The notes under the pieces are model-generated. The model was given only the letters and a program-made list of their open reading frames with translations, had not been told where the DNA came from and searched no databases. A stretch of DNA of 64,000 nt, taken from the IMG/VR virus record IMGVR_UViG_3300045998_000148, positions 35,878-99,877 of that record. One strand, written 5' to 3'. The stretch comes from a virus. Made by a program: the position numbers and the translations under genes. Positions within the stretch are counted from its first letter, which is position 1; every line of letters starts with the position of its first letter. Positions 1 through 64,000 of this stretch are shown piece by piece.

Positions 1-30
1 CCAAAAATAAAAATAAAAAACCCGTACAAA

Positions 31-870
31 TCAGAGGTGGAAGTTCATGCAGACTACAAAATTGCCGTCGAGAGTTTTGACGGGCGCTTGTGCAATTTTC
101 ATAATTCCGGCCAGTGCAATATTGCCGCCATTGCTGCCCGCCGCCGAAGTAACGAAACCGGGATTGCCGCCGACATCGGCATAGACGGTCGAATCTTCCG
201 TCAGCGAGCCTTCGACAGTTCGCACCCATATTCCCTTATTAACGCCGACATCCGCTACTACGTCCATGACGCGCTGGGGCGGGTAGCCGTCTTCGCGGCT
301 GGCTCCCCTCGATTCCGACGCCTCAAATCGCGTCAGCTTGGTCACTCCCAACACTTTATTACTTGCAGCAGCGGGCAACTTGGCCGTATTGGGCGGCTCG
401 CCCGTCGCCCTCACTACGATGACCCCCATCGGAATCCAGAGTCCCATCCCGGCAGCGATTGTTTCGTCTACCGCCAGATCTTCGTCATTGGTAACAATCT
501 GGTTGCTGATGCCGAAAGCGTTTGCCGTCACCAGCAAATCCGTGCCGACTTTAGAGATCGTTCCTAGCGAATTGGCGATCGCATTGGAACGCCACGCACT
601 GAAAAGGCCGTCTTGCAGTTCGGCTTGAGTCGCGTTGGCATCCGTGGTGTAAGAAACGACCGCCGCATCGCCGTTGACGGAGAGGGTATAGGTCGAGCTG
701 TTATCGGGAGCGCCAGGTACTCCGACCGTCAAAACCTGTCGGACGAAACCGGACATATTCTGCAAGGGCAGTATTTTGGAGTCGGAATATTCGCCGTTCA
801 TCTGTCCGGGCAGGGCAATACCCGTAAACTCGCTGCCGTAAACTTTTAGGCGATTGCCTGCATATAGCAT
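31..870 (-). CDS. Putative structural cement / head decoration protein
   Basis: 279 aa. The mixed beta-rich, Gly/Ala/Val-rich protein has no signal peptide or membrane segment. Its tail resembles phage cement or DUF2190-like proteins: a low-complexity middle followed by a stretch beginning with GIWVRTVEGSLTEDSTVYAD and ending in a short NFHL end. It follows the DUF2213 protease/scaffold gene in the same direction, which is where phages place decoration and major capsid genes; the capsid gene is probably just outside the left edge. The ATG at 870 is preceded by GAGGA at good spacing. Family assignment is by resemblance and position only; another minor head protein is possible. Confidence 0.55.
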   Translation of the reverse strand: MLYAGNRLKVYGSEFTGIALPGQMNGEYSDSKILPLQNMSGFVRQVLTVGVPGAPDNSSTYTLSVNGDAAVVSYTTDANATQAELQDGLFSAWRSNAIANSLGTISKVGTDLLVTANAFGISNQIVTNDEDLAVDETIAAGMGLWIPMGVIVVRATGEPPNTAKLPAAASNKVLGVTKLTRFEASESRGASREDGYPPQRVMDVVADVGVNKGIWVRTVEGSLTEDSTVYADVGGNPGFVTSAAGSNGGNIALAGIMKIAQAPVKTLDGNFVVCMNFHL

Positions 871-975
871 AATTGCGTCCTCAGTAGAGAGAGTGAATGA
901 GTGCGGTCTTTCTGGAAAAACAAAACAAACAGGACAGGCGGGACTCTATTCGCGCCTGGTGCGCGTTTCCTTAGC

Positions 976-2733
976 CTAGCGAGCGACGGACGACCACACC
1001 GAGGGGGTGCTGTTTTTCCAGGCTTCGTTGATAGAAGGCGACAGGGTAGCAATGCGATCGACGACTCCATCCTCCCTCGCCTCTTTTGCTTGCGACTTGC
1101 CGCCGATGGCATTGAGTACGCTGTCGAACTGCCGAGCGTGTTTTGACGGCGGGCGATGCGTCGAATCGCTGCGGCTCGATGCGGACGCCGAATCGAGATC
1201 GCCTTCGCCGCCCTCTTCTTCTTGGGAATCGAGGTGGACTACTCCAGCGGTATTGGCCGCGTGCAGCCACGCATAGATCGAAGCCGCTCCATCGGCGGAA
1301 AGGCTGTCGTAGTGGAAGGATTCGCTGGGCAGCACGCTTTCCAATATGGCAATAGCGCCGCGCTTGGCGATATCGTCGAGTTCCGCCTGAGTCGGAAATT
1401 TCGAGTCAAACCGACTCAGTTCTTCTGCCATGTGAGGAAAGGCGCGATAGGTCGCCATTAAGTCGGCTGGAGTGACGGAATCAAAAGAATCGCTTCGGTG
1501 TTTTGCCTTGCCCTTCTTTTTAATAGTCGTTGACTCTCCCCCTTCTTCTCCTTCTTCTTCGCCCTCGCCTTCGAGTTCGTCGTCGAATTCGCCGTCTTCG
1601 TATTCATAATCCGTCTTTTTTTTCTTGGTCTGCATGGCATCGCCTCTTGTTTGATTTGATTTGTGGTTGTCCCGTCCGTTTTTTTCGCCTTCGAGAGGAT
1701 TGCCCTCGCTATCGAATCGCTCGTAGCCCGAAGCATCCAAATATTGCTCGAAAGCACTTCCCGCCTCTACCGCGTAGGAAACGCCATCCCAAATTATGCC
1801 CACTTGAGACATGGCCGCATCTGCCTGGTCGAGCCGCAGTTGCAGATCGCTCAGGGCTTCCTGCCATTCTTCGGATTTGACTTCGCTATCGCTGCGGGTA
1901 GTGCGCTCGGAATCCAGCTCTGTCCGCAGCGCGTCGAGAGAAGCATCCTTTGCCTGCAATACCTGAGACAGTATTGCGACCGAATCCGATCGGAGGTGTA
2001 TTTCAGTGCGATCGCCGTTTGCCAACTGCAACGAATAGGGCGTCAGCCCTATCAATTCGGAATTTTCATTGCCCATGAAAAAAAACCTCCTGTTAGGATT
2101 TTCTAAAATATCGGAATCGATGCGCCAGCCCATATCCCAATCGCGCAAGAAGGAATTATCGCCGTCGAGTCGCGAATCGAGGTGCAGCCGCGCCTCGCAT
2201 CCGGCTCTCGCCCTTTCAGTAGTTGCAAGGTGGTTGGGATCGATAAACGTCTGAATGCAATCGTAACGCTCCCCTCGGTAAATTCCCGGCTCGTGTTTCG
2301 GGATTAAATAATAGCCGAGCGACAGTTCGCGCTGCTGGGCGCGTTCGATCGCCTCGATCGCCTTGGCGTCGTAATAGGTAAGCCACCCATCGAGGCGCGG
2401 CGAGGCAAAAGAATAATCGCTGCCGAAGCCGACCATCAGCTCCTTCGTATTCTGCGCGTTCACCATGTAGCCGGGGGGATGTTCGATGGTGACGGGCAGC
2501 GGCACTTCCCGCGAACGAAGGGTATGCAACAGCCGCTCGTTTTCCGAGTCCGGCCTGTACTCCCGCACGACGCTGCCATCGGGCTTCTGATAAGTCAGTA
2601 TCCCCGACAGACAAATCGTGCCGGGAGCTTTTAAATATCCCTCTTTAGTACGGACGGCATTGCCCGTTATGGTTCCGGCATCGTACCGAATTGCCTTTCG
2701 GTCGTCGTTCACTTTTTCTGCTGCAATGAACAC
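976..2733 (-). CDS. DUF2213 prohead protease fused to scaffold-like C-terminus
   Basis: 585 aa with a GTG start. Residues 1-190 carry the DUF2213 signature: EYRPDSE near 60, PVTIEHPPG near 80-88 with VNAQNTKELMVGF after it, AIEAIE then ELSLGYY near 136-142, and NHLATTERARAGCEARL near 167-183. DUF2213 proteins mature phage proheads; His85 and Ser138 are my candidates for the catalytic pair. Residues 250-340 look coiled-coil, and residues 370-430 are extremely acidic or Lys/Glu-rich, as in scaffolds that are cleaved and expelled. An internal ATG in the ATG CAG ACC AAG context near 1635, with GGCGAT upstream, could give a separate scaffold product. It lies upstream of the cement-like gene. Confidence 0.8.
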   Translation of the reverse strand: MFIAAEKVNDDRKAIRYDAGTITGNAVRTKEGYLKAPGTICLSGILTYQKPDGSVVREYRPDSENERLLHTLRSREVPLPVTIEHPPGYMVNAQNTKELMVGFGSDYSFASPRLDGWLTYYDAKAIEAIERAQQRELSLGYYLIPKHEPGIYRGERYDCIQTFIDPNHLATTERARAGCEARLHLDSRLDGDNSFLRDWDMGWRIDSDILENPNRRFFFMGNENSELIGLTPYSLQLANGDRTEIHLRSDSVAILSQVLQAKDASLDALRTELDSERTTRSDSEVKSEEWQEALSDLQLRLDQADAAMSQVGIIWDGVSYAVEAGSAFEQYLDASGYERFDSEGNPLEGEKNGRDNHKSNQTRGDAMQTKKKKTDYEYEDGEFDDELEGEGEEEGEEGGESTTIKKKGKAKHRSDSFDSVTPADLMATYRAFPHMAEELSRFDSKFPTQAELDDIAKRGAIAILESVLPSESFHYDSLSADGAASIYAWLHAANTAGVVHLDSQEEEGGEGDLDSASASSRSDSTHRPPSKHARQFDSVLNAIGGKSQAKEAREDGVVDRIATLSPSINEAWKNSTPSVWSSVAR

Positions 2734-2771
2734 GGCCTACATTTGCCGTGGATTGCCTTTATTTTATAGTG

Positions 2772-2791
2772 TGACGCGGCGATCCGTCACA
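2772..2791. promoter_or_regulatory. Short inverted repeat between two late genes
   Basis: GTGACG and CGTCAC arms frame an 8-nt centre at the end of the 906-aa gene, next to TTATTTTATAGTGTGACG. There is no T-tract on either side, so a terminator is doubtful; it may be an operator or an mRNA-processing hairpin ahead of the DUF2213 gene. Confidence 0.25.
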
Positions 2792-5507
2792 GCTCCGGGA
2801 AAAAGGATAGAAACGGAAACTCAAGCAAGCTAAACTGCAAGCCTAACGCGGCAAAATTGGGGGCGTATTTATCGAGGGGATGGGTCGCATTTTTGCGGCG
2901 CACGAACTTCAGATTGGCGCTGTCGAACGAATACAGATCGACGCGCCATTTATTTTGCACCCGTTCTAGTTCGGCCTCCGTAGGATACTGGGCGATCGCG
3001 ACGGTAAGGACGCCCTCGCGATCGGTATAGAGCGTTTCGTTATTGCGCTCGTCATAGTGGGAGGAATCAGAATCGCTCCACGAACGCTCGCGATCTAGGT
3101 AATCGAGCAGCAGGGCAGTAAAGTCACCTGCGGGCGCGACGACAATGCTGCGCGTCAGGCTGCGAGAATCGTTGCCGCAACAGAGGAAAGTCTTTCCGCC
3201 GCCGCCCGTAATTTGCACTCCTATCGAAACGGGACGAACGACCGTATTGTACGCATTTGCATCCCGCAAGCGCCAAGTATCGTAGGCGTAGCTGATGCTC
3301 TCGATCGAACCCTCGTATTCGGCAAACAGGGGGCCGCTTGCGTCCTGCACGAACAAGGCAACCTGAGTTCCCACCAATTGCGGCTCTCGACCTTCCCACG
3401 CATAGACAATCGACTCGGACTGGCTTCCGGTATAGGTATTGTAAGTAGAAGTATAGCTGCCCGAGCGAGTCACTTCGGCGACGGCGGTAGAGGTGATGCC
3501 GACCATCTCGGAAATGCCGACCCTAAAATGAACGCCATCGTCCGGCTCAAAGGTGACGGTTTGCGGAAAGCCAGCCGCCGCATCGATCGCGGGCTGCCCC
3601 GCCGCCGAAAAACGGACGTGAAAGCGGCTGCCGTCCGATCCGCCTTCCCCGTCAGCGAGGATGTAGTTTGCGCCCGCTTGCGAGACGACAAAACTCTCCG
3701 TCCTGTCCTTGAGGCTGCCGTAACCCCTGCCCTGGCCGCGATCGCCGACGCCAAATTCATACCCGCCCGTACAGGGCAAGACGGTCAACTTTTTTAGAAA
3801 GCTGTGAGGATTGAACGGTCGATTCCAACGCAAGTCGCTAATGGGTTGCAGCTCAATACCGTGTAGGTTCTGTTCGACAAAATCGCGAAAGGGAGCTATC
3901 GGCGTCGGCGAGGTGGCAACGTCGGCAAGAACCGTTTGGTCGCGGCTAAAATCATAGCTAAATTCGCGCTGCATCGCCGTTTCAGATACCGATACCGCCC
4001 ACAGTAACGACTGGGGTACTCCGCCGTCGCCAATGTCGCCGCACAGCAGGTAACGCGGCTTTTGCGTGCGATTCGAGCAGGCGATCGCGTCACTGAAGCG
4101 GTCTTGGAGAAAATAATAGCTCCGATCTGCCCCTGCTAGGACTTCATAGGTGAAGTAGGACTGGTGATAGGCGTCAAAAACGCGGGTAAAAGCGTGCGCT
4201 TCCTGGTAGTTCGAGATCGCATCGCTGCCCGACAAAAAAGGCATCGCCACATCGACGGCATTGCTGCGTTCGATATTGCCCGACCGACTTTCTTCGAGGT
4301 ATCGGCGCTCGATATTTGCCGGATAAGCGAACCCAGTCGGAAGCCCTCGCACCTCGTAACTGTAGGAAATCGTGCCGGAAGCCGACAGCCCGCGACTGCC
4401 CAGGTCGAGGGTATCGGCGACCACTTGCTCCGCGTTTGACGGATTGGAAACTAAAGGCGTTACGACAATCGCCCGCAGCGGAATCGAATGATTGGCGGCG
4501 ATCGTTTCCGATGTATTGACGGTAGTGCTGTAATTATCGCTATCCACTGTCGATTCGACGATCGTTCCCGACAGCGAAGAGAGAGTGCCGTACTCGACAG
4601 TATCGTAAGTCAGATTCAGGGAAGTCTGATTATTATTGCCTCCAAACTGCTGGCGGGCGATACGCTGCGCGACTGCCGTAAGGTCGGACATATCGTAATA
4701 TTCAGAGCCAAAGAAATTCAGTGCGGTCGGCCTCGGATATACCGTGTAATAGACGCCGCTGAAGAGATTGCTGTTGACGGGCGAATTGGCAGCGGAAGAA
4801 AATTGCAAGTAGGGAGCGCTGGCAAAGAGGTCGATAACTTCTTCGTAGCGCGAAAATAAAAACTGTCGGCCATAGCGCGTATCGCCGAGCGGCATTGCGC
4901 CAGAAACGGCAATCCTGCGAAGTCCCGGAAATTCGCCGCCCTCGAAGGGGGCGATCGCATCGACGGGGGCGATAAAATCGCCGCTTTCTTCATGCGAATG
5001 AAGGAGGCCGATACCGCCGCCGAGATGTCGGAAATGGGGATTGACGTTAAAAAAAACGGAGTCGGGGATATCCAAAGAAAAATTATTGACGTAGAGGCGG
5101 AATTCGCCCTCGTAGAAAGGAAGGTCGAGATAGTATTGGGCATCGAAGCGGCGCTGAATGCGAGCGACCCCGTAAAAAGAGACGAAATCGCTGCGAGACG
5201 TACCCGTATTGGCAAAGCCGATAAACAGGCAACTGTAATTATCGTTCTCTGCAAGGGTGGCCGCCGCCAGCAGGGTAGGAGATGGCCTGCGATCGCCGAA
5301 TACGACTGCGCCAATCGAGCCGTCCATCAGCCGATAATCCCAGCCCCCCTTAAACAGATAGCGCTTCTTAATGCGATTGGGCGACGACCCGCGCCGATAG
5401 CGAAAGGCGACCGAACGGCGTACCGACGGGCTGAGCGGCTCGGAAGGCGGCAATCTCTGTTGCTGCAATCGAATGATTTCGAGTAACTTGCGCTCGCGAT
5501 CGCCCAT
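2787..5507 (-). CDS. Large protein of unknown function, probable virion component
   Basis: 906 aa, no family recognised. It is rich in aromatic residues, Ser, Gly and Asn, with many short beta-type segments and no membrane helix, as in tail or appendage proteins. The N-terminal 40 residues are basic (many Arg around RYRRGSSPNRIKKRYLFKGG). The start ATG at 5507 has only a weak upstream purine tract. It lies between the GH19 endolysin and the DUF2213 gene, in the same direction and with gaps under 60 bp, so it belongs to the late operon. A portal protein is unlikely because no portal-like helical pattern is visible. Function is left open. Confidence 0.6.
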   Translation of the reverse strand: MGDRERKLLEIIRLQQQRLPPSEPLSPSVRRSVAFRYRRGSSPNRIKKRYLFKGGWDYRLMDGSIGAVVFGDRRPSPTLLAAATLAENDNYSCLFIGFANTGTSRSDFVSFYGVARIQRRFDAQYYLDLPFYEGEFRLYVNNFSLDIPDSVFFNVNPHFRHLGGGIGLLHSHEESGDFIAPVDAIAPFEGGEFPGLRRIAVSGAMPLGDTRYGRQFLFSRYEEVIDLFASAPYLQFSSAANSPVNSNLFSGVYYTVYPRPTALNFFGSEYYDMSDLTAVAQRIARQQFGGNNNQTSLNLTYDTVEYGTLSSLSGTIVESTVDSDNYSTTVNTSETIAANHSIPLRAIVVTPLVSNPSNAEQVVADTLDLGSRGLSASGTISYSYEVRGLPTGFAYPANIERRYLEESRSGNIERSNAVDVAMPFLSGSDAISNYQEAHAFTRVFDAYHQSYFTYEVLAGADRSYYFLQDRFSDAIACSNRTQKPRYLLCGDIGDGGVPQSLLWAVSVSETAMQREFSYDFSRDQTVLADVATSPTPIAPFRDFVEQNLHGIELQPISDLRWNRPFNPHSFLKKLTVLPCTGGYEFGVGDRGQGRGYGSLKDRTESFVVSQAGANYILADGEGGSDGSRFHVRFSAAGQPAIDAAAGFPQTVTFEPDDGVHFRVGISEMVGITSTAVAEVTRSGSYTSTYNTYTGSQSESIVYAWEGREPQLVGTQVALFVQDASGPLFAEYEGSIESISYAYDTWRLRDANAYNTVVRPVSIGVQITGGGGKTFLCCGNDSRSLTRSIVVAPAGDFTALLLDYLDRERSWSDSDSSHYDERNNETLYTDREGVLTVAIAQYPTEAELERVQNKWRVDLYSFDSANLKFVRRKNATHPLDKYAPNFAALGLQFSLLEFPFLSFFPEL

Positions 5508-5525
5508 AAGTTAAGTAAGGTCGGT

Positions 5526-6311
5526 TCAAAGAGAAAGGGCAGACCGCGCCCGATTCCAGTAGGCTAAGCGATCGTTTAATCCGTTGAGGCCGCCGTTAAT
5601 CCTGCGCGTAACCTGCTTGAAAGCGTTCAAGTTATTCGCTTTGGCAATCCTATTGAGCTGCCTCGTGTGCCAGAACCAGCCCGCCACCCCCGCACTGAGG
5701 TAGGGATCGTCGGCAACGCGCTCCGGTTCGCCCATCAAGTCCATATTAAAAAACTCCCCCGCCTGCTTGTAGTTTGTCGCGCCCGTCAGTTGGATCAGGC
5801 CGCGCCCCTTATAGCGGACGCCCCATCCCGGCCTGATATTGCCCAAATCCGCCCTGCCCTCGTAAGCGCTGCCGTCTGCAATCTCCTCCTTATAGCGGAG
5901 GGAACCGGACTCGTGAGCTAGTTGAGCGATAAACATCGCCACCTGAGACGGCGTTTCGATCGCGAAACGAGCCAGGGTAGCGTTAATCGGGTCGAGATAG
6001 GTATTGATATTCGCCCGACTCGCATTCGGCATGACGTAGCGATAGAACTCTTTATCCAACAACACGACTGGACTTTGCGGGCGTGCAGCGGGCGGCTCGA
6101 TGACAGACCAATGATCGGCAAAAACATAGCGCTTGCCCGAACGGGCGGCGAGGGTGACGAGCCAGTGGCCGGAAGGGGCGTCTTCTATCGTCTCGACGCC
6201 GTATTCCCTGCCTGCCGGAACGAATTGCAGCGCATCGGGCGCGAGGTCTTGCGAGGGCATGGGAGCCGACTTCAACCAAGTAATGACTTTAGCTTTAATT
6301 TTTTTTTGCAT
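5526..6311 (-). CDS. Endolysin, GH19 chitinase-like lysozyme with SH3-like N-terminus
   Basis: 261 aa. Residues 1-80 form a small beta domain (MQKKIKAKVITWLKS to KRYVFADHWSVIEPP), likely an SH3-like wall-binding module. Residues 95-261 match glycoside hydrolase family 19: catalytic-type HESG in AQLAHESGSLRYKEE, then VRYKGRGLIQLTG and the C-terminal NGGLNGLNDRLAYWNRA. Such enzymes cleave peptidoglycan at the end of infection. The start is the ATG at 6311; an ORF extends further upstream only because the 5' part of the gene has been duplicated there. GGATAAAGAG precedes this ATG, supplied by the end of the duplicate copy. It is a paralogue of the endolysin at 14994-16205. Confidence 0.85.
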   Translation of the reverse strand: MQKKIKAKVITWLKSAPMPSQDLAPDALQFVPAGREYGVETIEDAPSGHWLVTLAARSGKRYVFADHWSVIEPPAARPQSPVVLLDKEFYRYVMPNASRANINTYLDPINATLARFAIETPSQVAMFIAQLAHESGSLRYKEEIADGSAYEGRADLGNIRPGWGVRYKGRGLIQLTGATNYKQAGEFFNMDLMGEPERVADDPYLSAGVAGWFWHTRQLNRIAKANNLNAFKQVTRRINGGLNGLNDRLAYWNRARSALSL

Positions 6312-6723
6312 CGAACTCTTTATCCAACAACACGACTGGACTTTGCGAGCGTGCAGCGGGCGGCTCGATGACAGACCAACGATCGGCAAAAACATAGCGC
6401 AACACGACTGGACTTTGCGGGCGTGCAGCGGGCGGCTCGATGACAGACCAACGATCGGCAAAAACATAGCGCAACACGACTGGACTTTGCGGGCGTGCAG
6501 CGGGCGGCTCGATGACAGACCAATGATCGGCAAAAACATAGCGCTTGCCCGAACGGGCGGCGAGGGTGACGAGCCAGTGGCCGGAAGGGGCGTCTTCTAT
6601 CGTCTCGACGCCGTATTCCCTGCCTGCCGGAACGAATTGCAGCGCATCGGGCGCGAGGTCTTGCGAGGGCATGGGAGCCGACTTCAACCAAGTAATGACT
6701 TTAGCTTTAATTTTTTTTTGCAT
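6295..6723 (-). pseudogene. Truncated tandem duplicate of the endolysin 5' end
   Basis: 142 codons that repeat the N-terminal domain of the adjacent endolysin almost base for base (MQKKIKAK through SPVVL), then carry extra in-frame copies of a 24-residue block beginning RYVFADRWSVIEPP. The frame ends LDKEFDAKKN, the same last residues as the upstream DHH gene. The lytic domain is absent. The simplest reading is a tandem duplication of the DHH/endolysin junction through the shared GTTC bases. It is an intact frame with the original start, so a free SH3-like domain could still be made; I call it a gene fragment because it lacks the enzyme. Confidence 0.75.
6328..6543. repeat. Three 72-bp tandem repeats inside the duplicated endolysin fragment
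   Basis: Three units of exactly 72 bp start at 6328, 6400 and 6472 with CAACACGACTGGACTTTGCG; differences are single bases (GAGCGT/GGGCGT, CCAACGATC/CCAATGATC). Each encodes 24 residues of the SH3-like domain in frame. The intact endolysin holds one such unit, near 6056-6127. Confidence 0.9.
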
Positions 6724-7786
6724 CGAACGCAGCCGCCAATTCTTTCAAAGTCGAATCAGTTGAGAGGTAAAAGCCCGCCGCATTGCGGTGGCCGCCGCCG
6801 CCAAAACGCAGGGCAATTTCGGAAACGTCCCAATTGCTGCCGTTTTTATCGGAGCGCAGCTCCCACTTGCCCTCCGCGTTGTAGCAGGCCACAAAAGGGG
6901 AGCCTGTATATTTTTTGTACAGCGCCCTGCAAATATCGGAAGCGAGATAATCGCGACCTTTCCCCGTCCTCACCGCAGGAATGGAAAAACGGTCAATTTT
7001 CACCCACTGCACCTCATTTTCGACATATTGGCGGACGATCCTTGCATTTTCTTCTACGGCGCGTTTGCCTACAGGCTGCAAAAACCAAAACAGCTCTTGC
7101 TCGGTCATTTCGGCAAGGCGATCGAGGAGCGCAAAATTGAGGCCGAGCGCCCGCAGCGCTTCGTGAATCCACTTCGTTTCGGGGTATTTGAACTCGAAGA
7201 GGTCGCGATCTTTGATGAATTTGAGGATGGGGGGCTTCTCTTGGCCCACAAAAAAATAATTCCAGCAGGCCGTAGCACCCGACTCTTCTAAATCGAAAAA
7301 ACAATCAGCCCTGTCGCCAATTTCTTTGAAAGCGCTTTTGTGGTGGTCGATGACGAGAAGGACGTTTACTTTAGACGCCAACAGATCGAGCTGATCTGGA
7401 GTAAAACTAAAATCGACCGCGTACAGCTTGTCGATGTCGTCCGGCAAAGTGGCGCAAAAAGCTTGGCGGCGATCGTAGGTACAGGGTACGGCGATCGCGT
7501 CGGGATAGTATCGCCGGACGACCCAGGCAGAAGCTATGCCGTCGTGACAGGACGTATCCTCGCTAAGTTGATGGTAAACTGCCGCGATTTTTACCCTCGC
7601 CGAGGTCGCACCGCCGTCTTGGTGCGCGTTCCCTTGGCGAGGAAGCCTCGCCGGGGTCGCACCGCCGTCTTGGTGCGCGTTCCCTTGGCGAGGAAGCCTC
7701 GCCGGGGTCGCACCGCCGTCTTGGTGCGCGTTCCCTTGGCGAGGAAGCCTCGCCGGGGTCGCACCGCTACCTGTATCGCTTGCCAT
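6707..7786 (-). CDS. DHH-family phosphoesterase (NrnA/oligoribonuclease-like)
   Basis: 359 aa. After a repetitive N-terminus (about residues 8-60), the DHH core begins at VKIAAVYHQ with SCHDGIASAW near residue 80, AVDFSF near 120, the name motif in LLVIDHHKSA near 145, and the DHHA1 motif GGGGHRNAAGF near 330. These manganese phosphoesterases degrade short RNA or DNA oligonucleotides or cyclic dinucleotides. In a phage, nucleotide salvage or removal of cyclic-nucleotide alarm signals are both possible (inference). The first 60 residues are three 17-residue copies of a palindromic repeat, so translation may really start at the TSARVKIAAV part. Its stop codon overlaps the ATG of the downstream endolysin copy. 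Confidence 0.85.
   Translation of the reverse strand: MASDTGSGATPARLPRQGNAHQDGGATPARLPRQGNAHQDGGATPARLPRQGNAHQDGGATSARVKIAAVYHQLSEDTSCHDGIASAWVVRRYYPDAIAVPCTYDRRQAFCATLPDDIDKLYAVDFSFTPDQLDLLASKVNVLLVIDHHKSAFKEIGDRADCFFDLEESGATACWNYFFVGQEKPPILKFIKDRDLFEFKYPETKWIHEALRALGLNFALLDRLAEMTEQELFWFLQPVGKRAVEENARIVRQYVENEVQWVKIDRFSIPAVRTGKGRDYLASDICRALYKKYTGSPFVACYNAEGKWELRSDKNGSNWDVSEIALRFGGGGHRNAAGFYLSTDSTLKELAAAFDAKKN
7596..7767. repeat. 51-bp palindromic repeats coding the DHH N-terminus
   Basis: Three and a bit 51-bp units contain CTTGGTGCGCGTTCCC, the self-complementary GGCGAGGAAGCCTCGCC and GGTCGCACCG. They read in frame as a 17-residue block (GGATPARLPRQGNAHQD). Related elements are found at about 14511, 25645 and, as fragments, at 951, 12328 and 18118. 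Confidence 0.85.
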
Positions 7787-7795
7787 GTTTGTTTT

Positions 7796-7978
7796 TCAAC
7801 GATTGCGAAGGGAAGAACGAGATCGCACGGTGCGGGTCAATTCCGTTTGGAGGGGATACTGTGCGACGACGCGCCCCCGCTCCCGAACGACCAAAAAGTT
7901 GCCTTCCTGTCTAATTGTACGGGAATTCAAGCGAATCAAGTCGATTAGTTTTTGCGCGTCACTGTTCGGGGGCGACAT
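7796..7978 (-). CDS. Small basic protein of unknown function
   Basis: 60 aa, starting inside the last codons of the upstream 812-aa gene (ATG at 7978, 20-nt overlap). An unusually strong Shine-Dalgarno sequence, AGGAGGAGG about 6 nt ahead of the ATG, supports real translation. The sequence is Arg-rich at the C-terminus (TRTVRSRSSLRNR) with no recognised domain. It sits between a large tail-type gene and the DHH gene in the late operon. It may be a nucleic-acid or capsid-associated small protein, but this is unknown. Confidence 0.6.
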   Translation of the reverse strand: MSPPNSDAQKLIDLIRLNSRTIRQEGNFLVVRERGRVVAQYPLQTELTRTVRSRSSLRNR

Positions 7979-10397
7979 ACTTGAACCTCCTCCTATTTTC
8001 TAAGCCAGAAACGGTGCTGCCCAACTGTCCCGCCGCTCCCGCCGCAAAATCGGAAGACAGATCTGGATCTTTGGGGTTGCTGTTATTGTTATTTTGCTTC
8101 GGTTCCTGGCGATGGGTCAGCCCCGCCTTAACCAAACGCCCAGTCGAAATTTGCGTGCCGCCGCCCGTCATGGCATAGCGGTAGCCGCGCCGCGCCGAGC
8201 TGTCATCGCTATCGATCTCCAGCGACACGCTCGCACTCAACACGATTTCGTTCCCCGCAACAGCTCCCGGCAGCGCGTTGGGATAGTACCAGGCGATCGT
8301 CTTCTGACTGGCATTAGTCGAAAGAGACTGCAACTGCATTTCTGTCTTGGCCGCGACCATCGCCTCGTGTAAATTCCCCGCATACTGAAAGGAAATTTGT
8401 TCGGGCGGGTTGACTAACTTCTTACTGTTGCTAGACGTTATGTAGTAATCGAATTCTTTCTCGCGGAGCGCGTTGGGGTCGGCTTCGGTCGGATTGCCGC
8501 CGTCTTCGCGATCCTCCCACCTCGCCTGCCTCGAATTGGGCGACGGCGGAGTGCCGCCAATCGTCTCCTGCTCTACCTCCTGCGCGAAATCCTCAAAACC
8601 GACATTCTGACCGCTGGCGGAGGTGCGCTCCTCGAAGTAGGAAGAGGCGTCGATCAAGTTGCGCTCGACTTCCTGATAGAGTTCTTCTCCCGTCACCAGC
8701 GGCGGCGCGATCGGGTCGTCCGCCTTCTCTGGATCGGGCATCCAGGCAAAAGCAATCTTTTCCTTTTTCGTGCGGGCGATATAGTATTGCTCGACGTAAT
8801 TGGGATCGACGGTTACTACACCCACCCTTCCCTTCTTGTTGACGTACTTGCTATTCGTCACCAAACTTTTAATGCGCGGCGGCAGTTGACTATAATCCTG
8901 CCAGGAAACGGTGAACGGCGATTTCTGGCGCGTCTCCTTCTCTAATTTCGCCAGATCCTTGTCTGCTTGCAGGTTAGCAGTGGAAAGCGCCGCTAGGATG
9001 TCCTTCCGCAAGCTCTTGAGCAAGATAGTTTCTTCGCCGTAGGACTGCACCCAGCGAAAGCGATAGGCCGCCATGAGCCGATTAAATTCCGACTCAGAGA
9101 TGCCGCCCGATTGCAAGTCGAGCAGGTAATTGGCCGCTTCGTTTTCCTCCGACTCGCCTTTTAGAGGAATCCACTTGCGCCCCCTGGTCTTAACCCGCAC
9201 CAAAAATTCGACCGAGGGCTTGTAGCTGACAAAATTAGTAAAATCCGATTGCTGCTGGCCGACGAGGGGCAGGTAATCGGGGTCGATAATCAGCGGCGTC
9301 CCCCGCTCGAACTCGTTCGTCGGATCTTCGCGAGCTTCGAGGCGAAAGGCGATAGCGCTCAGCCCTTCGTAGATATACTCCTGCGCCTCTTCCTCGACTA
9401 TCTTCCAGTGTTTTTTTGGCTCGTCCGTCCCGATCTCGTAGTCGCCTTCACTGCCCTGGAGGATATCGGCAGAAAGATAGGCAAATCCCTTTGTCTGTTG
9501 CACGGTCTTAAAAGGCTGTCCGTCGTGTAGCGTCGTCGTCACCTTTGTCTTGAGCGGCCCACTCTTATGAGCATTGCTGTCGAGGGTAAGGATTATCTCG
9601 CTGCCCTGCGGCGGGTCGTCGAAATCCTCAGTCTGCTTTACGAATTCTCTTATTTCCGGCTCTCGCTTGGTAAAGCGCGGCGGGCGATCGTCGTTATCCG
9701 GGTCTTCGTCCTCATCTTTATTTTTGGGGGCGACATTATCCCAGCTCAATAGCGTATCGCTATAGCCGTACTCGTCGGTCGTCAGTATTTTTTGTTCGGC
9801 AAACCAGCGATCTTCTGTCGGCAGCGCGACTGCCTTGCCCCTGCCCAAGATGGCAAAGGCAATGCCCTTTTTGCCGTATTCGAGATAGCCGCCGTGGATG
9901 CGAGCTATCTCGACGGCGAGCTGCACTGGGTCGAATACCGCCTGCGTTGCCTTGTCGTCTTGCAGCCAGAGCAAGTGATTTGGCATCTGGATCGGACACT
10001 TGCACCGATTAAATACCTGACTCGTACTGATGTACTTTGTGCCGCGCTGGATGGGAACCTTCAATCGAGAGCGCAGCTCCCGCGACCACTTCCACTCGCA
10101 TTCGAGGCTGACATCGTAGGTTCGCAGATTGCCGTAGCGATGCACCGAGATCGCCTCGGCAAGGGTAGAAGAAACCGAGCGGACGACAAAGGGGAAGCCC
10201 TCAAAACTGACGCCCTGGCCGCCACTATTCTCTAGTTTCTTGCGAAAGGAACGAGTACAACCGCGATAGGAAATCGAGAGGGTAGGGGGCTGCTCGAACG
10301 AAGTCGAAAAACTGACCGAACCGTAAAACATATCCTGCGGCAGCTTCATATTGGGTCGCACGAGGTTGACGCTGGGACGGCTGACTCGATAACGCAT
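7959..10397 (-). CDS. Large putative tail/baseplate protein
   Basis: 812 aa from the ATG at 10397, which lies just after the stop of the preceding gene (TGA at 10402-10404); an ORF extending further up would run through that gene. The N-terminal 150 residues are beta-rich (SVSFSTSFEQPPTLSISYRG, VSFEGFPFVVRSVSSTL), reminiscent of distal-tail or hub proteins. The middle is charged and polar with acidic linkers (KNKDEDEDPDNDDRPP). The C-terminus is Asn/Gly-rich. No catalytic motif is seen. Neighbours of similar type on both sides suggest an operon for a virion substructure. The role is inferred from context and composition. Confidence 0.6.
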   Translation of the reverse strand: MRYRVSRPSVNLVRPNMKLPQDMFYGSVSFSTSFEQPPTLSISYRGCTRSFRKKLENSGGQGVSFEGFPFVVRSVSSTLAEAISVHRYGNLRTYDVSLECEWKWSRELRSRLKVPIQRGTKYISTSQVFNRCKCPIQMPNHLLWLQDDKATQAVFDPVQLAVEIARIHGGYLEYGKKGIAFAILGRGKAVALPTEDRWFAEQKILTTDEYGYSDTLLSWDNVAPKNKDEDEDPDNDDRPPRFTKREPEIREFVKQTEDFDDPPQGSEIILTLDSNAHKSGPLKTKVTTTLHDGQPFKTVQQTKGFAYLSADILQGSEGDYEIGTDEPKKHWKIVEEEAQEYIYEGLSAIAFRLEAREDPTNEFERGTPLIIDPDYLPLVGQQQSDFTNFVSYKPSVEFLVRVKTRGRKWIPLKGESEENEAANYLLDLQSGGISESEFNRLMAAYRFRWVQSYGEETILLKSLRKDILAALSTANLQADKDLAKLEKETRQKSPFTVSWQDYSQLPPRIKSLVTNSKYVNKKGRVGVVTVDPNYVEQYYIARTKKEKIAFAWMPDPEKADDPIAPPLVTGEELYQEVERNLIDASSYFEERTSASGQNVGFEDFAQEVEQETIGGTPPSPNSRQARWEDREDGGNPTEADPNALREKEFDYYITSSNSKKLVNPPEQISFQYAGNLHEAMVAAKTEMQLQSLSTNASQKTIAWYYPNALPGAVAGNEIVLSASVSLEIDSDDSSARRGYRYAMTGGGTQISTGRLVKAGLTHRQEPKQNNNNSNPKDPDLSSDFAAGAAGQLGSTVSGLENRRRFKYVAPEQ

Positions 10398-10401
10398 GGC
10401 A

Positions 10402-11307
10402 TCAATTCGCAGTAAGGCGCTGGTAGACGATCGCCAGCCCTGCCGCCCTCGGAATGGCTGCCGCCTCCAGCGAGCGGGAGTACAGTTTTTCACTCGCGGC
10501 AGCGGCGGGTCGCATCAATGGCAGGTAGAACAAGCCGACGTTGCGGTTGGCATTGGCCTCGTCGCCAATCGCGTCCGGCAGCCAGATAAAGCGACAGGGT
10601 GCTGGAAAATTTTGGCTCTCGTACCAGAGGGGGCGACCGTACATTTCGGCAAAGAGCGGCCTGTCCTCCAACTCCATCTCGATCGCAGTCAATGAAGGAG
10701 TCAGCGATACCTGCAAGTCGATGGCGATCGTCATTTCGTCTTCGGCGGCGATCGCGTACTGGGGAGGAGCCAAATGAAGCAATACCTCGCGACCGTCTTG
10801 CTCGAAACTTCCAGGCTGCGTTCCCGGCAAAAAACGACGCGCCCCGAGCGAGCGATCGCCGATGTCGATATAAGCCACCGATGCGCCGTCAAAGCGCTCG
10901 TCCAGGCGGTACTCGTAGCCAGTGCCGATAGAGACGCCCGAAACGACGGCAAAAAGCAGGCGCAGCGAGACTGCCTGCGACTGCCTCAGCGGGGAGAGAA
11001 AGTGAACGCAATTGCCCTCGACCCAACAAAAAATATCCTCCACCGCCATCGCGCCGAGCAACTCGACGGCATCGGGAAGGTCGTAGCGAGAGTAATAATA
11101 ATTGGCTGCGCCCACGGCAAAGCTGTCCGCAGGCGATACCCCGACAGGCAAGCCGCCAGCGTAATCGAAGGCAAAAGCAGCAGCGCCCTGCGGGGAAGGA
11201 GGCGCAAGGCGAAAAGCACCCGACCGCCCGCGCAATACCGCCTCGCCGTCCGCGATCGCTTCGGGCAAAAAAGCATCGCCTTCTGGGGATCTGCCGAGAC
11301 GAAACAT
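10402..11307 (-). CDS. Unknown protein, probable virion/tail-associated
   Basis: 301 aa, Ala/Leu-rich with many short strands and no signal peptide or membrane helix. It ends four bases before the start of the 812-aa gene and overlaps the mRNA of the 132-aa gene before it, so the three are co-translated. The FRLGRSPEGDAFLP start and repeated FA/YE/LPDA stretches match no family I know. By position it could be a tail-completion or baseplate wedge protein. Confidence 0.55.
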   Translation of the reverse strand: MFRLGRSPEGDAFLPEAIADGEAVLRGRSGAFRLAPPSPQGAAAFAFDYAGGLPVGVSPADSFAVGAANYYYSRYDLPDAVELLGAMAVEDIFCWVEGNCVHFLSPLRQSQAVSLRLLFAVVSGVSIGTGYEYRLDERFDGASVAYIDIGDRSLGARRFLPGTQPGSFEQDGREVLLHLAPPQYAIAAEDEMTIAIDLQVSLTPSLTAIEMELEDRPLFAEMYGRPLWYESQNFPAPCRFIWLPDAIGDEANANRNVGLFYLPLMRPAAAASEKLYSRSLEAAAIPRAAGLAIVYQRLTAN

Positions 11308-11313
11308 CGGACT

Positions 11314-11712
11314 TTAGGTGTAAGCGCCCGAGCTGTATTCGAGAGAAACCTGCTGGTCGTAAACGGCAATGCCGTTGACCAAAGTAGGCACGGAAGGAGT
11401 AAACCTCGTCGGCTTCATCTCAAATAATTGAATAGCGCCCAAGACGATATCGAACGCGACGTAAGACTGCTGGATGAGCTGCACCTTACTGGTATCGAAT
11501 CGATTTTGAATGGTCGCCATGATCGCATCGTTAAGGCCGACCGCATTTAGGGTAAGCGTCCGCCGCACGAGCTGGACGACCGTTCCGACCGAATCCTGAA
11601 TCGGAATGTCCTTCGTCTCGCCATCTCCGATCTGCGCCTGGTCGGTAGGGACGTAAAAACTAATCCCCCCCGGCGTATCGTTAAATAAGAAATTTGTAGC
11701 TTGAATTGTCAT
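11314..11712 (-). CDS. Unknown small structural-type protein
   Basis: 132 aa from the ATG at 11712 (MTIQATNFLFND); five codons upstream lie before it in the open frame. It is beta-rich with TLTLNAVGLNDAIMATIQNRF and a C-terminal VSLEYSSGAY, and has no membrane segment. Size and position at the head of the three-gene block suggest a tail-tube-like or completion protein. No family was recognised. Confidence 0.55.
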   Translation of the reverse strand: MTIQATNFLFNDTPGGISFYVPTDQAQIGDGETKDIPIQDSVGTVVQLVRRTLTLNAVGLNDAIMATIQNRFDTSKVQLIQQSYVAFDIVLGAIQLFEMKPTRFTPSVPTLVNGIAVYDQQVSLEYSSGAYT

Positions 11713-11832
11713 GAGTGGAACCAAGCCGCCGTATTGTTACCAACCATAGTAGCGCGATCGGAGGCGATCGCAATGCCCCTGACAACGCAATGCACCTGAC
11801 CGAAAAAAACGATCGCGAGGGATATAACGACC

Positions 11833-12147
11833 ATGCGGGACTTGAGCCAATTTTTGCGGGAGGACTGTTCCGATCGCTTTTCCATGACTCGGCTGATCTG
11901 CTTCTTTTTCGCCCTAAATGCGATCTACCTGAGCTGGACTCTGACGGGCAACGAACGACTCGCCGCGATCGGCGCGTTCATCGGCGGAGCGGCCTACACC
12001 AAAATCGCCCAGAAAAAAATCGAACGCAACATCTTGAAAGATCACAACTTGCAATACCCCGAAAACCCCCAAGACCCCCAAGACCCCCAAGACCCCCAAG
12101 AAAACGAAGCCGAACGCCCGACCCCCGACCAGTCCGAATTGAATTAG
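11833..12147 (+). CDS. Small membrane protein, possible holin
   Basis: 104 aa with two hydrophobic segments, near residues 20-38 (LICFFFALNAIYLSWTL) and 44-58 (AAIGAFIGGAAYTK). A basic stretch and a soluble, Pro/Asp/Gln-rich tail with four NPQDPQ-type repeats follow. GAGGGATATAACGACC precedes the ATG. Two short membrane helices with a charged tail fit a class II holin or a holin-associated protein, and endolysins lie nearby, though on the other strand. It could also be another phage membrane protein of the MRDL...MTRL type. Confidence 0.5.
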   Translation: MRDLSQFLREDCSDRFSMTRLICFFFALNAIYLSWTLTGNERLAAIGAFIGGAAYTKIAQKKIERNILKDHNLQYPENPQDPQDPQDPQENEAERPTPDQSELN

Positions 12148-12259
12148 CCAAAAAAGACGCGATCGCAGACTAATTTAACAATTTTTAGCGAAAAAGACTT
12201 GTTCTTACCGCCTTTTTGAGCTATACTTTCATCAATACCGTTTTTTCGCCGCTATTATC

Positions 12260-13372
12260 ATGCCTACTGCTGCCAAGACAGCAGCGCGATCCCGCATGGC
12301 CGCACGACCTGACAGCAGTGCGACCCAAGGAAACGCGCATCAAAAGACTTTGCGCCATCGGTTCTACCGCGACGACCTGCTCTACCGCGCCGACGTAAAG
12401 AAGAAAGAGACAGTCCCCACCCTCGTCCTGTTTGCAGGGGGCGGGCTGGCCGATATCGGCTTACAGGCAGCGGGATTCGAGCCGATCGCCGCCGTCGAGA
12501 AAGACCCCGCGATCGCCGCTTGCTATCGCCTCAACCACGGCGAACGGGTAATCGAAGCAGACTGCAATGCAATCGACTACAAGCAATTCGGCAGGGGTTG
12601 GGCGAAAGCGATTTGGTGCAGTCCGCCCTGTCAGCAGTGGTCGCAAGCTCGCGATAAGGCGCTGCCCTGCCGCGAGGATGGCGACGTCAGCGATGCCATA
12701 ATCCGCGCAATCGCCGAGATCGAGCCGCAGTATTTCTTTTTGGAAAACGTGCGGGGATACCTCAAGTCTCCGGCCTACGCCGCAATAATAAGCTGGCTGT
12801 TTGCCTCCGGCTATGGCGTCGATGCCCGCGTCTACAACGCCGCCAACTACGGCGTACCGCAAAACCGACTGCGCCTGGTCGTGCGAGCCGTTCGCGATCG
12901 GGTCGTCCTTCCCTACCCCCCTACTCGCAACCCGCAGAAGGTCGGCTGGTTTGAGGCGATCGCCCCTCAATTGAGTGAATGCCCGCAAGTCGAACTCGCC
13001 AACTGGCAGAAGCACAAGTTATTCCAGCAGTACCCCGCCTTTTTCCTTTCCGAAAAGACGGAGAAGGGGCGTGCGCTCGTCCCCCGCGTCGGCTTTCGAG
13101 GAGATAAGCTGCCCCTATACACCGAACAAAAGACCGCTCCCACCCTGCGAGCGCTGGGTCACGACCGACATTGGCGGCAACTCGACGCGATTGCCTGGGA
13201 CGAACACCACCGCCTGTCCTCGGTACAAGCCGTCTCGCCTCGCTGTTTTGCAATCCTGCAATCCGTCCCCAAATGGTACGCCCTGCCGGAAGACAACTGC
13301 GACGCCACCCGCATTATCGGCAACGGCGTACCTCCCCTCCTCGCCTACGCGATCGCCACCTCCTTATTGTGA
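12260..13372 (+). CDS. DNA (cytosine-5) methyltransferase
   Basis: 370 aa. C5-methyltransferase motifs occur in order: motif I LFAGGGLADIGL (about 54-65), motif IV SPPCQQWS with the catalytic Cys (about 122-129), motif VI FLENVRGY, motif VIII PQNRLRLVV, and motif X IIGNGVPPLLAYAIA at the C-terminus. The variable region between VIII and X is short, so the recognition site cannot be read. The enzyme probably protects phage DNA from host restriction. The first 45 residues are not part of the fold and include a fragment of the palindromic repeat (TQGNAHQK), so a later start is possible. It is the first large gene of a plus-strand block inside the minus-strand late region. Confidence 0.9.
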   Translation: MPTAAKTAARSRMAARPDSSATQGNAHQKTLRHRFYRDDLLYRADVKKKETVPTLVLFAGGGLADIGLQAAGFEPIAAVEKDPAIAACYRLNHGERVIEADCNAIDYKQFGRGWAKAIWCSPPCQQWSQARDKALPCREDGDVSDAIIRAIAEIEPQYFFLENVRGYLKSPAYAAIISWLFASGYGVDARVYNAANYGVPQNRLRLVVRAVRDRVVLPYPPTRNPQKVGWFEAIAPQLSECPQVELANWQKHKLFQQYPAFFLSEKTEKGRALVPRVGFRGDKLPLYTEQKTAPTLRALGHDRHWRQLDAIAWDEHHRLSSVQAVSPRCFAILQSVPKWYALPEDNCDATRIIGNGVPPLLAYAIATSLL

Positions 13373-13423
13373 GGTATTATTTTTTGCAAAGCCCGTCCTA
13401 ATATTTACAACAAGCAGGAAAAG

Positions 13424-13906
13424 ATGAAAGAGAAAACGATGCCCGCACCCATAGAGGAGATTGCCGTCGAAAAAGAGCTATCCTCTGCGATGGGCAATTT
13501 GACGGCAGCGGATGGCGTCAAAGCGCCCGTACCCGCTGCCAATACCCTTCGCCTACGGGAATGGCTTACTAGAGACGATCGCTCCTCGCGGCGAGAGAAT
13601 AGGCCGACCTTTGCCGACTGCTTCAGCAAGCCGTACTTCGCCCAATGGCAGACTAAGCGCGAAAAGTTCGGACTGACCTTTTACGAAGCGCTTTTATTTT
13701 TCGGTTGGGCTTGCGACAAGCTCGACCTACTGGCACTGGCGGAATTGATCGAACTAAACATTCGCATTTCTACCGCCGCACAATACGACAAATTCTTAGA
13801 AGCCCGCCACGAAAGTCGGCTTCCCCGCGATGGATTCGGCATCGACGAATTCGGCATCGATATCCTTGCGGACTACGAACAATCCCCCACTTGTAAAGTT
13901 TTATGA
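13424..13906 (+). CDS. Unknown protein
   Basis: 160 aa, soluble. The first 60 residues look flexible; residues 65-140 look helical, with FADCFSKPYFAQWQTKREKFG and an aromatic-rich LTFYEALLFFGWACDKLDLL. GCAGGA lies just before the first ATG; a second ATG at 13439 is also usable. Its stop overlaps the next start by the ATGA pattern, so the two are coupled. No family was recognised. Confidence 0.6.
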   Translation: MKEKTMPAPIEEIAVEKELSSAMGNLTAADGVKAPVPAANTLRLREWLTRDDRSSRRENRPTFADCFSKPYFAQWQTKREKFGLTFYEALLFFGWACDKLDLLALAELIELNIRISTAAQYDKFLEARHESRLPRDGFGIDEFGIDILADYEQSPTCKVL

Positions 13907-14151
13907 GCGCAGTAGTCTATCGCATTCAAATCCCGAAGCCCGATCCCCTCTTCCCCAAGCCGTTTAACTACTATGTCGTCAATATCGACGAAGTAAGTCG
14001 GCTGATGTCGGGCGTGCGCGGCGCTTCCTCGCTCCATACCGCCCTCGAATATCTCAAGCCCGGACAGGGCATCGTCGAAAGGCGCGGCAACCAATGGCAT
14101 TTCGTCCGGCAGTATATGTCTAACTACCCGACAGCCTGCTATCGCGCCTGA
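13903..14151 (+). CDS. Unknown small protein
   Basis: 82 aa, translationally coupled to the gene before it (ATGA overlap). It has a Pro-rich basic start (YRIQIPKPDPLFPKPFNYY), then a compact region with VNIDEVSRLMSGVRG and VERRGNQWHFVRQY. No membrane segment or known motif is visible. Confidence 0.55.
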   Translation: MSAVVYRIQIPKPDPLFPKPFNYYVVNIDEVSRLMSGVRGASSLHTALEYLKPGQGIVERRGNQWHFVRQYMSNYPTACYRA

Positions 14152-14161
14152 CCGAATTAAT

Positions 14162-14509
14162 ATGAACGCGACCCCCAATCCCAACCTCAATAACCTTCTC
14201 GGAGAAAACGCCGAGCGCGTAATAGGCCGCGACTGGCTCGTCGTCGATGCGTCCGGCAGGGCTTACGTCGGCACTGCGATCGCCGCCGCCGCCGATCCGC
14301 CGCGCATTACCCTTCAAAATTCTCTAGAAGTCATACAGCCCGCCGACCGCGTATTCGCCTGGATGCGCGTTGCCCGCCACGGATTTCCCGTCGATGGCAA
14401 TTCCAGCGTTGCTACGATAGTCGGGCGAGGCAATATCGAGATCGCCAATCCGACCGATATGATGGAAGCCTCCGAACGCGCCATGCAGCACTTTCAAGAA
14501 TTTGCCTGA
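14162..14509 (+). CDS. Unknown small protein
   Basis: 115 aa. The central part reads as a small beta domain (DWLVVDASGRAYVGTAIAAA, ITLQNSLEVIQPADRVFAW), possibly OB- or SH3-like, followed by NIEIANPTDMMEASERAM. It is the last gene of the plus-strand block; its end overlaps by 16 bp the 3' end of the convergent VRR-NUC-like gene, within the palindromic repeat region. The Shine-Dalgarno sequence is weak. Confidence 0.55.
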   Translation: MNATPNPNLNNLLGENAERVIGRDWLVVDASGRAYVGTAIAAAADPPRITLQNSLEVIQPADRVFAWMRVARHGFPVDGNSSVATIVGRGNIEIANPTDMMEASERAMQHFQEFA

Positions 14510-14970
14510 TCTCTTGGTGCGCTTTCCCCTGGCGAGGACGCCTCGCCGGGTTCGCACCGCTCTCTTGGTGCGCTTTCCCCTGGCGAGGACGCCTCGCCGG
14601 GTTCGCACCGCTCTCTTGGTGCGCTTTCCCTTGGCACGATACCTTGCTCCTGCAAGAAAGCAGCAATTTTAGCGGAAGCATCCGCGTGGCCGCAGGCAAC
14701 CAGGCAGATATAGCCGCTTTGTTCGAGCAGCCGGATAAATTGCTGCTCTTGCGTCGAAAGTTCGCTCTTGCGGTAGCGCGACTGGACGGTAAGGAACAGC
14801 CGCCACTCGGGAACGAACAGGTCGGGCAGGGAAGAGAGCGAACCGAGCGCCTTGAGCCGCCTTATACTCTCGCCGCTAAAGGCGTGCGGTCGAGGCAGGG
14901 CGCAGATCAGCTCCGCAAAATTTTGGCGGAACCACTCGACCGTCAATTTCTGCTCGTGATACCTGCTCAA
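14494..14970 (-). CDS. VRR-NUC-like protein with repeat-derived tail
   Basis: 158 aa, TTG start. Residues 45-115 resemble the VRR-NUC (PD-D/ExK) fold: SLPDLFVPEWRLFLTVQSRY, then KSELSTQEQQFIRLLEQSGY and a closing helix. In active members the Glu and Lys of the E-x-K pair lie in the strand that here reads LFLTVQ, so both appear replaced (Thr, Gln). This suggests loss of nuclease activity or my misalignment. The last 45 residues are two 17-residue copies of the palindromic repeat (RERCEPGEASSPGESAP). It lies just after the endolysin gene, in the same direction. Confidence 0.5.
   Translation of the reverse strand: MSRYHEQKLTVEWFRQNFAELICALPRPHAFSGESIRRLKALGSLSSLPDLFVPEWRLFLTVQSRYRKSELSTQEQQFIRLLEQSGYICLVACGHADASAKIAAFLQEQGIVPRESAPRERCEPGEASSPGESAPRERCEPGEASSPGESAPRDQANS
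14511..14640. repeat. 51-bp palindromic repeats, second site
   Basis: Two full 51-bp units and part of a third share the core CTTGGTGCGCTTTCCC, GGCGAGGACGCCTCGCC and GGTTCGCACCG. They form the 3' end of the VRR-NUC-like gene and touch the end of the convergent gene. The same family occurs at 7596, here as a slightly different version. Confidence 0.85.
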
Positions 14971-14993
14971 TCCGCTGATAGTGACAGACTCCC

Positions 14994-16205
14994 CTAATAA
15001 TTCCAGCGAATGCGTCCCTTTCGCCTATCTAGGTGTACGAATCCCTTGACCGCGCCGTAACCGAGGGCTTTATCGTTCCAGGCATAGAGGTCGAGCCAGC
15101 GCTGAAAGTTGAAAAGATCGTTTATATCGGCAGGGTAGACGTCTACTGCATTGCCCGTCAAGTGCTGGCTATCGCCAACACCGCCCACCTCCCGATTGAT
15201 TTCGGTAGGCCGATACCAGGAACTCGTCAGGATGGGCAGTCCCCGCAGCTCGCGCACCCGATCGAGTGCTTTCGCCGTCTCAATGATATTGACTTCATGA
15301 TTGGGATTTTTGGGAATGCGCCGCTTGTCCCCTAGCGTCACCTCTCGGACGGTAAAGAACTTGGAGATCTTGACAAAATTATTGCCCCAATCGATCTTGC
15401 CCGCGACGGCTTCGACAAAAGCCTCCTCTACGCCAAAGGCTTTCCTTGCCCGCTTCCAGTATTCAAAGCGAACGGAACTGCGGCTGAGCTGGGGACTGAG
15501 GGCGGCGACGATCGCCGCAAAATTATCCGTATCGCTATGGCGGTTCAGGTTGCGCGTCGTCCACAGCCAGCCCGCCGCGCCCAGCCCGATATCGATGCGC
15601 TCGGCGACCCAATCGGGATTTTTTTCGAGGTCATAGCCCAGGTCGAGGCCGCACTGTCGGTAATTGGCGCGTCCGACGAGGGGCAAAAACCCCCTCGGTC
15701 GATAGCGCTGAGCATCGCTTTCGTAATAATTGCCCAGGTAAATGTCCTGTTCGCCCGTGCTGCCTTTTTCCTCAAAAGGATGAGTGCGCCGCGAAAAATC
15801 GCTCGTCTCACAGGCGACCATCGCGAGAAAGGCGGCTGCCCGCTTGCCCGTCAGCAGGTTAAAGCGATTCAGGCATTTATTGAGCGGATCGATGAGGTTG
15901 ACAATATCGGAGAGGGCGGCATCCGGCGCGATCGCCTTCAGCGAGACGGTAGAGAGAAAGGTCTGTTCCTCCTTATTCTCTGCTATGTCCTCCCAAGGAA
16001 ATTGCCAATGTCCGCCCCAGGCATACCACAAGCCCGCCCCACCAGCTAGCTCTACCTGGACGTGGTTGCTGCGCGTCGTGACGTGGGAAGTGACGCCGTA
16101 GGACTGTCCTTTTTTGACGGCTACCTTTTCGTTTTCGGCCAGCTCGACTGATTGGACGACCTTCTTTTTGAGAAAGGTATCGGCGGTCGCGATTATTTTT
16201 TGCAC
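14994..16205 (-). CDS. Bifunctional endolysin: SH3-like, GH19-like and M15 peptidase domains
   Basis: 403 aa, GTG start preceded by GTAGGAGC. Residues 1-75 form an SH3-like domain related to that of the other endolysin. Residues 80-260 form a GH19-like domain with MVACETSDFSRR in place of the usual HES motif, PRGFLPLVGRANYRQCG, and a closing RFEYWKRARKAFG. Residues 280-403 form an M15-type D-Ala-D-Ala peptidase with the zinc-site pattern SQHLTGNAVDVYP and GFVHLDRR. Two cutting activities on one chain suit the thick cyanobacterial peptidoglycan. It directly follows the terminase gene; the terminase stop overlaps its ribosome-binding site. Confidence 0.85.
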   Translation of the reverse strand: MQKIIATADTFLKKKVVQSVELAENEKVAVKKGQSYGVTSHVTTRSNHVQVELAGGAGLWYAWGGHWQFPWEDIAENKEEQTFLSTVSLKAIAPDAALSDIVNLIDPLNKCLNRFNLLTGKRAAAFLAMVACETSDFSRRTHPFEEKGSTGEQDIYLGNYYESDAQRYRPRGFLPLVGRANYRQCGLDLGYDLEKNPDWVAERIDIGLGAAGWLWTTRNLNRHSDTDNFAAIVAALSPQLSRSSVRFEYWKRARKAFGVEEAFVEAVAGKIDWGNNFVKISKFFTVREVTLGDKRRIPKNPNHEVNIIETAKALDRVRELRGLPILTSSWYRPTEINREVGGVGDSQHLTGNAVDVYPADINDLFNFQRWLDLYAWNDKALGYGAVKGFVHLDRRKGRIRWNY

Positions 16206-16216
16206 AATTTTTGCTC

Positions 16217-18043
16217 CTACAGGATATTCAGTAATTGATCCAAGGCGGTTTGGCTCACATTTGTTTTCTTCCAGGCAGAAGAACTGGGGTTGACCGCAAA
16301 ATTCATGATCACCGTATCGGACTTGTCCGGCGATCGCCCGATAATGCGCTTCACTTCATCTTTCTCGTTAGCCTTAATCTCGATCTGCATCCCTATTTTT
16401 TGCGTGACGTGCCAGCGATGGGCGCACAACTCTTCGTGCAATTCGCGATCGGGCGGCAGCGAGATGGCAAAATCGTTGGTCGGGTCGAGCAATTCGCGCA
16501 TATTCCAGAGCATCTCGGTACGCTTGTCCTTAAAGACAATATTACCCGTGCGGTCGGTACAGGGGACGACTTTACCGGCTTCGTCTAATTTATAGGAAGA
16601 TCCGCCGAACACGATGCAGACAGGCTTCATCTTGTAGCGCTTGCAGGAATCGAAGGCCGTCGTGCCGACGCCCATCCCGTCGATCCGTACCTCGACTTGT
16701 TTGGACTCCCGCATCCGCATAATCTCGCGGGCAATCCGATCGCCCTCAATTTGCGAGTCGTCCTCGCGGTGCGTCTCGCTCTTGGGCAATACCTTGAGGC
16801 GCGAATGCCAGATATCATGGCGGGAACCGAGAACGGTACGGTCGCGACCGCCCCAGGAAATATCGGCGGCAATGTGCGTTTGAGCGGTAGGCGGTTCCGG
16901 CGTCCAGCGGCGCATCGCCGCCTTGACCCAGGCAGAAGGAATAATCTGAAAGCGGTCGTCCCTCTCGATATCGATGTCGAAACGCCCTTCCAATAACTGC
17001 GATCGCAGGGGTTCGGGAAAGGACATCAAGACAGAGCGATAATTGCTGTCGCGCAAATATTTATTGTCGCTGAGGCGACCGGGAATGAAAGTCCGGCTCG
17101 ACGGCTGTAGCGAGATGACTTGCTTGCCCGACTCTATCTCGACGTCCTCCGCCTGGGGATAGTAAATCTTGCCCCTATAGCCAATCGGAGCGTACTCCCT
17201 AACCGGAATGCGCCTGCCCCCTTCGAGAATAATGAATAGCTTGACCTGTTCCGGCTCCAGCTCGACATCGACCGGATTGCCATACTCGTCTGTATTGACC
17301 ACAAACCACCGCACCTCCCCCGGCAGCGCTGCCTTGCGCCCCGTCCGTTCTTCATAGCGCGGGTCGATCCAGGGCGCGAAGTAATCGACGACCCATCGGC
17401 CTTCCAGCGTACTCGGCGGATTGAACGTCGCTACGGTACGGCAGAGCTGGTGGATGTCCGACGAGCGGTTCCAACCTCGAATGAACTCGAACTGCGATCG
17501 CGAAAATTCGGTCAGCTCGTCGAACGCCTTCAAGTCGTGGTCGTGGCCGCGATAGCTCTCTTTGTCCTTCTCGTGTTCGCAGTGTCCGAACTGAATCGTC
17601 CGATCGCCGGGGATGTGATGGTAAACCTTGTCGTTGGAATTGTAAGACGCGCCCGGAGCCATTCGGTATTGGGCGATCGCGTTTTTAATAATCGCATTCA
17701 AGCGCTTAAAAGTACGCCTTAAAATTAAAGTCTGCCTGTGTTGGTTTGCCAGTACCAGAATGGCCGCCGACTTGCCCGCACCGCCCGCACCGCCCAACCC
17801 AATCGTATTGGCGATCGACCGGACTGCCGCCTGCTGCATGGGATTGTTCGCATCCGCCCGCCACGGCTGCCAGTTATTCTCCGCTTCGAGACGCGCAATC
17901 TCCGATTGCTCGTGGGAATGCAGGTAAGCCTCGACTTGGGGAGATTGCGACATCGCCACCTCGTATCCCAAATCCTCGACAAAACGATTGGCGCGTAATT
18001 TAACCTTTTTCGCGCTTTCCGCCGCCGTCAAATTTTTTGCCAC
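16217..18043 (-). CDS. terL: Terminase large subunit
   Basis: 608 aa, GTG start with AAGGGGG upstream. ATPase domain: Walker A GLGGAGGAGKSAA near residues 82-94, Arg-rich LILRRTF after it, and Walker B FDELTEF near 174-180. The nuclease domain carries metal-binding acidic residues at IAADISWGGRDRT near 400, VRIDGMGVG near 460 and SPDKSDTVIMNF near 575. It packages DNA into proheads. It is the first gene of the leftward late block; a small-subunit gene was not recognised. Codon use is HIP1-rich like its neighbours. Confidence 0.93.
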   Translation of the reverse strand: MAKNLTAAESAKKVKLRANRFVEDLGYEVAMSQSPQVEAYLHSHEQSEIARLEAENNWQPWRADANNPMQQAAVRSIANTIGLGGAGGAGKSAAILVLANQHRQTLILRRTFKRLNAIIKNAIAQYRMAPGASYNSNDKVYHHIPGDRTIQFGHCEHEKDKESYRGHDHDLKAFDELTEFSRSQFEFIRGWNRSSDIHQLCRTVATFNPPSTLEGRWVVDYFAPWIDPRYEERTGRKAALPGEVRWFVVNTDEYGNPVDVELEPEQVKLFIILEGGRRIPVREYAPIGYRGKIYYPQAEDVEIESGKQVISLQPSSRTFIPGRLSDNKYLRDSNYRSVLMSFPEPLRSQLLEGRFDIDIERDDRFQIIPSAWVKAAMRRWTPEPPTAQTHIAADISWGGRDRTVLGSRHDIWHSRLKVLPKSETHREDDSQIEGDRIAREIMRMRESKQVEVRIDGMGVGTTAFDSCKRYKMKPVCIVFGGSSYKLDEAGKVVPCTDRTGNIVFKDKRTEMLWNMRELLDPTNDFAISLPPDRELHEELCAHRWHVTQKIGMQIEIKANEKDEVKRIIGRSPDKSDTVIMNFAVNPSSSAWKKTNVSQTALDQLLNIL

Positions 18044-18160
18044 CGCCCCCTTCTACTATCCCGGCAGTCGATCCGTCCGTGCCATTTTCCGATATTCTAC
18101 CGCGAGGTCGTCTTGCTGCGCGTTCCCTTGGCGATCGTCTCGCAAAATTATAAAATGGCA

Positions 18161-18189
18161 AAATGCCAACCAGCAAGACAAGCATCGAG
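18161..18189 (+). repeat. Left copy of 29-bp direct repeat flanking an inserted gene
   Basis: 29 bp running from AAATGCC to AAGCATCGAG, matching 19014-19042 with a single difference (A/G at the eighth base). It contains the start codon and first nine codons (MPTSKTSIE) that begin the Gp37/Gp68 gene downstream. Confidence 0.9.
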
Positions 18190-18966
18190 ATGAACGGCGA
18201 ATCAGTAGCAACCAATTGTTCTCTGGTCTTCAACTACGGGGGCGGTCGGCAAACCGTGGCAATGTGCATCATGATAGCGAAGGGTGTCTTGCCAAAACCC
18301 AATGTTGTCGTAATGGCTGACACTAGCAGAGAAAACCCGATGACATGGGATTACCTTGAAAAGTACACGCAGCCGATGATGACTGAGCTTGGTTGTCCAG
18401 TGGAAATTGCTAGGCATGAGCTTGCAAAAGTGGATCTTTATGCGAACAACGGCAACTTGTTGCTCCCAGTCTATACAAAGGATGGCAAGCTTCCGACGTT
18501 TTGCTCCACTGAGTGGAAGAAGCGTGTTGTGCGAAGGCATCTGCGTGCAAGCGGACACAGTGGCGGAACGCAATGGTTGGGACTGGCGATGGATGAAAAG
18601 CGAAGATGGAAGAAACACCACGGGAAAGTTGAAGGCAAGTGGCTTACCGTTTGTCCGCTTGTTGATTTAATGATTAACACAGATGCCTGCCTGAGCGTCA
18701 TTAAGTCGTTCGGTTGGCCGGAACCGCACCAGTCAGCTTGTTGGATGTGCCCCCATAAGAAGAATGCAGAGTGGCGTGAAATCAGAGACAACCATCCTGC
18801 TGAGTGGAAGCGGGCTGTGGAGCTTGATAAAAAGATTCGAGCTTCCGATGACCACGGCGGCGTGTTTTTGCATCGCGATCGTGTGCCACTGGATCAAGCC
18901 AACTTGGACGCGGAAGAGACTCCCGAGCTAGTGCGGCAGTGCAGTCTCGGTATGTGTTTCGTGTGA
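18163..18966 (+). CDS. PAPS-reductase-like PP-loop protein
   Basis: 267 aa. The PP-loop lies in SLVFNYGGGRQTVAMCI near residues 20-36, followed by VVMADTSRENPMTWDYLE. Cysteines lie in FCSTEWKKR near 112 and SACWMCPHKK near 196, as in the phage branch of phosphoadenosine phosphosulfate reductase-like proteins, which adenylate or sulfur-transfer to unknown targets. The first nine residues copy the N-terminus of the next gene, so the native start may be the ATG at 18190 (MNGESVATN). No GCGATCGC octamer occurs in it, and its codon use differs from its neighbours, pointing to recent transfer. It might take part in nucleic-acid modification (inference). Confidence 0.75.
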   Translation: MPTSKTSIEMNGESVATNCSLVFNYGGGRQTVAMCIMIAKGVLPKPNVVVMADTSRENPMTWDYLEKYTQPMMTELGCPVEIARHELAKVDLYANNGNLLLPVYTKDGKLPTFCSTEWKKRVVRRHLRASGHSGGTQWLGLAMDEKRRWKKHHGKVEGKWLTVCPLVDLMINTDACLSVIKSFGWPEPHQSACWMCPHKKNAEWREIRDNHPAEWKRAVELDKKIRASDDHGGVFLHRDRVPLDQANLDAEETPELVRQCSLGMCFV

Positions 18967-19013
18967 CCTAACCTAGATTCAAAGAACCAGTCATTGGAAA
19001 ACTGCTAATAGCG

Positions 19014-19042
19014 AAATGCCGACCAGCAAGACAAGCATCGAG
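19014..19042 (+). repeat. Right copy of 29-bp direct repeat
   Basis: It matches 18161-18189 at 28 of 29 positions and forms the natural 5' end of the Gp37/Gp68 gene. The two copies bracket about 850 bp carrying the PAPS-reductase-like gene. Confidence 0.9.
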
Positions 19043-19714
19043 TGGACAGACAAGACTTGGAATCCGACGACGGGCTGCAACAAAGTTAGTCCGGGCTGCC
19101 AGTATTGCTACGCCGAAGCACTGGCCGAAAGATTTCCCAAAAGTTTCACGCAGGGGTTCAAGTTGACCCTGCACCCCGAGCGGATAGAGCAGCCAAAAAA
19201 ATGGCGCAAACCCAGCCGCATTTTCGTGAATTCTATGAGCGATTTGTTTCACGAAGATCTGCCTTTTTCCTACTTGCAGGAGATTTTCGCGGTAATGCAA
19301 GATACGCCGCAGCATACCTATCAAATCCTGACCAAGCGCGATCGGAACTTGGCAAAATTAGCGCCCCTGCTTGAATGGCCTGAAAATATTTGGGCGGGCG
19401 TATCGGTAGAAAGCCAGTCTTATGTCTACCGGATCGATGCCTTGAGAGAAGTTCCCGCAAGAGTACGATTCCTTTCCTGCGAGCCTTTGTTGAGTCCGCT
19501 CGCCCTAAATTTGAAAAAAATTGACTGGGTGATCGTTGGCGGCGAATCTGGATACCGACATCGCCCCATAGAGCCGGAATGGGTGAGGGACATCTTGCGC
19601 CAAACGAGAGAAGCAAAGGCGGCCTTCTTTTTCAAACAGTGGGGCGGACGCCACTCGAAGGCGGGAGGCCGGACATTGGACGATCGCGTGTGGGACGAGA
19701 TGCCATCAGTGTAA
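19016..19714 (+). CDS. Phage Gp37/Gp68 (DUF5131) family protein
   Basis: 232 aa. The family start TSIEWTDKTWNPTTGC is followed by a radical-SAM-like cysteine cluster, CNKVSPGCQYCYAEALAERF (C-x7-C-x2-C), FVNSMSDLFHED, HTYQILTKR, a WAGVSVESQ stretch and IVGGESGYRHRP near the end. This family is common in phages next to DNA-modification and methyltransferase genes, and the fold suggests radical-SAM chemistry; the substrate is unknown. Its last base is shared with an ATG in the frame of the Dam gene (TAATG), so the two are probably coupled. Confidence 0.9.
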   Translation: MPTSKTSIEWTDKTWNPTTGCNKVSPGCQYCYAEALAERFPKSFTQGFKLTLHPERIEQPKKWRKPSRIFVNSMSDLFHEDLPFSYLQEIFAVMQDTPQHTYQILTKRDRNLAKLAPLLEWPENIWAGVSVESQSYVYRIDALREVPARVRFLSCEPLLSPLALNLKKIDWVIVGGESGYRHRPIEPEWVRDILRQTREAKAAFFFKQWGGRHSKAGGRTLDDRVWDEMPSV

Positions 19715-19758
19715 TGAGCGGGGCTGAAAGGGCTAAGCGATGCCGGGGAAAAAACGGA

Positions 19759-20673
19759 ATGCAAAGAATTAAGCCGTTATTCAGCTATTATGGGGGCAAG
19801 CGGCGTCTAGCAACGCGCATTGCAGCGGAATGCTGGAAAATCCCCCATTCAGTCTACACGGAGCCATTCGCGGGCGGTTGTGCCGTGTTGTTTGCCAAGG
19901 GATTGCCTGCCATCTCTAACAGCGATCATTACCGAGAAGCAATCAACGATCGCGACAGTCGGATCGCTAACATTTACTGGGTTGCGAGACATCACCCAGA
20001 CGAACTAGAAAGGCGATTGCAACTGACGCCTTACAGTCAGGAATGCTATCGGGAGGCAGTGCAACTATGCAAAGAAGGCAGCGACGACCGCATTGAGATG
20101 GCATGGGCTGCGATCGTCAATTTAGAGATGTCGTTTGCAAACAAGATGAATGGAGGATGGGGAACCAATGTTTGTAGCGAGAATCGTGCTGCAACATGGG
20201 CAGCAAAGCGAACAAGCCTGACATTTGCTATGAAAAGGCTTGATCGAGTCTATCTTGGCAATGAAGACGCACTGCGTTTTATTGAGAGATGGGATTCGCC
20301 CCAAAGCTTGCACTATACAGATCCTCCATACCCTAACACCGAACAAGGACATTACAGTGGCTATACTCTGGACGACTGGCAAGCCTTGTGCAACTTGCTA
20401 GACGACATTAATGGCAGCTACATTCTTAGTAACTATTTCCAACCTATTGAGCCAAAATCGGCACAGCAACGGATTGAGATTAGCGTAAATTGTTCTAGCA
20501 GCGGAGCTGGCATGGTTGGCAAGAACAGGGACAAATCGCGAGCTGCCACTGCTGAGGAATTAGGCGATCGCTCTCGGACTGAGGTTTTGTGGATTTGCGA
20601 TCGCTCCCACAAAATCAGGAAAGAACTTTACGCCGTCACTCAGAACAAGCACAAGCAACTCAAATTGCTTTAG
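19759..20673 (+). CDS. dam: Dam-type N6-adenine DNA methyltransferase (D12 class)
   Basis: 304 aa. Motif X LFSYYGGKRRL at residues 6-16, motif I EPFAGGCAVLFA near 35, motif IV YTDPPYPNTEQGHY near 200 and a C-terminal VLWICD are typical of the Dam/DpnM group, which usually methylates GATC. GATC is abundant here because HIP1 and the 13-bp arrays contain it. I chose the ATG at 19759 because the family starts there and GGGGAA lies upstream; the ATG at 19714 overlaps the previous stop and would add 15 basic residues. It ends before a hairpin shared with the convergent Cas8-like operon. Confidence 0.9.
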   Translation: MQRIKPLFSYYGGKRRLATRIAAECWKIPHSVYTEPFAGGCAVLFAKGLPAISNSDHYREAINDRDSRIANIYWVARHHPDELERRLQLTPYSQECYREAVQLCKEGSDDRIEMAWAAIVNLEMSFANKMNGGWGTNVCSENRAATWAAKRTSLTFAMKRLDRVYLGNEDALRFIERWDSPQSLHYTDPPYPNTEQGHYSGYTLDDWQALCNLLDDINGSYILSNYFQPIEPKSAQQRIEISVNCSSSGAGMVGKNRDKSRAATAEELGDRSRTEVLWICDRSHKIRKELYAVTQNKHKQLKLL

Positions 20674-20776
20674 CGCCATCGGTGCAGTAATGCCGCAACA
20701 TCAAACCGCAAAACCGTTTAACCCTTAATACCTTTGCCAGAAAAACCATAACTTTGCCAGAGGAAGCATAACTTTG

Positions 20777-20825
20777 CCAAAGGAACCATAAAACTTCCAA
20801 AACGGCAAAATTATGGTTCCTTTGG
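20777..20825. terminator. Bidirectional hairpin between convergent genes
   Basis: A perfect 15-bp inverted repeat (CCAAAGGAACCATAA at 20777-20791, TTATGGTTCCTTTGG at 20811-20825) with a 19-nt loop lies between the ends of the Dam gene and the Cas8-like gene. Just upstream, the phrase CATAACTTTGCCAGAGGAA is repeated with variations. Confidence 0.6.
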
Positions 20826-20840
20826 CTGTCCCCGCACCCC

Positions 20841-20875
20841 GCAAAAAAAACCGATCGAATCTCGGCGACGATCGG
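20841..20875 (-). terminator. Intrinsic terminator of the Cas8-like operon
   Basis: On the minus strand a stem CCGATCG / CGATCGG (20869-20875 with 20851-20857) is followed by eight T residues. It lies 31 bp after the stop codon at 20906. Confidence 0.8.
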
Positions 20876-20905
20876 CATACTCTCAAACGATTTAATTTCT
20901 ACATT

Positions 20906-21913
20906 TTAAACTTCTAGCGCAAGCATTTTTCTCAGCCCTTTCTTTTCAGCCACAAGCGAGTCAAATTCCAAGTCTGCAAACCCTTCGTACCACTCCGACC
21001 CCTTTGCCAGGTTTGCGACGATCGCGCCTCGGAGGGGGTTTGCCGAAACAAAACGCCTGCCTTCACTGTCGCTACCGCCCTTGTTTGGAAACATTTCCCG
21101 AATCCGTTCATAATCGGCAATATAGTCTTCCGTTGGGTGGGCTGTCTTCGCATCGACGATCGACGCAACGCGGTTGCTCGACCTCGAATAGAACTGATAG
21201 CCGTGGACGTACTGCTTATTGCGATCGCAGTAATCCGCACAGGCATCAATCAGGTTTGCCGCGACAAATCGATCGGCATCACAAGGCTTATTGAATTTGA
21301 TCGTCTCCAGGCTGACTATATCTGGACAAATCAGGCCGTAGCTGTATCTTCGCTTGTGTCCGAACTTTTCCTGAATTTGATAGAAACCCCAGGTTAGAGG
21401 AGAAAACAAGCTAGCGATCGCATTTTCAAACGACAACCGAATTCCGCTACTGGAATTGGGAATCGCAGTAGACTTCAGCGTAACCCCCTTCGCTCTCGCT
21501 TGAAACTTCAACTTTTTAGCAAAACCTTGATGGACGAACGACTTCAAAAACAACGTATTGAAAGCGATTTCTCCAAAAGGGGATTCGAGGGCGATCGCTT
21601 CAGGGTACAGCATGGGACGCGAGGCGGGCGATTGCAGTAAAGTCTCCAGCATCCCGATATGCGTTGTCAAATTACAACCAGGCAAAGAGATGATCCCGCC
21701 AGAGAGCCGGAAAGTCTGTCGAAACAGAAAATCCCAGGCTTCCACAAAATCGCCATCCCAAGAAACCTCAATTTTGGTTCGGTCTTTCTGCCACTGAAAG
21801 ACAGATTGCTCTTTAGGCAGAGATTCGAGGGCAAAGGCCAACCCCGCAATCCCGGCAGAAATATGACAGTCGCCAATAGAATGCGACAAAACATCAAAAG
21901 TCAATGAATTCAT
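20906..21913 (-). CDS. Lone Cas8-like protein (Cas8a1/Cmx8 type)
   Basis: 335 aa. Features match type I CRISPR Cas8a1/Cmx8 proteins: the N-terminal HISAGIAGLAFALESLP (family: AGLAGL), IEVSWDGDFVEAWDFLFRQ then LSGGIISLPG near 75, RRYSYGLICPDIVSLE near 200, and the C-terminal PLRGAIVANLAKGSEWYEGF with EKKGLRKML. Usual family members are clearly longer (about 500 aa), so this is a compact version. No cas5, cas7, cas6, cas3 or repeat array is in the window. Start: ATG at 21913, overlapping the stop of the preceding gene (ATGA). It might mimic a Cascade subunit to block host CRISPR (inference). Assignment is by eye. Confidence 0.6.
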   Translation of the reverse strand: MNSLTFDVLSHSIGDCHISAGIAGLAFALESLPKEQSVFQWQKDRTKIEVSWDGDFVEAWDFLFRQTFRLSGGIISLPGCNLTTHIGMLETLLQSPASRPMLYPEAIALESPFGEIAFNTLFLKSFVHQGFAKKLKFQARAKGVTLKSTAIPNSSSGIRLSFENAIASLFSPLTWGFYQIQEKFGHKRRYSYGLICPDIVSLETIKFNKPCDADRFVAANLIDACADYCDRNKQYVHGYQFYSRSSNRVASIVDAKTAHPTEDYIADYERIREMFPNKGGSDSEGRRFVSANPLRGAIVANLAKGSEWYEGFADLEFDSLVAEKKGLRKMLALEV

Positions 21914-22290
21914 GCTGCTACCGCCTCCACTTCCCGACTCTCCCGCAAAAGCTCGGAAAAATCCGGCATATTCGACAGCCCGCTTTTTTTCCAGGCAAAC
22001 TGCCGGTTGTTTCCCATCACCCAATAGAGGCCATTCGTCAAAAAAACGGCGGCATAGGGATAGCCATCGTCTTCCGGGCATCCAGCCGCCGCCCGTAATT
22101 CCTTGCCAAAATCGTAGGGCGATTCAAATTCTGTACTGACCACCTCCTCGAAAATGAATTTGTCGAGCTGCGCCGGAAAGTGCGCGTTAATCCACCGATT
22201 GTCGGCGATCGCAATCCCCAACTTTTGCACGAAATCCAAATAAGCCGTGGCGTTTGCCTTAGCATCAGACTTATAAACGTAAACGGTCAT
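21910..22290 (-). CDS. Unknown protein in the Cas8-like operon
   Basis: 126 aa, strong ribosome-binding site AAGGAG eight nt before the ATG. It is a mixed alpha/beta soluble protein; motifs such as TVYVYKSDAKANATAYLDFV, NRWINAHFPAQLDKFI and AVFLTNGLYWVMGNNRQFAWKK are not known to me. It is coupled by ATGA to the Cas8-like gene, so the two proteins are likely made in similar amounts and may act together. Confidence 0.65.
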   Translation of the reverse strand: MTVYVYKSDAKANATAYLDFVQKLGIAIADNRWINAHFPAQLDKFIFEEVVSTEFESPYDFGKELRAAAGCPEDDGYPYAAVFLTNGLYWVMGNNRQFAWKKSGLSNMPDFSELLRESREVEAVAA

Positions 22291-22337
22291 TGCCTTACTC
22301 CTTTTTTTTCGTTTTTGCCGACAGGTCGAGATGGCTC

Positions 22338-22853
22338 CTAAATTTGCGCTGCGATGTTCCGTACTTCTGACGGCTTGGTGAGACTTTCTGGAACTTCCAG
22401 ACTGGAGGAACTATCCCCCAGCTTGAAAACCCGCTCGACTTCCCTCAGCGTCTCTTCGCCACAAGTGGGACGCTTCCAAAACCGCTCAGTAGCATCGATC
22501 GCAGCCATCGCCTCCAAAGAATTGAAGTTTGCAAGCTTTTCCAGCAGCTCGTGACGATCTGCACCCCACTTCGCATCCAACCCGTTCTCCTCGATCGCCG
22601 ATTCGACCGAAAGCAACAGCGCCGCATCTGGCGACAGACAGGGATCGAAAAATTCCCCATTGAGGGCATCGCAAAGCAGCAGGGCTTCATTGCGATTGAG
22701 CGACAATTTTTTAAGCGATCGATCGACCAAGGCATAATACCTCGCGAGATCTGACTGCGCCTGAACTCCCAAGGAAGCGCCCCACTTGACGCGATCGCTC
22801 AAGTTTTCTTGGAGCGCCTTGTTTAGACGGAAAGAGACACTGGGACTGGGCAT
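22338..22853 (-). CDS. RHH-like small regulator of a widespread hypothetical family
   Basis: 171 aa from the ATG at 22853 (AAAAGGAG upstream), not the earlier in-frame ATG. SVSFRLNKALQENL resembles a ribbon-helix-helix strand-helix start. DLARYYALVDRSLKKLSL, EALLLCDALNG, AIEENGLDAKWGADRHELLEKL and DATERFW match a hypothetical family that I recall from cyanobacteria and actinobacteria. As the first gene of the operon it may bind its own promoter, where an inverted repeat lies between -35 and -10 (inference). Confidence 0.65.
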   Translation of the reverse strand: MPSPSVSFRLNKALQENLSDRVKWGASLGVQAQSDLARYYALVDRSLKKLSLNRNEALLLCDALNGEFFDPCLSPDAALLLSVESAIEENGLDAKWGADRHELLEKLANFNSLEAMAAIDATERFWKRPTCGEETLREVERVFKLGDSSSSLEVPESLTKPSEVRNIAAQI

Positions 22854-22877
22854 TACGGACTCCTTTTCTTTTGCTCC

Positions 22878-22906
22878 ACTGTATTCCAACTGCCCACAGT
22901 TGTCAA
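22878..22906 (-). promoter_or_regulatory. Promoter of the Cas8-like operon with internal inverted repeat
   Basis: Minus-strand TTGACA (22901-22906), a 17-bp spacer, then TACAGT (22878-22883), 25 bp before the ATG at 22853. The spacer holds CAACTG-CCCA-CAGTTG (22887-22902), a likely operator. Confidence 0.7.
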
Positions 22907-22930
22907 CGCCTGCCTACAGCTATCTTTGTC

Positions 22931-22979
22931 CTGCTGATTTTGCAGCGCGATCGCCCCCGCTTCCGCCAGGGATTTATTG
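22931..22979 (-). repeat. 49-bp displaced copy of part of a distant gene
   Basis: 48 of 49 bases match 53003-53051, where they code the NKSLAEAGAIALQNQQ stretch of the membrane/coiled-coil gene at 52898-53419. Here it is non-coding, in the same orientation, and sits between the operon promoter and a 20-bp repeat array. Confidence 0.9.
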
Positions 22980-22980
22980 T

Positions 22981-23175
22981 CTACTTACCGACTTTATTAT
23001 CTATTTACCGACTTTATTATCTATTTACCGACTTTATTATCTATTATTTGCCGAATTACCTACTTACCGACTTTATTATCTATTTACCGACTTTATTATC
23101 TATTTGCCGAAGTATTTATTTACTGACTTTATTACCTACTTGCCAACTTTATTATCTATTTACCGACTTTATTAT
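22981..23175. repeat. 20-bp tandem array, iteron-like
   Basis: Ten contiguous units of the type CTATTTACCGACTTTATTAT tile this stretch; seven are exact or nearly so, three are degenerate and 18-19 bp long. It is AT-rich in an otherwise GC-balanced region and fills most of the 344-bp gap between the Cas8-like operon and the next gene. Iterons for replication initiation or an array of repressor sites are the two main readings. Confidence 0.85.
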
Positions 23176-23197
23176 CTTGCGTTTTTCAAAGAAAGCG

Positions 23198-24352
23198 CTA
23201 GTCGTTGAAAACTTCAGCAGGGTCGAGATATTCGAGTTCCGCCTGAATCTCCGAAATATCGCGTTCCTCGTGGGCGTGGGGGAATCCATTCTCGTCGAAA
23301 CGATCGTCGCGTTCGGATTCGACGATCGAGGGCAGGATATCGTTAGGGAGAAAAGAAGCGCCCGCCCCAGCGCGAATGCAATCGCGATCGATCTGATCGA
23401 TCATCAGCTCGAAGACCTTATTCAACCCGATCGCTTCGAGGAAATTGCGCTTGGCGACCTCATTAGAGTCGTTATTCTGCCGGATCGCGTAGGCCAATTT
23501 ACTAAGATGTCCCATCATCGCCCCGGTCTTGCTGAGCGTTTCGTTAGAAATTTCACCCTGACTCAACTGCGTCATCCAGACAGGCTCGATCGTCTCGTCG
23601 TACTTAACCTGCGGCAACAGGGTAGACAGGATGCCCTGAAAGCTCTCGTTCATCTGGCGGAGCCGCTTCCACTGCTCGATAAAAGCCTCGTAGAACTCTT
23701 CCAATTCCCGAATATAGGAGCGCTGCCTGTAGATACTCTCCCAAATCGGAACGTGCGACTCCATCCACTGCTTGAAAAACCGACCTCGATAAGCCCAAAA
23801 ATAATTTTCGTACCACCGCACCGTTGTCCTGAGATGGCTCTCGACCTTGGCAGAAATATCGACCTCCAAATCGCAATTATAAAAAGCAATGTCATTTTTT
23901 ACCTGCTTCAAGAACTCGATCGCGACGTATTTATAGCGCGGCATATTTTCGGGCAGCCGCTTGTAAAAACTAAAACAGTAAATCTTAAACGCCCGATACG
24001 CCGCCGCCGATTCGGTCGGATAGGGCGGAATGGGGAACTCGGCAAAAACAATTGACTTGTAATCCGAACGTGCAACGGCACGGGCGAGATTCCGATCGCC
24101 TGCAATGAAGCGAAGGGGATGCTCCTCCGGCAGCCCGCCGCCTGCACTATCGAGGTCGCCCGTATCGAGGCGATCCAAGACGCCTTCGTGGTGAAAGCCC
24201 AAATCCTCCGGCGATATCTGTAGGATATCCCGCCGCCGCGCACTGCCCTTTACTGCCCGTTCGCCGCCCTTCGCCTTGCGCCCTGCCGACTTCTCTTGCG
24301 AAGCAGGCGCTCCCGACCCCTCGCCGTATTCTTGCCGCCTAGATCGAGGCAT
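23198..24352 (-). CDS. Unknown protein
   Basis: 384 aa. The first 40 residues are basic, low-complexity (RSRRQEYGEGSG, SAGRKAKGGERAVKG). Residues 90-330 are mostly helical and rich in aromatic and charged residues (RAFKIYCFSFYKRLPENMPR, VRWYENYFWAYRGRFFKQW). The C-terminus is acidic (ERDISEIQAELEYLDPAEVF). No catalytic motif was recognised. Its start overlaps by 14 nt the end of the gene before it, so the two form an operon. The helical body with a basic head would fit a DNA-binding or terminase-small-type protein, but this is a guess. Confidence 0.65.
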   Translation of the reverse strand: MPRSRRQEYGEGSGAPASQEKSAGRKAKGGERAVKGSARRRDILQISPEDLGFHHEGVLDRLDTGDLDSAGGGLPEEHPLRFIAGDRNLARAVARSDYKSIVFAEFPIPPYPTESAAAYRAFKIYCFSFYKRLPENMPRYKYVAIEFLKQVKNDIAFYNCDLEVDISAKVESHLRTTVRWYENYFWAYRGRFFKQWMESHVPIWESIYRQRSYIRELEEFYEAFIEQWKRLRQMNESFQGILSTLLPQVKYDETIEPVWMTQLSQGEISNETLSKTGAMMGHLSKLAYAIRQNNDSNEVAKRNFLEAIGLNKVFELMIDQIDRDCIRAGAGASFLPNDILPSIVESERDDRFDENGFPHAHEERDISEIQAELEYLDPAEVFND

Positions 24353-24743
24353 TTTGACGCACCGCCCTTTTAACCTCTTCTTCCGTAAGACAGCTCGCCT
24401 TCTCCCCTCGCCACCGAGAGCGATAAAGCCCGTCTAGCACCTCGCGGACGGTTTCAGCAACGGCATCCCCCTCCAACTCTCCAGGCGCGACCAGCCGATC
24501 CATCTCGGCGGGCGAGGCGATCGCGATGCGAACCGCGTACTTCGCGCCCTGCGGCATCGCGACCGCAAATTCATTGCGCCCCAAATCCTCGCTATCCAAA
24601 TTTTCCAGCGCCTCTCCGATGGCCTGCCTCAATCGCAGCAAGCCGAGGCGATCGCCTACTATATACGCGCAAAACTCCTCGCCTTCCCCAAGGGGCGAGG
24701 CATAAACGTATAAAATATCGTCTCTCAATTTTTTGTATTTCAC
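24339..24743 (-). CDS. Unknown small protein
   Basis: 134 aa from the GTG at 24743, chosen because GGGAAATA precedes it; the open frame extends to an ATG at 24863, but that part crosses the divergent plus-strand promoter. The fold looks alpha/beta (DILYVYASPLGEGEEFCAYIVGDRLG) with a helical C-terminus (DAVAETVREVLDGLYRSRW). It is coupled to the 384-aa gene. No known domain. Confidence 0.55.
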   Translation of the reverse strand: MKYKKLRDDILYVYASPLGEGEEFCAYIVGDRLGLLRLRQAIGEALENLDSEDLGRNEFAVAMPQGAKYAVRIAIASPAEMDRLVAPGELEGDAVAETVREVLDGLYRSRWRGEKASCLTEEEVKRAVRQNASI

Positions 24744-24795
24744 CGCTATTTCCCTGCCACTCGTTTCGGCAATTATAGCCTCAAAAAAAACCCCC

Positions 24796-24824
24796 TTGAC
24801 GATTTGGAGCGATCGCCGTACTAT
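24796..24824 (+). promoter_or_regulatory. Promoter ahead of the putative initiator gene
   Basis: TTGACG (24796-24801), 17-bp spacer containing GCGATCGC, then TACTAT (24819-24824). It points toward the small ORF at 24867 and the winged-helix gene at 25151. Confidence 0.6.
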
Positions 24825-24866
24825 CTTGATGTCGAAAGACCGCAAAAAAGAATACAAATACATACT

Positions 24867-25022
24867 ATGACCGAGATTGTTGCATCGTCCCTGCCCGTTT
24901 CGTCCCCATCAACGCAAAAGCGCCCAACCGATAGGCAGTTGAGACGCTTTGCAGGAAAAACTCGCGAGAAACAAGTCGTTTCCATTCAATTGGTATCCCC
25001 CCGAAGGGGAATTTCAAAGTAG
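24867..25022 (+). CDS. Possible small basic leader protein
   Basis: 51 codons from an ATG about 40 bp after a good promoter: a Ser/Thr/Pro-rich start, then KRPTDRQLRRFAGKTREK. The Shine-Dalgarno sequence is poor. It could be a short regulatory protein or simply leader RNA; the 128 bp after it hold repeated AGCCGATAAGC-type phrases before the next gene. Confidence 0.35.
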   Translation: MTEIVASSLPVSSPSTQKRPTDRQLRRFAGKTREKQVVSIQLVSPRRGISK

Positions 25023-25150
25023 CCAACTATCAAGAGATCGACCGACGAAATCGAGGTATTTGGAGACTTTGACAACTTATGCAGCCCGTGTAGTAGCCGA
25101 ATAAGCCGGAGCCGATAAGCTTTAGCCGAGGAGCTTCAGCAAATCTAAAA

Positions 25151-27352
25151 ATGATAGTAGCCGATAAGTTTACACCCTGTCAAGACATTGCCCTGCCGAC
25201 CGATCGGACAGTGCGACTGCACGGCGGCATCCTGGCAGCAGGCGGCCCATATCTAAAGCTGTGGTACGCCCTGCGCTGGCTCGACACCAAAGGCAGCGGA
25301 CGCCTCACCCTCCCCGCCAAGGCGATCGCCGACCTCTGCGGGCTATCGACCAAGACGCTGTACCGCCACCTACGCGAAGGCCGCGCCGTAGGAGCATTCC
25401 TGCGCTATCGCCTCAAGAAAGGCGTCCTGACCGTAGAAATGGGCAGCAGGGCGCGGCTGACGGTTCACCTCGGCATCGAAGACTGGGGCAACACCGCCAG
25501 CTACCCCATCGACGAATTTTTAACAAATTTTTACACGATCGCGGCGACTCGCCTCACCGCCGCCGTCAAGCAAAAACAGGCTTACCATGCTGCCTGCCAG
25601 CAGCACGTTAAGGGAGTCGTGCCGCCAGAAAGCGCGATCGCGATGGCAAGAGAGCGGTGCGAACCCGGCGAGGTTTCCAAGTCCCCGACTGTCGAGGTTT
25701 CCTCGACAGCTCGTGCGGGACGCTCGCCAGGGGAAAGCGCACCAAGAGAAAGCCATGCGGAATCGGCGAAAACGGAAGACCTGCTCAGTACGAGCAAATC
25801 CCCCAGTAGCGAAGCAAACTCGCTTATAAAAATACGCTGTGAGAACGGGGATCAGCGGGTCGCGCACCATTTTCTCGACGTCCGCTTGCAAGAGTTCGAT
25901 GGCGCTGAAGATATCTCAACGCATCGAGACGACAGATCACCTCTATACCCGCGAAAGATAATAACGCCAGAACTTGTCAGTTTTCCCGATTGCGCGGAAA
26001 ATACGGTCGATGACAGGCTCTCATCCCAAGCGAATATCCCCCCTATCCATAGAGAGGAGTCTATGGAAAACGCCATTACCACGGCGTCAGTCTGGGGTTT
26101 TTTATTTGGAAAAAAGCGATTCTCAATAAGAGGAAAATCTTGTTTTTTTGCAAATGGAGCGGTACAAAGGCCGCCTGCAATTTTTTTCATTTCCAAAAAG
26201 AAAATCTTCGTTACGGGCAGTGCAAAGATCGCCGCTACTTCGCAAGAAAGTATCGCCGAGGCAATCGGGCGCTCAAAAAAAACGGTAAACAGGCACTTGA
26301 AGGCGGTTTTCAAGCGTCAGTATTGCCAATCAAACCCGAAAGTATTTTCACAAATTCAGCGCCAAACTCGCACCGGAGAAACCTTCTACGACCCGGAAAT
26401 CCTGGCTGAAATGACCCCAAACGGCGAAAAAGTAGCGCACTTGCGCGAAAAGATAGTACGTCGGGCGAGGTTGGAGAAGGGGCGCTGTTTCCAGTTCGAG
26501 GGCGAATTGGGCAGGGTTTTGGGCGATCGCAATGCTTTTATCAATAGACAGAGCATTTACGACCTACCCTATATCGTCCACAGCACGAGGACGGCAAAGC
26601 GGTACTTCCGGCGGAAATTCAATGTTTCTGCCGTAGAAGGCTACAGTAACGACTTTAGGCTCAATCCCGAGCGCGATCGCCTCTGCCGCAGCAACCCCTT
26701 CCGAAGGGGTATCCCCTACCGGGGGATGTACGAGCATCACTTCGAGGCTTGCCAAACCCTTAAAGGAAGCGATGTTTCGGGAATTGCGACTGCCGAACTC
26801 GCTTCCGCCGAACTCGTTTCTGCCGCCCCGCCCGCAAAACCCGTCTCGCCTGCAAGAGGGGCAAAAGCCGCGATCGACACTCTCATCGCGGACACCGAGA
26901 GCGCCTTACAGGGGCTTCCTGATTCAAAAGGTACTAACGCCTTGGCCGCAGCGAGGGAGGCGGTAAGGGCGGCATTCTACCGCTCGCAGGATGGCGATCG
27001 CGATTCCTTTAAAGCCCTCATCGAAGGGCGAATCGCCCTGCACTATTTCGACCTGACCGAAGGCGATCGCCAGCCCTTAATCGAAGCCCTGCTCGAAATT
27101 ATTGCCGATTTCACGGCGAGGACGGCGCTATTTCTCGCTCTAGCTCCCGAATGCTATGAACTATCGCCGAGCAGCGCGACCAATTTTGGACTGTGGGAAA
27201 CTGAAGGTGTAGAGGGATGCGATCGCTTACTCAATTCAATCGATTTTATTAATTTTTTTGAATATTTAATTTCGATTGGATTTTGTTTTGGGAAAGAGCT
27301 TGAAGTGCTGGCTTCCGCCGCTTGGAACTGGGGGAGCCGCAGCCTATCGTAA
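25151..27352 (+). CDS. Double winged-helix DNA-binding protein, possible replication initiator
   Basis: 733 aa. Two helix-turn-helix segments stand out: LPAKAIADLCGLSTKTLYRHL near residues 54-74 and SQESIAEAIGRSKKTVNRHL near 363-382. Both are followed by basic strands, as in plasmid Rep-type winged-helix domains. The linker (about 160-230) contains palindromic-repeat sequence (RERCEPGEVS, SPGESAPRES). The C-terminal third has an Ala-rich linker and a helical domain. It has its own upstream promoter, is the first plus-strand gene of the replication region and lies 2 kb from an iteron-like array, so an initiator role is plausible but unproven. A large transcription regulator is the alternative. 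Confidence 0.55.
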   Translation: MIVADKFTPCQDIALPTDRTVRLHGGILAAGGPYLKLWYALRWLDTKGSGRLTLPAKAIADLCGLSTKTLYRHLREGRAVGAFLRYRLKKGVLTVEMGSRARLTVHLGIEDWGNTASYPIDEFLTNFYTIAATRLTAAVKQKQAYHAACQQHVKGVVPPESAIAMARERCEPGEVSKSPTVEVSSTARAGRSPGESAPRESHAESAKTEDLLSTSKSPSSEANSLIKIRCENGDQRVAHHFLDVRLQEFDGAEDISTHRDDRSPLYPRKIITPELVSFPDCAENTVDDRLSSQANIPPIHREESMENAITTASVWGFLFGKKRFSIRGKSCFFANGAVQRPPAIFFISKKKIFVTGSAKIAATSQESIAEAIGRSKKTVNRHLKAVFKRQYCQSNPKVFSQIQRQTRTGETFYDPEILAEMTPNGEKVAHLREKIVRRARLEKGRCFQFEGELGRVLGDRNAFINRQSIYDLPYIVHSTRTAKRYFRRKFNVSAVEGYSNDFRLNPERDRLCRSNPFRRGIPYRGMYEHHFEACQTLKGSDVSGIATAELASAELVSAAPPAKPVSPARGAKAAIDTLIADTESALQGLPDSKGTNALAAAREAVRAAFYRSQDGDRDSFKALIEGRIALHYFDLTEGDRQPLIEALLEIIADFTARTALFLALAPECYELSPSSATNFGLWETEGVEGCDRLLNSIDFINFFEYLISIGFCFGKELEVLASAAWNWGSRSLS
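25645..25746. repeat. Palindromic-repeat insertion within the winged-helix gene
   Basis: Sequence of the GGTGCGAACCCGGCGAGG ... CCAGGGGAAAGCGCACC type, opposite in orientation to the copies at 7.6 and 14.5 kb, interrupted by CCCCGACTGTCGAGGTTTCC. It adds an in-frame linker between the two DNA-binding domains. Confidence 0.75.
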
Positions 27353-27395
27353 AAGGAAGACATTTTTGAGAAAAAATCGGCCTTGCGCCCGCCGT

Positions 27396-27411
27396 GCTGC
27401 CACGCGGCAGC
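27396..27411. terminator. Short hairpin between convergent genes
   Basis: GCTGCC-ACGC-GGCAGC hairpin in the 78-bp gap between the winged-helix gene and the RusA gene. There is no T-tract, so termination is uncertain. Confidence 0.3.
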
Positions 27412-27430
27412 TTAGAGCGTCCGAACGCCG

Positions 27431-27934
27431 CTAGACGAGCAGGACGATCGTACAGCGGGGAGGCAGCTTGCGGTCGTAGCGAAGCCTGCCCCCCCACAAG
27501 GGGATGCAGTTGAGGTTGTCGTTGCGGAGGACGCCGCCCTGTACGAGGGCATCCCAAATGCCGCCCTCGACGTTATCGCCGTCCTGGGCGCGACTGCACT
27601 TGCCCGATAGCTCGATGAAAAGGCCGCTTGCCCTGGCGATGGGTTCGAGGCCGCCCTGTTCTCGGTATTGCACTCGCAGCTCCCAGGCGGCTTTTTCCTT
27701 CCACTGGCCGTACCCGCCCTGGTAGTAGGCGATCGAGCGACCGCCCGCCCTCGCAATTTGCGCCCGCTGTTTGGCGACTGGGTTTCCCTCCAGCTCGAAA
27801 CGGTACGTCGCTGCCGGATTTCCTTCAGCGGCTAGCAGCGCCCGAAAAAAGGCGATCGTCCTGTCCGCCGTCCGGTCGAACGGCTTTCCTCCTGCCTTGC
27901 GCCTGCCGCCGCCCGTATATCTGGATCTATACAT
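27431..27934 (-). CDS. rusA: RusA-like Holliday junction resolvase
   Basis: 167 aa. The RusA pattern is present: a basic N-terminus, FELEGNPVAKQRAQIAR near 48-64, the acidic site RAQDGDNVEGGIWDAL near 118-133, then GGVLRNDNLNCIPLWGG. Family members usually have DD where this has ND, so one metal ligand may be altered. The enzyme resolves Holliday junctions or branched DNA before packaging. Its start overlaps the preceding gene by 8 bp, placing it in a recombination operon with the AP2/HNH-like gene. Confidence 0.8.
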   Translation of the reverse strand: MYRSRYTGGGRRKAGGKPFDRTADRTIAFFRALLAAEGNPAATYRFELEGNPVAKQRAQIARAGGRSIAYYQGGYGQWKEKAAWELRVQYREQGGLEPIARASGLFIELSGKCSRAQDGDNVEGGIWDALVQGGVLRNDNLNCIPLWGGRLRYDRKLPPRCTIVLLV

Positions 27935-28481
27935 TCACCTGTCTGTGGCCTGCGCCCGTCCTACTTTTTTGGCGCAGTTCTTTTGTGGGAAGCTTGAGAG
28001 TTTCGAGCGCGTGCAAATAGGCTTGGTGAGCCTTATCGGGGGTAGGAAAACAGCCTAAATACAAGACCTTGCCATCGTGCCGGATCTGCGCCTTGAAGGG
28101 ATTGAGTCGGCTGCGGTTCGGGCTGACTCCCTTGTATCCAGTCGAGTTATGGTGTTTTGCCTCTAACTCCAGCCGCGATATTTTTTGCGACATCGGGAGG
28201 AGGCGGAGGTTGTCGCGCTGGCAGTTTAGCTTATTGCCGTCGAGCCATTCGATACACTGAGTACGATCCCACAGCCGTTCCTCGCAGCCGAGGACTTCGG
28301 CGTACATCGGCAGGTTGCGAATCTTGCCGTCCTTTTTGGCTTGGCGAATTACGATTTCTAGGATGGTCGTCGTCCAAGTGTAGGCGTTCAATTTTTCGTA
28401 GAGGTCGTCGTCTACCAATACGGACGATCCGACGAGCCTTCCCTTTCTCAAGATGATTTCAGCCATTTTCCGGTCAATCAA
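27927..28481 (-). CDS. AP2-domain protein with degenerate HNH region
   Basis: 184 aa. Residues 60-105 follow the layout of HNH homing endonucleases, but the motif reads IEWLDGNKLNCQRDNLRLLP, where the usual first His is replaced by Trp-Leu. Residues 110-165 form an AP2-type DNA-binding domain (STGYKGVSPNRSRLNPFKAQ, then DGKVLYLGCFPTPDKAHQAY). It is likely a former or specialised homing endonuclease, now possibly only DNA-binding. It lies upstream of and overlaps RusA. Confidence 0.75.
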   Translation of the reverse strand: MIDRKMAEIILRKGRLVGSSVLVDDDLYEKLNAYTWTTTILEIVIRQAKKDGKIRNLPMYAEVLGCEERLWDRTQCIEWLDGNKLNCQRDNLRLLPMSQKISRLELEAKHHNSTGYKGVSPNRSRLNPFKAQIRHDGKVLYLGCFPTPDKAHQAYLHALETLKLPTKELRQKSRTGAGHRQVNV

Positions 28482-28492
28482 ATTTTTTTAGC

Positions 28493-28954
28493 TTAAAAAT
28501 TCGGCGGCAGCAGGATTTTGGCAACTTCTTTTACCTGGCTGGCCGCCATCCAGACGATCGCGCTGCCGCAGGCGATGGGGAGCGCATTCTTGTTTTTCAG
28601 CTTTTGCGGTGCATTGTGGTAGCCGTCCCTTGCATTTACCTTGGCGACCGTACCGTACATTTTTTTGTCGGCCTGCTTCCAGCAGACTTCCGTTCCGACC
28701 GGGAGGGCGGTCGGATACAGGTCGCAAGCCCGCGACTGATAGCCCGTCGCAGTACAGCTCGGGTCGCAGCACTTGGCGGGCGTCCCCGGTATGGCTATCG
28801 GCTTGCCGCACGGACAGCGCCCAAACCGATAGCGGGCGATCGCATCCAATAGGGAAGGGGGGAATCCCTTCAGACTGGCATTCAGGTTGGCATTCAGGCA
28901 ACGGTCGTCACCTCCGAGGGCGCTTGTCGTGTCTCGATTGGCAGGGGTCGGCAT
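28493..28954 (-). CDS. Putative zinc-ribbon protein
   Basis: 153 aa from the ATG at 28954, overlapping the end of the preceding gene by 61 nt. Residues 55-75 hold a cysteine cluster (RCPCGKPIA, AKCCDPSCTATG) consistent with a zinc ribbon. The rest is a small beta domain (LPVGTEVCWKQADKKMYGTV), perhaps SH3-like, and a final short helix. Function unknown; DNA binding is likely given its neighbours. Confidence 0.5.
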   Translation of the reverse strand: MPTPANRDTTSALGGDDRCLNANLNASLKGFPPSLLDAIARYRFGRCPCGKPIAIPGTPAKCCDPSCTATGYQSRACDLYPTALPVGTEVCWKQADKKMYGTVAKVNARDGYHNAPQKLKNKNALPIACGSAIVWMAASQVKEVAKILLPPNF

Positions 28955-29751
28955 TCCTTGGCTGTCCGGGCGGCTTGGAGCGGACGCCGAATCCGCTCGA
29001 CTTGTATTGCCTCTTGCAGGCGTTTTTCGTTCTTCTGGGCATTGGCGATCGCTTCGAGCTTTCCTTCGCTCGATTGTCCCCAATATCTCTTGTCGTCTTT
29101 CTTGGCTGAGTCCCTCGGGATGGCTATCCATATTTTCGCCCGCGTCGAACTGTCGCTATCTAGATATCTCTTTTCTAGGGTAAAGTGCCGCTGCGCCATA
29201 ATGATCCGCACTTTTTCTACATCTGTCCAGCTATTTAAGTCCTGGCCGAGGTTGGCCTTCAGCATTTTGCTGTAAATCCATTTCTCGACCCGCTTTTCGA
29301 GTTGGATCAGGAAATACTTGTATATTTTGGATTTGCTGAGCGTACAGACGCCCTCTCGACTCATCGCAGCGATGGTGCGTATAAAATGGCCGTGTTCCTC
29401 CACGACCTTAATCATGTGCTTGCCCCGATGGTCGTCGGCATAGGCGTTGCACCCCTCTACTTTCGGATCGTACTCTTCGACGGTTTTGGCAATCTCGGAG
29501 ATCAGCTCCAACGCCATCTTTTTCTGGGCGGGGGTCTGCTGCGATCGCCGGACGGCAAATACCTCAAAATCCGTCTCGAACCTGAATTCCTCTAGCAGGT
29601 TGAACAGCGCCTTCGTGAAGGTGACGTGCTGGATCTCAGACAGGGCTTGCAGGGCGTAGTACAGTCTGTGCGGCAGGGTGACGCACTCCTCTACGCGGTA
29701 AATGCTCCTCGACAGGGCAAATCTTGTCTTTTTCTTTCTTTTTACAGTCAT
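28894..29751 (-). CDS. Unknown largely helical protein
   Basis: 285 aa, basic at the N-terminus (TVKRKKKTRFALSRSIYRVEE) and helical throughout. LYYALQALSEIQHVTFTKALFNLL and REGVCTLSKSKIYKYFLIQLEK look like DNA-binding helices. The tail is Arg/Gln-rich and disordered. It is the first gene of a leftward operon with zinc-ribbon, AP2/HNH and RusA genes, and diverges from the DnaB operon across a short AT-rich region. Replication or partition regulation is possible. Confidence 0.6.
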   Translation of the reverse strand: MTVKRKKKTRFALSRSIYRVEECVTLPHRLYYALQALSEIQHVTFTKALFNLLEEFRFETDFEVFAVRRSQQTPAQKKMALELISEIAKTVEEYDPKVEGCNAYADDHRGKHMIKVVEEHGHFIRTIAAMSREGVCTLSKSKIYKYFLIQLEKRVEKWIYSKMLKANLGQDLNSWTDVEKVRIIMAQRHFTLEKRYLDSDSSTRAKIWIAIPRDSAKKDDKRYWGQSSEGKLEAIANAQKNEKRLQEAIQVERIRRPLQAARTAKECRPLPIETRQAPSEVTTVA

Positions 29752-29788
29752 ATTCGCAGGTGGGCGATTACTATATACTTTTATATTG

Positions 29789-29812
29789 TATCACTCGCTT
29801 AATTTAGTGATA
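29789..29812. promoter_or_regulatory. Operator-like inverted repeat in a divergent promoter region
   Basis: TATCACT and AGTGATA arms with a 10-bp centre in the AT-rich 104-bp gap between divergent operons. TATACT and TATATTG-type -10 candidates lie alongside. It probably controls both directions. Confidence 0.5.
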
Positions 29813-29855
29813 AGATATTTGCAAACTCTTTTATCGCCTACAGCAATTAAACCCG

Positions 29856-30479
29856 ATGTCTCCCCGGACGATGATGGCGAAAACCGCCGCAAAAAACCAG
29901 AAGGCCGCCGCCGCCTATCAGCCACAGCCCATCGACTTGCTCGACATAAATGCCAGTCGGCGCTTTACGGCGGTCGTCCACTACAGCGACAGGATATCCA
30001 AGCTCGTCGAGTCGGGAACCAAACGAGCCGCGCTCTACCGCAGTCGGGTGACTCAATACATCATCGCCCTGCTGCTCGAACGCCGCCCTGCCGAAGAGGT
30101 CATCTGCCTCTGCGACTGTTTTATCGAAAGGCAGCGGCACGCGCTCAACCGCACGACGGCCTATGAGAATAACGAAGCCAATTATTCCGACACGATCAAG
30201 TACCTGTCGAAAATATTGGCGACGGAATTCGAGAGTCGGGTAATCGAGTTAAAGGTAGGAGAATTTTTAGATGCGCCAGCAGGAAAGAGGTCGGCGGCGG
30301 AAGCTAAAAAGCCCAAGAGAATGAAGTATTCGCGACAGCTCGCAATCGGCTACGAGCCGCCCCGCGAGGCATTGCGCCTCCCCGTGAGTCGCGGTCGCGA
30401 GGCGGGCGAGGAATACGATTGGCTGTGGGACGGCAAGGAACGCGGAGCTTGCGGTGCTAACGGACAGCTCCTCTTTTGA
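29856..30479 (+). CDS. Unknown protein heading the DnaB operon
   Basis: 207 aa. The first 25 residues are Ala/Lys-rich. Residues 40-150 are helical (RISKLVESGTKRAALYRSRV, YIIALLLERRPAEEVICLCD), followed by a basic tail. ATG codons at 29871 and 29874 are alternative starts. It is coupled (TGATG) to the DnaQ-fold gene. Position suggests a replication accessory or helicase-loader role, but no loader motif is seen. Confidence 0.6.
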   Translation: MSPRTMMAKTAAKNQKAAAAYQPQPIDLLDINASRRFTAVVHYSDRISKLVESGTKRAALYRSRVTQYIIALLLERRPAEEVICLCDCFIERQRHALNRTTAYENNEANYSDTIKYLSKILATEFESRVIELKVGEFLDAPAGKRSAAEAKKPKRMKYSRQLAIGYEPPREALRLPVSRGREAGEEYDWLWDGKERGACGANGQLLF

Positions 30480-31033
30480 TGTTTTGCCAGCAGCGCGAGT
30501 TCAGGAGCATTCTCATCCTCGACGTGCGGACGGACGAGACTCCCGACCCGAAGCCTATCGATGCCGCCGCCATCTCGTTCGACGTTCGATACCGTACAAT
30601 TGTTTCCTGCTATTCGAGCGCGATTCGCAACGATCGCATTTTTGGGGCAACCAGCGCCAACCTGCCGAGCAGTTTGACCGATGCCTTCGCTCCCAACCTC
30701 GAAAGCTGGCTGCTGCGAAGTCTCGCCCTCAATATCGACATCGGATGCGCGGTCGCCCACGATGTTTCTTCCCTGGAGTCGTTTGTCGATCTTTCTCGCT
30801 TTGAGATTCCCCTGCTCTGTTCGATGCGCGATTTTAATTTGTTCGGCGATCGCTATAGGGGCGACCGCAATTTGCTGGAGTTGGCACTCGAACACGGCAT
30901 CGGCATTTCCCTAGCGCATCGGGCGATCCATCGGGCGCTGTTGCTGTCAGAAGTGTTTGCCCGCCGCCCCAATTTGGCCGACGACTTGAAACTGGCTTTT
31001 TTGAAATACAACCAAACCACTCATGGCAACTGA
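30479..31033 (+). CDS. DnaQ-like exonuclease fold, probably inactive
   Basis: 184 aa. The layout follows the DnaQ 3'-5' exonuclease family: an N-terminal strand LILDVRTDETPDPKPIDAAAI, the middle motif GCAVAHDVSSLESF, LLELALEHGIG, and the C-terminal ISLAHRAIHRALLLSEVF. In active enzymes these read DxE, HNxxFD and HRAxxDA. Here Glu is Arg in the first and the final Asp is Arg in the last, so metal binding is probably lost. It may be a structural partner of the replisome. Coupled to the genes on both sides. Confidence 0.6.
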   Translation: MFCQQREFRSILILDVRTDETPDPKPIDAAAISFDVRYRTIVSCYSSAIRNDRIFGATSANLPSSLTDAFAPNLESWLLRSLALNIDIGCAVAHDVSSLESFVDLSRFEIPLLCSMRDFNLFGDRYRGDRNLLELALEHGIGISLAHRAIHRALLLSEVFARRPNLADDLKLAFLKYNQTTHGN

Positions 31034-32582
31034 CGAAGCTGAAATCCTGAATTTAGAATCGCTCCGCGCACTTCGCCCCCTCCCGTCCGATCGCGCTGCC
31101 GAAGAGGTCGCCCTTTCTCAGTCGGCTCGATATTTGCGCGAGGAGGCGGACGTTCTCTGCGATGCGAAGGCGGAAGCTTTTATCCTCGCTGTCGGGATGA
31201 CCCAAGGGAGCGACGAGTCCGCGATCGCCGTCCTGAATGCCCTACACATCGACGATTTCAGCCAAGCCGCCCATCGGATTATCTACTCCGCGATTGCGGC
31301 ATCGATCGCGGCGGACGTCTCCCCGAGCTTGCAGTCGGTCGAGCTGTACCTGCGCTCCTCGAATCAGCTCGAAGCGGTCGGCGGCTACGAAGGACTGATC
31401 GCCTCGATCGCGACCGCCGCCGTCGCGTTTGAGAACTACAGCGACAGCCCGATGCAGTCGAGCATAGAGCGGACTGCCGCTCACCTCGCGGAATTGTCGG
31501 GCAAGCGCAAGCTGTTGGGCGTCCTCGAAACGAATCGCGTCGAACTGCTGCAATCGGTAGAGCGCGGCGTCAGCCTCAATCAGACGGTTCAAGACTTGGT
31601 AGAGAATTCCCTTGCCGTCCTCGGCTCCCGAGGGGGCGGCTCCGGGTCTATCTCCGACATCCATTTCGCCCAGCTCGATATTATCGAGCGAATACAGTCG
31701 GGAGAACTGCGCGAAACCTCGGTCGGGCTGACGGGATTGCCCGACTACAACGAGGCCACTTGTCTGACCTTCGGCGACATGGCCATCCTTAACGCCGAAG
31801 CGAAACAGGGAAAGACTTCCTGGCTCGTCTTCAACGCTTACAATTACGCAAGACAGGGCTACCCTACGATTATCTGGTCTGGCGAACAGCCTACCGCTCA
31901 GATCTGGTCGCGATTCCTCGCCTGCCATACGGGGATAAATCACCAAGTCCTGTCCCGCTCCAAACAATACCTCAACGAAAGCGACCTGATTAAGTTGGGC
32001 GAGTCGAGCGGCATTCTCTCGGAAATGCCCCTATTTATCGCTACTTCTACCAATGAAGCCGACTTTAATCGCGAATACGCCCAGGCGTGCAACTTCTTTG
32101 CTAGACTGGTGGATGCGGGCGCTCCGTCGAGTTGCAGCAGCGTACCGCAAATCTTGATCGTGGATTACTTGCAGCTTTTAGCTCGCAACGAATCCGCCGA
32201 GCTGGAGGAGTTCTGCAAGCGGCTTAAAAACGAGTACGCCAAGCGGCGCAACCTCCTGGTTCTCCTGCTCGCACAATCGCCCACCCTCGGCGATCGCAAG
32301 TGGCGGATGCCGGAAGCGGATGACATTTCGTACTGCAAGACGGCGAGGCAGCACGTCGATATGGTCATGGGACTCTACCGCCCGGATTACATTCCCATCG
32401 ACAATCGCGGCGATCGCTATCAGAATACCGACTTGCGCGAATGTACGACGTTTATCAAGATTACCGCCGCCCGCCACGTCCCCTTTCCCGTCTTGCTCCA
32501 GTTTCAAACGGATCTGGCAACCTGCCGCTACGGGCATATCGAACAAGAACTCAAGGTCTATCCCTATGTGGGCGGCGATTGA
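31023..32582 (+). CDS. dnaB: Replicative DNA helicase, DnaB type
   Basis: 519 aa. N-terminal helical domain (AEAFILAVGMTQGS to EAVGGYEGLIASIAT, the DnaB-N pattern), then the RecA-like domain: LTGLPDYNEATCLTFGDMAILN, Walker A AEAKQGKTSW near 258-267, GEQPTAQIWSRFLA, and Walker B ILIVDYLQLL near 378-387, with TARQHVDMVMGLYRP and ITAARHVPFPV near the end. It unwinds the fork and would recruit host primase and polymerase, since neither is seen here. It overlaps the DnaQ-fold gene by 11 nt. Confidence 0.92.
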   Translation: MATDEAEILNLESLRALRPLPSDRAAEEVALSQSARYLREEADVLCDAKAEAFILAVGMTQGSDESAIAVLNALHIDDFSQAAHRIIYSAIAASIAADVSPSLQSVELYLRSSNQLEAVGGYEGLIASIATAAVAFENYSDSPMQSSIERTAAHLAELSGKRKLLGVLETNRVELLQSVERGVSLNQTVQDLVENSLAVLGSRGGGSGSISDIHFAQLDIIERIQSGELRETSVGLTGLPDYNEATCLTFGDMAILNAEAKQGKTSWLVFNAYNYARQGYPTIIWSGEQPTAQIWSRFLACHTGINHQVLSRSKQYLNESDLIKLGESSGILSEMPLFIATSTNEADFNREYAQACNFFARLVDAGAPSSCSSVPQILIVDYLQLLARNESAELEEFCKRLKNEYAKRRNLLVLLLAQSPTLGDRKWRMPEADDISYCKTARQHVDMVMGLYRPDYIPIDNRGDRYQNTDLRECTTFIKITAARHVPFPVLLQFQTDLATCRYGHIEQELKVYPYVGGD

Positions 32583-32614
32583 AAATTTCTCTCAAACAAC
32601 CCCAAATCAAACCC

Positions 32615-33853
32615 ATGAACGAACCCGCACGCTCCCCCATCCCCGCTCAGTCGATCGCCAAGATCGCCGACTACCATCGCAACCTGCTCGCCCTGGCGAG
32701 GCAGTTGAGCGACCTCCTCTCTCCCGAAAGCACTTCCGAGCTGGCGGCTACCCTGCTCGAAGGCGTTGCTGCTGCCTTCGACCTACCCAGGAGTAACGGC
32801 GATCGCCCCTCCGCCGCCGAACCGATGGAAGCCGAAGACCTTCTCTCGGCGATCGTGGTCGCCCCTCCCGTTAAAAAACGGCTGTACTTCAACGTCGAAA
32901 ACGACGGCAATTGCGTCCTGCACTACTACGAGAACGACAAGCGGCAGTATCCCAAGCACTATCCCTATAAAGATGCGAGCTGCTGCACCCTGCGCGGCAA
33001 GCTCGTTCAAATTTACGTCCGCAAAAACGTCTTCGATAAATACAACAAATCCGGCACGGGTACGAAAAACGACATTCACTTTATCTTCGAGTACCAAGGC
33101 AGCGAGTTTGCCCTATTCAGCACCACTCACACGACCTTTAGTACCCAATTGCTCGGCGAAATTGCTAACGCCAGTGCCGAACAACTCGCGGGCATGGTTT
33201 CCGTCATGGTAATCGGAGGCGAGAATAAGGCCGTCTTTGCCCAACTCTACGATGCGGCGGGTCGCGAGATTGAACGGGATTTTACCTCGACGAAGGAAGC
33301 TCCCGATCCCCTCGCCCTCCTCGATCGCGTTAAAGAGTTGTCTTACCTGCACGTCGAAATGAAAGACGCTAAGGCTGCAATGCCGGACGATATCGGCTTT
33401 GCAAATACTCATCCCGCCGCTGCCAATCGATCCCCCGCTGCCTCGTCCGCCGCCCCTGCCGCCGCCACTACTGCCAATCGATCCCCCGCTGCCTCGTCCG
33501 CCGCCCCTGCCGCCTCGTCCGCTGCCCCCGCTGCCTCATCCGCCGCCCCTGCCGCCGCCACTACTGCCAATCGATCCCCCGCTGCCTCGTCCGCCGCCCC
33601 TGCCGCCGCCACTACTGCGACACAAACCATGCAGTACGATCTGGCGATCGCCGAAACCAATCGACTGCTCAAAGAATTAGGATGGACGCCGGAAGAGGGG
33701 CGCAAGTACCTGCTCAAGAACTACGGCAAGCGATCGCGGCAGCTCCTCGACGATGCCGAACTCTTCGATTTTATCGAGAAGCTGAAAGCGCGGCTTTACG
33801 CGCCCGAATCGAATCGCGAATTCGACGAGAATCGCGATGCCATTCCTTTCTGA
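32615..33853 (+). CDS. Putative single-strand DNA-binding protein analogue with SSB-like tip
   Basis: 412 aa from the ATG at 32615. Residues 85-220 are beta-rich (KKRLYFNVENDGNCVLHYYE, TLRGKLVQIYVRK) and could be an OB-like DNA-binding domain. Residues 270-345 are an Ala/Pro/Ser linker of near-perfect repeats (NRSPAASSAAPAA). A helical segment (AIAETNRLLKELGWTPEEGR) follows, and the chain ends FDENRDAIPF, close to the DxxIPF tip by which SSB proteins recruit replication partners. The OB fold is not proven. It follows dnaB by 32 bp. Confidence 0.6.
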   Translation: MNEPARSPIPAQSIAKIADYHRNLLALARQLSDLLSPESTSELAATLLEGVAAAFDLPRSNGDRPSAAEPMEAEDLLSAIVVAPPVKKRLYFNVENDGNCVLHYYENDKRQYPKHYPYKDASCCTLRGKLVQIYVRKNVFDKYNKSGTGTKNDIHFIFEYQGSEFALFSTTHTTFSTQLLGEIANASAEQLAGMVSVMVIGGENKAVFAQLYDAAGREIERDFTSTKEAPDPLALLDRVKELSYLHVEMKDAKAAMPDDIGFANTHPAAANRSPAASSAAPAAATTANRSPAASSAAPAASSAAPAASSAAPAAATTANRSPAASSAAPAAATTATQTMQYDLAIAETNRLLKELGWTPEEGRKYLLKNYGKRSRQLLDDAELFDFIEKLKARLYAPESNREFDENRDAIPF

Positions 33854-34107
33854 GCGGGATGGAACGGCGGGGGCGTCCCGTCTCGCACCCGTCGGGGAAC
33901 TCCAACCGCTCGATCCCCCCTCGCCAGCTCCCTACAATCGCGAGCTGGCGATCCACGAGCTAGCGATCCACGAGCTAGCGATCCACCGATCCCCAAAACC
34001 CGTGCCAGCGCGATCGCAGCTCCCACTAGCTAGCGATCCACAAAATGCGATCGCTTGAGTATTTATACTCAATAGCTGGGATCTGCCCTATAGCCGCGAT
34101 AATTTTA
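33854..34107. other. Non-coding stretch before the cassette array
   Basis: It holds a 15-bp tandem repeat (33942-33986, GAGCTAGCGATCCAC type, three copies with another fragment near 34026), two or three HIP1-like sites, and at 34055-34072 a perfect inverted repeat TTGAGTAT-TT-ATACTCAA. No gene is supported here. Confidence 0.7.
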
Positions 34108-34186
34108 TTGACGCTATACCGATTTAATCGGTATGATTGGCTAAACTGATTTATTTATCGCGGCTAAAATGCCGCTAGGGGATTGC
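34108..34186 (+). promoter_or_regulatory. Cassette 1 promoter, operator and leader
   Basis: TTGACG (34108-34113), 18-bp spacer, TATGAT (34132-34137). The palindrome TATACCGATT/AATCGGTAT(G) spans spacer and -10. The leader hairpin GCGGC-TAAAAT-GCCGC (34160-34175) is followed at once by AGGGG, the ribosome-binding site for the ATG at 34187. The hairpin and the SD are adjacent, which could influence initiation. Confidence 0.8.
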
Positions 34187-34516
34187 ATGAATTTAAAAGA
34201 CGCCTATCGGCTAGGGTACGATCGCGGCTATAGTATCGCCGATTATATGGAATTGCCCTACGATCGCGGGTTGGAGGAAGCGATCGAATATCTAGAAACT
34301 AATTTTCAAGAAATCGAAGATAACGATCGATCGTTTTCGCCATTCGAGTTTACAGCGAGAGATCTAAACAATTCTCGCGATCCTTATCGTTACTGGGAAG
34401 AATTCGATCGCGGGATAAACAACGGGTTGAGAAAAAAAATTAGAGAGATTAGATCTCAGATCCCTATAACTAAAGGACTGCTAGGGGGAGTCAGTATAGG
34501 GGAGATGTTTAAATAA
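34187..34516 (+). CDS. Cassette 1: unknown small acidic protein
   Basis: 109 aa, rich in Asp, Glu and Tyr (RLGYDRGYSIADYMELPYDR, YLETNFQEIEDNDRSF), with a basic patch KKIREIRSQIP. I chose the ATG at 34187 behind AGGGG; the ATG at 34169 in the leader hairpin is in frame but lies upstream of that site. No family was recognised. Acidic composition plus context suggest an anti-defence or host-takeover role (inference). Confidence 0.7.
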   Translation: MNLKDAYRLGYDRGYSIADYMELPYDRGLEEAIEYLETNFQEIEDNDRSFSPFEFTARDLNNSRDPYRYWEEFDRGINNGLRKKIREIRSQIPITKGLLGGVSIGEMFK

Positions 34517-34539
34517 AATAAACAGATATATATAGATCG

Positions 34540-34568
34540 GCGATCGCAATGGGCGATCGCTTTTTTTT
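34540..34568 (+). terminator. HIP1-based terminator, cassette 1
   Basis: Two HIP1 octamers (GCGATCGC at 34540-34547 and 34553-34560) form an 8-bp stem with a 5-nt loop, followed by eight T. Confidence 0.85.
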
Positions 34569-34573
34569 CGCTG

Positions 34574-34815
34574 GCTACAGATCGCCGCTACAGATCGCCG
34601 CTACAGATCGCCGCTACAGATCGCCGCTACAGATCGCCGCTACAGATCGCCGCTACAGATCGCCGCTACAGATCGCCGCTACAGATCGCCGCTACAGATC
34701 GCCGCGACCGCCGCTACAGATCGCCGCCACAGATCGCCGCTACAGATCGCCGCCACAGATCGCCGCTACAGATCGCCGCTACAGATCGCCGCCACAGATC
34801 GCCGCTACAGATCGC
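34574..34815. repeat. 13-bp tandem array 1
   Basis: About 18 units of 13 bp, consensus GATCGCCGCTACA, with a few GATCGCCGCCACA variants and one GATCGCCGCGACC insertion. It fills the gap between the terminator of cassette 1 and the promoter of cassette 2. The period of 13 makes long false open frames on both strands. Confidence 0.95.
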
Positions 34816-34839
34816 TTTTTATTGCCGCTTCTATTTTTA

Positions 34840-34916
34840 TTGCCGCTATACCGATTTAATCGGTATAATAGGATCGAGTTTATTTATCGCGGCTAAAATG
34901 CCGCTAGGGGGTTTTT
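34840..34916 (+). promoter_or_regulatory. Cassette 2 promoter, operator and leader
   Basis: TTGCCG (34840-34845), 18-bp spacer, TATAAT (34864-34869). Perfect palindrome 34847-34867 (arms TATACCGATT and AATCGGTATA, 1-bp centre). Hairpin GCGGC/GCCGC at 34889-34904, then AGGGGG before the ATG at 34917. GCCGCTTCTATTTTT just upstream of -35 is conserved among cassettes 2-8. Confidence 0.85.
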
Positions 34917-35537
34917 ATGAGTATTGATGTTACTGCCTACGATCGCGATATCGATCTATTGCAAGAGATAAAAGGATTTTACGATAGGCTAGAAAAAGAT
35001 GTAGAGCCAGCAAAACTCTATCCTGCCTATCTTCAATATTCTGATTACAGCGGTAGCCTAGTCGAGCGATCTAATGTTGAGTGTTTTTTAGAGAATTTTG
35101 GAGATGTTGAGGGGGTTACGACTGAAAGCGGCGTATATGGATATGAAGCGATCGCGATATCGGCGATCGCCTTTAGGGGCGATCGCGGCGCTGAAATACA
35201 GGAAACACTAGACGCGCTAAGCGATTACCCTTTAATTTCCGATGATCATTATACGGAATTATGCGAGGAAATTTTTTCTGTGTGTTGGGGGGAAGATGGA
35301 TATTCCGATTTTATTAGAGAACTAAAGAAAAAATTCGACCTAAGCGATACTACTGCTGAGTTTTTAGAAAAAATTCCGCTATTAGAGCTGTATTATGACG
35401 CGATCCCATCAGGAGAATATTATATAGACGAAAACCCCCAGTACATATACATTCCGATCGATCGCGCGGTTGATAATATCGATCGAGATACGCTGGCTCA
35501 TTACATTAAAGAGCAAAAAGCGAAAAAATCGATCTAA
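34917..35537 (+). CDS. Cassette 2: acidic phage protein of a recurrent hypothetical family
   Basis: 206 aa, strongly acidic. The stretch YSDYSGSLVERSNVECFLEN, then GVYGYEAIAISAIAF, LDALSDYPLISDDHYTELCEE and CWGEDGYSDFI follows a pattern I recognise from many phage hypotheticals (DYSGS-x-VERSN ... L-x-DYPL-x-x-x-D-Y), whose function I do not know. Strong AGGGGG ribosome-binding site. Its single-gene unit has its own promoter and terminator. Confidence 0.75.
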   Translation: MSIDVTAYDRDIDLLQEIKGFYDRLEKDVEPAKLYPAYLQYSDYSGSLVERSNVECFLENFGDVEGVTTESGVYGYEAIAISAIAFRGDRGAEIQETLDALSDYPLISDDHYTELCEEIFSVCWGEDGYSDFIRELKKKFDLSDTTAEFLEKIPLLELYYDAIPSGEYYIDENPQYIYIPIDRAVDNIDRDTLAHYIKEQKAKKSI

Positions 35538-35561
35538 GCGCTATTCTCTATTGAGTTTTAA

Positions 35562-35593
35562 CGATCGCCTATTATGGGCGATCGCTTTTTTTT
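35562..35593 (+). terminator. HIP1-based terminator, cassette 2
   Basis: Stem CGATCGCC (35562-35569) / GGCGATCG (35577-35584), then eight T. Confidence 0.85.
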
Positions 35594-35594
35594 A

Positions 35595-35911
35595 GCTACA
35601 GATCGCCGCCACAGATCGCCGCCACAGATCGCCGCCACAGATCGCCGCCACAGATCGCCGCTACAGATCGCCGCGACCGCCGCTACAGATCGCCGCCACA
35701 GATCGCCGCTACAGATCGCCGCCACAGATCGCCGCTACAGATCGCCGCTACAGATCGCCGCTACAGATCGCCGCTACAGATCGCCGCCACAGATCGCCGC
35801 GACCGCCGCTACAGATCGCCGCGACCGCCGCTACAGATCGCCGCTACAGATCGCCGCTACAGATCGCCGCTACAGATCGCCGCGATCGCCGCCACAGATC
35901 GCCGCGATCGC
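35595..35911. repeat. 13-bp tandem array 2
   Basis: Roughly 24 units of GATCGCCGC(T/C)ACA with three GATCGCCGCGACC interruptions and two GCGATCGC ends. It occupies nearly all of the gap between cassette 2 and cassette 3. Confidence 0.95.
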
Positions 35912-35935
35912 TTTTTATCGCCGCTTCTATTTTTA

Positions 35936-36009
35936 TTGACTTATACCAATTAAAGGGGTATAATGGCGGCTATAAGCTAATCGCGGCTAAAATGCCGCTA
36001 GGGGAATAA
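35936..36009 (+). promoter_or_regulatory. Cassette 3 promoter, operator and leader
   Basis: TTGACT (35936-35941), 17-bp spacer, TATAAT (35959-35964). Imperfect operator TATACC...GGTATA. Leader hairpin GCGGC/GCCGC, then AGGGG ahead of the ATG at 36010. The ATG inside the hairpin opens a five-codon frame MPLGE ending just before the gene start. Confidence 0.85.
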
Positions 36010-36423
36010 ATGCGCGGCTATAAGATTCAAGATATGTATATTCGCTTTGACGATAACAATCGCGATCGTCTGATAGTGCTAACAGCAAGGCGATTGTATA
36101 ATCATTTTATTTGTGAAGGCGATCCCGTCCTGCGCTGTTTTACAGTTTCCAATGGGACGGACTCCGGCAAAAAAGTCCTGTGGCAGTACGCATTTACTAA
36201 TACAAAACTGTCCGTAAAGGACAGTTATTCTGACAATAACAATAATAGACTACAAACGTTTGAAGTCGGTCGAGAAGGGTCTGGCCCTGAGACTTCCGTA
36301 TATTGGGCCGCGTATTTAAACGACTGCCCAATAGACTTAAACTACAGGCTAACACTGTTTAGGGATGAAGATCACACTTATTCAAATTGGGTAAATAGGC
36401 TAAAAAACAAATATCTTAATTAA
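36010..36423 (+). CDS. Cassette 3: unknown protein
   Basis: 137 aa, less acidic than its neighbours. It looks like a single beta-rich domain (YIRFDDNNRDRLIVLTARRL, KKVLWQYAFTNTKLSVKDSY) with a C-terminal SNWVNRLKNKYLN. GC content is visibly lower and HIP1 rarer than in the late genes. No family recognised. Confidence 0.7.
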   Translation: MRGYKIQDMYIRFDDNNRDRLIVLTARRLYNHFICEGDPVLRCFTVSNGTDSGKKVLWQYAFTNTKLSVKDSYSDNNNNRLQTFEVGREGSGPETSVYWAAYLNDCPIDLNYRLTLFRDEDHTYSNWVNRLKNKYLN

Positions 36424-36444
36424 CCCACTGTTCTTATGGATCGG

Positions 36445-36474
36445 CGATCGCCTATTATGGGCGATCGTTTTTTT
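36445..36474 (+). terminator. HIP1-based terminator, cassette 3
   Basis: Stem CGATCGCC (36445-36452) / GGCGATCG (36460-36467), then seven T. Confidence 0.85.
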
Positions 36475-36478
36475 ATGC

Positions 36479-36549
36479 CTACAGATCGCCGCTACAGATC
36501 GCCGCGACCGCCGCTACAGATCGCCGCTACAGATCGCCGCGATCGCCTA
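36479..36549. repeat. 13-bp tandem array 3 (short)
   Basis: Five units of the GATCGCCGCTACA family with one GATCGCCGCGACC interruption, ending in GCGATCGCC. Confidence 0.9.
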
Positions 36550-36574
36550 TTTTTTTTTGCCGCTTCTATTTTTA

Positions 36575-36649
36575 TTGCCGCTATACCGATTAAAGGGGTA
36601 TAATGGCGGCTATAAACTAATCGCGGCTAAAGTGCCGCTAGGGGAAAAT
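36575..36649 (+). promoter_or_regulatory. Cassette 4 promoter, operator and leader
   Basis: TTGCCG (36575-36580), 18-bp spacer, TATAAT (36599-36604), operator arms TATACCGAT / GGGGTATA. Leader hairpin GCGGC/GCCGC and AGGGG before the ATG at 36650. Confidence 0.85.
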
Positions 36650-37186
36650 ATGATTGCAGTAGCCACCAGAAACAATCCCGCGATCTATATCGCTGACCTT
36701 GCCGCCTATAACGCGGGTATCCTGTCTGGCGAGTGGATCGACGCGGATCGAGAAGCAGACGAGATCCACCAGGATATAGTCGATCTGCTTTCCAGATCGC
36801 CCATCCAAAACGCTGAAGAGTATGCGATCCACGACTCAGAGGGGTTTTTTGGCTTAAAAATACATGACTTTGAATCGCTCGCAAAAATAGCGGAATATGG
36901 GCAAGCGATCGCCGAATTCGGGCGATCCGCCGCCGCTTTTATCGATTATCAGGGGGAATGGGATCGAGAGGCTTATCTAGACGCCTATATTGGCGAATAT
37001 GACAGCGAAGCTGATTTCTGCTATGCGCGGCTAGAGGAAACCGGAGAACTAGAGGCGATCGAAAAAGTCGCACCTAGCGCGGCTGCCTATATCGATTTTG
37101 AGGCAGTGGCTAGAGACTGGTTTCTAAGCGATTTTTGGGAAACTAAAGGCGATTCTGGCAAAATTTTAGTTTTCTATCGATGGTAG
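36650..37186 (+). CDS. ardA: Cassette 4: ArdA-family antirestriction protein
   Basis: 178 aa, the usual ArdA length. Family motifs are clear: PAIYIADLAAYNAGILSGEW with IDADREADEIHQDI after it, SPIQNAEEYAIHDSEGFFGL near 65-85, AEYGQAIAEFG, AYIGEYDSEADFCYA near 122, and the C-terminal YIDFEAVARDWFLSDFW with a closing VFYRW. ArdA is an elongated acidic DNA mimic that occupies type I restriction-modification enzymes and is expressed on entry. This is the one cassette whose function is firm, and it anchors the reading of the array as an anti-defence island. Confidence 0.93.
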   Translation: MIAVATRNNPAIYIADLAAYNAGILSGEWIDADREADEIHQDIVDLLSRSPIQNAEEYAIHDSEGFFGLKIHDFESLAKIAEYGQAIAEFGRSAAAFIDYQGEWDREAYLDAYIGEYDSEADFCYARLEETGELEAIEKVAPSAAAYIDFEAVARDWFLSDFWETKGDSGKILVFYRW

Positions 37187-37214
37187 TAAGCAATTAGATA
37201 GAGGTTGTTCTGTA

Positions 37215-37243
37215 GCGATCGCCCATTGCGATCGCTTTTTTTT
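37215..37243 (+). terminator. HIP1-based terminator, cassette 4
   Basis: GCGATCGC (37215-37222), loop CCATT, GCGATCGC (37228-37235), eight T. Confidence 0.85.
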
Positions 37244-37422
37244 GGCTACAGATTGCCACGATCGCCACTACAGATCGCCGCTACAGATTGCCACGATCGC
37301 CACTACAGATCGCCGCTACAGATTGCCGCTACAGATCGCCGCTACAGATCGCCACTACAGATCGCCGCTACAGATTGCCGCGATCGCCGCTACAGATTGC
37401 CGGATCGCCGCCACAGATCGCC
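37244..37422. repeat. 13-bp tandem array 4 (diverged)
   Basis: The same repeat family as arrays 1-3 but with GATTGCCGC and CACGATCGCC variants, so periodicity is less strict. It lies between cassettes 4 and 5. Confidence 0.9.
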
Positions 37423-37449
37423 TGTTTTTTTGCCGCTTCTATTTTTTTA

Positions 37450-37522
37450 TTGACGCTATACCGATTTAATCGGTATAATAGGATCGAATTTATTTATCGC
37501 GGCTATGCCGCTAGGGGATTAA
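37450..37522 (+). promoter_or_regulatory. Cassette 5 promoter, operator and leader
   Basis: TTGACG (37450-37455), 18-bp spacer, TATAAT (37474-37479). Perfect palindrome 37457-37477, same arms as cassette 2. Hairpin shortened to GCGGC-TAT-GCCGC, then AGGGG before the ATG at 37523; the hairpin ATG opens MPLGD and a stop. Confidence 0.85.
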
Positions 37523-37963
37523 ATGCGATTAATTGAAACGCGGGTATATAGAATAGAAGAACACCCAGATAGGGAAGCGTGTTATAGGTGGATTCGCACC
37601 AACTGGGAAGATCTGACCGAACATAATGTTTGTGAGGTAGCGGACAGCATAAAAGCGCTGAGCGAGAAAATAGGCGGCACTCACAAGTATTGCATTTGCC
37701 CGCTATCCGATCCCCGTGAATACGTTATTTTTGAGGATTTTAGCCGCAAAAAACTAAACGCCTTAAACCCCTATAATTGCCCACTAACGGGGGTTTGTTG
37801 GGATATCGATTTAATTACCGGACTCAGAGAGGGAAACCCCGACAAAGTGCTGGAAGCGTTGCACCGTGAAACCGAATATCAGTATTCTGATGAGGGGCTT
37901 TTTGATATGTGCATGGCAAATGAATATGAATTTGACGAAAGCGGGGTTTTAGCAGCTCATTAG
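37523..37963 (+). CDS. Cassette 5: phage protein of a recurrent hypothetical family
   Basis: 146 aa. The N-terminus RLIETRVYRIEEHPDREACY and the end ALHRETEYQYSDEGLFDMCM then ANEYEFDESG resemble a phage family whose C-terminus reads (E/Y)-x-EY-x-Y-x-SDE ... ANEYEF-x-x-x-G. Homologues are often labelled toxin-antitoxin-like, without proof that I know of. Three Cys/His pairs in HKYCICPLSD and CPLTGVCWDID are notable. It has its own promoter and terminator. Confidence 0.75.
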   Translation: MRLIETRVYRIEEHPDREACYRWIRTNWEDLTEHNVCEVADSIKALSEKIGGTHKYCICPLSDPREYVIFEDFSRKKLNALNPYNCPLTGVCWDIDLITGLREGNPDKVLEALHRETEYQYSDEGLFDMCMANEYEFDESGVLAAH

Positions 37964-37985
37964 ATAGCCGTCAACTATAAAATAG

Positions 37986-38016
37986 GCGATCGCCTGTTAT
38001 GGGCGATCGCTTTTTT
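37986..38016 (+). terminator. HIP1-based terminator, cassette 5
   Basis: GCGATCGCC / GGCGATCGC stem with TGTTATG loop, then six T. Confidence 0.85.
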
Positions 38017-38045
38017 CTGCCTGCGCTTGCCGCGATCTTTTTTTT

Positions 38046-38148
38046 GGCTACAGATTGCCGGATTGCCGCCACAGGCTACAGGCTACAGGCTACAGGCTAC
38101 AGGCTACAGGCTACAGGCTACAGGCTACAGGCTAGCCGCGATCGCCTG
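38046..38148. repeat. 7-bp tandem array between cassettes 5 and 6
   Basis: GATTGCCGGATTGCCGCC followed by about nine copies of the heptamer ACAGGCT and then GCCGCGATCGCC. The 13-bp unit is replaced by a heptamer at the same position in the cassette plan. Confidence 0.9.
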
Positions 38149-38172
38149 TTTTTTTTGCCGCTTCTATTTTTG

Positions 38173-38254
38173 TTGACCTGTACTAATTAAAGCGGTATAA
38201 TGGCGGCTATAAACAAACTAATCGCGGGCGGTTGACCGCCCTTACTGTACTGTT
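38173..38254 (+). promoter_or_regulatory. Cassette 6 promoter with variant leader
   Basis: TTGACC (38173-38178), 17-bp spacer, TATAAT (38196-38201). The operator is weak (TACTAATTAAAGCGGTATA). The leader hairpin is different: GGGCGG-TTGA-CCGCCC, without an AGGGG box. Confidence 0.75.
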
Positions 38255-38827
38255 ATGTCTGACAAAAAACTCACGGATCGAATCGAAAAAGCGGTTTATA
38301 CAATTGCGATCGCCGATGCCCGAATATTTTTCGAGGAATGGCAAGAGCCGTTAGATTCAGCGGCTACCGATTGGGACGCCGTTACCTGGGACTGGTCTAG
38401 CGCAGTAGTAACCGAGATCGATGAAAGCGCCGATCCCGAGATCTATTGGGATCTTTACAGTGCCACTCTAGAGGCGGAAACCAAGCGCCTTTCAAGTGAA
38501 TTTGATTCGAGATTTCAGATTAAAACGGATTTTTACGAGCTAGAGGTTATCGGCACTGAATTTGACAATCGCCATAATATTGTAATTCGCTTGCCTAAAA
38601 TTAGAATCACCTATCTCGAATCTAACAAAACCGGATTTTATAAGGAGATCTTGGCAAAACTCCGACAAATCGATCCGAACCTGTCCTATAGATTCAATCC
38701 CCTAACAGTTGATACGGCGGAAGGCGATCGGTGTATAGGATTAATTGAAACCGCCCCCATCAGTGAAAGTGAGCGCCTAGCCTATGAGCTGGCACGAGAT
38801 TGCGGCTATGACGTCATCAGCGCTTGA
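38255..38827 (+). CDS. Cassette 6: unknown acidic protein
   Basis: 190 aa, acidic N-terminal half with a Trp-rich segment (FFEEWQEPLDSAATDWDAVT, TWDWSSAVVTEIDESADPEI), then a mixed beta part (KIRITYLESNKTGFYKEILA) and a C-terminal helix SERLAYELARDCGYD. No Shine-Dalgarno sequence is obvious, unlike cassettes 1-5. No family recognised; DNA mimicry is possible from the charge pattern. Confidence 0.7.
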   Translation: MSDKKLTDRIEKAVYTIAIADARIFFEEWQEPLDSAATDWDAVTWDWSSAVVTEIDESADPEIYWDLYSATLEAETKRLSSEFDSRFQIKTDFYELEVIGTEFDNRHNIVIRLPKIRITYLESNKTGFYKEILAKLRQIDPNLSYRFNPLTVDTAEGDRCIGLIETAPISESERLAYELARDCGYDVISA

Positions 38828-38879
38828 ACACCCCCCCCGATCGAGTGAGTAGGGGGCATTAGTGACAGCTAGCCTACAG

Positions 38880-38911
38880 GCGATCGCCCATTGCGGGCGG
38901 TCGTTTTTTTT
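38880..38911 (+). terminator. Terminator, cassette 6
   Basis: CGATCGCC (38881-38888) / GGCGGTCG (38896-38903, one G-U pair), then eight T. The next promoter follows without a tandem array. Confidence 0.8.
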
Positions 38912-38927
38912 GCCGCTTCTATTTTTG

Positions 38928-38985
38928 TTGACCTATACCGATTAATCAGGTATATTGACTCTAGTTGTTTATTTAGGTGGTTTCA
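38928..38985 (+). promoter_or_regulatory. Cassette 7 promoter and operator
   Basis: TTGACC (38928-38933), 17-bp spacer, TATATT (38951-38956). Operator 38934-38954 with arms TATACCGATT and AATCAGGTATA. The leader lacks the GCGGC hairpin; TTAGGTGG serves the ATG at 38986. Confidence 0.8.
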
Positions 38986-39333
38986 ATGCGCGATCGAGGA
39001 GAGCTTATCGCTTTGCTGAAAGCCCTAGATCTGGAATTTGCCAGACTGGGGATCTCTGTCGATGACGATCCCTATAACGGGATCATGGCGGGATTGGCCC
39101 ATGAAGAGGGCGATCGAGAAGAGGGCGAGGAGATCCCCCCGATTGTAAATCTAGCTGCGCTTTCAGCGCTTGTAACGCTTTTTGACGATCGTGCGAGCGG
39201 CGATTACTATGGAATGCCGTTACTAAATTTTTTAAAAACCCTGCAACCGGAGGAGATAACGCTAGAAAGGGATAGCGAGACTATAGTTAAAAACAATTTC
39301 TGGCAGCTTATCAGTCAATTTGAAGCACGATAA
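38986..39333 (+). CDS. Cassette 7: unknown acidic protein
   Basis: 115 aa from the ATG at 38986; an ATG nine bases earlier lies before the ribosome-binding site. A helical N-terminus (RGELIALLKALDLEFARLG) is followed by a very acidic centre (EEGDREEGEEIPP) and a helical LAALSALVTLFDDRASGD. No family recognised. Confidence 0.7.
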   Translation: MRDRGELIALLKALDLEFARLGISVDDDPYNGIMAGLAHEEGDREEGEEIPPIVNLAALSALVTLFDDRASGDYYGMPLLNFLKTLQPEEITLERDSETIVKNNFWQLISQFEAR

Positions 39334-39354
39334 CAAAAAAAATACATAGATCGG

Positions 39355-39379
39355 CGATCGCCCATTGCGGGCGGTCGTT
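39355..39379 (+). terminator. Terminator, cassette 7
   Basis: CGATCGCC / GGCGGTCG stem, then eight T, followed directly by the conserved GCCGCTTCT block of the next promoter. Confidence 0.8.
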
Positions 39380-39402
39380 TTTTTTGCCGCTTCTTTTTTT
39401 TG

Positions 39403-39464
39403 TTGACGAGCATCAATTAAAACGGTATAATGGGGGCATAGCTGAATTAATCGGAGCTAATACC
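39403..39464 (+). promoter_or_regulatory. Cassette 8 promoter
   Basis: TTGACG (39403-39408), 17-bp spacer, TATAAT (39426-39431). Only the right operator arm (CGGTATA) is kept. A CGGAGC box precedes a GTG start. Confidence 0.75.
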
Positions 39465-39671
39465 GTGAATTTACCAGATAATGAAATATATCAAATTTAT
39501 ATCGGGGGAATAGATCCCCGTGATTTTGTCGGCAATTGCGAAACGACAGAGCAGGCGGTCAGCGATTTTATTGATAATTGGCCGTGGGGGGGAGAGCCGA
39601 TCCCCTCTGGGTTAGCCGATACTCTCGTGAGATATATCGATAGACAGATTGAATATTATCGAGGACTGTAA
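39465..39671 (+). CDS. Cassette 8, first gene: small unknown protein
   Basis: 68 aa with a GTG start; acidic, with YQIYIGGIDPRDFVGNCETT and a C-terminal helix TLVRYIDRQIEYYRGL. The open frame extends upstream into the promoter, so the GTG after CGGAGC is the reasonable start. It is followed two bases later by the next gene, the only two-gene cassette of the array. Confidence 0.6.
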   Translation: MNLPDNEIYQIYIGGIDPRDFVGNCETTEQAVSDFIDNWPWGGEPIPSGLADTLVRYIDRQIEYYRGL

Positions 39672-39673
39672 TC

Positions 39674-39979
39674 ATGGCGGAAAAATACGGATCGAAATTT
39701 ACCGATCTCCTTTTTTACATAGCTTGGATAGTAGACGATTCCGGCAATGGAAGGCGATCTGGATCGGACGCCTGCCAGGAAGTAGATAGCAGCACTGTTT
39801 TAGTGTGCTATCAAAGCGGGTTTGAGCCTTCCATAGTAGCCGTTAAAGGCTTTTTTGAGGACGATCCCGATCAATTGTCAGACTCCGAAGCTGAGGAGTT
39901 AGCGCAAGAGTACCTTTTGGCGATTGGTTGGCTAACAGAGCCAAAAGCCTGCGATAGCATAATCCGATCGTATGAGTAG
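39674..39979 (+). CDS. Cassette 8, second gene: small acidic protein
   Basis: 101 aa. FTDLLFYIAWIVDDSGNGRR, a middle VLVCYQSGFEPSIVAVKGFF and an acidic helical end (DDPDQLSDSEAEELAQEYLL). It starts two bases after the preceding stop and is probably co-translated. No family recognised. Confidence 0.65.
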   Translation: MAEKYGSKFTDLLFYIAWIVDDSGNGRRSGSDACQEVDSSTVLVCYQSGFEPSIVAVKGFFEDDPDQLSDSEAEELAQEYLLAIGWLTEPKACDSIIRSYE

Positions 39980-40006
39980 GGGGCATTAGTGACAGCCAAC
40001 CTACAG

Positions 40007-40037
40007 GCGATCGCCCATTGCGGGCGGTCGTTTTTTA
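40007..40037 (+). terminator. Terminator, cassette 8 (end of array)
   Basis: GCGATCGCC / GGCGGTCG stem with six T. The text from 38852 to 38911 (TAGGGGGCATTAGTGACAGC onward) is nearly duplicated here at 39976-40036. A single GGCTACAGGCTAGCC remnant of a repeat array follows. Confidence 0.8.
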
Positions 40038-40180
40038 TTGGCTACAGGCTAGCCGCGATCGTCCGCCTCTCTAGTGCCAATGATACCGCAAAAGGAAAGA
40101 CGCAAACGCCTTTATTCACGGGCATCGAGCGGCAATCATACCGATTTAAAAAAATAAAATTAGAATGCTCCTAAAATTTA

Positions 40181-40232
40181 TTGACAAAAAAAAAGAACGC
40201 CCCTATAATTCTATTATACCTTTTTAAAAGGT
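40181..40232 (+). promoter_or_regulatory. Consensus early promoter with related operator
   Basis: TTGACA (40181-40186), 17-bp spacer rich in A, TATAAT (40204-40209): a full consensus match. Just downstream lies ACCTTTT-T-AAAAGGT (40218-40232) within TATACCTTTTTAAAAGGTG, which shares the TATACC...GGT outline of the cassette operators. Confidence 0.85.
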
Positions 40233-40259
40233 GCTTAAAAGCCAGCAGGAGAGTAAAAA

Positions 40260-40439
40260 ATGCTCACGCGCTATAGGGGCGTTGCGATTGTCGCCCGTCC
40301 CGAGTCGCCCCCAGTCGGGCGGTTAATTTGGCAAGTAGAGGCGATCGGTGGCTCTTGCGAGGGCTTTTGCTCTCTCGAAGCGGCGATCGCCGAGATCGAA
40401 AAAATAAATCAATCTAAAACAATAGGAGTAACGCAATGA
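40260..40439 (+). CDS. Small protein opening the early operon
   Basis: 59 aa (starting MLTRYRGVAIVARPESPPVG), preceded by CAGGAG eight nt from the ATG and ending in an ATGA overlap with the next gene. It is a small alpha/beta protein (LIWQVEAIGGSCEGFCSLEA, then a helix AAIAEIEKI). Promoter, ribosome-binding site and coupling all support it as real. Function unknown. Confidence 0.75.
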   Translation: MLTRYRGVAIVARPESPPVGRLIWQVEAIGGSCEGFCSLEAAIAEIEKINQSKTIGVTQ

Positions 40440-41605
40440 CACCAGCAAAACGCCTAGAAATTTTTCAGCGCTTGGGTCTAACTGAGCCAGCGCCCGCGCC
40501 GGAACCCGCGCCGGAACCCGCGCCGGAACCCGCGCCGGAACCCGCGCCGGAACCCGCGCCGCTTGTCGGCTTGCGGGAATCGGCTAAAATCAATTGCCAA
40601 AAGCGGCGAGATACCGCGTCTTTAACAAAAATCAAAGATGAAACGCTTTATTTGGTTAAAGTCAGCGTAATTGCGGGGGGCCGCCTCAGCAAGGCGTTAG
40701 AAGAAAAAGACCAGTCCGAGTGGGACGCTATCGATAAATCCATAGGAAAGCGCTCTCTTCCCTATCTGGATTTTTATAAAAAAGGGTTAAAGCGGCTTAC
40801 TAGCCGCGTGTCTAACCTATATCAAAAATATGGAGTAAGGATAGGCGAGGACTGGTATTTCTATGAATCCTCGCTAGAGGAGTTCTATCGAGAATACAAA
40901 GACATCCTCGAAAATAGCGAAGGACGGCCTTGCTTGTCCGATCTCCTCGCTCAGATCGAAGAAGACTATGAGAGCGATCGCGATAAATATTTGCTCTCGT
41001 TACGGCTTTTTTATGCCCATCAATATCCCGACAGTATAGAACGCCAAGAAGAGGCGATCGCCTATTACCTGGCTAGCTTTCCCGACAAAAGCGATCTGCT
41101 GATTCGCACGCGGGTTGAGATTTCGACCTTTATCGAGATCCCCTCGCTGAGGGCACAGCTTAGGGAAGATGCAGCGACCGCGATCGCCCTCGATTCCCTT
41201 GAAGAGGCTTCAATTAAAGAACAAGCTCGCCAACAATGGCGGCAATTCTACAGGCAGCAGCTTTCAGAAGCTCAGGGTCGAATCCGGCAAGAGTTTTTAG
41301 ATTTAATTATCGAAAACATCGAGCAGATCGAATCTATTGCGCTCGGCGATCGCCGCCTAACCGCCAAGCGTAAAGCCAGCGTAGCGGAATCGACCGAACG
41401 CATGATGCGCTTAATCGATTTTGATGGCGATCTGGGTGCAATTGCAGGTGACTTGACGACGTTTAATAACGCCGTACAGGGCGGACGGTCGCCCGAGCAA
41501 TTAAAAGCGGCAATCGAGGGAATCCGGCAATCGCTGAGGCTTAACCCCGAGATTGCAGAAATTAACGGGGTAGGGCATGAGGCGATTGCGGAATTCATGC
41601 TGTAA
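40436..41605 (+). CDS. Unknown helical protein with Pro/Glu/Ala repeat
   Basis: 389 aa. After a short start helix (AKRLEIFQRLGL), six PAPE/PEPA 12-bp repeats (40482-40559) form a stiff linker. Residues 60-389 are almost all helical and charged (LEEFYREYKDILEN, QARQQWRQFYRQQLSEAQGR), suggesting a coiled-coil or scaffold-type protein. No family recognised. Coupled to the preceding 59-aa gene. Confidence 0.65.
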   Translation: MTPAKRLEIFQRLGLTEPAPAPEPAPEPAPEPAPEPAPEPAPLVGLRESAKINCQKRRDTASLTKIKDETLYLVKVSVIAGGRLSKALEEKDQSEWDAIDKSIGKRSLPYLDFYKKGLKRLTSRVSNLYQKYGVRIGEDWYFYESSLEEFYREYKDILENSEGRPCLSDLLAQIEEDYESDRDKYLLSLRLFYAHQYPDSIERQEEAIAYYLASFPDKSDLLIRTRVEISTFIEIPSLRAQLREDAATAIALDSLEEASIKEQARQQWRQFYRQQLSEAQGRIRQEFLDLIIENIEQIESIALGDRRLTAKRKASVAESTERMMRLIDFDGDLGAIAGDLTTFNNAVQGGRSPEQLKAAIEGIRQSLRLNPEIAEINGVGHEAIAEFML

Positions 41606-41653
41606 TCAATGACAGACACAAACACAAACACAAACACAAACAGGTAAAAAAAA

Positions 41654-42058
41654 ATGTCACACTTTGCCGCCGTACAAACTAAAATTGACGATCTGCTCAT
41701 TTTGGCGATCGCCCTTAAAGACTGGAGAAATTGGGATCTAATCCTTCCTAACAGTCCCTATCAGTTAAAAGGCTACTATGCTGGCTTGCAATCTGGAGAT
41801 TTTAAGGCGATCGCCTATGTTTCACATCTTCAGATGGGGCTAAAGGCCGATCTGGGCTTTATTCGCTCAGAGAATGCGACGGCTTATCAAGCCGTTTGTG
41901 ACGAGTATGAGTTAGGCCGGGAATTTAGCCGAGAGTTAGCCGTCCGATATAGTTTAGCGTGCCTGAAAAAGCTCGCCCAAGAGCAAAACGCCCACTTTAC
42001 CTATACGGTCAAAGACAGCGGATCGATTGAAGGCGAGATCGTTGCCAGTCTCTACTAA
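41654..42058 (+). CDS. Ycf35-like protein (DUF1257)
   Basis: 134 aa. MSHFAAVQTKIDDLLILAIA, LKGYYAGLQSG, the KADLGF stretch and YQAVCDEYELGREFSRELAV follow the DUF1257/Ycf35 pattern (MSHF-x-x-x-x-T-x-I, RGY-x-G, D-x-GF, a closing V-x-D domain). These proteins are encoded beside DUF2997 and Ycf46 in cyanobacteria and red-lineage plastids; their function is not established. In this phage the three genes lie in the same order. Six copies of a CAAACA hexamer (41617-41640) lie just upstream. Confidence 0.8.
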   Translation: MSHFAAVQTKIDDLLILAIALKDWRNWDLILPNSPYQLKGYYAGLQSGDFKAIAYVSHLQMGLKADLGFIRSENATAYQAVCDEYELGREFSRELAVRYSLACLKKLAQEQNAHFTYTVKDSGSIEGEIVASLY

Positions 42059-42099
42059 ACGCAAAACAGGAGCAAGTAAGGAAATAAGGAAATAAGGAA

Positions 42100-42288
42100 A
42101 TGCAGAAAAAAATGAGGTTTATCATAACCCCCGAAGGTGAGATCACCTATGAGATGGAAGGGTTCACAGGGCAAGACTGTATCGACTTTACGGCCAACCT
42201 CGATCGGTTGGGAACCGTCACGAGGACGGTAACACAAGCCTTCTATGAACAGAAAACAGAAACGGACATCGAGGGGAGTATCGGCTGA
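42100..42288 (+). CDS. DUF2997 family small protein
   Basis: 62 aa. MRFIITPEGEITYEMEGFTG then QDCIDFTANLDRLG fits DUF2997, a small partner of DUF1257/Ycf46 proteins (I-x-P-x-G-x-x-x-x-x-x-GF-x-G-x-x-C). AAGGAAATAAGGAA lies directly before the first ATG; the second ATG at 42112 is also usable. It is coupled by TGATG to the AAA ATPase. Confidence 0.8.
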   Translation: MQKKMRFIITPEGEITYEMEGFTGQDCIDFTANLDRLGTVTRTVTQAFYEQKTETDIEGSIG

Positions 42289-43859
42289 TGTGTATCTATA
42301 CCCGGATCTTAGATTATTTTGCGGGGGCGCTTCCCGCCGTCGCAATTGCCACGCCCTCAGTAGAACATCTCCCGGCGATTGAGTCGATCGTCAAGGCGTT
42401 ATCGACTCACGATCGACTATCAACATATCCCGTCTATCTCTGGAATCTCGCCGAATTTAAGCGGGTTCATCGGGCGGATCAAGGCGGCTTGATTTTTCAG
42501 GAGTCAGATATTGATATTCCGCCGGGGGAAGTTCCCCTCACAATCCTTAAAGCGATCGATGAGTATCGCGGTGAAGCGATTTTTATCTTGCAAGATCTCG
42601 AAACCTTGCTGACTGGCAAAAACCGCAATCCTCGCGTCTTGCGACTCTTCAAGCAAGTTGTCGAGAGACTGAAGCGATCGCCAAATCGGGCGATCCTACT
42701 TTGTGACCGTTTCGATCTCCCTCAAGATCTCGAAGGGATCGTCTATACGTTTACCGATCGTTTGCCCGATTATGAGGGCGTTACGGCGGCGATATCCGAG
42801 CAGCTTGCCGATCTCAGATCAGCAGGCCGAACGGTAGACATAGGCAGGGATTCGATCCCCCTTCCCCTAATCCGAGCTTGTCAGGGATTGACAAAAACCG
42901 AGATCAAAGACGCGATCCGGTTGGGGACGATCGTTAATGGCGGCATTGCCAGCGAAGCGATCGCCTCTACTATACAGACAAAAAAAATCGAGAAATTAGA
43001 GCGCTTGGGCTTGAGTTTTGCCGCCCCCGCCCCCGTTGCGGTCGGAGGACTCGATCCCCTTAAACAATGGATAGAGGAAGCGGGAAAGCTATTTAATAGC
43101 CGAGATCCCAACCTCCCCAGTCCGAAGGGGGTTGCCCTAGTCGGCTTGCCCGGATGCGGCAAATCCTTGATCGCTAAAACCTTTAGCTCCCTATGGAATA
43201 TCCCCTGTTTGAGTTTCAATCTGGGAAGCGTTCTAGGATCGCTAGTCGGTCAGAGTGAATCTCAAATGCAGCATATTTTAGAGATAACAGAAAGCGTTGC
43301 CCCTATCGTATTGTTTATCGATGAACTGGAAAAAGCCTTTTCTGGGGTGACGACTGAAAACGATGGGGGCGTTTCTCGGCGGATCTTTGGGATGTTTCTA
43401 TCTTGGCTACAGGATCGGAAGCCGGGGGTTTTTGTAGTCGGTACGGCTAACAATATACGGGGATTGCCCCCTGAATTTCTGAGAAAAGGGCGATGGGATG
43501 AGATTTTTTTCGTAGATCTCCCCACTACCGCTGAAAGAGTTGAGATCTTGCGCTCTCAATTGATGCGTTTCAAGGTAGAATTACCGGAAGGGGCGATCGC
43601 CCAGATAGCCAAGAGTACCCCAAACTATTCAGGGGCGGATCTTGAGGCAATTGTCAGTGAAGCGATCAAACTTTCCTTTTTTAACGGGTGCTATCCCGCC
43701 ATTAAGCCAGTCCATTTTAAAAGCGCGATCGCCGCGTCTCGCCAATCGGTTCCCGCCGAGACTGTCGCCGATTTGCGTAGGTGGGCTAGCACTTCCGCAA
43801 GATTGGCGAATACCCCCGACCTTGAAAAAAATGGGCGGTCTAATGTTCACATGATCTAA
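42288..43859 (+). CDS. Ycf46-like AAA+ ATPase
   Basis: 523 aa. N-terminal Ycf46-like domain (PVYLWNLAEFKRV, AIFILQDLETLLTGK), then GGLDPLKQWIEEAGKLFNSR, Walker A GLPGCGKSLIAK near 286-297, SLVGQSESQM, Walker B IVLFIDELEKAFSG near 338-351, sensor GTANNIRGLPPEFLRKGRWD near 388-407, and a C-terminal helical domain NYSGADLEAIVSEAI. The family is an AAA+ remodeller found in cyanobacteria and algae plastids; links to photosynthesis regulation under low CO2 have been proposed for it, not proven here. It closes the Ycf trio and is followed by a terminator. Confidence 0.9.
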   Translation: MCIYTRILDYFAGALPAVAIATPSVEHLPAIESIVKALSTHDRLSTYPVYLWNLAEFKRVHRADQGGLIFQESDIDIPPGEVPLTILKAIDEYRGEAIFILQDLETLLTGKNRNPRVLRLFKQVVERLKRSPNRAILLCDRFDLPQDLEGIVYTFTDRLPDYEGVTAAISEQLADLRSAGRTVDIGRDSIPLPLIRACQGLTKTEIKDAIRLGTIVNGGIASEAIASTIQTKKIEKLERLGLSFAAPAPVAVGGLDPLKQWIEEAGKLFNSRDPNLPSPKGVALVGLPGCGKSLIAKTFSSLWNIPCLSFNLGSVLGSLVGQSESQMQHILEITESVAPIVLFIDELEKAFSGVTTENDGGVSRRIFGMFLSWLQDRKPGVFVVGTANNIRGLPPEFLRKGRWDEIFFVDLPTTAERVEILRSQLMRFKVELPEGAIAQIAKSTPNYSGADLEAIVSEAIKLSFFNGCYPAIKPVHFKSAIAASRQSVPAETVADLRRWASTSARLANTPDLEKNGRSNVHMI

Positions 43860-43869
43860 TTTCGATTGA

Positions 43870-43902
43870 CCCCGCTCCCGCCATAATATCGAGCGGGGTT
43901 TT
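43870..43902 (+). terminator. Terminator after the Ycf46-like gene
   Basis: CCCCGCTC (43870-43877) / GAGCGGGG (43891-43898) stem, then TTTT. It closes the operon that begins at 40181. Confidence 0.85.
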
Positions 43903-43952
43903 CTGCAATTTTTTTGAATTTATACTTTTTATCTTCATTGAGGTTTGTTTTT

Positions 43953-45536
43953 ATGGTTGTCACGACTGATTTTTATGGCGATTATCAAAAACCCCAACAA
44001 GCCGCCCCTCTTGGCGATGGGAATGGCGAGGGGGTGGCGGCAAACGCGATCGCCCTCTTTAATCAAGCGGCGGCACTAACCCCCGCTCAATGGCAGGAGT
44101 TTTTGGGCGATCCAGAAAATAGTAACGCCATCGGTCAGATATTCAATACCCCCGATCGACTGGATACAAAAGGCCGAATACAATTCAGCCAAAAGGAAAT
44201 TGCGGCAATTTCAACTATCTTTAAGGGTTGGATTGCTACCAATCAAAATTTTATTGCTACAGGTGAAGCCGGGGATAGCTGGCAAGATCTTTTCCTCGCG
44301 ATGGAATGCGAGGGGCCAGACAGCCTTTTTGTGATGTATTGCGAGCTTTACAACGATCTGCAAAATGCCGACAATGCCGCCACTTCTACCGAGTTAGAGC
44401 GAGCGATCGCCTACATTCTCGACACTTGCGAGCAGGCGATCGAGAGTGTATCGGGCGGCGGCGATAGCGGTTGGGATACCTGGGAAGATTTAGAAAAATT
44501 CCCTAGCTTAGAGAATGCGGGCAAGCCAAGCATTGAAGATGTGCCAATTCCAGAAGAACCGATCGATCGCGGCTTTCTCGATGATTGGGACGATCGGGAA
44601 TGGCAAGCCGAACCGGAACCGGAACCCGAACCCGAACCCGAACCCGAACCCGTGCCGGAACCCAAACCCGTATCGAGAGCTAAGCCCAAGCCCAAACCGG
44701 AACCCGAACCCGAACCCGTGCCGGAACTCAAACCCGTATCGAAAATCAAGCCGGAACCCGAACCCGAACCCGAACCCGTGCCGGAACTCAAGCCGGAACC
44801 CGAACCCGAACCCATCTCGAAAATCAAGCCGGAACCCGTGCCGGAACTCAGGGCGGCAACCTGCAATCGCACGCTATCGATCGCGGTAGAGGTTGAGATT
44901 GAAGTAACGATCGATCCGGCCATCCCGGAAGCCGTTTCTTCATACCTGCAATCTCAAGCCGCAACGGGCGATCCATCGGCGATCGCGGCTTTACAGGCCA
45001 TTTCTACAGAAACCTGCAACCTCGACAAGGCGATCGCGGCATTGCGGGAAAAAGTCGCCGATGCTCTCGCAAGTCGGCAATTATCCGAACCCGCGCCGGA
45101 ACCCAAGCCGGAACTCAAGCCGGAACTCAAGCCGGAACTCAAGCCGGAACCCAAGCCGGAACTCAAGCCGGAACCAGCGCCGGAACTCAAGCCGGAACCC
45201 GCGCCGGAACCGTCAAAAGGCAGCGATGCAAAAAAAAAGCTGAAATTAGCAACCGCCAATAGGCAAAAGCTATCAGAATTTAGCGATCGCCTAAAAAGGA
45301 TGGAGTCGGCAATCGCCGAGACGGGTAAGCAAGGCTACCGCGCCAATGAGCAGCTAGTCGGCGATATCACTCAATCTCAATTTAATGAGGTTAATAAAAT
45401 TGCGGCGATCTTTAATGCCTGTCCCAAAGTCCGACAGGCGGTTGAAATGGGCGAAATATCCATGCGATCGGTCATTCGATTGCGGGGGCCAGTCTCTAAA
45501 ATGACTCCGGCGGAAATTGAGAGGTTACTGCTTTGA
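43953..45536 (+). CDS. Unknown protein with two Pro-Glu/Lys repeat linkers
   Basis: 527 aa from the ATG at 43953 (GAGG upstream). Three structured parts: residues 20-190 ([20 protein letters not shown] and following, helical), a middle 310-385 ([20 protein letters not shown]) and a C-terminal basic helical domain ([20 protein letters not shown] to EIERLLL). They are joined by PEPEPEP and KPELKPE linkers (44610-44850, 45095-45215). These 12- to 18-bp repeats share PEPA units with the 40436 gene. Extended linkers suggest a spacer or multi-partner protein; function unknown. Confidence 0.65.
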
Positions 45537-45694
45537 CTTGAGGCGATCGGATGGCGATCGCCTTCCCCATTCATTCAGCCAGTGCCGCCAGAGCTTTCCC
45601 GCCTTTGGCGGTTCGGGCAAGATGCCAGCAACAAGATCGCTTTTGCTTCCGCTTTTGCTTCCGCCTTCAAAAAAATTACCGAGAAAAATTTGTC

Positions 45695-48600
45695 ATGTCT
45701 AAAAAAGCAATTACGGGCGCGATCGCCGCGATTTCGTCTTTAAAGTCCGAGCGCCCCGATCCGGGTTGCCTCATGCAGTTCCAAGGATGGGGCAACTGTA
45801 AAGCCCTTTTCGCAGGCGATAGCACGAGCGAGATCGCCCAATACCTGTTAGACGTGCCAGCTAACGCGCCAAATAAAAAGGATTGGCTGTTAGAGGCAAG
45901 GCGGCAACTTCGAGACTTGCTGACCCCTGCGGAGTGGCAGCAAGCGAGGGGATCGGCGCTGACTAGCTACTTCACCCCACCCCATTTAATTGATGCCCTT
46001 TGGAAGGCGGTTCGGCAGATCGGCTTTGATTTTGGCAGGGTTTTAGAGCCGGGATGCGGGCGCGGCGATTTTATCGCAAGATCGAATCTCGCGCAGCAGT
46101 CTTTCTTCGGGATCGAATCCGACCCCATTACGGCGGCGATCGCCCAAGCGCTCAATCCGAATGCCGCCATCTACAATAAAACGCTCGAAGGCGTCGATTT
46201 TCCCGATGGCTATTTTGACCTGGCGATCGGCAACGTCCCCTTTGGTTCTTATCGGGCGACCGATCCGCGCTATGCTCAACTCGGCGGCAACATACACGAG
46301 TATTTTCTCGCCAAGTCGCTCGATTTGGTACGCCAGGGGGGGATCGTCGCACTGATCGTACCCGTTTCCCTCTTCCAGCGAAAAAATCCATCTTTTCGCC
46401 GCTATGTCGGCGGCTACGAAGATCGGGTGCAAGTCTCTATTGCCAAAAAGGAACGAGATCGCCTGCGCCAAGAGGCCAAAAGGTCGGGCATGGACTCTAA
46501 GACCTCCATCCCAAGCTACAAATACGAGCGCTTCCGCTACGGCGGGATCGCCAAATTGGTAGAGGTAATCTGGCTGCCAGACAGCACTTTTGAGGGGACG
46601 CAAGCCCAGGCCGCGATCGCCGTCTTTCAAAAGAACAGACAAGGCGACTTTAAGCCCTGGACGGAAACGACCGAATTTTCCATAAACTTTGCCGCCTTCG
46701 AGCGCGATCGCGCACCCCAAACGGTGCGAGTCAACCGTTTTTTTGAAAGGGAGCTGCGCCTGCGGCAGGTGGACGGCATAAATCGACTTGTCAATGCAAG
46801 CAGCGATCCGATGTTCGATGACCCGCCCCGCTTTTTGGGCAGTCCCGATATCAACCCGCTTTACGGCGAAGGGCTGAGTTGCGCCGATAGCGGGCGCGAT
46901 ATCGCCGCCGATATTGCAGCTATTTTTAAATGGACGCCGAAGGTTTACGGCCAACCCATCGATCGGATATTCGACGGCCAAATCCTATCGCCGGAGATGC
47001 AGGATCTCCGAGAGGGAGAGTTTGTCTTTCATGAAGGCCGCCATTACTTCAGGAAAGAAGCACTCTTAAAACCCGTCCCGACAGTGACAGAGTTTGTCTA
47101 TCGCGGCAAGAAATACACGATCGACCGGACGGGCGACCGCATCGCCGATTTTATTCGACTTGCCAGCGCGACCGAACGGCTGGCACGGGCGCAGTCCGAC
47201 CCCGCGCCGATCGCGCCGCTACAGACCGTCTGCCGCATTTTTTATGCTACTTTTGTCCGGCGTTGGGGGCATTTCAAGCAAAAGGGCTTCAATGCTAACG
47301 AGGTGCTACTATCGGGCGACCCGCGCTATGCGCTGACAGCCGAACTCGAACGCTGGGACGGCGATCGCGTCGTGCCGTCGCCCATCCTGACCGAGCGCAT
47401 CGGGCGCGTTTACGGCGAACCGGAAACCTGCGACAATCCCCGCGATGCCATTATCGCCAGCTTGAATCGATTCGGACGCATCGATATAAATTACGTCGCT
47501 CGATTGCTTGGCGATACCGTCGAGCGCCTGTCTGAATACCTCGCTCACAAACAACTTGCCTTTTTCGACCCCGACAAGGGCGACTGGGCCTTTTGTGACG
47601 AATACCTCTCCGGCAACCTGCGGGAGAAGATCGCATCGGCACTCTCTCATTCCGGTTCCCTCGACCTGGCTGCCAATATTAAAGCCCTGCGGTCGGCACT
47701 GCCCAAGCCGATCTTGCCTCGCACCCCCGACCGCGAGCTAGCGATCGAGTGTTTGGAAGATCTCGACATTCCCGTAGCGGAATTAGACGAGCGCGAGCTA
47801 TCGGAATACCTCGATCGCCGATTTACGGTCGAGCTTGGCGCAACCTGGATTGCGCCGGAAGTTTACGCCCGTTTTGCCCGCGAGCGATTGGAAATAAAAA
47901 TTATCGAGGTGAGCTACTTGCCGCCGATTGCTACTTTTTTCGTTTCCGGCGATAGCCGCGACCGCTCGCAATGGGGGACGGAAGACATGACTTCCCTTCA
48001 AGTTTACGATTGCGCCTTAAATTTAAAGCGCCCCCGCATTGTCAGGCGGAATGCCGATGGCAGCTTTGACTACCACAATTCCGAGCTGGCAACCCGCATG
48101 GTTGTTGCCAAAATAGAGGACATGAACCGCGATTTTGTCGATTGGATTTGGAGCGATCGCAAGCGCACGATCGAGGTTTCCACCCTCTACAACCTCAATA
48201 TAAATTCCTGTATGCCGCGTCAATTTACAGGAGATTGGTTGGAGTTGCCCGGACTCAACCCCGCCATCGAACTCTATCCCTGGCAGCAGCGCGGCATCGC
48301 TCGAATCCTGCAATCTCAATCTACTTTTTTGAGCTGGTGTGTTGGGGCGGGCAAGACTTTGGCGCTGATTGTCGCCGCCGAAGAAATGCTGCGGCTAGAC
48401 ATGGCTCGCCGCCCTATCGTCGTCGTGTTAAATGGAACGGAAGGGCAGTTTTTAAACGAGTGGAAGGTAGCCTATCCCGCTTCTAACGTCGCACTATGCC
48501 CTCGCGCCAAAAAAGACCGCACTTCTTTTTTAGCTTCTCTGCCGCACCGTACCAAGGGGGCAATCGTCATGACTCACTCGCAATTTTTCATGCTCCGAGT

Positions 48601-51112
48601 AAGTCGAGAATATCAGCTCGCTTTTTTAAATTTCGAGAAGGATATGCTAGTAGACGCCTTGAATACTATCTCAAGGGAAGCGCGGGCGATCGGCGGCACT
48701 CAGCGCACGACCGAGCGCACCTTGCAACAGCACTTGAAGCGATTGCAGGCTAAGATCGACCGCGTTCTGATGAGTCAATCCAAACACGATGAGTTTGATT
48801 TCGAGTCACTGGGAATTGACTCCATCTTTTTTGATGAATTTCACGTCAATAAGCGCTTTCCGATTCAGACCAAACAGCAAGGCGTTCGCGGCATTCCCTC
48901 GGGCGATTCTCAGCGGGCGATCGATACCTATTGCAAGCTGGCCTACACTTTGGGTCAATTTTTTGCCGACCTCAAGCACGAGGTAAAGGGCAAGGTTGTC
49001 GCCGCTACTGGGACGATGCTTTCAAACACGATTGCTGAGATATACGTCTGGCAGCGAATGTTGCAGTTGCCCCTACTCGAAAAAATGGGTACGACTCACT
49101 TCGATGCTTGGGCATCTCAATTTGTCGAAATTAGTTCCGACCCAGAGGTTAAACCTGACGGGCGCTATGAGATGACCGATCGGATGAAGAGTTTCTATAA
49201 TATTCGCGTCTTACGCGCCCAAGTCGAGCAATTTGTCGATTTCTTTACCCCTAAAGACCTCGATGACGCCGCCATTGTCGCCAAGCCGACCGCGCATTAC
49301 ATCGATTGCGTCTGTCCGCCTAGCGAAGCACAAAAGCAATTTCTCAAGACTGCCCTGCGGCGGGCGGTTGCCATTCGCAGGCGGCAGGTTACGCCCGAAG
49401 AGGACAATATGCTCGTGCTGACCACCGATTTGATTAAGGCCAGTTTGAGCGTCCGACTCCTTTGCTGGAAGGAACCCCAACTCGACAATAAGATTCACTC
49501 CCTCGCCCTTAACGTCCTGTTTATTTATCGGGAAACCAACGGGACGCAACTTATTTTTTGCGACCTCTCTACCGATAAGGGGGAAGGCGAATTTAGCGTC
49601 TATCGCTACATCCGCGAGCTGCTGGTCGCCTGCGGCATCCCCGCCGACGAGATCGAGTACGCTCAAGACCACAAAAACGTCGAGCGCCGCAACGAATTGC
49701 GCGATCGCGTCAATCGCGGCGAAGTTCGCATCGTCATTGGCTCGACGGCTACGCTGGGGACGGGCTGCAATTTTCAAGAGTGGGGGCTGCACGCCCTTCA
49801 TCACCTCGACGCGCCGCACCGCCCGACTGACCTCGAACAGCGCGAGGGGCGCGGCATCCGCCAGGGGAACGGCAAAAATCAACTGGGGGAGGATACGACT
49901 TTTGCCTACTGTCTCGTCTTTCGCTACATTACCGAACGGCTCGATTCCCTGCGCTGGCAGGCGCTTCAAAATAAACGCAATATGATCGTCCAGTTTTTTG
50001 AAGGCCGCGACATCGACCAATTGCTCGAAATAAGCGAAGAAGAACGCCCCCTGACCTACGAAGAGGTCAAGGCACTCGCGACGGGCAATCCCCTACTTAC
50101 CGAAGATGCCCGACTTCGCAAGGAACTCGACGGCCTTCTCGCCCGCCAGCATCAATTTAATACGACTCGCCATCGCATTGCTTGGGATTTGAAGGCGATC
50201 TCTTCTCAAATAAAGGGCACGCTTTCTAAAATTGACGCAATTGAAGATTTTTTCCTCGCTCAAGGCGAGCCGACCCCCAGAACTCAATTGCAGTTCTTTG
50301 GGCTGGAACCCTGTAAGGTTCCCCTCGGCGATGCTCTCCGCCTCGGCCATACTTTTCGCGCCGTCGCCAATCAACTTAAGGGCAGGCGGCACGATATCTA
50401 CCCCATTATTTGCAAGCTGGGCAAGCTGGCGATCGCCCTCGAACATCAGACAATATACGGTTATACGTTCGTGCTGATAGGCAGTGCCATTGCAAAGGGC
50501 GAGGCAGTCGGGGAAAATACGGCAGATCGGCACTGCGAGGGCTTTACTATTAAGCTAAAGCAATTGACGGGCAAGCAAAATAGAAGCTATGACCTCAAGA
50601 GCAACAGCACGCCGGATGAGGCCGAACGAATTGGCGCTCAATTGCAGAAAATTTACCGCTTCGCCCTTTTGGATTGGCGCGATCGCCTGGTCGATGTCGT
50701 CTCTCACTTAAATCACAGTCAGATGCAGTTAGAACGGCAGCAATCACAAGGGGCTTTTTCTCAGAGCGATCGCATCTTGGAGGTGCGCGATCGCCTTGCT
50801 GAAATTGCAGAACTGCTGAAAGAAGATCGCGACATCCTCGAATTTGAAAAGGAAGAAGACCGCCCCATCGTTTACGATGACCTGGATTTTTCCCCAACCG
50901 AGTTTACCGTCCGCTATCTCCTGCACGGGCTAACTCAGTTTCAACCCGATTGGGCTTCCCTTCTCTCTCAAACGGTGACGAAATCGCGCTCTGGGGTGCT
51001 GCCCCTGAATGTTCGCGACGATGCTATCGAGGATGACGATTCCGACGATTCCGACGATTCCGACGATTCCGACGATTCCGACGCTCTCCCTCTTACCTGG
51101 CAGGTTAATTAG
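45695..51112 (+). CDS. Giant DNA methyltransferase-helicase fusion, DarB-like
   Basis: 1805 aa. N6-adenine methyltransferase domain near residues 90-230: TPPHLIDALW, VLEPGCGRGDF (motif I), FGIESDP and IGNVPFGSY (motif IV, NVPF for NPPY). Helicase domain near 870-1400: YPWQQRGIARIL, Walker A CVGAGKTLAL near 881, DEFH near 1047, GRGIRQGNG near 1385. The C-terminal 400 residues are helical with a Ser/Asp tail. This layout is that of phage P1 DarB and related phage/plasmid proteins, which shield incoming DNA from type I restriction or modify it. Start ATG 45695; the open frame extends to 45551 through a low-complexity leader. Confidence 0.85.
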   Translation: MSKKAITGAIAAISSLKSERPDPGCLMQFQGWGNCKALFAGDSTSEIAQYLLDVPANAPNKKDWLLEARRQLRDLLTPAEWQQARGSALTSYFTPPHLIDALWKAVRQIGFDFGRVLEPGCGRGDFIARSNLAQQSFFGIESDPITAAIAQALNPNAAIYNKTLEGVDFPDGYFDLAIGNVPFGSYRATDPRYAQLGGNIHEYFLAKSLDLVRQGGIVALIVPVSLFQRKNPSFRRYVGGYEDRVQVSIAKKERDRLRQEAKRSGMDSKTSIPSYKYERFRYGGIAKLVEVIWLPDSTFEGTQAQAAIAVFQKNRQGDFKPWTETTEFSINFAAFERDRAPQTVRVNRFFERELRLRQVDGINRLVNASSDPMFDDPPRFLGSPDINPLYGEGLSCADSGRDIAADIAAIFKWTPKVYGQPIDRIFDGQILSPEMQDLREGEFVFHEGRHYFRKEALLKPVPTVTEFVYRGKKYTIDRTGDRIADFIRLASATERLARAQSDPAPIAPLQTVCRIFYATFVRRWGHFKQKGFNANEVLLSGDPRYALTAELERWDGDRVVPSPILTERIGRVYGEPETCDNPRDAIIASLNRFGRIDINYVARLLGDTVERLSEYLAHKQLAFFDPDKGDWAFCDEYLSGNLREKIASALSHSGSLDLAANIKALRSALPKPILPRTPDRELAIECLEDLDIPVAELDERELSEYLDRRFTVELGATWIAPEVYARFARERLEIKIIEVSYLPPIATFFVSGDSRDRSQWGTEDMTSLQVYDCALNLKRPRIVRRNADGSFDYHNSELATRMVVAKIEDMNRDFVDWIWSDRKRTIEVSTLYNLNINSCMPRQFTGDWLELPGLNPAIELYPWQQRGIARILQSQSTFLSWCVGAGKTLALIVAAEEMLRLDMARRPIVVVLNGTEGQFLNEWKVAYPASNVALCPRAKKDRTSFLASLPHRTKGAIVMTHSQFFMLRVSREYQLAFLNFEKDMLVDALNTISREARAIGGTQRTTERTLQQHLKRLQAKIDRVLMSQSKHDEFDFESLGIDSIFFDEFHVNKRFPIQTKQQGVRGIPSGDSQRAIDTYCKLAYTLGQFFADLKHEVKGKVVAATGTMLSNTIAEIYVWQRMLQLPLLEKMGTTHFDAWASQFVEISSDPEVKPDGRYEMTDRMKSFYNIRVLRAQVEQFVDFFTPKDLDDAAIVAKPTAHYIDCVCPPSEAQKQFLKTALRRAVAIRRRQVTPEEDNMLVLTTDLIKASLSVRLLCWKEPQLDNKIHSLALNVLFIYRETNGTQLIFCDLSTDKGEGEFSVYRYIRELLVACGIPADEIEYAQDHKNVERRNELRDRVNRGEVRIVIGSTATLGTGCNFQEWGLHALHHLDAPHRPTDLEQREGRGIRQGNGKNQLGEDTTFAYCLVFRYITERLDSLRWQALQNKRNMIVQFFEGRDIDQLLEISEEERPLTYEEVKALATGNPLLTEDARLRKELDGLLARQHQFNTTRHRIAWDLKAISSQIKGTLSKIDAIEDFFLAQGEPTPRTQLQFFGLEPCKVPLGDALRLGHTFRAVANQLKGRRHDIYPIICKLGKLAIALEHQTIYGYTFVLIGSAIAKGEAVGENTADRHCEGFTIKLKQLTGKQNRSYDLKSNSTPDEAERIGAQLQKIYRFALLDWRDRLVDVVSHLNHSQMQLERQQSQGAFSQSDRILEVRDRLAEIAELLKEDRDILEFEKEEDRPIVYDDLDFSPTEFTVRYLLHGLTQFQPDWASLLSQTVTKSRSGVLPLNVRDDAIEDDDSDDSDDSDDSDDSDALPLTWQVN

Positions 51113-51933
51113 TGGCGGATCGGGTTTACTTCGCTACTGACGACTGCGACAATCCCCTGCTCGTATTTGCAGGGGACGTTCCTTTTGCCATTCACCGCAA
51201 AGTCGATACCTGCACTCGCATCATCCTTTCTGCCCTCGAAGAGTCGATCTCGGAGCAACTTAAATTGCAGGCAGGCTCGACGCCTTACTCTGATGGGGAC
51301 GTTTCCGAGGAAGTCTCCTCTAAAGTACGGCAGCTCTACCTCGAAACCCTCGCGGCCTGGGCGTCCCCCGAAAGCGAGGGCGAAAAAGCAGAGCTGCAAA
51401 AAATAATAGGCGACTCTAAAAATTCGGCGATCGCTCCCTATTTTGTCATGCTGCGCCAACTGACGGGGATTCCTTTTTCTGCCGCGTCCGCATTTCGCTT
51501 TTATATCTACGACCCGGAGCGATCGCCAGAAGGGGAGTTGATCTCTGGCTTGGCATGGCTGATGGAAGTACCCGAGAACGAATACGACTCCTCTGACTCT
51601 GAAGATTTGGAAGGATCGCCCCTGACGACAAAGGATGTTTTTCTCGACATAGAAATCGAGACGAGGCTGATGCTCAAGGAAAGCTTTTCCCCCGATATCT
51701 TTACGACTCATGCTATCAGCGAACTGATTTTGATGAACCGCTACCTGGGCGAACTCAATCGCCGCCAAAATGCGCGGCTCGAACGCGAAATGGACGGCAA
51801 AAAAGACCGAACCCGAGAACTGAATGCCGCCCTCAATAGCGACAGCGAAGAACCCGTCGCCCCCGCCGAAATAACCTCCGACCTTCGCGATCGCCTCGAC
51901 CAGGCGGGGATTGATTTACCCGAAAATGTGTAG
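51112..51933 (+). CDS. Unknown protein following the DarB-like gene
   Basis: 273 aa, GTG start sharing one base with the preceding TAG. Acidic, helical (TCTRIILSALEESISEQLKL; RYLGELNRRQNARLEREMDG), no membrane segment or motif. The tight coupling suggests a partner or packaging helper of the giant enzyme, as P1 darA-type genes are for darB (inference). Confidence 0.6.
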   Translation: MADRVYFATDDCDNPLLVFAGDVPFAIHRKVDTCTRIILSALEESISEQLKLQAGSTPYSDGDVSEEVSSKVRQLYLETLAAWASPESEGEKAELQKIIGDSKNSAIAPYFVMLRQLTGIPFSAASAFRFYIYDPERSPEGELISGLAWLMEVPENEYDSSDSEDLEGSPLTTKDVFLDIEIETRLMLKESFSPDIFTTHAISELILMNRYLGELNRRQNARLEREMDGKKDRTRELNAALNSDSEEPVAPAEITSDLRDRLDQAGIDLPENV

Positions 51934-51949
51934 CTCGTCCTTTTTTTCT

Positions 51950-52137
51950 GGAAAGATCGGACAGACAAAACAGACGGGACAGACGGGACGGGACGGACGG
52001 GACAGACGGGACGGGACAGACGGGACGGGACGGACGGGACAGACGGGACGGGACGGACGGGACAGACGGGACAGACGAGACAGATGGGACGGACGGGACA
52101 GATGGGACAGACGGGACAGACGGGACAGACGGGAACA
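51950..52137. repeat. 9-bp/5-bp G-rich tandem array
   Basis: Runs of GGGACAGAC and GGGACGGAC with GGGAC units interposed fill the gap between the 273-aa gene and the HTH gene. Its minus strand reads as a long PSVPSV frame which I do not accept as a gene. G-rich runs on one strand could stall polymerase or form quadruplexes (GGG every 5-9 nt). Confidence 0.9.
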
Positions 52138-52193
52138 AGTTTTTGAATCGTCTGGTCTGTTCGTCCAGTACGACAAATCAGGAACGAGGAAAA

Positions 52194-52901
52194 ATGGCCC
52201 ATATCGACGATCTCCCCTTAGAATCTTTTGACTTAAACGGAAAAACTCTGGTAATGGCATCCGATCTGAGAGATTTTCTGAGCATTAGCCGCAGTGCTTT
52301 TTATGGGCGATTGAAAGAACTCAATTTCACGCCCAGGCGCATCGGCAAGGGTTCTTATTTGCTGGCCGAACAAGCTCAAGTCATGGCCGAGCTGCATTAT
52401 TTTTTGCACGAAGGCGGCAAGCTGGCCGTGTTTGTCGAGCGGAATGCCAATCGCCTGAATTCGGATCGTCCGGTCAGTTCGGATCGTCCGGTCAGTTCGG
52501 ATCGTCCGGTCAGTTCGGATCGTCCGGTCAGTTCGCTCAGTCCGACCCGTTCGCTCAGTCCGACCCGTTCGATCGTTCCTGCACTTACCGAACAGATCGA
52601 ACAGGTCGAACAGGTCGAATCAATTGTTTCCGCCGACTGCCAGGAAATTGCTGCCGCATCCACTAATTCGCAACCCTGCTGGCGCTACGAGTATTTTGAG
52701 GTTTTGGAAAGAGCGTGCGATTGCGGCTGGCTGTTCCCGACTAACGCCTTGGCTCAATTGCTGCACGTCAATCCGGCGACAATTTTGCGTCAAGGCTCAA
52801 ATTTTGCCGCCCTCGGCTTTTCTTTTACTCGCGCTGGGGATCGTTGGAATCGCTCGATTCAGTGGAAGGTCGCGAAGGCGATCGCCTGCCTCGCTAGTTA
52901 G
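52194..52901 (+). CDS. HTH DNA-binding protein
   Basis: 235 aa from the ATG at 52194 (AACGAGGAAAA upstream). N-terminal MerR/excisionase-type segment: LVMASDLRDFLSISRSAFYG then RLKELNFTPRRIGKGSYLL. A linker made of SDRPVS hexapeptide repeats (18 bp each, 52458-52531) and SLSPTR repeats follows, then a second helical domain (YFEVLERACDCGWLFPTNAL with QLLHVNPATILRQG) that could be another HTH. Last gene of the rightward early region, overlapping by a few bases the end of a convergent gene: a candidate early-to-late regulator. Confidence 0.7.
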   Translation: MAHIDDLPLESFDLNGKTLVMASDLRDFLSISRSAFYGRLKELNFTPRRIGKGSYLLAEQAQVMAELHYFLHEGGKLAVFVERNANRLNSDRPVSSDRPVSSDRPVSSDRPVSSLSPTRSLSPTRSIVPALTEQIEQVEQVESIVSADCQEIAAASTNSQPCWRYEYFEVLERACDCGWLFPTNALAQLLHVNPATILRQGSNFAALGFSFTRAGDRWNRSIQWKVAKAIACLAS

Positions 52902-53419
52902 GGCTGCGTTTTGAATGCCTGTTCCTGGCGGATCATGCGGGTTGATGGGGTGAAGTCAATAATATTTTTTGTTTTCAACATCAGGCAAAGATCGGATATG
53001 TTCTGCTGATTTTGCAGCGCGATCGCCCCCGCTTCCGCCAGGGACTTATTGATTTTCTTTGTCTGGAGGGAATCGCCCTCAAAATAGGAATTGATTTTTT
53101 GCGTCAGTAACTCGAACTTGTGGTCGGTGTCTTTATTGGCGATCGCCGTTCGGCTGTCAATCTCCTGCTGCAACTCTTTGAAGCGACTCGTTAAATTGAC
53201 ATTTAAGGTCGAAATGGCGTTTTTAATTTCGTTCTCATCGTTTCGCCTCTTGACAAACCAGCTTATTGTCTGGCTCGACAGGGAAAGCAGGGCCACCGCA
53301 AATCCGACTGCGCCAAAAATAAGGCTGAATTCGACAGACGAGTTATTTGCGATGGAGCCGCTTCCCGCTGGGGACTGAGAAAAATTGGGAGCTTGCCCGA
53401 TTACTTGTTGTACTGCCAC
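52898..53419 (-). CDS. Membrane-anchored coiled-coil protein
   Basis: 173 aa, GTG start with GGGAG upstream. A transmembrane helix lies near residues 30-56 (SLIFGAVGFAVALLSLSSQT), followed by a long heptad-rich stretch (NEIKNAISTLNVNLTSRFKE). A 49-bp piece of its coding DNA (53003-53051) recurs at 22931-22979. It is the last gene of the leftward fibre block; a lysis accessory or holin-like role is possible. Confidence 0.65.
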   Translation of the reverse strand: MAVQQVIGQAPNFSQSPAGSGSIANNSSVEFSLIFGAVGFAVALLSLSSQTISWFVKRRNDENEIKNAISTLNVNLTSRFKELQQEIDSRTAIANKDTDHKFELLTQKINSYFEGDSLQTKKINKSLAEAGAIALQNQQNISDLCLMLKTKNIIDFTPSTRMIRQEQAFKTQP

Positions 53420-53576
53420 GATGCCAAGCTCCCAATCCCTACCGTTCAGATATCCCGCTCTACGATCCGTATCATACTAAGGTTGCGATCGCGATCGCTT
53501 CCGTAGCAACACCCGATCGCCTGCGAATCGATCGCGAAACGAGGGGCGGTATATGCGATCGCGATCGCGAATCAAT
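53420..53576. other. HIP1-dense gap
   Basis: 157 bp with five or six GCGATCGC or CGATCGCG sites and no supported gene. It separates the membrane/coiled-coil gene from the fibre block and may hold promoter sequence for the minus strand. Confidence 0.5.
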
Positions 53577-53897
53577 TTACCGTTTTGTTTCGCATTCGCT
53601 GCCTTCAATTGGCACGAGCTTGCGCCCGTTATTCTCGTCAGGCGCAATCTTCACGCCGGGAACATAGGCAAGCGCCTCGGCAACCGCATAAGACCCATCC
53701 AAATTTCTCTGCTGCGTCGTGACTTGCACCACGCACCCACCGACGATTTCAATCGCCTTGGTCGATTTCAACCAGCCCTCGCTTTGGCTGGACGCCTTAC
53801 AGAGCAATTGGAACATATCGACATTCCCGACCACTTCAAGATCTGGGACGTTCTGCCTCGTGCCGGATACGTCTCTGTTGTGCAGGGTCTTTTCCAC
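53577..53897 (-). CDS. Unknown small protein
   Basis: 106 aa with a GTG start behind AGGAGATAG. A small beta-rich domain (EIVGGCVVQVTTQQRNLDGS, ALAYVPGVKIAPDE). It begins MEKTLH, like the small ORF just upstream (MEKTPH), hinting at a local duplication of the start. No family recognised. Confidence 0.6.
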   Translation of the reverse strand: MEKTLHNRDVSGTRQNVPDLEVVGNVDMFQLLCKASSQSEGWLKSTKAIEIVGGCVVQVTTQQRNLDGSYAVAEALAYVPGVKIAPDENNGRKLVPIEGSECETKR

Positions 53898-53902
53898 TGT
53901 CT

Positions 53903-54022
53903 CTATCTCCTATTCCTTGAGTTGTTTTGCGTCTTGCAAATGTATTCGCCCGCTTGCTGTTTTTTGAATCGCTGTATCAGATCCGATTGTTCGCTGTCGC
54001 TGTCGTGTGGGGTCTTTTCCAT
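53903..54022 (-). CDS. Very small ORF, MEKTPH start
   Basis: 39 aa (MEKTPHDSDSEQSDLIQRFK and a basic tail), preceded by AGAGGA nine nt from the ATG and followed five bases later by the next gene. Short but well placed in the operon. Confidence 0.5.
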   Translation of the reverse strand: MEKTPHDSDSEQSDLIQRFKKQQAGEYICKTQNNSRNRR

Positions 54023-54070
54023 GCGCTATCCTCTATTTATTGTACTGTCTTGCGCCTCGGTCGAGAAAAG

Positions 54071-55018
54071 TTAGGCGCTCAGAGTGCCGTACAATTCTAC
54101 CTCGCCCATAACTCCATACCCTAAAGACACCAAGGATGTCCACCTGAAATAAGAATAAGGAATTATATTATTGATCATTCCACTATTATAAAATCCAGAG
54201 CTTCCTACAGCGCCAGGATTTACGCTGGCTTGTATGGTATCCCAAGTTGTGCCATCCTGACTAGCTTGAAAGCTAAAGGTACTCCAATAACTAGGCCAAC
54301 CGTGATCGGTACTGGCTTGTAAGGTATATCTATTTAATACCAGCGTTTTGTCGTTCAATAATCGTATTTGAATCCAATTGCCAGCACTAAAGCCCGATGG
54401 ACTATGCCAACAACCATTAGTGCCATTGGTACTGCGATCCACCATTTTATTCGGAACTCGCTGATCGATAAATCCAGCACTGGCAGAACACAACACTGCA
54501 TTTCTTACGGCATCGGGATTCGCAAAAGAAGTTACAAGTCCCAATGTACCCAAATAGTACATTGCTCCATTGGCATCTCCATTGCTTTGCCAAGTTAATT
54601 CAATTCCTGCTGGTTTTCTAGACGGAATCCAGTCTTGTGAAACAGCACCCTCTAACAACAAGAGCTGTGTCGCACTTATTCTTACAAACTTAACTGACGT
54701 ATTTCTAGCAACAAAAAGCCCCCTGTCTACGACAAAAGGAGTGACAACTCCCGCTACATTTCTAATGTCTGCCCATTCATCGTTAAATAAGACTATTCCA
54801 AAAAGGTTTGGATTGGCATTTACAACGTGAATCACCGAACCGACAGGAGCCGTTACCTCTTGTTCTATATTGGCATTAATCGGATCGGTATAAATGCAAT
54901 TTATACTGTTGCTGAAATCGGTACTGTAATTGACAAAGCCTATACTGCCCTCACCTCCAACTTCCGGGCTTGCTCCGACAGCTCCAACTTTTTTATATCT
55001 CGATCGCAGGGTTGTCAT
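54071..55018 (-). CDS. Tail-fibre protein with discoidin-like C-terminus
   Basis: 315 aa. The N-terminus MTTLRSRYKKVGAVGASPEV resembles MTDLRSIYKKL of the gene at 57319-57999, a shared attachment end. The C-terminal 150 residues follow the F5/8 type C (discoidin) pattern: WHSPSGFSAGNWIQIRLLND, LQASTDHGWPSYWSTFSFQA, SYFRWTSL and EVELYGTL. Such domains bind sugars; here it is likely a receptor- or capsule-binding module on the virion. Confidence 0.75.
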   Translation of the reverse strand: MTTLRSRYKKVGAVGASPEVGGEGSIGFVNYSTDFSNSINCIYTDPINANIEQEVTAPVGSVIHVVNANPNLFGIVLFNDEWADIRNVAGVVTPFVVDRGLFVARNTSVKFVRISATQLLLLEGAVSQDWIPSRKPAGIELTWQSNGDANGAMYYLGTLGLVTSFANPDAVRNAVLCSASAGFIDQRVPNKMVDRSTNGTNGCWHSPSGFSAGNWIQIRLLNDKTLVLNRYTLQASTDHGWPSYWSTFSFQASQDGTTWDTIQASVNPGAVGSSGFYNSGMINNIIPYSYFRWTSLVSLGYGVMGEVELYGTLSA

Positions 55019-55028
55019 GGCGCTTCCA

Positions 55029-56684
55029 TTAAAATTTAGGGACGCTTGTTTTATAAAGATGCGAATTATCTAGACTGGAACGAATGTTGTTGTCTAGAGC
55101 CAATTGATACTCGTATTTTTCTATTGCCCTCTTGTCAGTCGTATCTACCCAAAGAAAATCGTATAGTCTAAAATTCCCTGCCGAACTTTCATTCCCAATA
55201 CAATAATGATAGACCGAGCTATTAGAAAGAGCCGCGCTGGAATTACTTGGAGTTGTCGTCCGAGGCTGTTCTATCCCGTTAATGCGAAATTTTGAGCCAG
55301 CAGGAGCAAACGCCCTATAGTTTTCAGCATAACAACTTATAATACATTTGTTTTCTAAGATATTAGCAGGTATCGTAAACTCCGAAAAATAGAAAGTGCT
55401 ATAACATCTAAATTTTGTAGGAGAGGTTAGAGCCAATGCCCAGGTAACAAAACTCATGCTATCTATGTCGCGTTTCACATAGGCAAAGGGATAGTTTGAG
55501 GAAGCGTAAGACAAGACTTGAATTACAGCAATTAGTCCAACCGTGGTTCCTTGGTTCACCAAGGTCTTCATTGTCAGGGCTTTTAAAGTCTGATTGCTGT
55601 TAAATTCTATATATTTATTGGCTGCGTTATAAGTCGGCCTCGCCGCTCCCGAGGCGGTTAAATCTAGGGGCGTACCGGGGGTAGCCGAATAAAGAACGCC
55701 ATCCGATCGCAGGGCGATTACCTTGTCTGTATCGGCAACCGTCACTTTTCCCGCTTCCTGGATTGACAATCTAGACGGCACTGGAAATAAATTTTGTTCT
55801 AAATTAACGATCGAGTTATAGGAACTTATTAATGGAGGAGCCGACTTATGGATGTGATCGTTCGGCAACAAAGAAGTTAAATTCAAGCGATGGGCAAAAT
55901 ATCCTCTTATTTTTTCTATCTGTTTGTAAGAATCGGGATCTGTTACATCTAGTTGTGCGAGGTATAGGCACTTGACATCTATAGGAATATAAGAAGAGGA
56001 GTTATTACTTCCAAATCCGATATTCCCTTGTAGGAAATTAGACATTCCCCCATCTGTACTGGTAACGTATGTTTGAAAAGTTCCGCCATTTTTAGCGACC
56101 CTTATCGTATTTGTCCCACCTTGTCCGCTATGCGGGCGGAGGTCGTAGAAGACCTCCCACATCATCCAAGCATTCAATTCAAATCCACTAAAAAGATAGG
56201 GCTTGCTTCCCTGAGAGTTTGTCCTAATCCAAAGTTGATTGTTGCTACCACCCGTCACATGAAAGAGTATTGCAGTCGGCCCAGATATATTGAAGCCTCC
56301 TATATGGAGGTGAGGCGTCGAAGCATTTTGAAAGGAAGTTCTGAATACAAATAACGAATATAAGTAGTAAGTATTCAATCCGGCATAAGTCGCCAAGCCC
56401 TGTCCTTGATCGCCGTCTCCCGATCCAAATCCCCTGCCATGCCGCAAAGAATTACTGCCATTGCAGGAAACCATTCTTTCGCTGGCGTTAAAAATCGGCG
56501 CTCCCGCTCCGACGGGGAGGAAGGTTTGGCTCGGATTGTATTTATTCGGCCAGGTCGCTATATTTGACCCGGAGCTGAAGCTGAAATCGTTGTTGTCATA
56601 GGCTTCTTGCCAAAAAGCACCTGGAACTAAACTAGGAGTCCAAGGCTCAATTACCATTGTCGGGATATACGTCAATCGGTTCAC
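55029..56684 (-). CDS. Tail-fibre / receptor-binding protein, LamG-like
   Basis: 551 aa. Two concanavalin/LamG-like beta domains can be traced: residues 40-280 (ATWPNKYNPSQTFLPVGAGA, NAWMMWEVFYD) and 340-545 (YIEFNSNQTLKALTMKTLVN, FLWVDTTDKRAIEKYEYQLA). Such paired domains with Asn/Ser/Tyr-rich surfaces typify phage adhesins. It lies between other fibre genes in the same direction; GC is lower than in the head genes. Confidence 0.75.
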   Translation of the reverse strand: MNRLTYIPTMVIEPWTPSLVPGAFWQEAYDNNDFSFSSGSNIATWPNKYNPSQTFLPVGAGAPIFNASERMVSCNGSNSLRHGRGFGSGDGDQGQGLATYAGLNTYYLYSLFVFRTSFQNASTPHLHIGGFNISGPTAILFHVTGGSNNQLWIRTNSQGSKPYLFSGFELNAWMMWEVFYDLRPHSGQGGTNTIRVAKNGGTFQTYVTSTDGGMSNFLQGNIGFGSNNSSSYIPIDVKCLYLAQLDVTDPDSYKQIEKIRGYFAHRLNLTSLLPNDHIHKSAPPLISSYNSIVNLEQNLFPVPSRLSIQEAGKVTVADTDKVIALRSDGVLYSATPGTPLDLTASGAARPTYNAANKYIEFNSNQTLKALTMKTLVNQGTTVGLIAVIQVLSYASSNYPFAYVKRDIDSMSFVTWALALTSPTKFRCYSTFYFSEFTIPANILENKCIISCYAENYRAFAPAGSKFRINGIEQPRTTTPSNSSAALSNSSVYHYCIGNESSAGNFRLYDFLWVDTTDKRAIEKYEYQLALDNNIRSSLDNSHLYKTSVPKF

Positions 56685-56723
56685 GAAAAAACCTGTTCGA
56701 TCGGGGTTTTTGCAAAGAGCCGC

Positions 56724-56864
56724 CTATTTTTTTTCGGGCTTTTTTTCTTTGCTCTGTCCTGGGGGAAGATCGTCTTTTTTAGCCAGACCCGGAGGAAGGT
56801 CGCCTGTAGGTGCATTTACTTGTAGGTGTTGTAGCGATGGGAGGTAGACAACAACATTAGCCAT
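56724..56864 (-). CDS. Small Lys-rich protein coupled to the gene before it
   Basis: 46 aa starting MANVVVYLPSLQHLQ and ending in a Lys/Pro-rich tail (GQSKEKKPEKK) with two DLPPG repeats. It starts within the stop of the preceding gene (TGATG), so it is probably translated by coupling. Confidence 0.5.
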   Translation of the reverse strand: MANVVVYLPSLQHLQVNAPTGDLPPGLAKKDDLPPGQSKEKKPEKK

Positions 56865-57322
56865 CAGAGTACCTGTTCGATCAGAGTTACATCGTTGATA
56901 ACCTCTTCGACAAAAAGTTTTAAATTGGCGTCGGGAATTAACTCCTGTCGATAGCGCTTCCGTCCATTGCCTATTGACTCTAGCATTTCGTCAGTTGCGG
57001 GTAACGCGCCCTGTGTCAGCCCTGCAAGCACTATTTTTTTTGCCAGTGCCCTGCGATAACTGTCTTCCTCAATTGCCCTTCTCGTTACGCCAAGCAACTT
57101 GCTCTGAAGGGCAGAGAGAGGGGACGCGAGGGGTTCGGGGTCTTGTCCTTCTACAGGCTCGGGAGGTGGAGGAGCATTTGCTATGACAGTAGCGATCGCC
57201 TCGATAATTCCGCCCAAGGCAAAGAAGAGTATTCCTTCTACTCGATCGAAGAGGTCTTCGTCAATAGAAGCCAGCTTGACGGCCTTGGCACTTGTATGTT
57301 CCGGGATAGTAAATGTAATCAT
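56864..57322 (-). CDS. Unknown tail-region protein, possible assembly factor
   Basis: 152 aa: an N-terminal beta part (MITFTIPEHTSAKAVKLASI), a Pro/Glu linker (PPPPEPVEGQDPEPLASP) and a helical C-terminal half (RRAIEEDSYRRALAKKIVLA). Overlaps neighbours on both sides by 4 bp or less. A tail-fibre chaperone-like or tail-assembly role is possible but unproven. Confidence 0.6.
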   Translation of the reverse strand: MITFTIPEHTSAKAVKLASIDEDLFDRVEGILFFALGGIIEAIATVIANAPPPPEPVEGQDPEPLASPLSALQSKLLGVTRRAIEEDSYRRALAKKIVLAGLTQGALPATDEMLESIGNGRKRYRQELIPDANLKLFVEEVINDVTLIEQVL

Positions 57323-57999
57323 AATGCTGTGATTTGATATCGTATTTTCGCGTTAAGATTGACGCTGTTGGTAGAAGATACTACCTGTAATCGCAGTTGT
57401 TCGTTGGCCGTCATGGTATTGCCACCTGTTGCGGTATAGGTATTAAGGGAAGTCGTCACCGAATTAGAAGACAGTCCAGCAATGGCAGCAGCTCCGATCT
57501 TCCACGTTATCGTGGCAGATCCAGAATCGTTAAGAACCTCGACGCCTTGAATCTCAATATCAGAATTGGCAATATAAATCGGGACTTCCCCCGCGACTGG
57601 CACTCCAATTGTCACGGCCAGAGTCTCAATTACGGGCGCTCCAATCTCATCGACAAAATCTTCCGTGCCATAAAAAACCCACCTTCCGCCATAAAACACG
57701 AGTAGAAGGGTAGCTCCCTTAGAAGTAATTTCCAGGGAGGGCAGATCGTCGGTGGAGATTGCATCGCTGCCATCTGGATAGATCGTCAGGGGATTGGCCT
57801 CAAACGTCCCCTCGTAATCGACCAGTCCAATTCGATCGCCGTCTACTCCGGCAGGCAGGTTAAAAACTGTCGTTCCATCTAATAGATAGAGATTGCCCGC
57901 CGCGCCATTGACCGTCAGCTCGTTGGAATAGACCGGAATTAGGCCGCCGCCAGCTATGGGACTTTCAAGCTTTTTGTATATCGACCTTAAATCTGTCAT
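57319..57999 (-). CDS. Tail protein carrying shared module B (copy 2)
   Basis: 226 aa. N-terminal MTDLRSIYKKLESP attachment end, then residues 17-100 form the module that starts GGGLIPVYSNELTVNGAAGN and recurs in the genes at 59476 and 61674. The C-terminal 110 residues are beta-rich (WKIGAAAIAGLSSNSVTTSL). Probably a fibre or baseplate appendage component. Confidence 0.7.
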   Translation of the reverse strand: MTDLRSIYKKLESPIAGGGLIPVYSNELTVNGAAGNLYLLDGTTVFNLPAGVDGDRIGLVDYEGTFEANPLTIYPDGSDAISTDDLPSLEITSKGATLLLVFYGGRWVFYGTEDFVDEIGAPVIETLAVTIGVPVAGEVPIYIANSDIEIQGVEVLNDSGSATITWKIGAAAIAGLSSNSVTTSLNTYTATGGNTMTANEQLRLQVVSSTNSVNLNAKIRYQITAL

Positions 58000-58003
58000 A
58001 CGG

Positions 58004-58423
58004 CTAATAATCTTCCACCGTAAGTTGAACGGATATTGTCGCCGCCGCCGTTACCGCAGTTCGCGCTCTCGCCTTCAAAGTAGAACCCGCCGCCAACAAT
58101 ATATAGGGATTGCCAGACTCATCTATTTTTTTGCCTAAAATGCTTGAATTTGACAGGCCATTAATCGGATTTAGAACCCCATTGCTTCCAGTGTTGGCAG
58201 GGATGCCAACAAAACCAATCAAAGCGTCTGCCAGCCCATCTCCAATTAAAAGCTCTATCGTCTTATCGGCACTATCGGAACTGGTTATCGTAATAACCGA
58301 TATTATTGAATCATCAATTCCCCCAGTCACGAGAATTTTTGTATTAGTGCCATCGGCAGTTACAAAGCTTGCATTTATATTTCTGGCTTTTTGAGGAAAA
58401 ACGGGGGTATGTGTTTTAGCCAC
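58004..58423 (-). CDS. Tail-region protein, paralogue A2
   Basis: 139 aa, beta-rich (ILVTGGIDDSIISVITITSS). It is a paralogue of the 138-aa protein at 59946-60362: both begin M(A/P)KT, share GxDDSxI, SSDSADK/STDTANK and close in EDY. With the B genes after them they form two A-B pairs. Confidence 0.7.
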   Translation of the reverse strand: MAKTHTPVFPQKARNINASFVTADGTNTKILVTGGIDDSIISVITITSSDSADKTIELLIGDGLADALIGFVGIPANTGSNGVLNPINGLSNSSILGKKIDESGNPYILLAAGSTLKARARTAVTAAATISVQLTVEDY

Positions 58424-58426
58424 GAT

Positions 58427-59479
58427 CTATATCCAAGATAATCTAAGGGTTGACATTGTTTCGGCTCGTTCCGTAGCGTCTAAAATACGATTCCACATGG
58501 CAAATTCATATAACTCCATATCAGCATAGCCATTATCAGTCGCCCCGAAACCTAAGTAAAATTGGTTTAGTGCATTCAGGTGGGTAAAGGCAGTAGCTTG
58601 ATCGACTATCAATGTCCCTGCGCTATTCATAATAGCAGTGCGCTGATTTGTTCCGGCGCTCGTATTGAAATAAACCCAGAATCCCGCACTAGCAGCTCCC
58701 ATACTGGGAGAATCTTGAAAAGGAATTCTGTAACCCCAATTAGGTTGATTATAAGTAAGGGGCCAGCACACATTTTGTCCGTTAGTTTGTCCGCCGCCTC
58801 CCATACTTGCTATAAAGTGCGAAGTAGATACTTGCAAGTATCTGAAGGCTATACAAATTGTATAGGCGGGAGATGCTCCAAAGTTATTTGGGCCACCTAA
58901 ATACTGACTGGCTGCACGATTGAATCGCAAGGCTCTTTTTGCATTAAACGAACTAGGATTCAGAAGCGTCGGCCATCTTGTAGCGACGTCTGCGTTACTC
59001 AAACTGGGAAGAAATGTACTTCCATTTATTATATTGATGATGTTTGGTACGCGATCGCTTTCATCTTTTGTAAGAAAGCTGTCATTATCAAATCGATATC
59101 GAGCGACCGCGCCAGTCGGGATCGACGGTATGACAAATGGCCTATTTGGAATGACAACTAAGGGAGCGCTGCCACTTAAAACAATTACTTCTGCATCGGC
59201 AACTACCAGGAGTTCCACGGTTGTCGAGGGAGACACACCAATTCCCTGCGACAAGCCAATCGGAGTAGTATCGCGCTTTCTAAATCCAGTTAAGACGATG
59301 GTTCTAGTAGAAGTATTTATCCATTTAATATAGGTCGTCGGCCTTACATTATGGAAATTGACCTCTGTATTATTTGCTAGAGTTCTAGTAAGGAAGATCC
59401 CCCCGCCATTGACGGGCGATTGCCTCGTATCGTCGTGTATCGCGATCTGTCCATAAACGATTTTTCTGCCAGTTTTCAC
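58427..59479 (-). CDS. Tail-fibre protein with LamG-like domain
   Basis: 350 aa from the GTG at 59479, which overlaps the stop of the preceding gene (GTGA) and has AAGGAG upstream; the ORF begins ten codons earlier with TTG. Residues 25-120 are a beta N-domain (YGQIAIHDDTRQSPVNGGGI), and 130-350 a concanavalin-type domain (ARYRFDNDSFLTKDESDRVP, FYLGFGATDNGYADMELYEF) with a C-terminal helix ATERAETMSTLRLSW. Likely adhesin. Confidence 0.75.
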   Translation of the reverse strand: MKTGRKIVYGQIAIHDDTRQSPVNGGGIFLTRTLANNTEVNFHNVRPTTYIKWINTSTRTIVLTGFRKRDTTPIGLSQGIGVSPSTTVELLVVADAEVIVLSGSAPLVVIPNRPFVIPSIPTGAVARYRFDNDSFLTKDESDRVPNIINIINGSTFLPSLSNADVATRWPTLLNPSSFNAKRALRFNRAASQYLGGPNNFGASPAYTICIAFRYLQVSTSHFIASMGGGGQTNGQNVCWPLTYNQPNWGYRIPFQDSPSMGAASAGFWVYFNTSAGTNQRTAIMNSAGTLIVDQATAFTHLNALNQFYLGFGATDNGYADMELYEFAMWNRILDATERAETMSTLRLSWI

Positions 59480-59946
59480 AGGCCGCTCCTTGCATATATA
59501 GACGCCCAAACGGTATCGCTCGACGCGCCATTATTTGTAGTGGCATCGCTTATCGTCCCTACACTTAATTCATCGACAAAATCTTCCATGCCATAGAAAA
59601 CCCACCTTCCACCGTAAAACACGAGTTGAAGGGCAGCTCCCTTAGAAGAAATGTCCAGGGAAGGCAGATCTTCAACCGAGATCGCATCGTTGCCATCTGA
59701 ATAGATCGTCAGGGGATTGGCCTCAAACGTCCCCTCGTAATCGACCAGTCCAATTCGATCGCCGTCTACTCCGGCAGGCAGGTTAAAAACTGTCGTTCCA
59801 TCTAATAGATAGAGATTGCCCGCCGCGCCATTGACCGTTAGCTCGTTGGAATAGACCGGAATTAGGCCGCCGCCGCCGCCATTGTCTACACTGCCTTCTT
59901 GTGGAGGAGAGTACCTTCTTAATGATGATGTTCTCATCGATTGCAT
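59476..59946 (-). CDS. Tail protein carrying shared module B (copy 1)
   Basis: 156 aa. A 25-residue Ser/Arg/Gly start, then the GGGLIPVYSNELTVNGAAGN module, almost base-identical over about 300 bp to the copy at 57655-57960. It ends soon after (ASIYARSGL). Starts by TGATG overlap with the A1 gene. Confidence 0.7.
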   Translation of the reverse strand: MQSMRTSSLRRYSPPQEGSVDNGGGGGLIPVYSNELTVNGAAGNLYLLDGTTVFNLPAGVDGDRIGLVDYEGTFEANPLTIYSDGNDAISVEDLPSLDISSKGAALQLVFYGGRWVFYGMEDFVDELSVGTISDATTNNGASSDTVWASIYARSGL

Positions 59947-60362
59947 CAGTAATCTTCTCCCAAAACAATGACATTTATTTGACAGGCAGCGGTTACGGCT
60001 GCAATAACATTAGCTCGCAATTCAAAGCCTCGCCTCAGCCTCAAAATTCTATTATTAGATTCATCGAACGGCAGCCCTGGAAGGACAGCCAAAACATTTA
60101 CTGCCAGATTAGCGACAGTAGTTCCAGCGCCTATTGGAATTGTCAGTCGATGCAATGGAAAATTAGTGAGTCCATCTGAAATATAAAATTGCATATCTTT
60201 ATTAGCGGTATCCGTCGAAGTGACGAGAATCGCCTTGATCACCGAATCATCTACGCCAGCCGTGTAACAGGACTTTACCGCCGTAGTATCGGCGGGAAGG
60301 AATACCTGCGGGATGTGGGGGTTGACGTTTTGGGTGAAAGGTACGGTGTATGTTTTAGGCAT
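59946..60362 (-). CDS. Tail-region protein, paralogue A1
   Basis: 138 aa. Beta-rich paralogue of the gene at 58004-58423 (KTYTVPFTQNVNPHIPQVFL; closing LGEDY). Sequence identity to A2 is modest, so this duplication is older than that of module B. Confidence 0.7.
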   Translation of the reverse strand: MPKTYTVPFTQNVNPHIPQVFLPADTTAVKSCYTAGVDDSVIKAILVTSTDTANKDMQFYISDGLTNFPLHRLTIPIGAGTTVANLAVNVLAVLPGLPFDESNNRILRLRRGFELRANVIAAVTAACQINVIVLGEDY

Positions 60363-60380
60363 GATTTTGCATTCCTCTAA

Positions 60381-61364
60381 TTAGTCTGCCGCTTTAATCC
60401 GAAAGCCTTGCCACCCTATACTCCCAGTTGATAGATAGCGACTGCCATCGCTGGCGATAACCTGTTCGCCTTCTAGTAAAGAGGCCAATCCCCGATAGGC
60501 AAATTTAACTGTCCCCCTAAAGAAAAGAGGAGGCGGTAAAGCTATTCCCGCTTTACTTCCGCCACTTGTATTACCATAAGTATTAGTAGCACCACGTCCT
60601 TCTACATAATAATAAGGGGCTAAAAGAGGAGTACCTGTCTCGGCATTGACTTGACCGTTGCCCAGCATATACATAGGGTAATCATTGTTTGCATTGTTAA
60701 AACTGATACCGCCGCCGTGTGCCGTGTTAATCGAGGCATTGACAAAATCGCACGACCCACTGTTCATTATCCATATAGCAGAGGTCATCGCGTGAGCGGT
60801 GCTGGCAATAACATTCAACCAATCGGCACTTAATTGTCTCCAAACGGTATTGTTGATGCCCGATCGCATCACATAAGTTTGCCCTAAAGTAAAAGGATTT
60901 AGAGGGCCGATATAGCAAGCGGTATCGTCAGCATTATTGACTCTATTGACAAAACCAAAGTGTTGACCTCTAAGAGGTTGAGAGGCGTTGCCGCTTACAA
61001 CACAAATACAGCCTGCATCTCGATCGGCAGCTAGATAGAGGTAATTGGTTAAACTTGTATCGTAGTCGCAAACTGACTGAGCATTTGGAGATAGTGTGAC
61101 TCCGGTTCCATCTAAGTCGCCCCTTATGGTCAATCGACTTAAGTTGCCGCTAACCACAGAAGTCGTAAAAACCATCCAACACTGATGGGCATTGACTTCT
61201 GTTACTCCCCGCATTGTAATCGTGTTGCCGGGAATGTTATCGACAACGGCTGTCCATCCAGCCGATACCAAATTATTTCTTATTAAAGTCAATAACTCTG
61301 CGGAAGTATTGAAGGTTGCGCCAAGATAATTAGGGGCGCTTCCATTTACATAAATGATGGGCAT
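60381..61364 (-). CDS. Putative tail appendage protein
   Basis: 327 aa. The N-terminal 60 residues (FNTSAELLTLIRNNLVSAGW then TAVVDNIPGN) resemble a module seen at the start of many phage appendage proteins. The rest is beta-rich and Gly/Asn/Ser-rich (GGGISFNNANNDYPMYML, GNGQVNAETGTPLLAPYYY). No enzymatic motif. Lies in the fibre operon. Confidence 0.65.
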   Translation of the reverse strand: MPIIYVNGSAPNYLGATFNTSAELLTLIRNNLVSAGWTAVVDNIPGNTITMRGVTEVNAHQCWMVFTTSVVSGNLSRLTIRGDLDGTGVTLSPNAQSVCDYDTSLTNYLYLAADRDAGCICVVSGNASQPLRGQHFGFVNRVNNADDTACYIGPLNPFTLGQTYVMRSGINNTVWRQLSADWLNVIASTAHAMTSAIWIMNSGSCDFVNASINTAHGGGISFNNANNDYPMYMLGNGQVNAETGTPLLAPYYYVEGRGATNTYGNTSGGSKAGIALPPPLFFRGTVKFAYRGLASLLEGEQVIASDGSRYLSTGSIGWQGFRIKAAD

Positions 61365-61369
61365 TTTAT

Positions 61370-61672
61370 TTATCTAGTCCTTGTTATTACTGTTTGTCCG
61401 GTAATGAGTTCTGGCTCAATTACGCTTGAGCTATTTATCGGGATTCCCCTAGTATTCCTGCTTCTGGTAACAGATTGTCCTGCAATGAGTTCTGGCTCAA
61501 TTACGTTTGAGCTATTTATCGGGACTCCCCTAGTATTCCTGCTTCTCGTGTTAGCCAAACCATTAATAAAAAACGGTTCTTGCTCTACAACAATGACCTC
61601 CTCTATAACCGTAATCGTTATAGGTTCGGGATCGGGCTGGCCGCCATATAATTCTCTTAATGTAGTTGTCAT
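61370..61672 (-). CDS. Small repeat protein of the fibre operon
   Basis: 100 aa. N-terminal MTTTLRELYGG attachment-like start (compare MTTLRSRYKK), then two 27-residue repeats (TRSRNTRGVPINSS followed by VIEPELIAGQSV) encoded by 81-bp DNA repeats at about 61421-61560. Possibly a fibre linker or adaptor. Confidence 0.6.
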   Translation of the reverse strand: MTTTLRELYGGQPDPEPITITVIEEVIVVEQEPFFINGLANTRSRNTRGVPINSSNVIEPELIAGQSVTRSRNTRGIPINSSSVIEPELITGQTVITRTR

Positions 61673-61673
61673 G

Positions 61674-64000
61674 TCAAACTCCTGCTGCTATCAGTGCGTG
61701 TAAATTAGCCAACTCAAGGGGGAGGACTTCAGTAATATTGCTTTCTCCTCTAATATTCCAAAGACTGCGATTATAAATATAGTCTCTCTCATTTTGCGTT
61801 AATAATCGCTTGGATATACCGGCAAACATTATTGACCACTTGTTATTTAACGGCCAATTTAATACATTGCCGATCTGAAGATTGCCCGTATTTGTCCTGG
61901 GGACATTGGCGTACTGTACTACGACAAAACGATTCCCATTTACACTTATTCCGGCAGTCTGATTTTCTTCATTGTAATAAGCGTCAATTAAATAGAATGT
62001 ATTTGCCTGTAGGCTGGTTATTGGAAATATGGTTTCATAGCCAGTAGTATTAACTGTATTTCCAACACTAAATCTAAAGCCTTGGCCTACATACCAATTA
62101 ATAAACCAACCACTCCAAGGGTTAGCGGCATTGAAATTTCCCATAAACCCATGAGAATTATCGGGTGTAGGGCCGTGAAAATAAACCCCTATCATTATTT
62201 CCGTGGTACTAGAAAGCTGAAAGTCACTTTGATTGACTGCCGATACACTTTCAGAGCCACTTACCCTCAATCCAGATAGTTGTTTGCTGATTTCGCCTGC
62301 GGTTGCAGTTAGAGTAATGCCCGTCATGGCACTACCTGTCATTACAACATTGGAAATGGAATCCGTTTTGTTTGCAGTCAGTTGATTGGCTAAGTTCCAA
62401 TAATACGAAAAGGCAGTAAATCTATTATTGTTGGTTACTAATCCAACGATATTGTCTTCTCCAATTCCACCCGTAATAGTCCAGCGATTAGAATGGAGAA
62501 CCAATTCGAGCGCTTGACCCCCTCGATCCAATACAATACTGGTCGCGCCCTGGATGTCGTGTCCGGGATTGGCGAAGATCGTCAATGAATGGGTTCCAAA
62601 TCCCGTTAATAAAGAAGTATTGTTAAAGTCGGCCAGTCCAATTCGATCGCCGTCTACTCCGGCAGGCAGGTTAAAAAGTGTCGTTCCATCTAATAGATAG
62701 AAATTGCCCGCCGCGCCATTGACCGTCAGCTCGTTGGAATAGACCGGAATTAGGCCGCCACCACTATTGGGGGGCAATGTAGGCAGATTGTCTAAATCGT
62801 CATAGCTGCCACTCAGCGCGACAGTGGCAAAGGTGGGCTTGTCTGTGACCGCATCCCAATCGACGGATTGCAGGTATCCGGCATCGTTATTGAAAGCCGA
62901 AACATCGCTCGGGATGATGGGAATAGTGGGCCGATCTTCGAGGTCGTCATAGCTGCCACTCAGCGCGACAGTGGCAAAAGTAGGCTTGTCACTTATGTCA
63001 TTCCAAGCAACTTCCGTCAGGGTATTGGCATTAACAACATAGACGAACCAGCCGTTGTCTGAGTCGTAGCGGATCTCTGCCCGCTGTCCAACTTGTAGGT
63101 CTGTAGCTCCAGTAACGGGGGTAGGCTCGCCATCTACAGGTTTGAGGGCGATCGCGATATCTCCCACGTTTTCTACTGACACTTCAAAGAAATTCTCAAA
63201 GGAAGTAGCGTCGGGCAAGAGGATTTCTGAATTTGCGGCAATCGTCTTGGAAAGCAGGATTTTTCGTGCGTCTGAGGACTGTATCGTATAGCTTTGACCC
63301 CCGATCGCCGCCAAACTTCCGTATAGTTTGACGTCCCTATAGCTATAAAAATACCCGCCTCCTCCATGCTGGATGCCGACATAGCGCCAAGTCCCCGAAC
63401 TCGGCGCATTGTAATACCGCCAGCGATATCCGGCATTGTCTATAAAAGTAAAAGTGCCAGAGGCGATCGTCCAATTGGTAAGGTTGTTGCTAAAGAAAGC
63501 CGATCCAGCATAGCGAGAATCGGTTGTAACGTATCCGATATAAGTCGGGCTATAGGATTGCGATCCGAAATCAAAGACAATCCCTTCTCCATAGTTATTC
63601 GTTACTGGGCCGTATGTTGCCGGATTGTCGTCTGTAAAAACATCTAAAGGGGTTCCCAAGGTTACAGCTCCAAAGCCTATATTGGCCGGACACCAATAGG
63701 TTTTGAGATAGGAAGTATTTACCGGATTCGTGCCGAGAAGCGTTGCCATCTTGGAAATTAAATCATCCGCGCCATAGTTAAAAGAAACGGCTGGACTCGT
63801 ATAAGTGGCGGTTAATGGATTAGAACTGTAGGCGATTTCTTCGGGGATGTTAGAAACAAAGTCGGGCTTATCTTCAAGGTCGTCATAGCTGCCACTCAGC
63901 GCGACCGTGGCAAAAGTGGGCTTGTCTGTGACCGCATCCCAATCGACCGATTGCAGGTATCCGGCATCGTTATTGAAAGCCGAAACATCGGTCGGGATGA
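61674..64000 (-). CDS. Long tail-fibre protein, 5' end outside the window
   Basis: At least 775 codons; the frame stays open beyond the right edge and an internal ATG at 63749 is not the likely start. Order from the N-terminal side: SDKPTFATVALSGSYDDL-type fibre repeats (also in the part beyond 63749), a discoidin-like domain (NTSYLKTYWCPANIGFGAVT, SGTWRYVGIQHGGGG), more DKPT repeats, the shared GGGLIPVYSNELTVNGAAGN module, and a C-terminal LamG-like domain (YYNEENQTAGISVNGNRFVV). Probably the main long tail fibre or receptor-binding protein. Confidence 0.8.
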   Translation of the reverse strand, partial: IPTDVSAFNNDAGYLQSVDWDAVTDKPTFATVALSGSYDDLEDKPDFVSNIPEEIAYSSNPLTATYTSPAVSFNYGADDLISKMATLLGTNPVNTSYLKTYWCPANIGFGAVTLGTPLDVFTDDNPATYGPVTNNYGEGIVFDFGSQSYSPTYIGYVTTDSRYAGSAFFSNNLTNWTIASGTFTFIDNAGYRWRYYNAPSSGTWRYVGIQHGGGGYFYSYRDVKLYGSLAAIGGQSYTIQSSDARKILLSKTIAANSEILLPDATSFENFFEVSVENVGDIAIALKPVDGEPTPVTGATDLQVGQRAEIRYDSDNGWFVYVVNANTLTEVAWNDISDKPTFATVALSGSYDDLEDRPTIPIIPSDVSAFNNDAGYLQSVDWDAVTDKPTFATVALSGSYDDLDNLPTLPPNSGGGLIPVYSNELTVNGAAGNFYLLDGTTLFNLPAGVDGDRIGLADFNNTSLLTGFGTHSLTIFANPGHDIQGATSIVLDRGGQALELVLHSNRWTITGGIGEDNIVGLVTNNNRFTAFSYYWNLANQLTANKTDSISNVVMTGSAMTGITLTATAGEISKQLSGLRVSGSESVSAVNQSDFQLSSTTEIMIGVYFHGPTPDNSHGFMGNFNAANPWSGWFINWYVGQGFRFSVGNTVNTTGYETIFPITSLQANTFYLIDAYYNEENQTAGISVNGNRFVVVQYANVPRTNTGNLQIGNVLNWPLNNKWSIMFAGISKRLLTQNERDYIYNRSLWNIRGESNITEVLPLELANLHALIAAGV

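Follow-up and report, generated by a model that had tools for sequence, protein, structure and literature searches.

A gene for a protein of 335 amino acids, carried in a small operon of a cyanophage contig, was found to derive from cas8a1. As judged from profile searches and alignments, its product shares homology with the Cas8a1/Cmx1 of type I-B ("I-MYXAN") CRISPR systems in cyanobacteria over the whole large-subunit part, far above chance, and it is a Cas8 minus Cas11, a large subunit without the small one. The role that we moderately favor for it is that of a dominant-negative anti-CRISPR, in which the phage Cas8 lacking Cas11 would take the place of Cas8 in the host Cascade. A lone, short, Cas8-derived gene inside a phage operon had been proposed in a first-pass annotation of this DNA, and its presence was borne out by HMMs, tblastn and alignments. 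Positions given below (Table 1) refer to the window, that is, the whole stretch of 64,000 nucleotides that was analyzed, which belongs to a 99.9-kb contig (IMG/VR record IMGVR_UViG_3300045998_000148).

Table 1. Features of the operon and its flanks, in window coordinates.
Feature	Position	Strand	Basis or remark
Terminator-like hairpin CCGATCG-11 nt-CGATCGG then T8, after the last gene	20843..20875	(-)	Read from sequence
335-aa ORF, Cas8a1/Cmx1-derived, covering the large-subunit part of Cas8 and lacking the C-terminal Cas11 domain	20906..21913	(-)	HMMs, tblastn, alignments
Final six codons MLALEV; ATG is codon 330, aligned with the putative internal Cas11 start of full-length cas8a1	20909..20926	(-)	Alignment
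126-aa ORF, no family match; ATGA-coupled to the cas8-derived gene	21910..22290	(-)	
171-aa ORF, first gene of the operon; candidate autoregulator	22338..22853	(-)	Mostly helical in low-confidence model
Promoter TTGACA-17-TACAGT	22878..22906	(-)	10/12 consensus matches; best match of the region
Perfect palindrome CAACTG-TGGG-CAGTTG, candidate operator, from the -35 end into the spacer	22887..22902	(-)	
About ten tandem 20-bp repeats (TTTATTATCTATTTACCGAC), just upstream of the operon promoter	22973..23177	(.)	

Identity and extent of the Cas8-derived protein

The NCBIfam profile TIGR03485 (Cas8a1/Cmx1) matched the 335-aa protein with an E value of 5.6e-13 and a score of 48.3 bits, under the curated family cut-off of 80.85, and the PADLOC Cas8b profile matched it at 3e-14. 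An independent HMM, built from 35 cyanobacterial Cas8a1 sequences with the phage protein left out, was run on the ORFs of the contig and recovered the protein with E 7e-30 (~101 bits) over profile positions 4-355 of 490, against a best score of 1.8 bits among 500 shuffles. In tblastn searches the protein matched the Cas8a1 of a Nostoc MS1 plasmid (E 1e-11, 98% query coverage), as well as the plasmid-borne Cas8a1 of [Synechococcus] NIES-970 and S. elongatus UTEX 3055, and the cas8a1 genes of these plasmids were located within type I-MYXAN cas operons. The original family label, Cas8a1/Cmx8, holds as to Cas8a1 homology, found with several profiles, and is to be corrected in its second half, the proper name being Cmx1. 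Of the hallmarks reported at both ends, the C-terminal one (NL..G..WYEGF) is located close to where the large-subunit part stops, not at the C-terminus of Cas8. Identical residues in the phage protein were found in 34 of the 74 columns of that part conserved at 85% or more, mostly near both ends.

The AF2 model of the protein, built from the Cas8 alignment, was of low confidence (mean pLDDT 46). The sole significant PDB match of this model in Foldseek was 8fcj_I, a Cas8 from a type I-B Cascade (E 2.6e-5, TM 0.32); at that pLDDT, the structural comparison suggested at first pass is a weak test.

The full-length Cas8a1 relatives are 486-546 aa long vs. 335 aa in the phage, and the difference falls at a defined place. 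A 'GL..M' site, situated 128-147 residues from the C-terminus of full-length Cas8a1, carried an RBS-like sequence (AAGGA/GGAGG-type) together with an in-frame ATG or GTG in 27 of the 28 relatives; in the remaining one the script chose another site. Taken alone, this motif is weak evidence for an internal start, because its Gly codon is also constrained by the protein. The solved homologue 8fcj, from a type I-B CAST, contains a separate Cas11 chain of 138 residues whose sequence is that of the Cas8 C-terminus and which starts at the same Met as the 'GL..M' site (position counted on the alignment). The phage protein ends in EKKGLRKM-LALEV-stop, with the stop five residues past the Met aligned to the Cas11 start, and alignment to full-length Cas8a1 revealed no C-terminal, internally started Cas11 domain in it.

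With Cas8a1/Cmx1 (TIGR03485) and with chain I of 8fcj the phage protein shares homology along the whole large-subunit part, and conservation is seen at both its ends. In contrast to Cas8a1/Cmx1, it is phage-borne, has no other cas genes beside it and lacks, in addition to the Cas11 domain, a conserved Pro-Gly segment ('NPGAVVRH') and about 25 mid-protein residues, either side of a conserved Cys (alignment). In the Cas8b of Synechocystis, a GVP loop contacts the PAM (PMC11096372). The Pro-Gly loop may be its counterpart, a mapping made by motif resemblance only, because the Synechocystis Cas8b was undetected by the Cas8a1 profile.

Divergence and coding state

A tree built from the large-subunit part gave the phage protein a branch of 4.9 changes per site vs. 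a median end branch of 0.17. The protein fell outside both cyanobacterial Cas8a1 groups, and its exact origin is therefore unsure. The frame of 335 codons is intact, with no stops, and codon use favors the right frame; at such a distance, these features argue that the cas8-derived gene has been maintained. Truncated, very diverged and alone, the gene could be taken for a functionless decaying remnant of a cas operon, and decayed cas6-cas8 fragments do exist in one cyanobacterial chromosome, yet such an origin is improbable given the stop-free, properly used frame, the ATGA coupling to the preceding gene and an end that lies just past the Cas11 start and is not random.

Proposed mode of action and comparison with known inhibitors

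Under the dominant-negative reading, a cyanophage would have acquired a cas8a1 gene and retained it as a Cas8 lacking Cas11. The protein, made during infection, would fill the Cas8 seat beside Cas5 and the crRNA 5' end through its conserved domain ends; it would be unable to supply the C-terminal domain by which Cas8 joins the Cas11 belly, and would probably read the PAM poorly or not at all, so that the resulting host Cascade would be defective in R-loop formation and Cas3 recruitment. Such a protein, lacking the C-terminal domain and damaged in the Pro-Gly region, would be expected both to fill the seat and to spoil the complex. In this specific form, a 'seat-filler' Cas8 with Cas11 removed at its start codon, which takes over from host Cas8, with the result that Cascade has neither a connected Cas11 belly nor normal PAM reading, the proposal has in our estimation close to an even chance of being right. 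The Haloferax type I-B Cascade lacking Cas11b assembles and gives no interference (PMC11899642), and the Cas8b C-terminal domain together with Cas11b makes up the belly, by which the displaced strand is supported (PMC11096372). Viral homologues of Cas5 and of the Cas8b C-terminal domain inhibit type I-B immunity, according to the account of Katz et al. 2024 in PMC13131331, and the precedent of Cas-derived anti-CRISPRs described there makes an antagonist role plausible by analogy.

Several points weigh against the dominant-negative reading. Free Cas11 would still come from the cas8 mRNA of the host, the low-confidence model leaves the Cas8 fold and the Cas5-binding surface as predictions, and the reading presupposes a Cas8a1-type system in the host of the phage. 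Moreover, binding to a present host Cascade is not assured, because of the divergence of the protein and its score below the TIGR03485 cut-off, and the truncated form had no second example in the collections searched (IMG/VR, phages, plasmids and 386 sampled cyanobacterial genomes). A Cas-derived inhibitor could also act by another route, as a sponge for Cas5, crRNA, Cas3 or Cas11, or on another CRISPR type, with no stable Cascade subunit formed. The Cas3-like AcrVIA2 affects type VI by way of a loss of crRNA (PMC13131331), AcrIB4 leaves Cascade assembly possible as far as it is described in the same source, and the high divergence of the phage protein would suit such a route; the conservation of both ends of the whole large-subunit part, instead of one binding patch, fits seat-filling better, and we regard the alternative route as rather unlikely.

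The protein displays two features of Cas-derived anti-CRISPRs, being an orphan Cas homologue on a mobile element and missing an element needed by the native subunit. Two Listeria inhibitors offer the nearest comparisons, both from Katz et al. 2024 as reported in PMC13131331. AcrIB4 (9 kDa) is there a homologue of the Cas8b C-terminal domain; like the phage protein, it is an orphan located on a mobile element and homologous to a portion of a type I-B Cas8, but it corresponds to the C-terminal part, whereas the phage protein (335 aa) is the complementary part without that domain. AcrIB3 is described as a Cas5 mimic that replaces Cas5, and the proposed likeness would be that of a whole-subunit mimic replacing a Cascade subunit without an element needed for function; in that account AcrIB3 is a Cas5 with demonstrated activity, whereas the phage protein is a Cas8 known here from its sequence. 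AcrIF3, in turn, has been described as a mimic of a Cas8f domain, the Cas3-recruiting one (PMC11656645). Dominant-negative mimicry of part of Cas8, as proposed for the phage protein, would be common to both, but the phage protein is recognizable by sequence and covers the large-subunit body.

Orphan cas-derived inhibitors are a kind already known; what is new is the piece kept, a Cas8 large-subunit body ending at the Cas11 start, and its occurrence in a cyanophage. The anti-CRISPR literature cited here comprises a mimic of Cas5, a piece from the C-terminus of Cas8b, a mimic of the Cas3-recruiting domain and a Cas3-like protein, and no seat-filler Cas8. The conversion of host Cas proteins into inhibitors by viruses is a live question: AcrIB3 and AcrIB4 show that it occurs, and a 2024 review calls the apparent lack of broad Cas protein recruitment by viruses an enigma (PMC11656645). 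A Cas8 cut at the Cas11 start constitutes a clean natural experiment, by which the duties of the Cas8 body could be tested apart from those of Cas11 in cyanobacteria. If the proposal is true, the protein would be an inhibitor aimed at cyanobacterial Cas8a1-type I-B systems and a candidate off-switch for them.

Operon and regulatory signals

The operon consists of three minus-strand genes in a row, from 22853 to 20906, encoding proteins of 171, 126 and 335 aa, with the cas8-derived gene third. Most of the expression signals listed in the first-pass annotation were found: the ATG of the 335-aa ORF overlaps the TGA of the 126-aa ORF, plausible ribosome-binding sites precede all three genes (AAAAGGAG, AAAAAGGAG and GGAGG), and the promoter includes an inverted repeat, the palindrome CAACTGTGGGCAGTTG, with a partial copy (GCTGTAGGCA) just upstream, at 22911-22920. 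The claim of an own terminator stood in part, in that the hairpin followed by T8 is visible, but terminator-like sites of the region (a list that includes a shorter form of this hairpin) were no more frequent than in shuffled sequence. From these sequence signals we infer that the operon is expressed as a unit. A search of 18-26 kb against Rfam gave no match.

The product of the first gene is a candidate repressor of the operon, for which the promoter palindrome may serve as the site of action. The RHH-like character attributed to it was not confirmed: neither an HTH nor any other family match was obtained in Pfam, NCBIfam, PADLOC or PHROGs, its low-confidence model was uninformative, and the relatives retrieved were weak ones on Streptomyces and Pseudomonas plasmids. 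In acr-aca operons an inverted repeat is found inside the core promoter (PMC9410906), and the phage operon resembles them in being small and in having an inverted repeat within its core promoter; it differs in the first position of the gene for the candidate regulator, and in the lack of an HTH or family match for this regulator in the libraries searched. By analogy, the promoter palindrome fits an autorepressed operon of the acr-aca style. The 126-aa protein had no match in Pfam, NCBIfam, PADLOC, PHROGs, plasmids, phages, IMG/VR or the 386 cyanobacterial genomes.

Three copies of a 20-bp repeat different from that upstream of the promoter were observed downstream of the operon (20728-20791), and both sets are possible iterons or operator arrays.

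Phage genome, host and relatives

The contig is a real cyanophage, with genes for the terminase large subunit, a head maturation protease, two endolysin-like proteins, a DnaB helicase and DNA methyltransferases. The terminases of Planktothrix phage PaV-LD and Aphanizomenon phage CL131 were the closest to that of the contig, and the HIP1 octamer was present in 164 copies vs. ~2 expected; because of these two features, the host is very probably a cyanobacterium. A search for a host link through the spacers of I-MYXAN arrays returned short chance words only. A DarB-like antirestriction protein of 1853 aa (45551-51112; PHROG 10089, E 1.9e-239) is another sign of counter-defence in this phage. Beside the operon, at 18163-20673, genes for a PAPS-reductase-like protein, a DUF5131 (radical-SAM-like) protein and a Dam-like DNA methyltransferase were observed, and a 13-bp repeat (GCTACAGATCGCC) forms several arrays of up to 25 copies at 34574-37422.

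The first-pass annotation had named as contrary evidence a complete cas operon at another place in the phage, and a search for one across the 99.9 kb was negative; no other cas gene (cas1/2/3/5/6/7) was detected in the contig by tblastn or HMM, nor any I-MYXAN CRISPR repeat, solitary (Racr-like) ones included. The record has no noted end repeats and may be a fragment, so that the gene could be a piece of a larger phage CRISPR system with its other genes beyond the contig; the absence of those cas genes over such a length, and the position of the operon deep inside the contig (~56.7-58.8 kb) under its own promoter, render this highly improbable. A still-working Cas8 might instead join host Cas5, Cas7 and Cas11 in a phage-modified Cascade serving gene regulation or the exclusion of rival phages, given that some cyanophages have CRISPR arrays without cas genes (N-1, PMC6293099) and that I-MYXAN-type mini-arrays were found on IMG/VR contigs. 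With no I-MYXAN repeat in the contig, and with the Pro-Gly segment, mid-protein residues and Cas11 all lost, there seems little to expect of this reading.

No close relative of any of the three operon proteins was found in IMG/VR, where canonical Cas8a1 profiles gave no match either. Phage records yielded none for the Cas8-derived and 126-aa proteins and chance-level matches only for the 171-aa protein, which was also without a match in the 386 cyanobacterial genomes. Apart from full-length proteins, the only Cas8 sequences in those genomes were two decayed chromosomal fragments forming a pair and one stretch riddled with stops, and terminase relatives in IMG/VR had no Cas8 in the stretch examined. 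One split cas8/cas11 locus, considered as a natural parallel, was rejected because its sequence reads like that of a frameshift in a MAG of low coverage (L017).

The decayed pair consists of two similar cas6-cas8 (5' part) copies ~21 kb apart in one cyanobacterial chromosome (G112; L044:7838-9235 and L045:7794-8954), each of them then followed by a DNA methyltransferase-like gene. The repeat core of cyanobacterial I-MYXAN arrays was present in nine IMG/VR viral contigs (L048-L056), in one to four copies each, with no cas gene in the flanks examined; several of these copies are organized as short arrays with a period of ~70-73 bp, and the repeats may represent mini-CRISPR arrays of viruses or RNA anti-CRISPRs of the solitary-repeat kind.

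Follow-up and report, generated by a model that had tools for sequence, protein, structure and literature searches.

Positions 34108-40037 of the window, a 64,000-nucleotide stretch of a 99.9-kb viral record (IMG/VR IMGVR_UViG_3300045998_000148), hold eight promoter-gene-terminator units that carry nine small genes (Table 1). Unit 8 is bicistronic (genes 8 and 9) and the other units contain a single gene each. Promoters and terminators stand in register, every gap from 1/2 to 7/8 containing a terminator followed by a promoter (7/7 in the promoter/terminator scan), which agrees with the autonomous units proposed in a preceding sequence-only reading. All eight array promoters and their eight matching terminators rank among the top matches of the scan, in which we observed 18 promoter-like sites (10.6 +/- 3.2 in shuffles) and 21 terminator-like sites (7.8 +/- 3.2 in shuffles). 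When both strands of the record were searched at a strict cut of at least 10/12 matches, nine of the 12 strong promoters fell within about 6 kb (34108-40209); the ninth of these, at 40181, belongs to the next gene beyond the array.

The module is repeated between unrelated genes, such that the flanks are alike and the genes are not. In the flank alignment, the 92 nt preceding the start are 43-90% identical between units and the terminators 60-95%, with the best flank identities in the array reaching 90-97%, whereas the coding DNA is 48-54% identical, the random level (shuffle mean 51%). Protein-protein comparison within the array gave no similar pair (best E 0.18). The claims that the nine genes are unrelated and that their flanks are better conserved than the genes themselves therefore both hold.

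Table 1. Positions of the array features in the window, with the start of the first hexamer given for each promoter
Feature	Position	Strand	Details
P1	34108..34137	+	TTGACG-18-TATGAT; first hexamer 34108; 21-bp dyad 34115-34135; degenerate block just upstream
Gene 1	34187..34516	+	109 aa, pI 4.8; phage relatives
Terminator T1	34539..34568	+	HIP1 stem and T run
Tandem array, gap 1/2	34574..34815	.	13-bp unit GCTACAGATCGCC x 18.9
Block GCCGCTTCTATTTTT and P2	34824..34869	+	TTGCCG-18-TATAAT; first hexamer 34840; perfect 21-bp palindrome 34847-34867
Gene 2	34917..35537	+	206 aa, pI 4.2; weak PHROG 3906 match, one weak phage match
Terminator T2	35562..35592	+	terminator scan
Tandem array, gap 2/3	35595..35905	.	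13-bp unit x 25
Block and P3	35920..35964	+	TTGACT-17-TATAAT; first hexamer 35936; dyad 35942-35962
Gene 3	36010..36423	+	137 aa, pI 8.4; no family match
Terminator T3	36443..36476	+	terminator scan
Tandem array, gap 3/4	36479..36547	.	short; 13-bp unit as in previous arrays
Block and P4	36559..36604	+	TTGCCG-18-TATAAT; first hexamer 36575; dyad 36582-36602; chimeric, P2 left / P3 right
Gene 4, ArdA	36650..37186	+	178 aa, pI 4.2
Terminator T4	37214..37243	+	terminator scan
Tandem array, gap 4/5	37245..37422	.	13/35-bp units
Block and P5	37432..37479	+	TTGACG-18-TATAAT; first hexamer 37450; perfect 21-bp palindrome 37457-37477
Gene 5	37523..37963	+	146 aa, pI 4.7; weak PHROG 5162/10310 matches
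Terminator T5	37984..38016	+	terminator scan
Tandem array, gap 5/6	38071..38134	.	7-bp unit ACAGGCT x 9
Block and P6	38157..38201	+	TTGACC-17-TATAAT; first hexamer 38173; imperfect dyad 38179-38199
Gene 6	38255..38827	+	190 aa, pI 4.4; no family match
Terminator T6	38878-38911	+	within unit 6 3' flank
Block and P7	38912..38956	+	TTGACC-17-TATATT; first hexamer 38928; dyad 38934-38954
Gene 7	38986..39333	+	115 aa, pI 4.2; no family match
Terminator T7	39353..39385	+	joined straight to P8 block, as T6 to P7 block in gap 6/7
Block (1 mismatch) and P8	39386..39431	+	TTGACG-17-TATAAT; first hexamer 39403; no clear left half-site
Gene 8	39465..39671	+	68 aa, GTG start, pI 4.1; no family match
Gene 9	39674..39979	+	101 aa, pI 4.1; shares unit 8 with gene 8; no family match above cut-off
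Terminator T8	from 40005, in 39964..40036	+	terminator scan
Apparent broken ninth spacer	40037..40149	+	GGCTACAGGCTAGCCGCGATCG common with 38123; half-operator ATACCGATTTAA at 40138

Elements shared by the units

All eight units carry a promoter close to the sigma-70 consensus and a hairpin terminator built on HIP1, GCGATCGC; the sequence-only reading had already noted these terminators, as well as the tandem repeats, which we located in five gaps of the array (1/2 to 5/6). A 15-bp block, GCCGCTTCTATTTTT, has seven copies in the record (six exact and one with one mismatch), all of them in the array, while Markov simulations gave an expectation of 0.1. Previously taken as part of one plan for all units, the block is present in units 2-8, and unit 1 carries only a degenerate form (GCCGC-GATAATTTTATTGACG, just 5' of P1).

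The 21-bp dyad extends into the -10 element in 7/8 units. Its pattern TATACC-N9-GGTATA (at most two mismatches) has seven occurrences in the record, none of them outside units 1-7, and perfect 10-1-10 palindromes are found just twice in the 99.9 kb, as the candidate operators of units 2 and 5. The suggested palindromic operator over the -10 is thus retained for units 1-7 but is weak in unit 8, where the left half-site has no clear match. Of the suggested leader there remains a GCGGC/GCCGC element common to units 1-5 only. A leader hairpin acting as an RNA switch was dropped, since the folding shows no clear advantage over shuffles, and an Rfam search of the window gave no match. The half-operator in the apparent ninth spacer has neither block nor -35.

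Gene products and identity of the virus

Gene 4 encodes the ArdA recognised in the sequence-only reading, with a Pfam match at E 1e-28 (101 bits against a cut-off of 27, profile positions 1-144 of 155) and a match to PHROG 2059, anti-restriction, at E 4.5e-25. ArdA family members are inhibitors of type I restriction. The products are also acidic, as had been stated: eight of the nine have a pI of 4.1-4.8 (gene 3, 8.4) compared with a proteome median of 6.6 (p ~1e-4). These two features are the basis of the anti-defence island suggested for this locus; the other eight products received no family assignment (Pfam, PHROG) and no defence-family match. The plasmids searched were without a relative of these eight, and AlphaFold models computed without an alignment for genes 2 and 5 were unusable (pLDDT 36 and 40). 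Gene 1 has relatives in the Pseudanabaena phages PA-SR01 (46% identity) and Pam2 (39%). The GC content of the array genes is 40-49%, against 53% for the genome.

Judging by its terminase, capsid and tape measure sequences, the virus is a tailed cyanophage of the PaV-LD/CL131-like kind, distantly related to Planktothrix phage PaV-LD and not T4-type. A terminase profile search returned relatives at the PaV-LD level only, single-protein locus searches (ArdA, DnaB, AAA ATPase, capsid) found no near relative, and a blastn search of phages and plasmids with the complete array returned nothing. Exact scans gave only single chance matches to the 15-mer block in IMG/VR; for the 21-mer they gave none in IMG/VR and three single matches in unrelated bacterial genomes, and a scan for the operator pattern found no match. 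The block is absent from the 18 related or similar records searched. ArdA likewise had no match in these 18, in a run whose control genomes were also without a match and whose model does match the present record. Tyrosine integrase (PF00589) and serine resolvase searches of the record were empty, with matches in the control genomes for both, in keeping with the earlier remark that no integrase is visible; an HTH_3 protein was not found in the record either. Pfam revealed no Aca-like or other regulator among the 66 other small ORFs, a search that a diverged or novel type may still have escaped.

Recombination traces and competing explanations

Several features of the array indicate that recombination occurred inside the shared flanks. 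First, a 73-nt stretch of the unit 6 3' flank (38837..38909, + strand) is 95% identical to 39964-40036 of unit 8, with a match score of 65 against 16 for the best of 500 shuffles. It starts inside the coding end of gene 9 (RSYE-stop) in unit 8 and lies 3' of the gene 6 stop in unit 6; this relic of the last codons of gene 9 behind gene 6 implies a past gene replacement or fusion at this flank. Second, P4 appears chimeric, 24/26 informative sites fitting one breakpoint (clustering p 0.005), although these statistics are modest owing to the short aligned flanks and the several unit pairs examined. Third, the similarity matrix of the promoters shows no correlation with that of the terminators (rho -0.16), suggesting that the two flanks of a unit move separately and making it doubtful that each gene arrived together with a promoter and terminator of its own, as had been supposed. 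The exchange points seem to be located in the flanks. Further traces are the 97% identity over 190 nt between the arrays of gaps 1/2 and 2/3 and the apparent broken ninth spacer behind unit 8.

We think it probable that the locus is a regulatory array resembling PeSLs (promoter early stem loops), composed of independent early genes, probably for host takeover or anti-defence, with the flanks as recombination homology. Its eight units would be transcribed independently, each from a strong host-type (SigA-like) promoter, and intrinsic terminators would insulate them such that each small gene is separately expressed. The common dyad over the -10 would probably let one regulator switch the units jointly, the simplest role of which would be to shut off early genes after a burst. 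Between the genes, the recurring stretch of terminator, repeats, block and promoter may provide homology for recombination, so that genes would be replaced over time while the flanks remain similar. The encoded proteins probably act early, in host takeover or against defence, and ArdA is the one member identified. The layout of the units, the unrelated genes with their common flanks, the recombination traces, ArdA and the acidity are seen in the sequence itself; we infer transcription, its early timing, the regulator, gene mobility or exchange between phages, and the function of the other eight products.

A more specific account, which we offer tentatively, is that of a cyanophage anti-defence island, the counterpart of the archaeal regulons discussed below, in which one operator would serve eight insulated units and the spacers would be landing pads for homologous recombination, through which further anti-defence genes would be gained ready-wired. 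On this account, new inhibitors of cyanobacterial defences would make up most of the eight proteins without an assignment.

Concerted evolution without exchange, in which old resident early genes had their promoters and terminators homogenised by function and gene conversion and nothing is mobile, appears to us unlikely. Consistent with it, no gene swap was seen in any relative, the spacers copy one another (a 190-nt stretch of the gap 2/3 array is 97% identical to the gap 1/2 array), and the unit 1 flank has diverged, as expected of an old unit. However, the 73-nt relic implies gene replacement or fusion, the GC content of the genes departs from that of the genome, and in the nearest sequenced relatives the block is absent and ArdA was not found.

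Morons are single genes with their own promoter and terminator and a deviating base composition, usually isolated insertions with unrelated flanks, whereas the present units are eight consecutive ones with homologous flanks and a common dyad. An array of morons, that is, of lysogenic-conversion genes expressed from a prophage and not early in the lytic phase, would match the promoter and terminator of each unit, the deviating GC and the PHROG category of ArdA (moron/host takeover). We nevertheless regard it as quite improbable, since a common operator suggests coordinated switching, and since integrase and HTH_3 repressor were not found in the record, the ends of which are unproven.

Tandem duplication of one unit, with genes then diverging past recognition, would explain the head-to-tail order and the repeated flanks but is very hard to reconcile with promoter cores that reach 100% identity next to random-level genes, with proteins that differ in length and composition, and with uncorrelated promoter and terminator histories. 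The integron comparison made previously is scarcely tenable: a row of unrelated genes with conserved flanks does recall cassettes moved by a site-specific recombinase, but neither a tyrosine nor a serine recombinase was found in the record, similarity in the left flank does not go with similarity in the right, breakpoints differ in place, lying in the promoter or at the 3' coding end, and the units have their own promoters whereas integron cassettes are promoterless.

Comparison with described systems

The sequence-only reading knew of no phage system that had been described with such an arrangement; the layout is, however, already described in kind, the nearest analogues being PeSLs, HGTV-1 motifs, ESAS and archaeal-virus regulons. 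In work by Arbiol in 2010 and Comeau in 2014, PeSLs are said to be mobile regulatory cassettes of T4-type phages. A further account (PMC4503421) proposes gene shuffling via recombination for them, and presents a stem-loop with a host-type early promoter repeated between small genes of plastic regions, much as here. Our array belongs to another phage group with other sequences and, compared with PeSLs as portrayed there, has in addition a dyad that resembles an operator, terminators built on HIP1, a further conserved block and arrays of tandem repeats.

In archaeal viruses, anti-defence genes lie under a common promoter with an inverted repeat (Bhoobalan-Chitty 2024, PMC11065993). That paper describes many small, mostly single, function-unassigned genes behind one strong promoter type, accompanied in some viruses by inverted repeats, probably the binding sites of a repressor, and includes known anti-defence members. 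A common regulatory sequence and a strong promoter likewise precede small genes in our array, where ArdA is the only known anti-defence member. The regulons differ in having archaeal promoters, the text on them does not use the word 'terminator', the passages considered describe no repeat arrays, and anti-defence was tested for some of their genes. ESAS of cluster K mycobacteriophages (PMC3203893, PMC11373665) resemble the array as a repeated intergenic motif before different small genes, with an inverted repeat and with SigA-like -35/-10 elements at a spacing of 17-18 bp, but they are tied to a start-associated sequence, scattered over the genome and without a terminator array. Repeated promoter motifs also precede many viral genes in the haloarchaeal virus HGTV-1, as PeSL-like motifs (PMC3950731), and in HF2, as intergenic-repeat promoters of which copies are proven active (PMC8707807). 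Both are archaeal viruses without HIP1 terminators, and the HF2 repeats are constant in position among relatives.

If our reading is right, the common promoter/operator could serve as a search key for cyanophage anti-defence genes, as in archaeal viruses, and eight small proteins would be named as candidates for testing. PeSL-like gene shuffling would also become known from PaV-LD-type cyanophages, with a compact single-genome case in which spacer recombination breakpoints are readable.

Repeated upstream elements of one further relative (G007) were rejected as promoters, being short tandem repeats. In favour of the PeSL-like array, small repeated-promoter sets of their own precede different genes in the relatives PaV-LD and IMG/VR records G005 and G008, and in PA-SR01 and Pam2 the gene 1 relatives sit in small-gene runs with other repeated intergenic elements.

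Plan of the units and traces of recombination

Each of the eight units (nine small genes in all) is laid out in the order conserved block GCCGCTTCTATTTTT, -35, dyad extending into the -10, leader, gene and terminator, the terminator stem being built on HIP1 (GCGATCGC); the first five gaps also hold a tandem array, placed ahead of the following block. A scan of the sequence found promoters and terminators in register, eight of each. When promoters with at least 10 of 12 matches were counted on both strands of the whole record, 9 of 12 fell within 34108-40209. The block has seven copies in the whole record, all in the array, and the dyad TATACC-N9-GGTATA, searched for on the same scale, was found only in units 1-7; perfect 10-1-10 palindromes occur just twice in the record, as the candidate operators of units 2 and 5. 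The left half-site of the dyad persists across units while its centre varies, and the case for an operator is built on this half-site because the right one overlaps the -10. Unit 8 is bicistronic and lacks a clear left half-site. The simplest spacers are gaps 6/7 and 7/8, where the terminator is joined straight to the block and promoter, and these are 98% identical to each other over 48 nt. One frame runs uninterrupted through the 13-bp repeats of the tandem arrays, so that ORFs of 115 and 121 aa arise mechanically; these are probably not genes. A separate small gene has a full-consensus promoter (TTGACA-17-TATAAT) of its own, which has no block and is followed by the palindrome ACCTTTTTAAAAGGT.

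Four observations, of modest statistical weight because the pieces are short, indicate past recombination in the flanks. First, a 73-nt stretch is present in two copies at 95% identity; that in unit 8 starts within gene 9 and encodes RSYE-stop, whereas that in unit 6 starts 9 nt past the gene 6 stop, so that either a gene end was left behind or a gene was joined to an existing flank. The unit-4 promoter resembles unit 2 on its left side and unit 3 on its right, and one breakpoint inside the dyad fits 24 of 26 informative sites (clustering p 0.005). Units with similar promoters do not tend to have similar terminators (rho -0.16), so the units were not just copied or moved as wholes. Lastly, a 190-nt stretch is common, at 97%, to the tandem arrays in gaps 1/2 and 2/3, and a spacer fragment with a half-operator is left over behind unit 8. 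No site-specific recombinase was found in the record.

Positions of features (window coordinates unless stated)
Feature	Position	Strand
GAF and GAF-GGDEF proteins	92-1774 (record)	
51-bp-unit tandem array	7595-7767	
C-5 cytosine methylase	12260-13372	+
51-bp-unit tandem array	14510-14635	
AT-rich 20-bp tandem repeat	22973-23177	
Array of eight units	34108-40037	
ORF across repeats, 115 aa	34549-34896	
ORF across repeats, 121 aa	35574-35939	
73-nt copy, unit 6	38837-38909	
73-nt copy, unit 8	39964-40036	
Full-consensus promoter and palindrome	40181-40232	
Small gene behind it	40261	
1853-aa protein	45551-51112	+

Gene products and proposed mechanism

The nine proteins (68-206 aa) have no mutual relationship. 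Gene 4 encodes ArdA, and gene 1 has relatives in the Pseudanabaena phages PA-SR01 and Pam2 (46 and 39% identity in alignment); the others have weak PHROG matches at most, gene 2 having one weak phage match, and PADLOC and NCBIfam searches of the array proteins returned no match. Gene GC is 40-49% in the array compared to 53% in the record. Eight of the nine products are strongly acidic, with a pI of 4.1-4.8 where the proteome median is 6.6 (p about 1e-4). This is a property of DNA mimics, ArdA among them, although acidity by itself proves nothing. Five kb downstream of the array lies an 1853-aa protein with a helicase C domain and a weak Eco57I-methylase match, resembling DarB-like antirestriction/Snf2 proteins of other phages; this is possibly a second anti-restriction gene.

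As far as sequence can show, the array comprises autonomous units with a common promoter and dyad, homologous flanks, recombination traces and one known anti-restriction gene. We postulate that host RNA polymerase would read the units at once on phage entry, and that a protein binding the dyad would switch them together; no phage-encoded regulator was found in the record. Exchange with other phages would take place by homologous recombination within the spacers, to whose homology the tandem arrays would perhaps add length. Most products may target the host or its defences, and we hypothesize that the array is an anti-defence island with ArdA as its one identified member.

Related elements and described systems

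Repeated promoters also stand before different genes in the distant relative PaV-LD and in two related IMG/VR records, G005 and G008, each with its own family and with sequences unlike those of the array. In PaV-LD and G005 the element is of the type AAAAATATTTT-AGAAAACGCTTGACA. In G008 a dyad read by eye, GTAGTTG...CAACTAC, spans the -35 and -10 of three promoters (upstream of 13670, 16024 and 22828) before different genes, alike in plan to the array dyad but unrelated in sequence. All three lack a dense array and the block, and ArdA was not matched in any of them. In PA-SR01 and Pam2 the gene 1 relatives lie among small genes in a row, with stem-loop-like elements repeated between them (69 nt at 87%, 33 nt at 94%) that differ from the array's elements; these rows are possibly another PeSL-like array. 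An arrangement of small genes behind repeated regulatory elements thus seems to be recurrent among cyanophages, each lineage having sequences of its own.

As far as a secondary description goes (PMC4503421), the layout matches in plan the PeSLs of T4-type phages, and the array would work like a PeSL array in a phage outside the family where these were defined. HGTV-1 has been likened to PeSLs for a like layout (PMC3950731), in the ESAS motifs of cluster K phages a SigA-like promoter goes together with an inverted repeat (PMC11373665, PMC3203893), and HF2 intergenic repeats are proven promoters (PMC8707807). In archaeal viruses a shared strong promoter, in some viruses with an inverted repeat, served to predict anti-defence genes, some of them confirmed (PMC11065993). 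Beyond all of these, our array has the operator-like dyad over the -10, HIP1 terminators, the upstream block and tandem arrays, and we found no report in the literature of such an array for this phage group.

The virus, its host and other repeats

The window covers positions 35878-99877 of the 99,877-bp record, which lacks end repeats. Among the genes of the record are those for a major head protein (PHROG 264, E 3e-26) and for a head maturation protease. The nearest counterparts of its capsid, terminase and tape measure are in Planktothrix phage PaV-LD and Aphanizomenon phage CL131 (terminase 44 and 40% identity, capsid 27 and 26%, respectively), and HIP1 is present in 166 copies, or about 16 per 10 kb compared to 2 expected from base composition. 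The head genes, these likenesses and the HIP1 excess together identify the virus as a tailed phage whose host is a HIP1-rich cyanobacterium. The DnaB helicase upstream of the array and the AAA ATPase downstream both have their best matches in phages of other bacteria. A C-5 cytosine methylase is shared with PaV-LD (35% identity). At its left end the record encodes the GAF and GAF-GGDEF signalling proteins, whose genes either belong to host DNA beside a provirus or were acquired. Two tandem arrays at separate places, both with 51-bp units, seem related to one another, and an AT-rich repeat (TTTATTATCTATTTACCGAC x 10) lies in an otherwise GC-richer genome.
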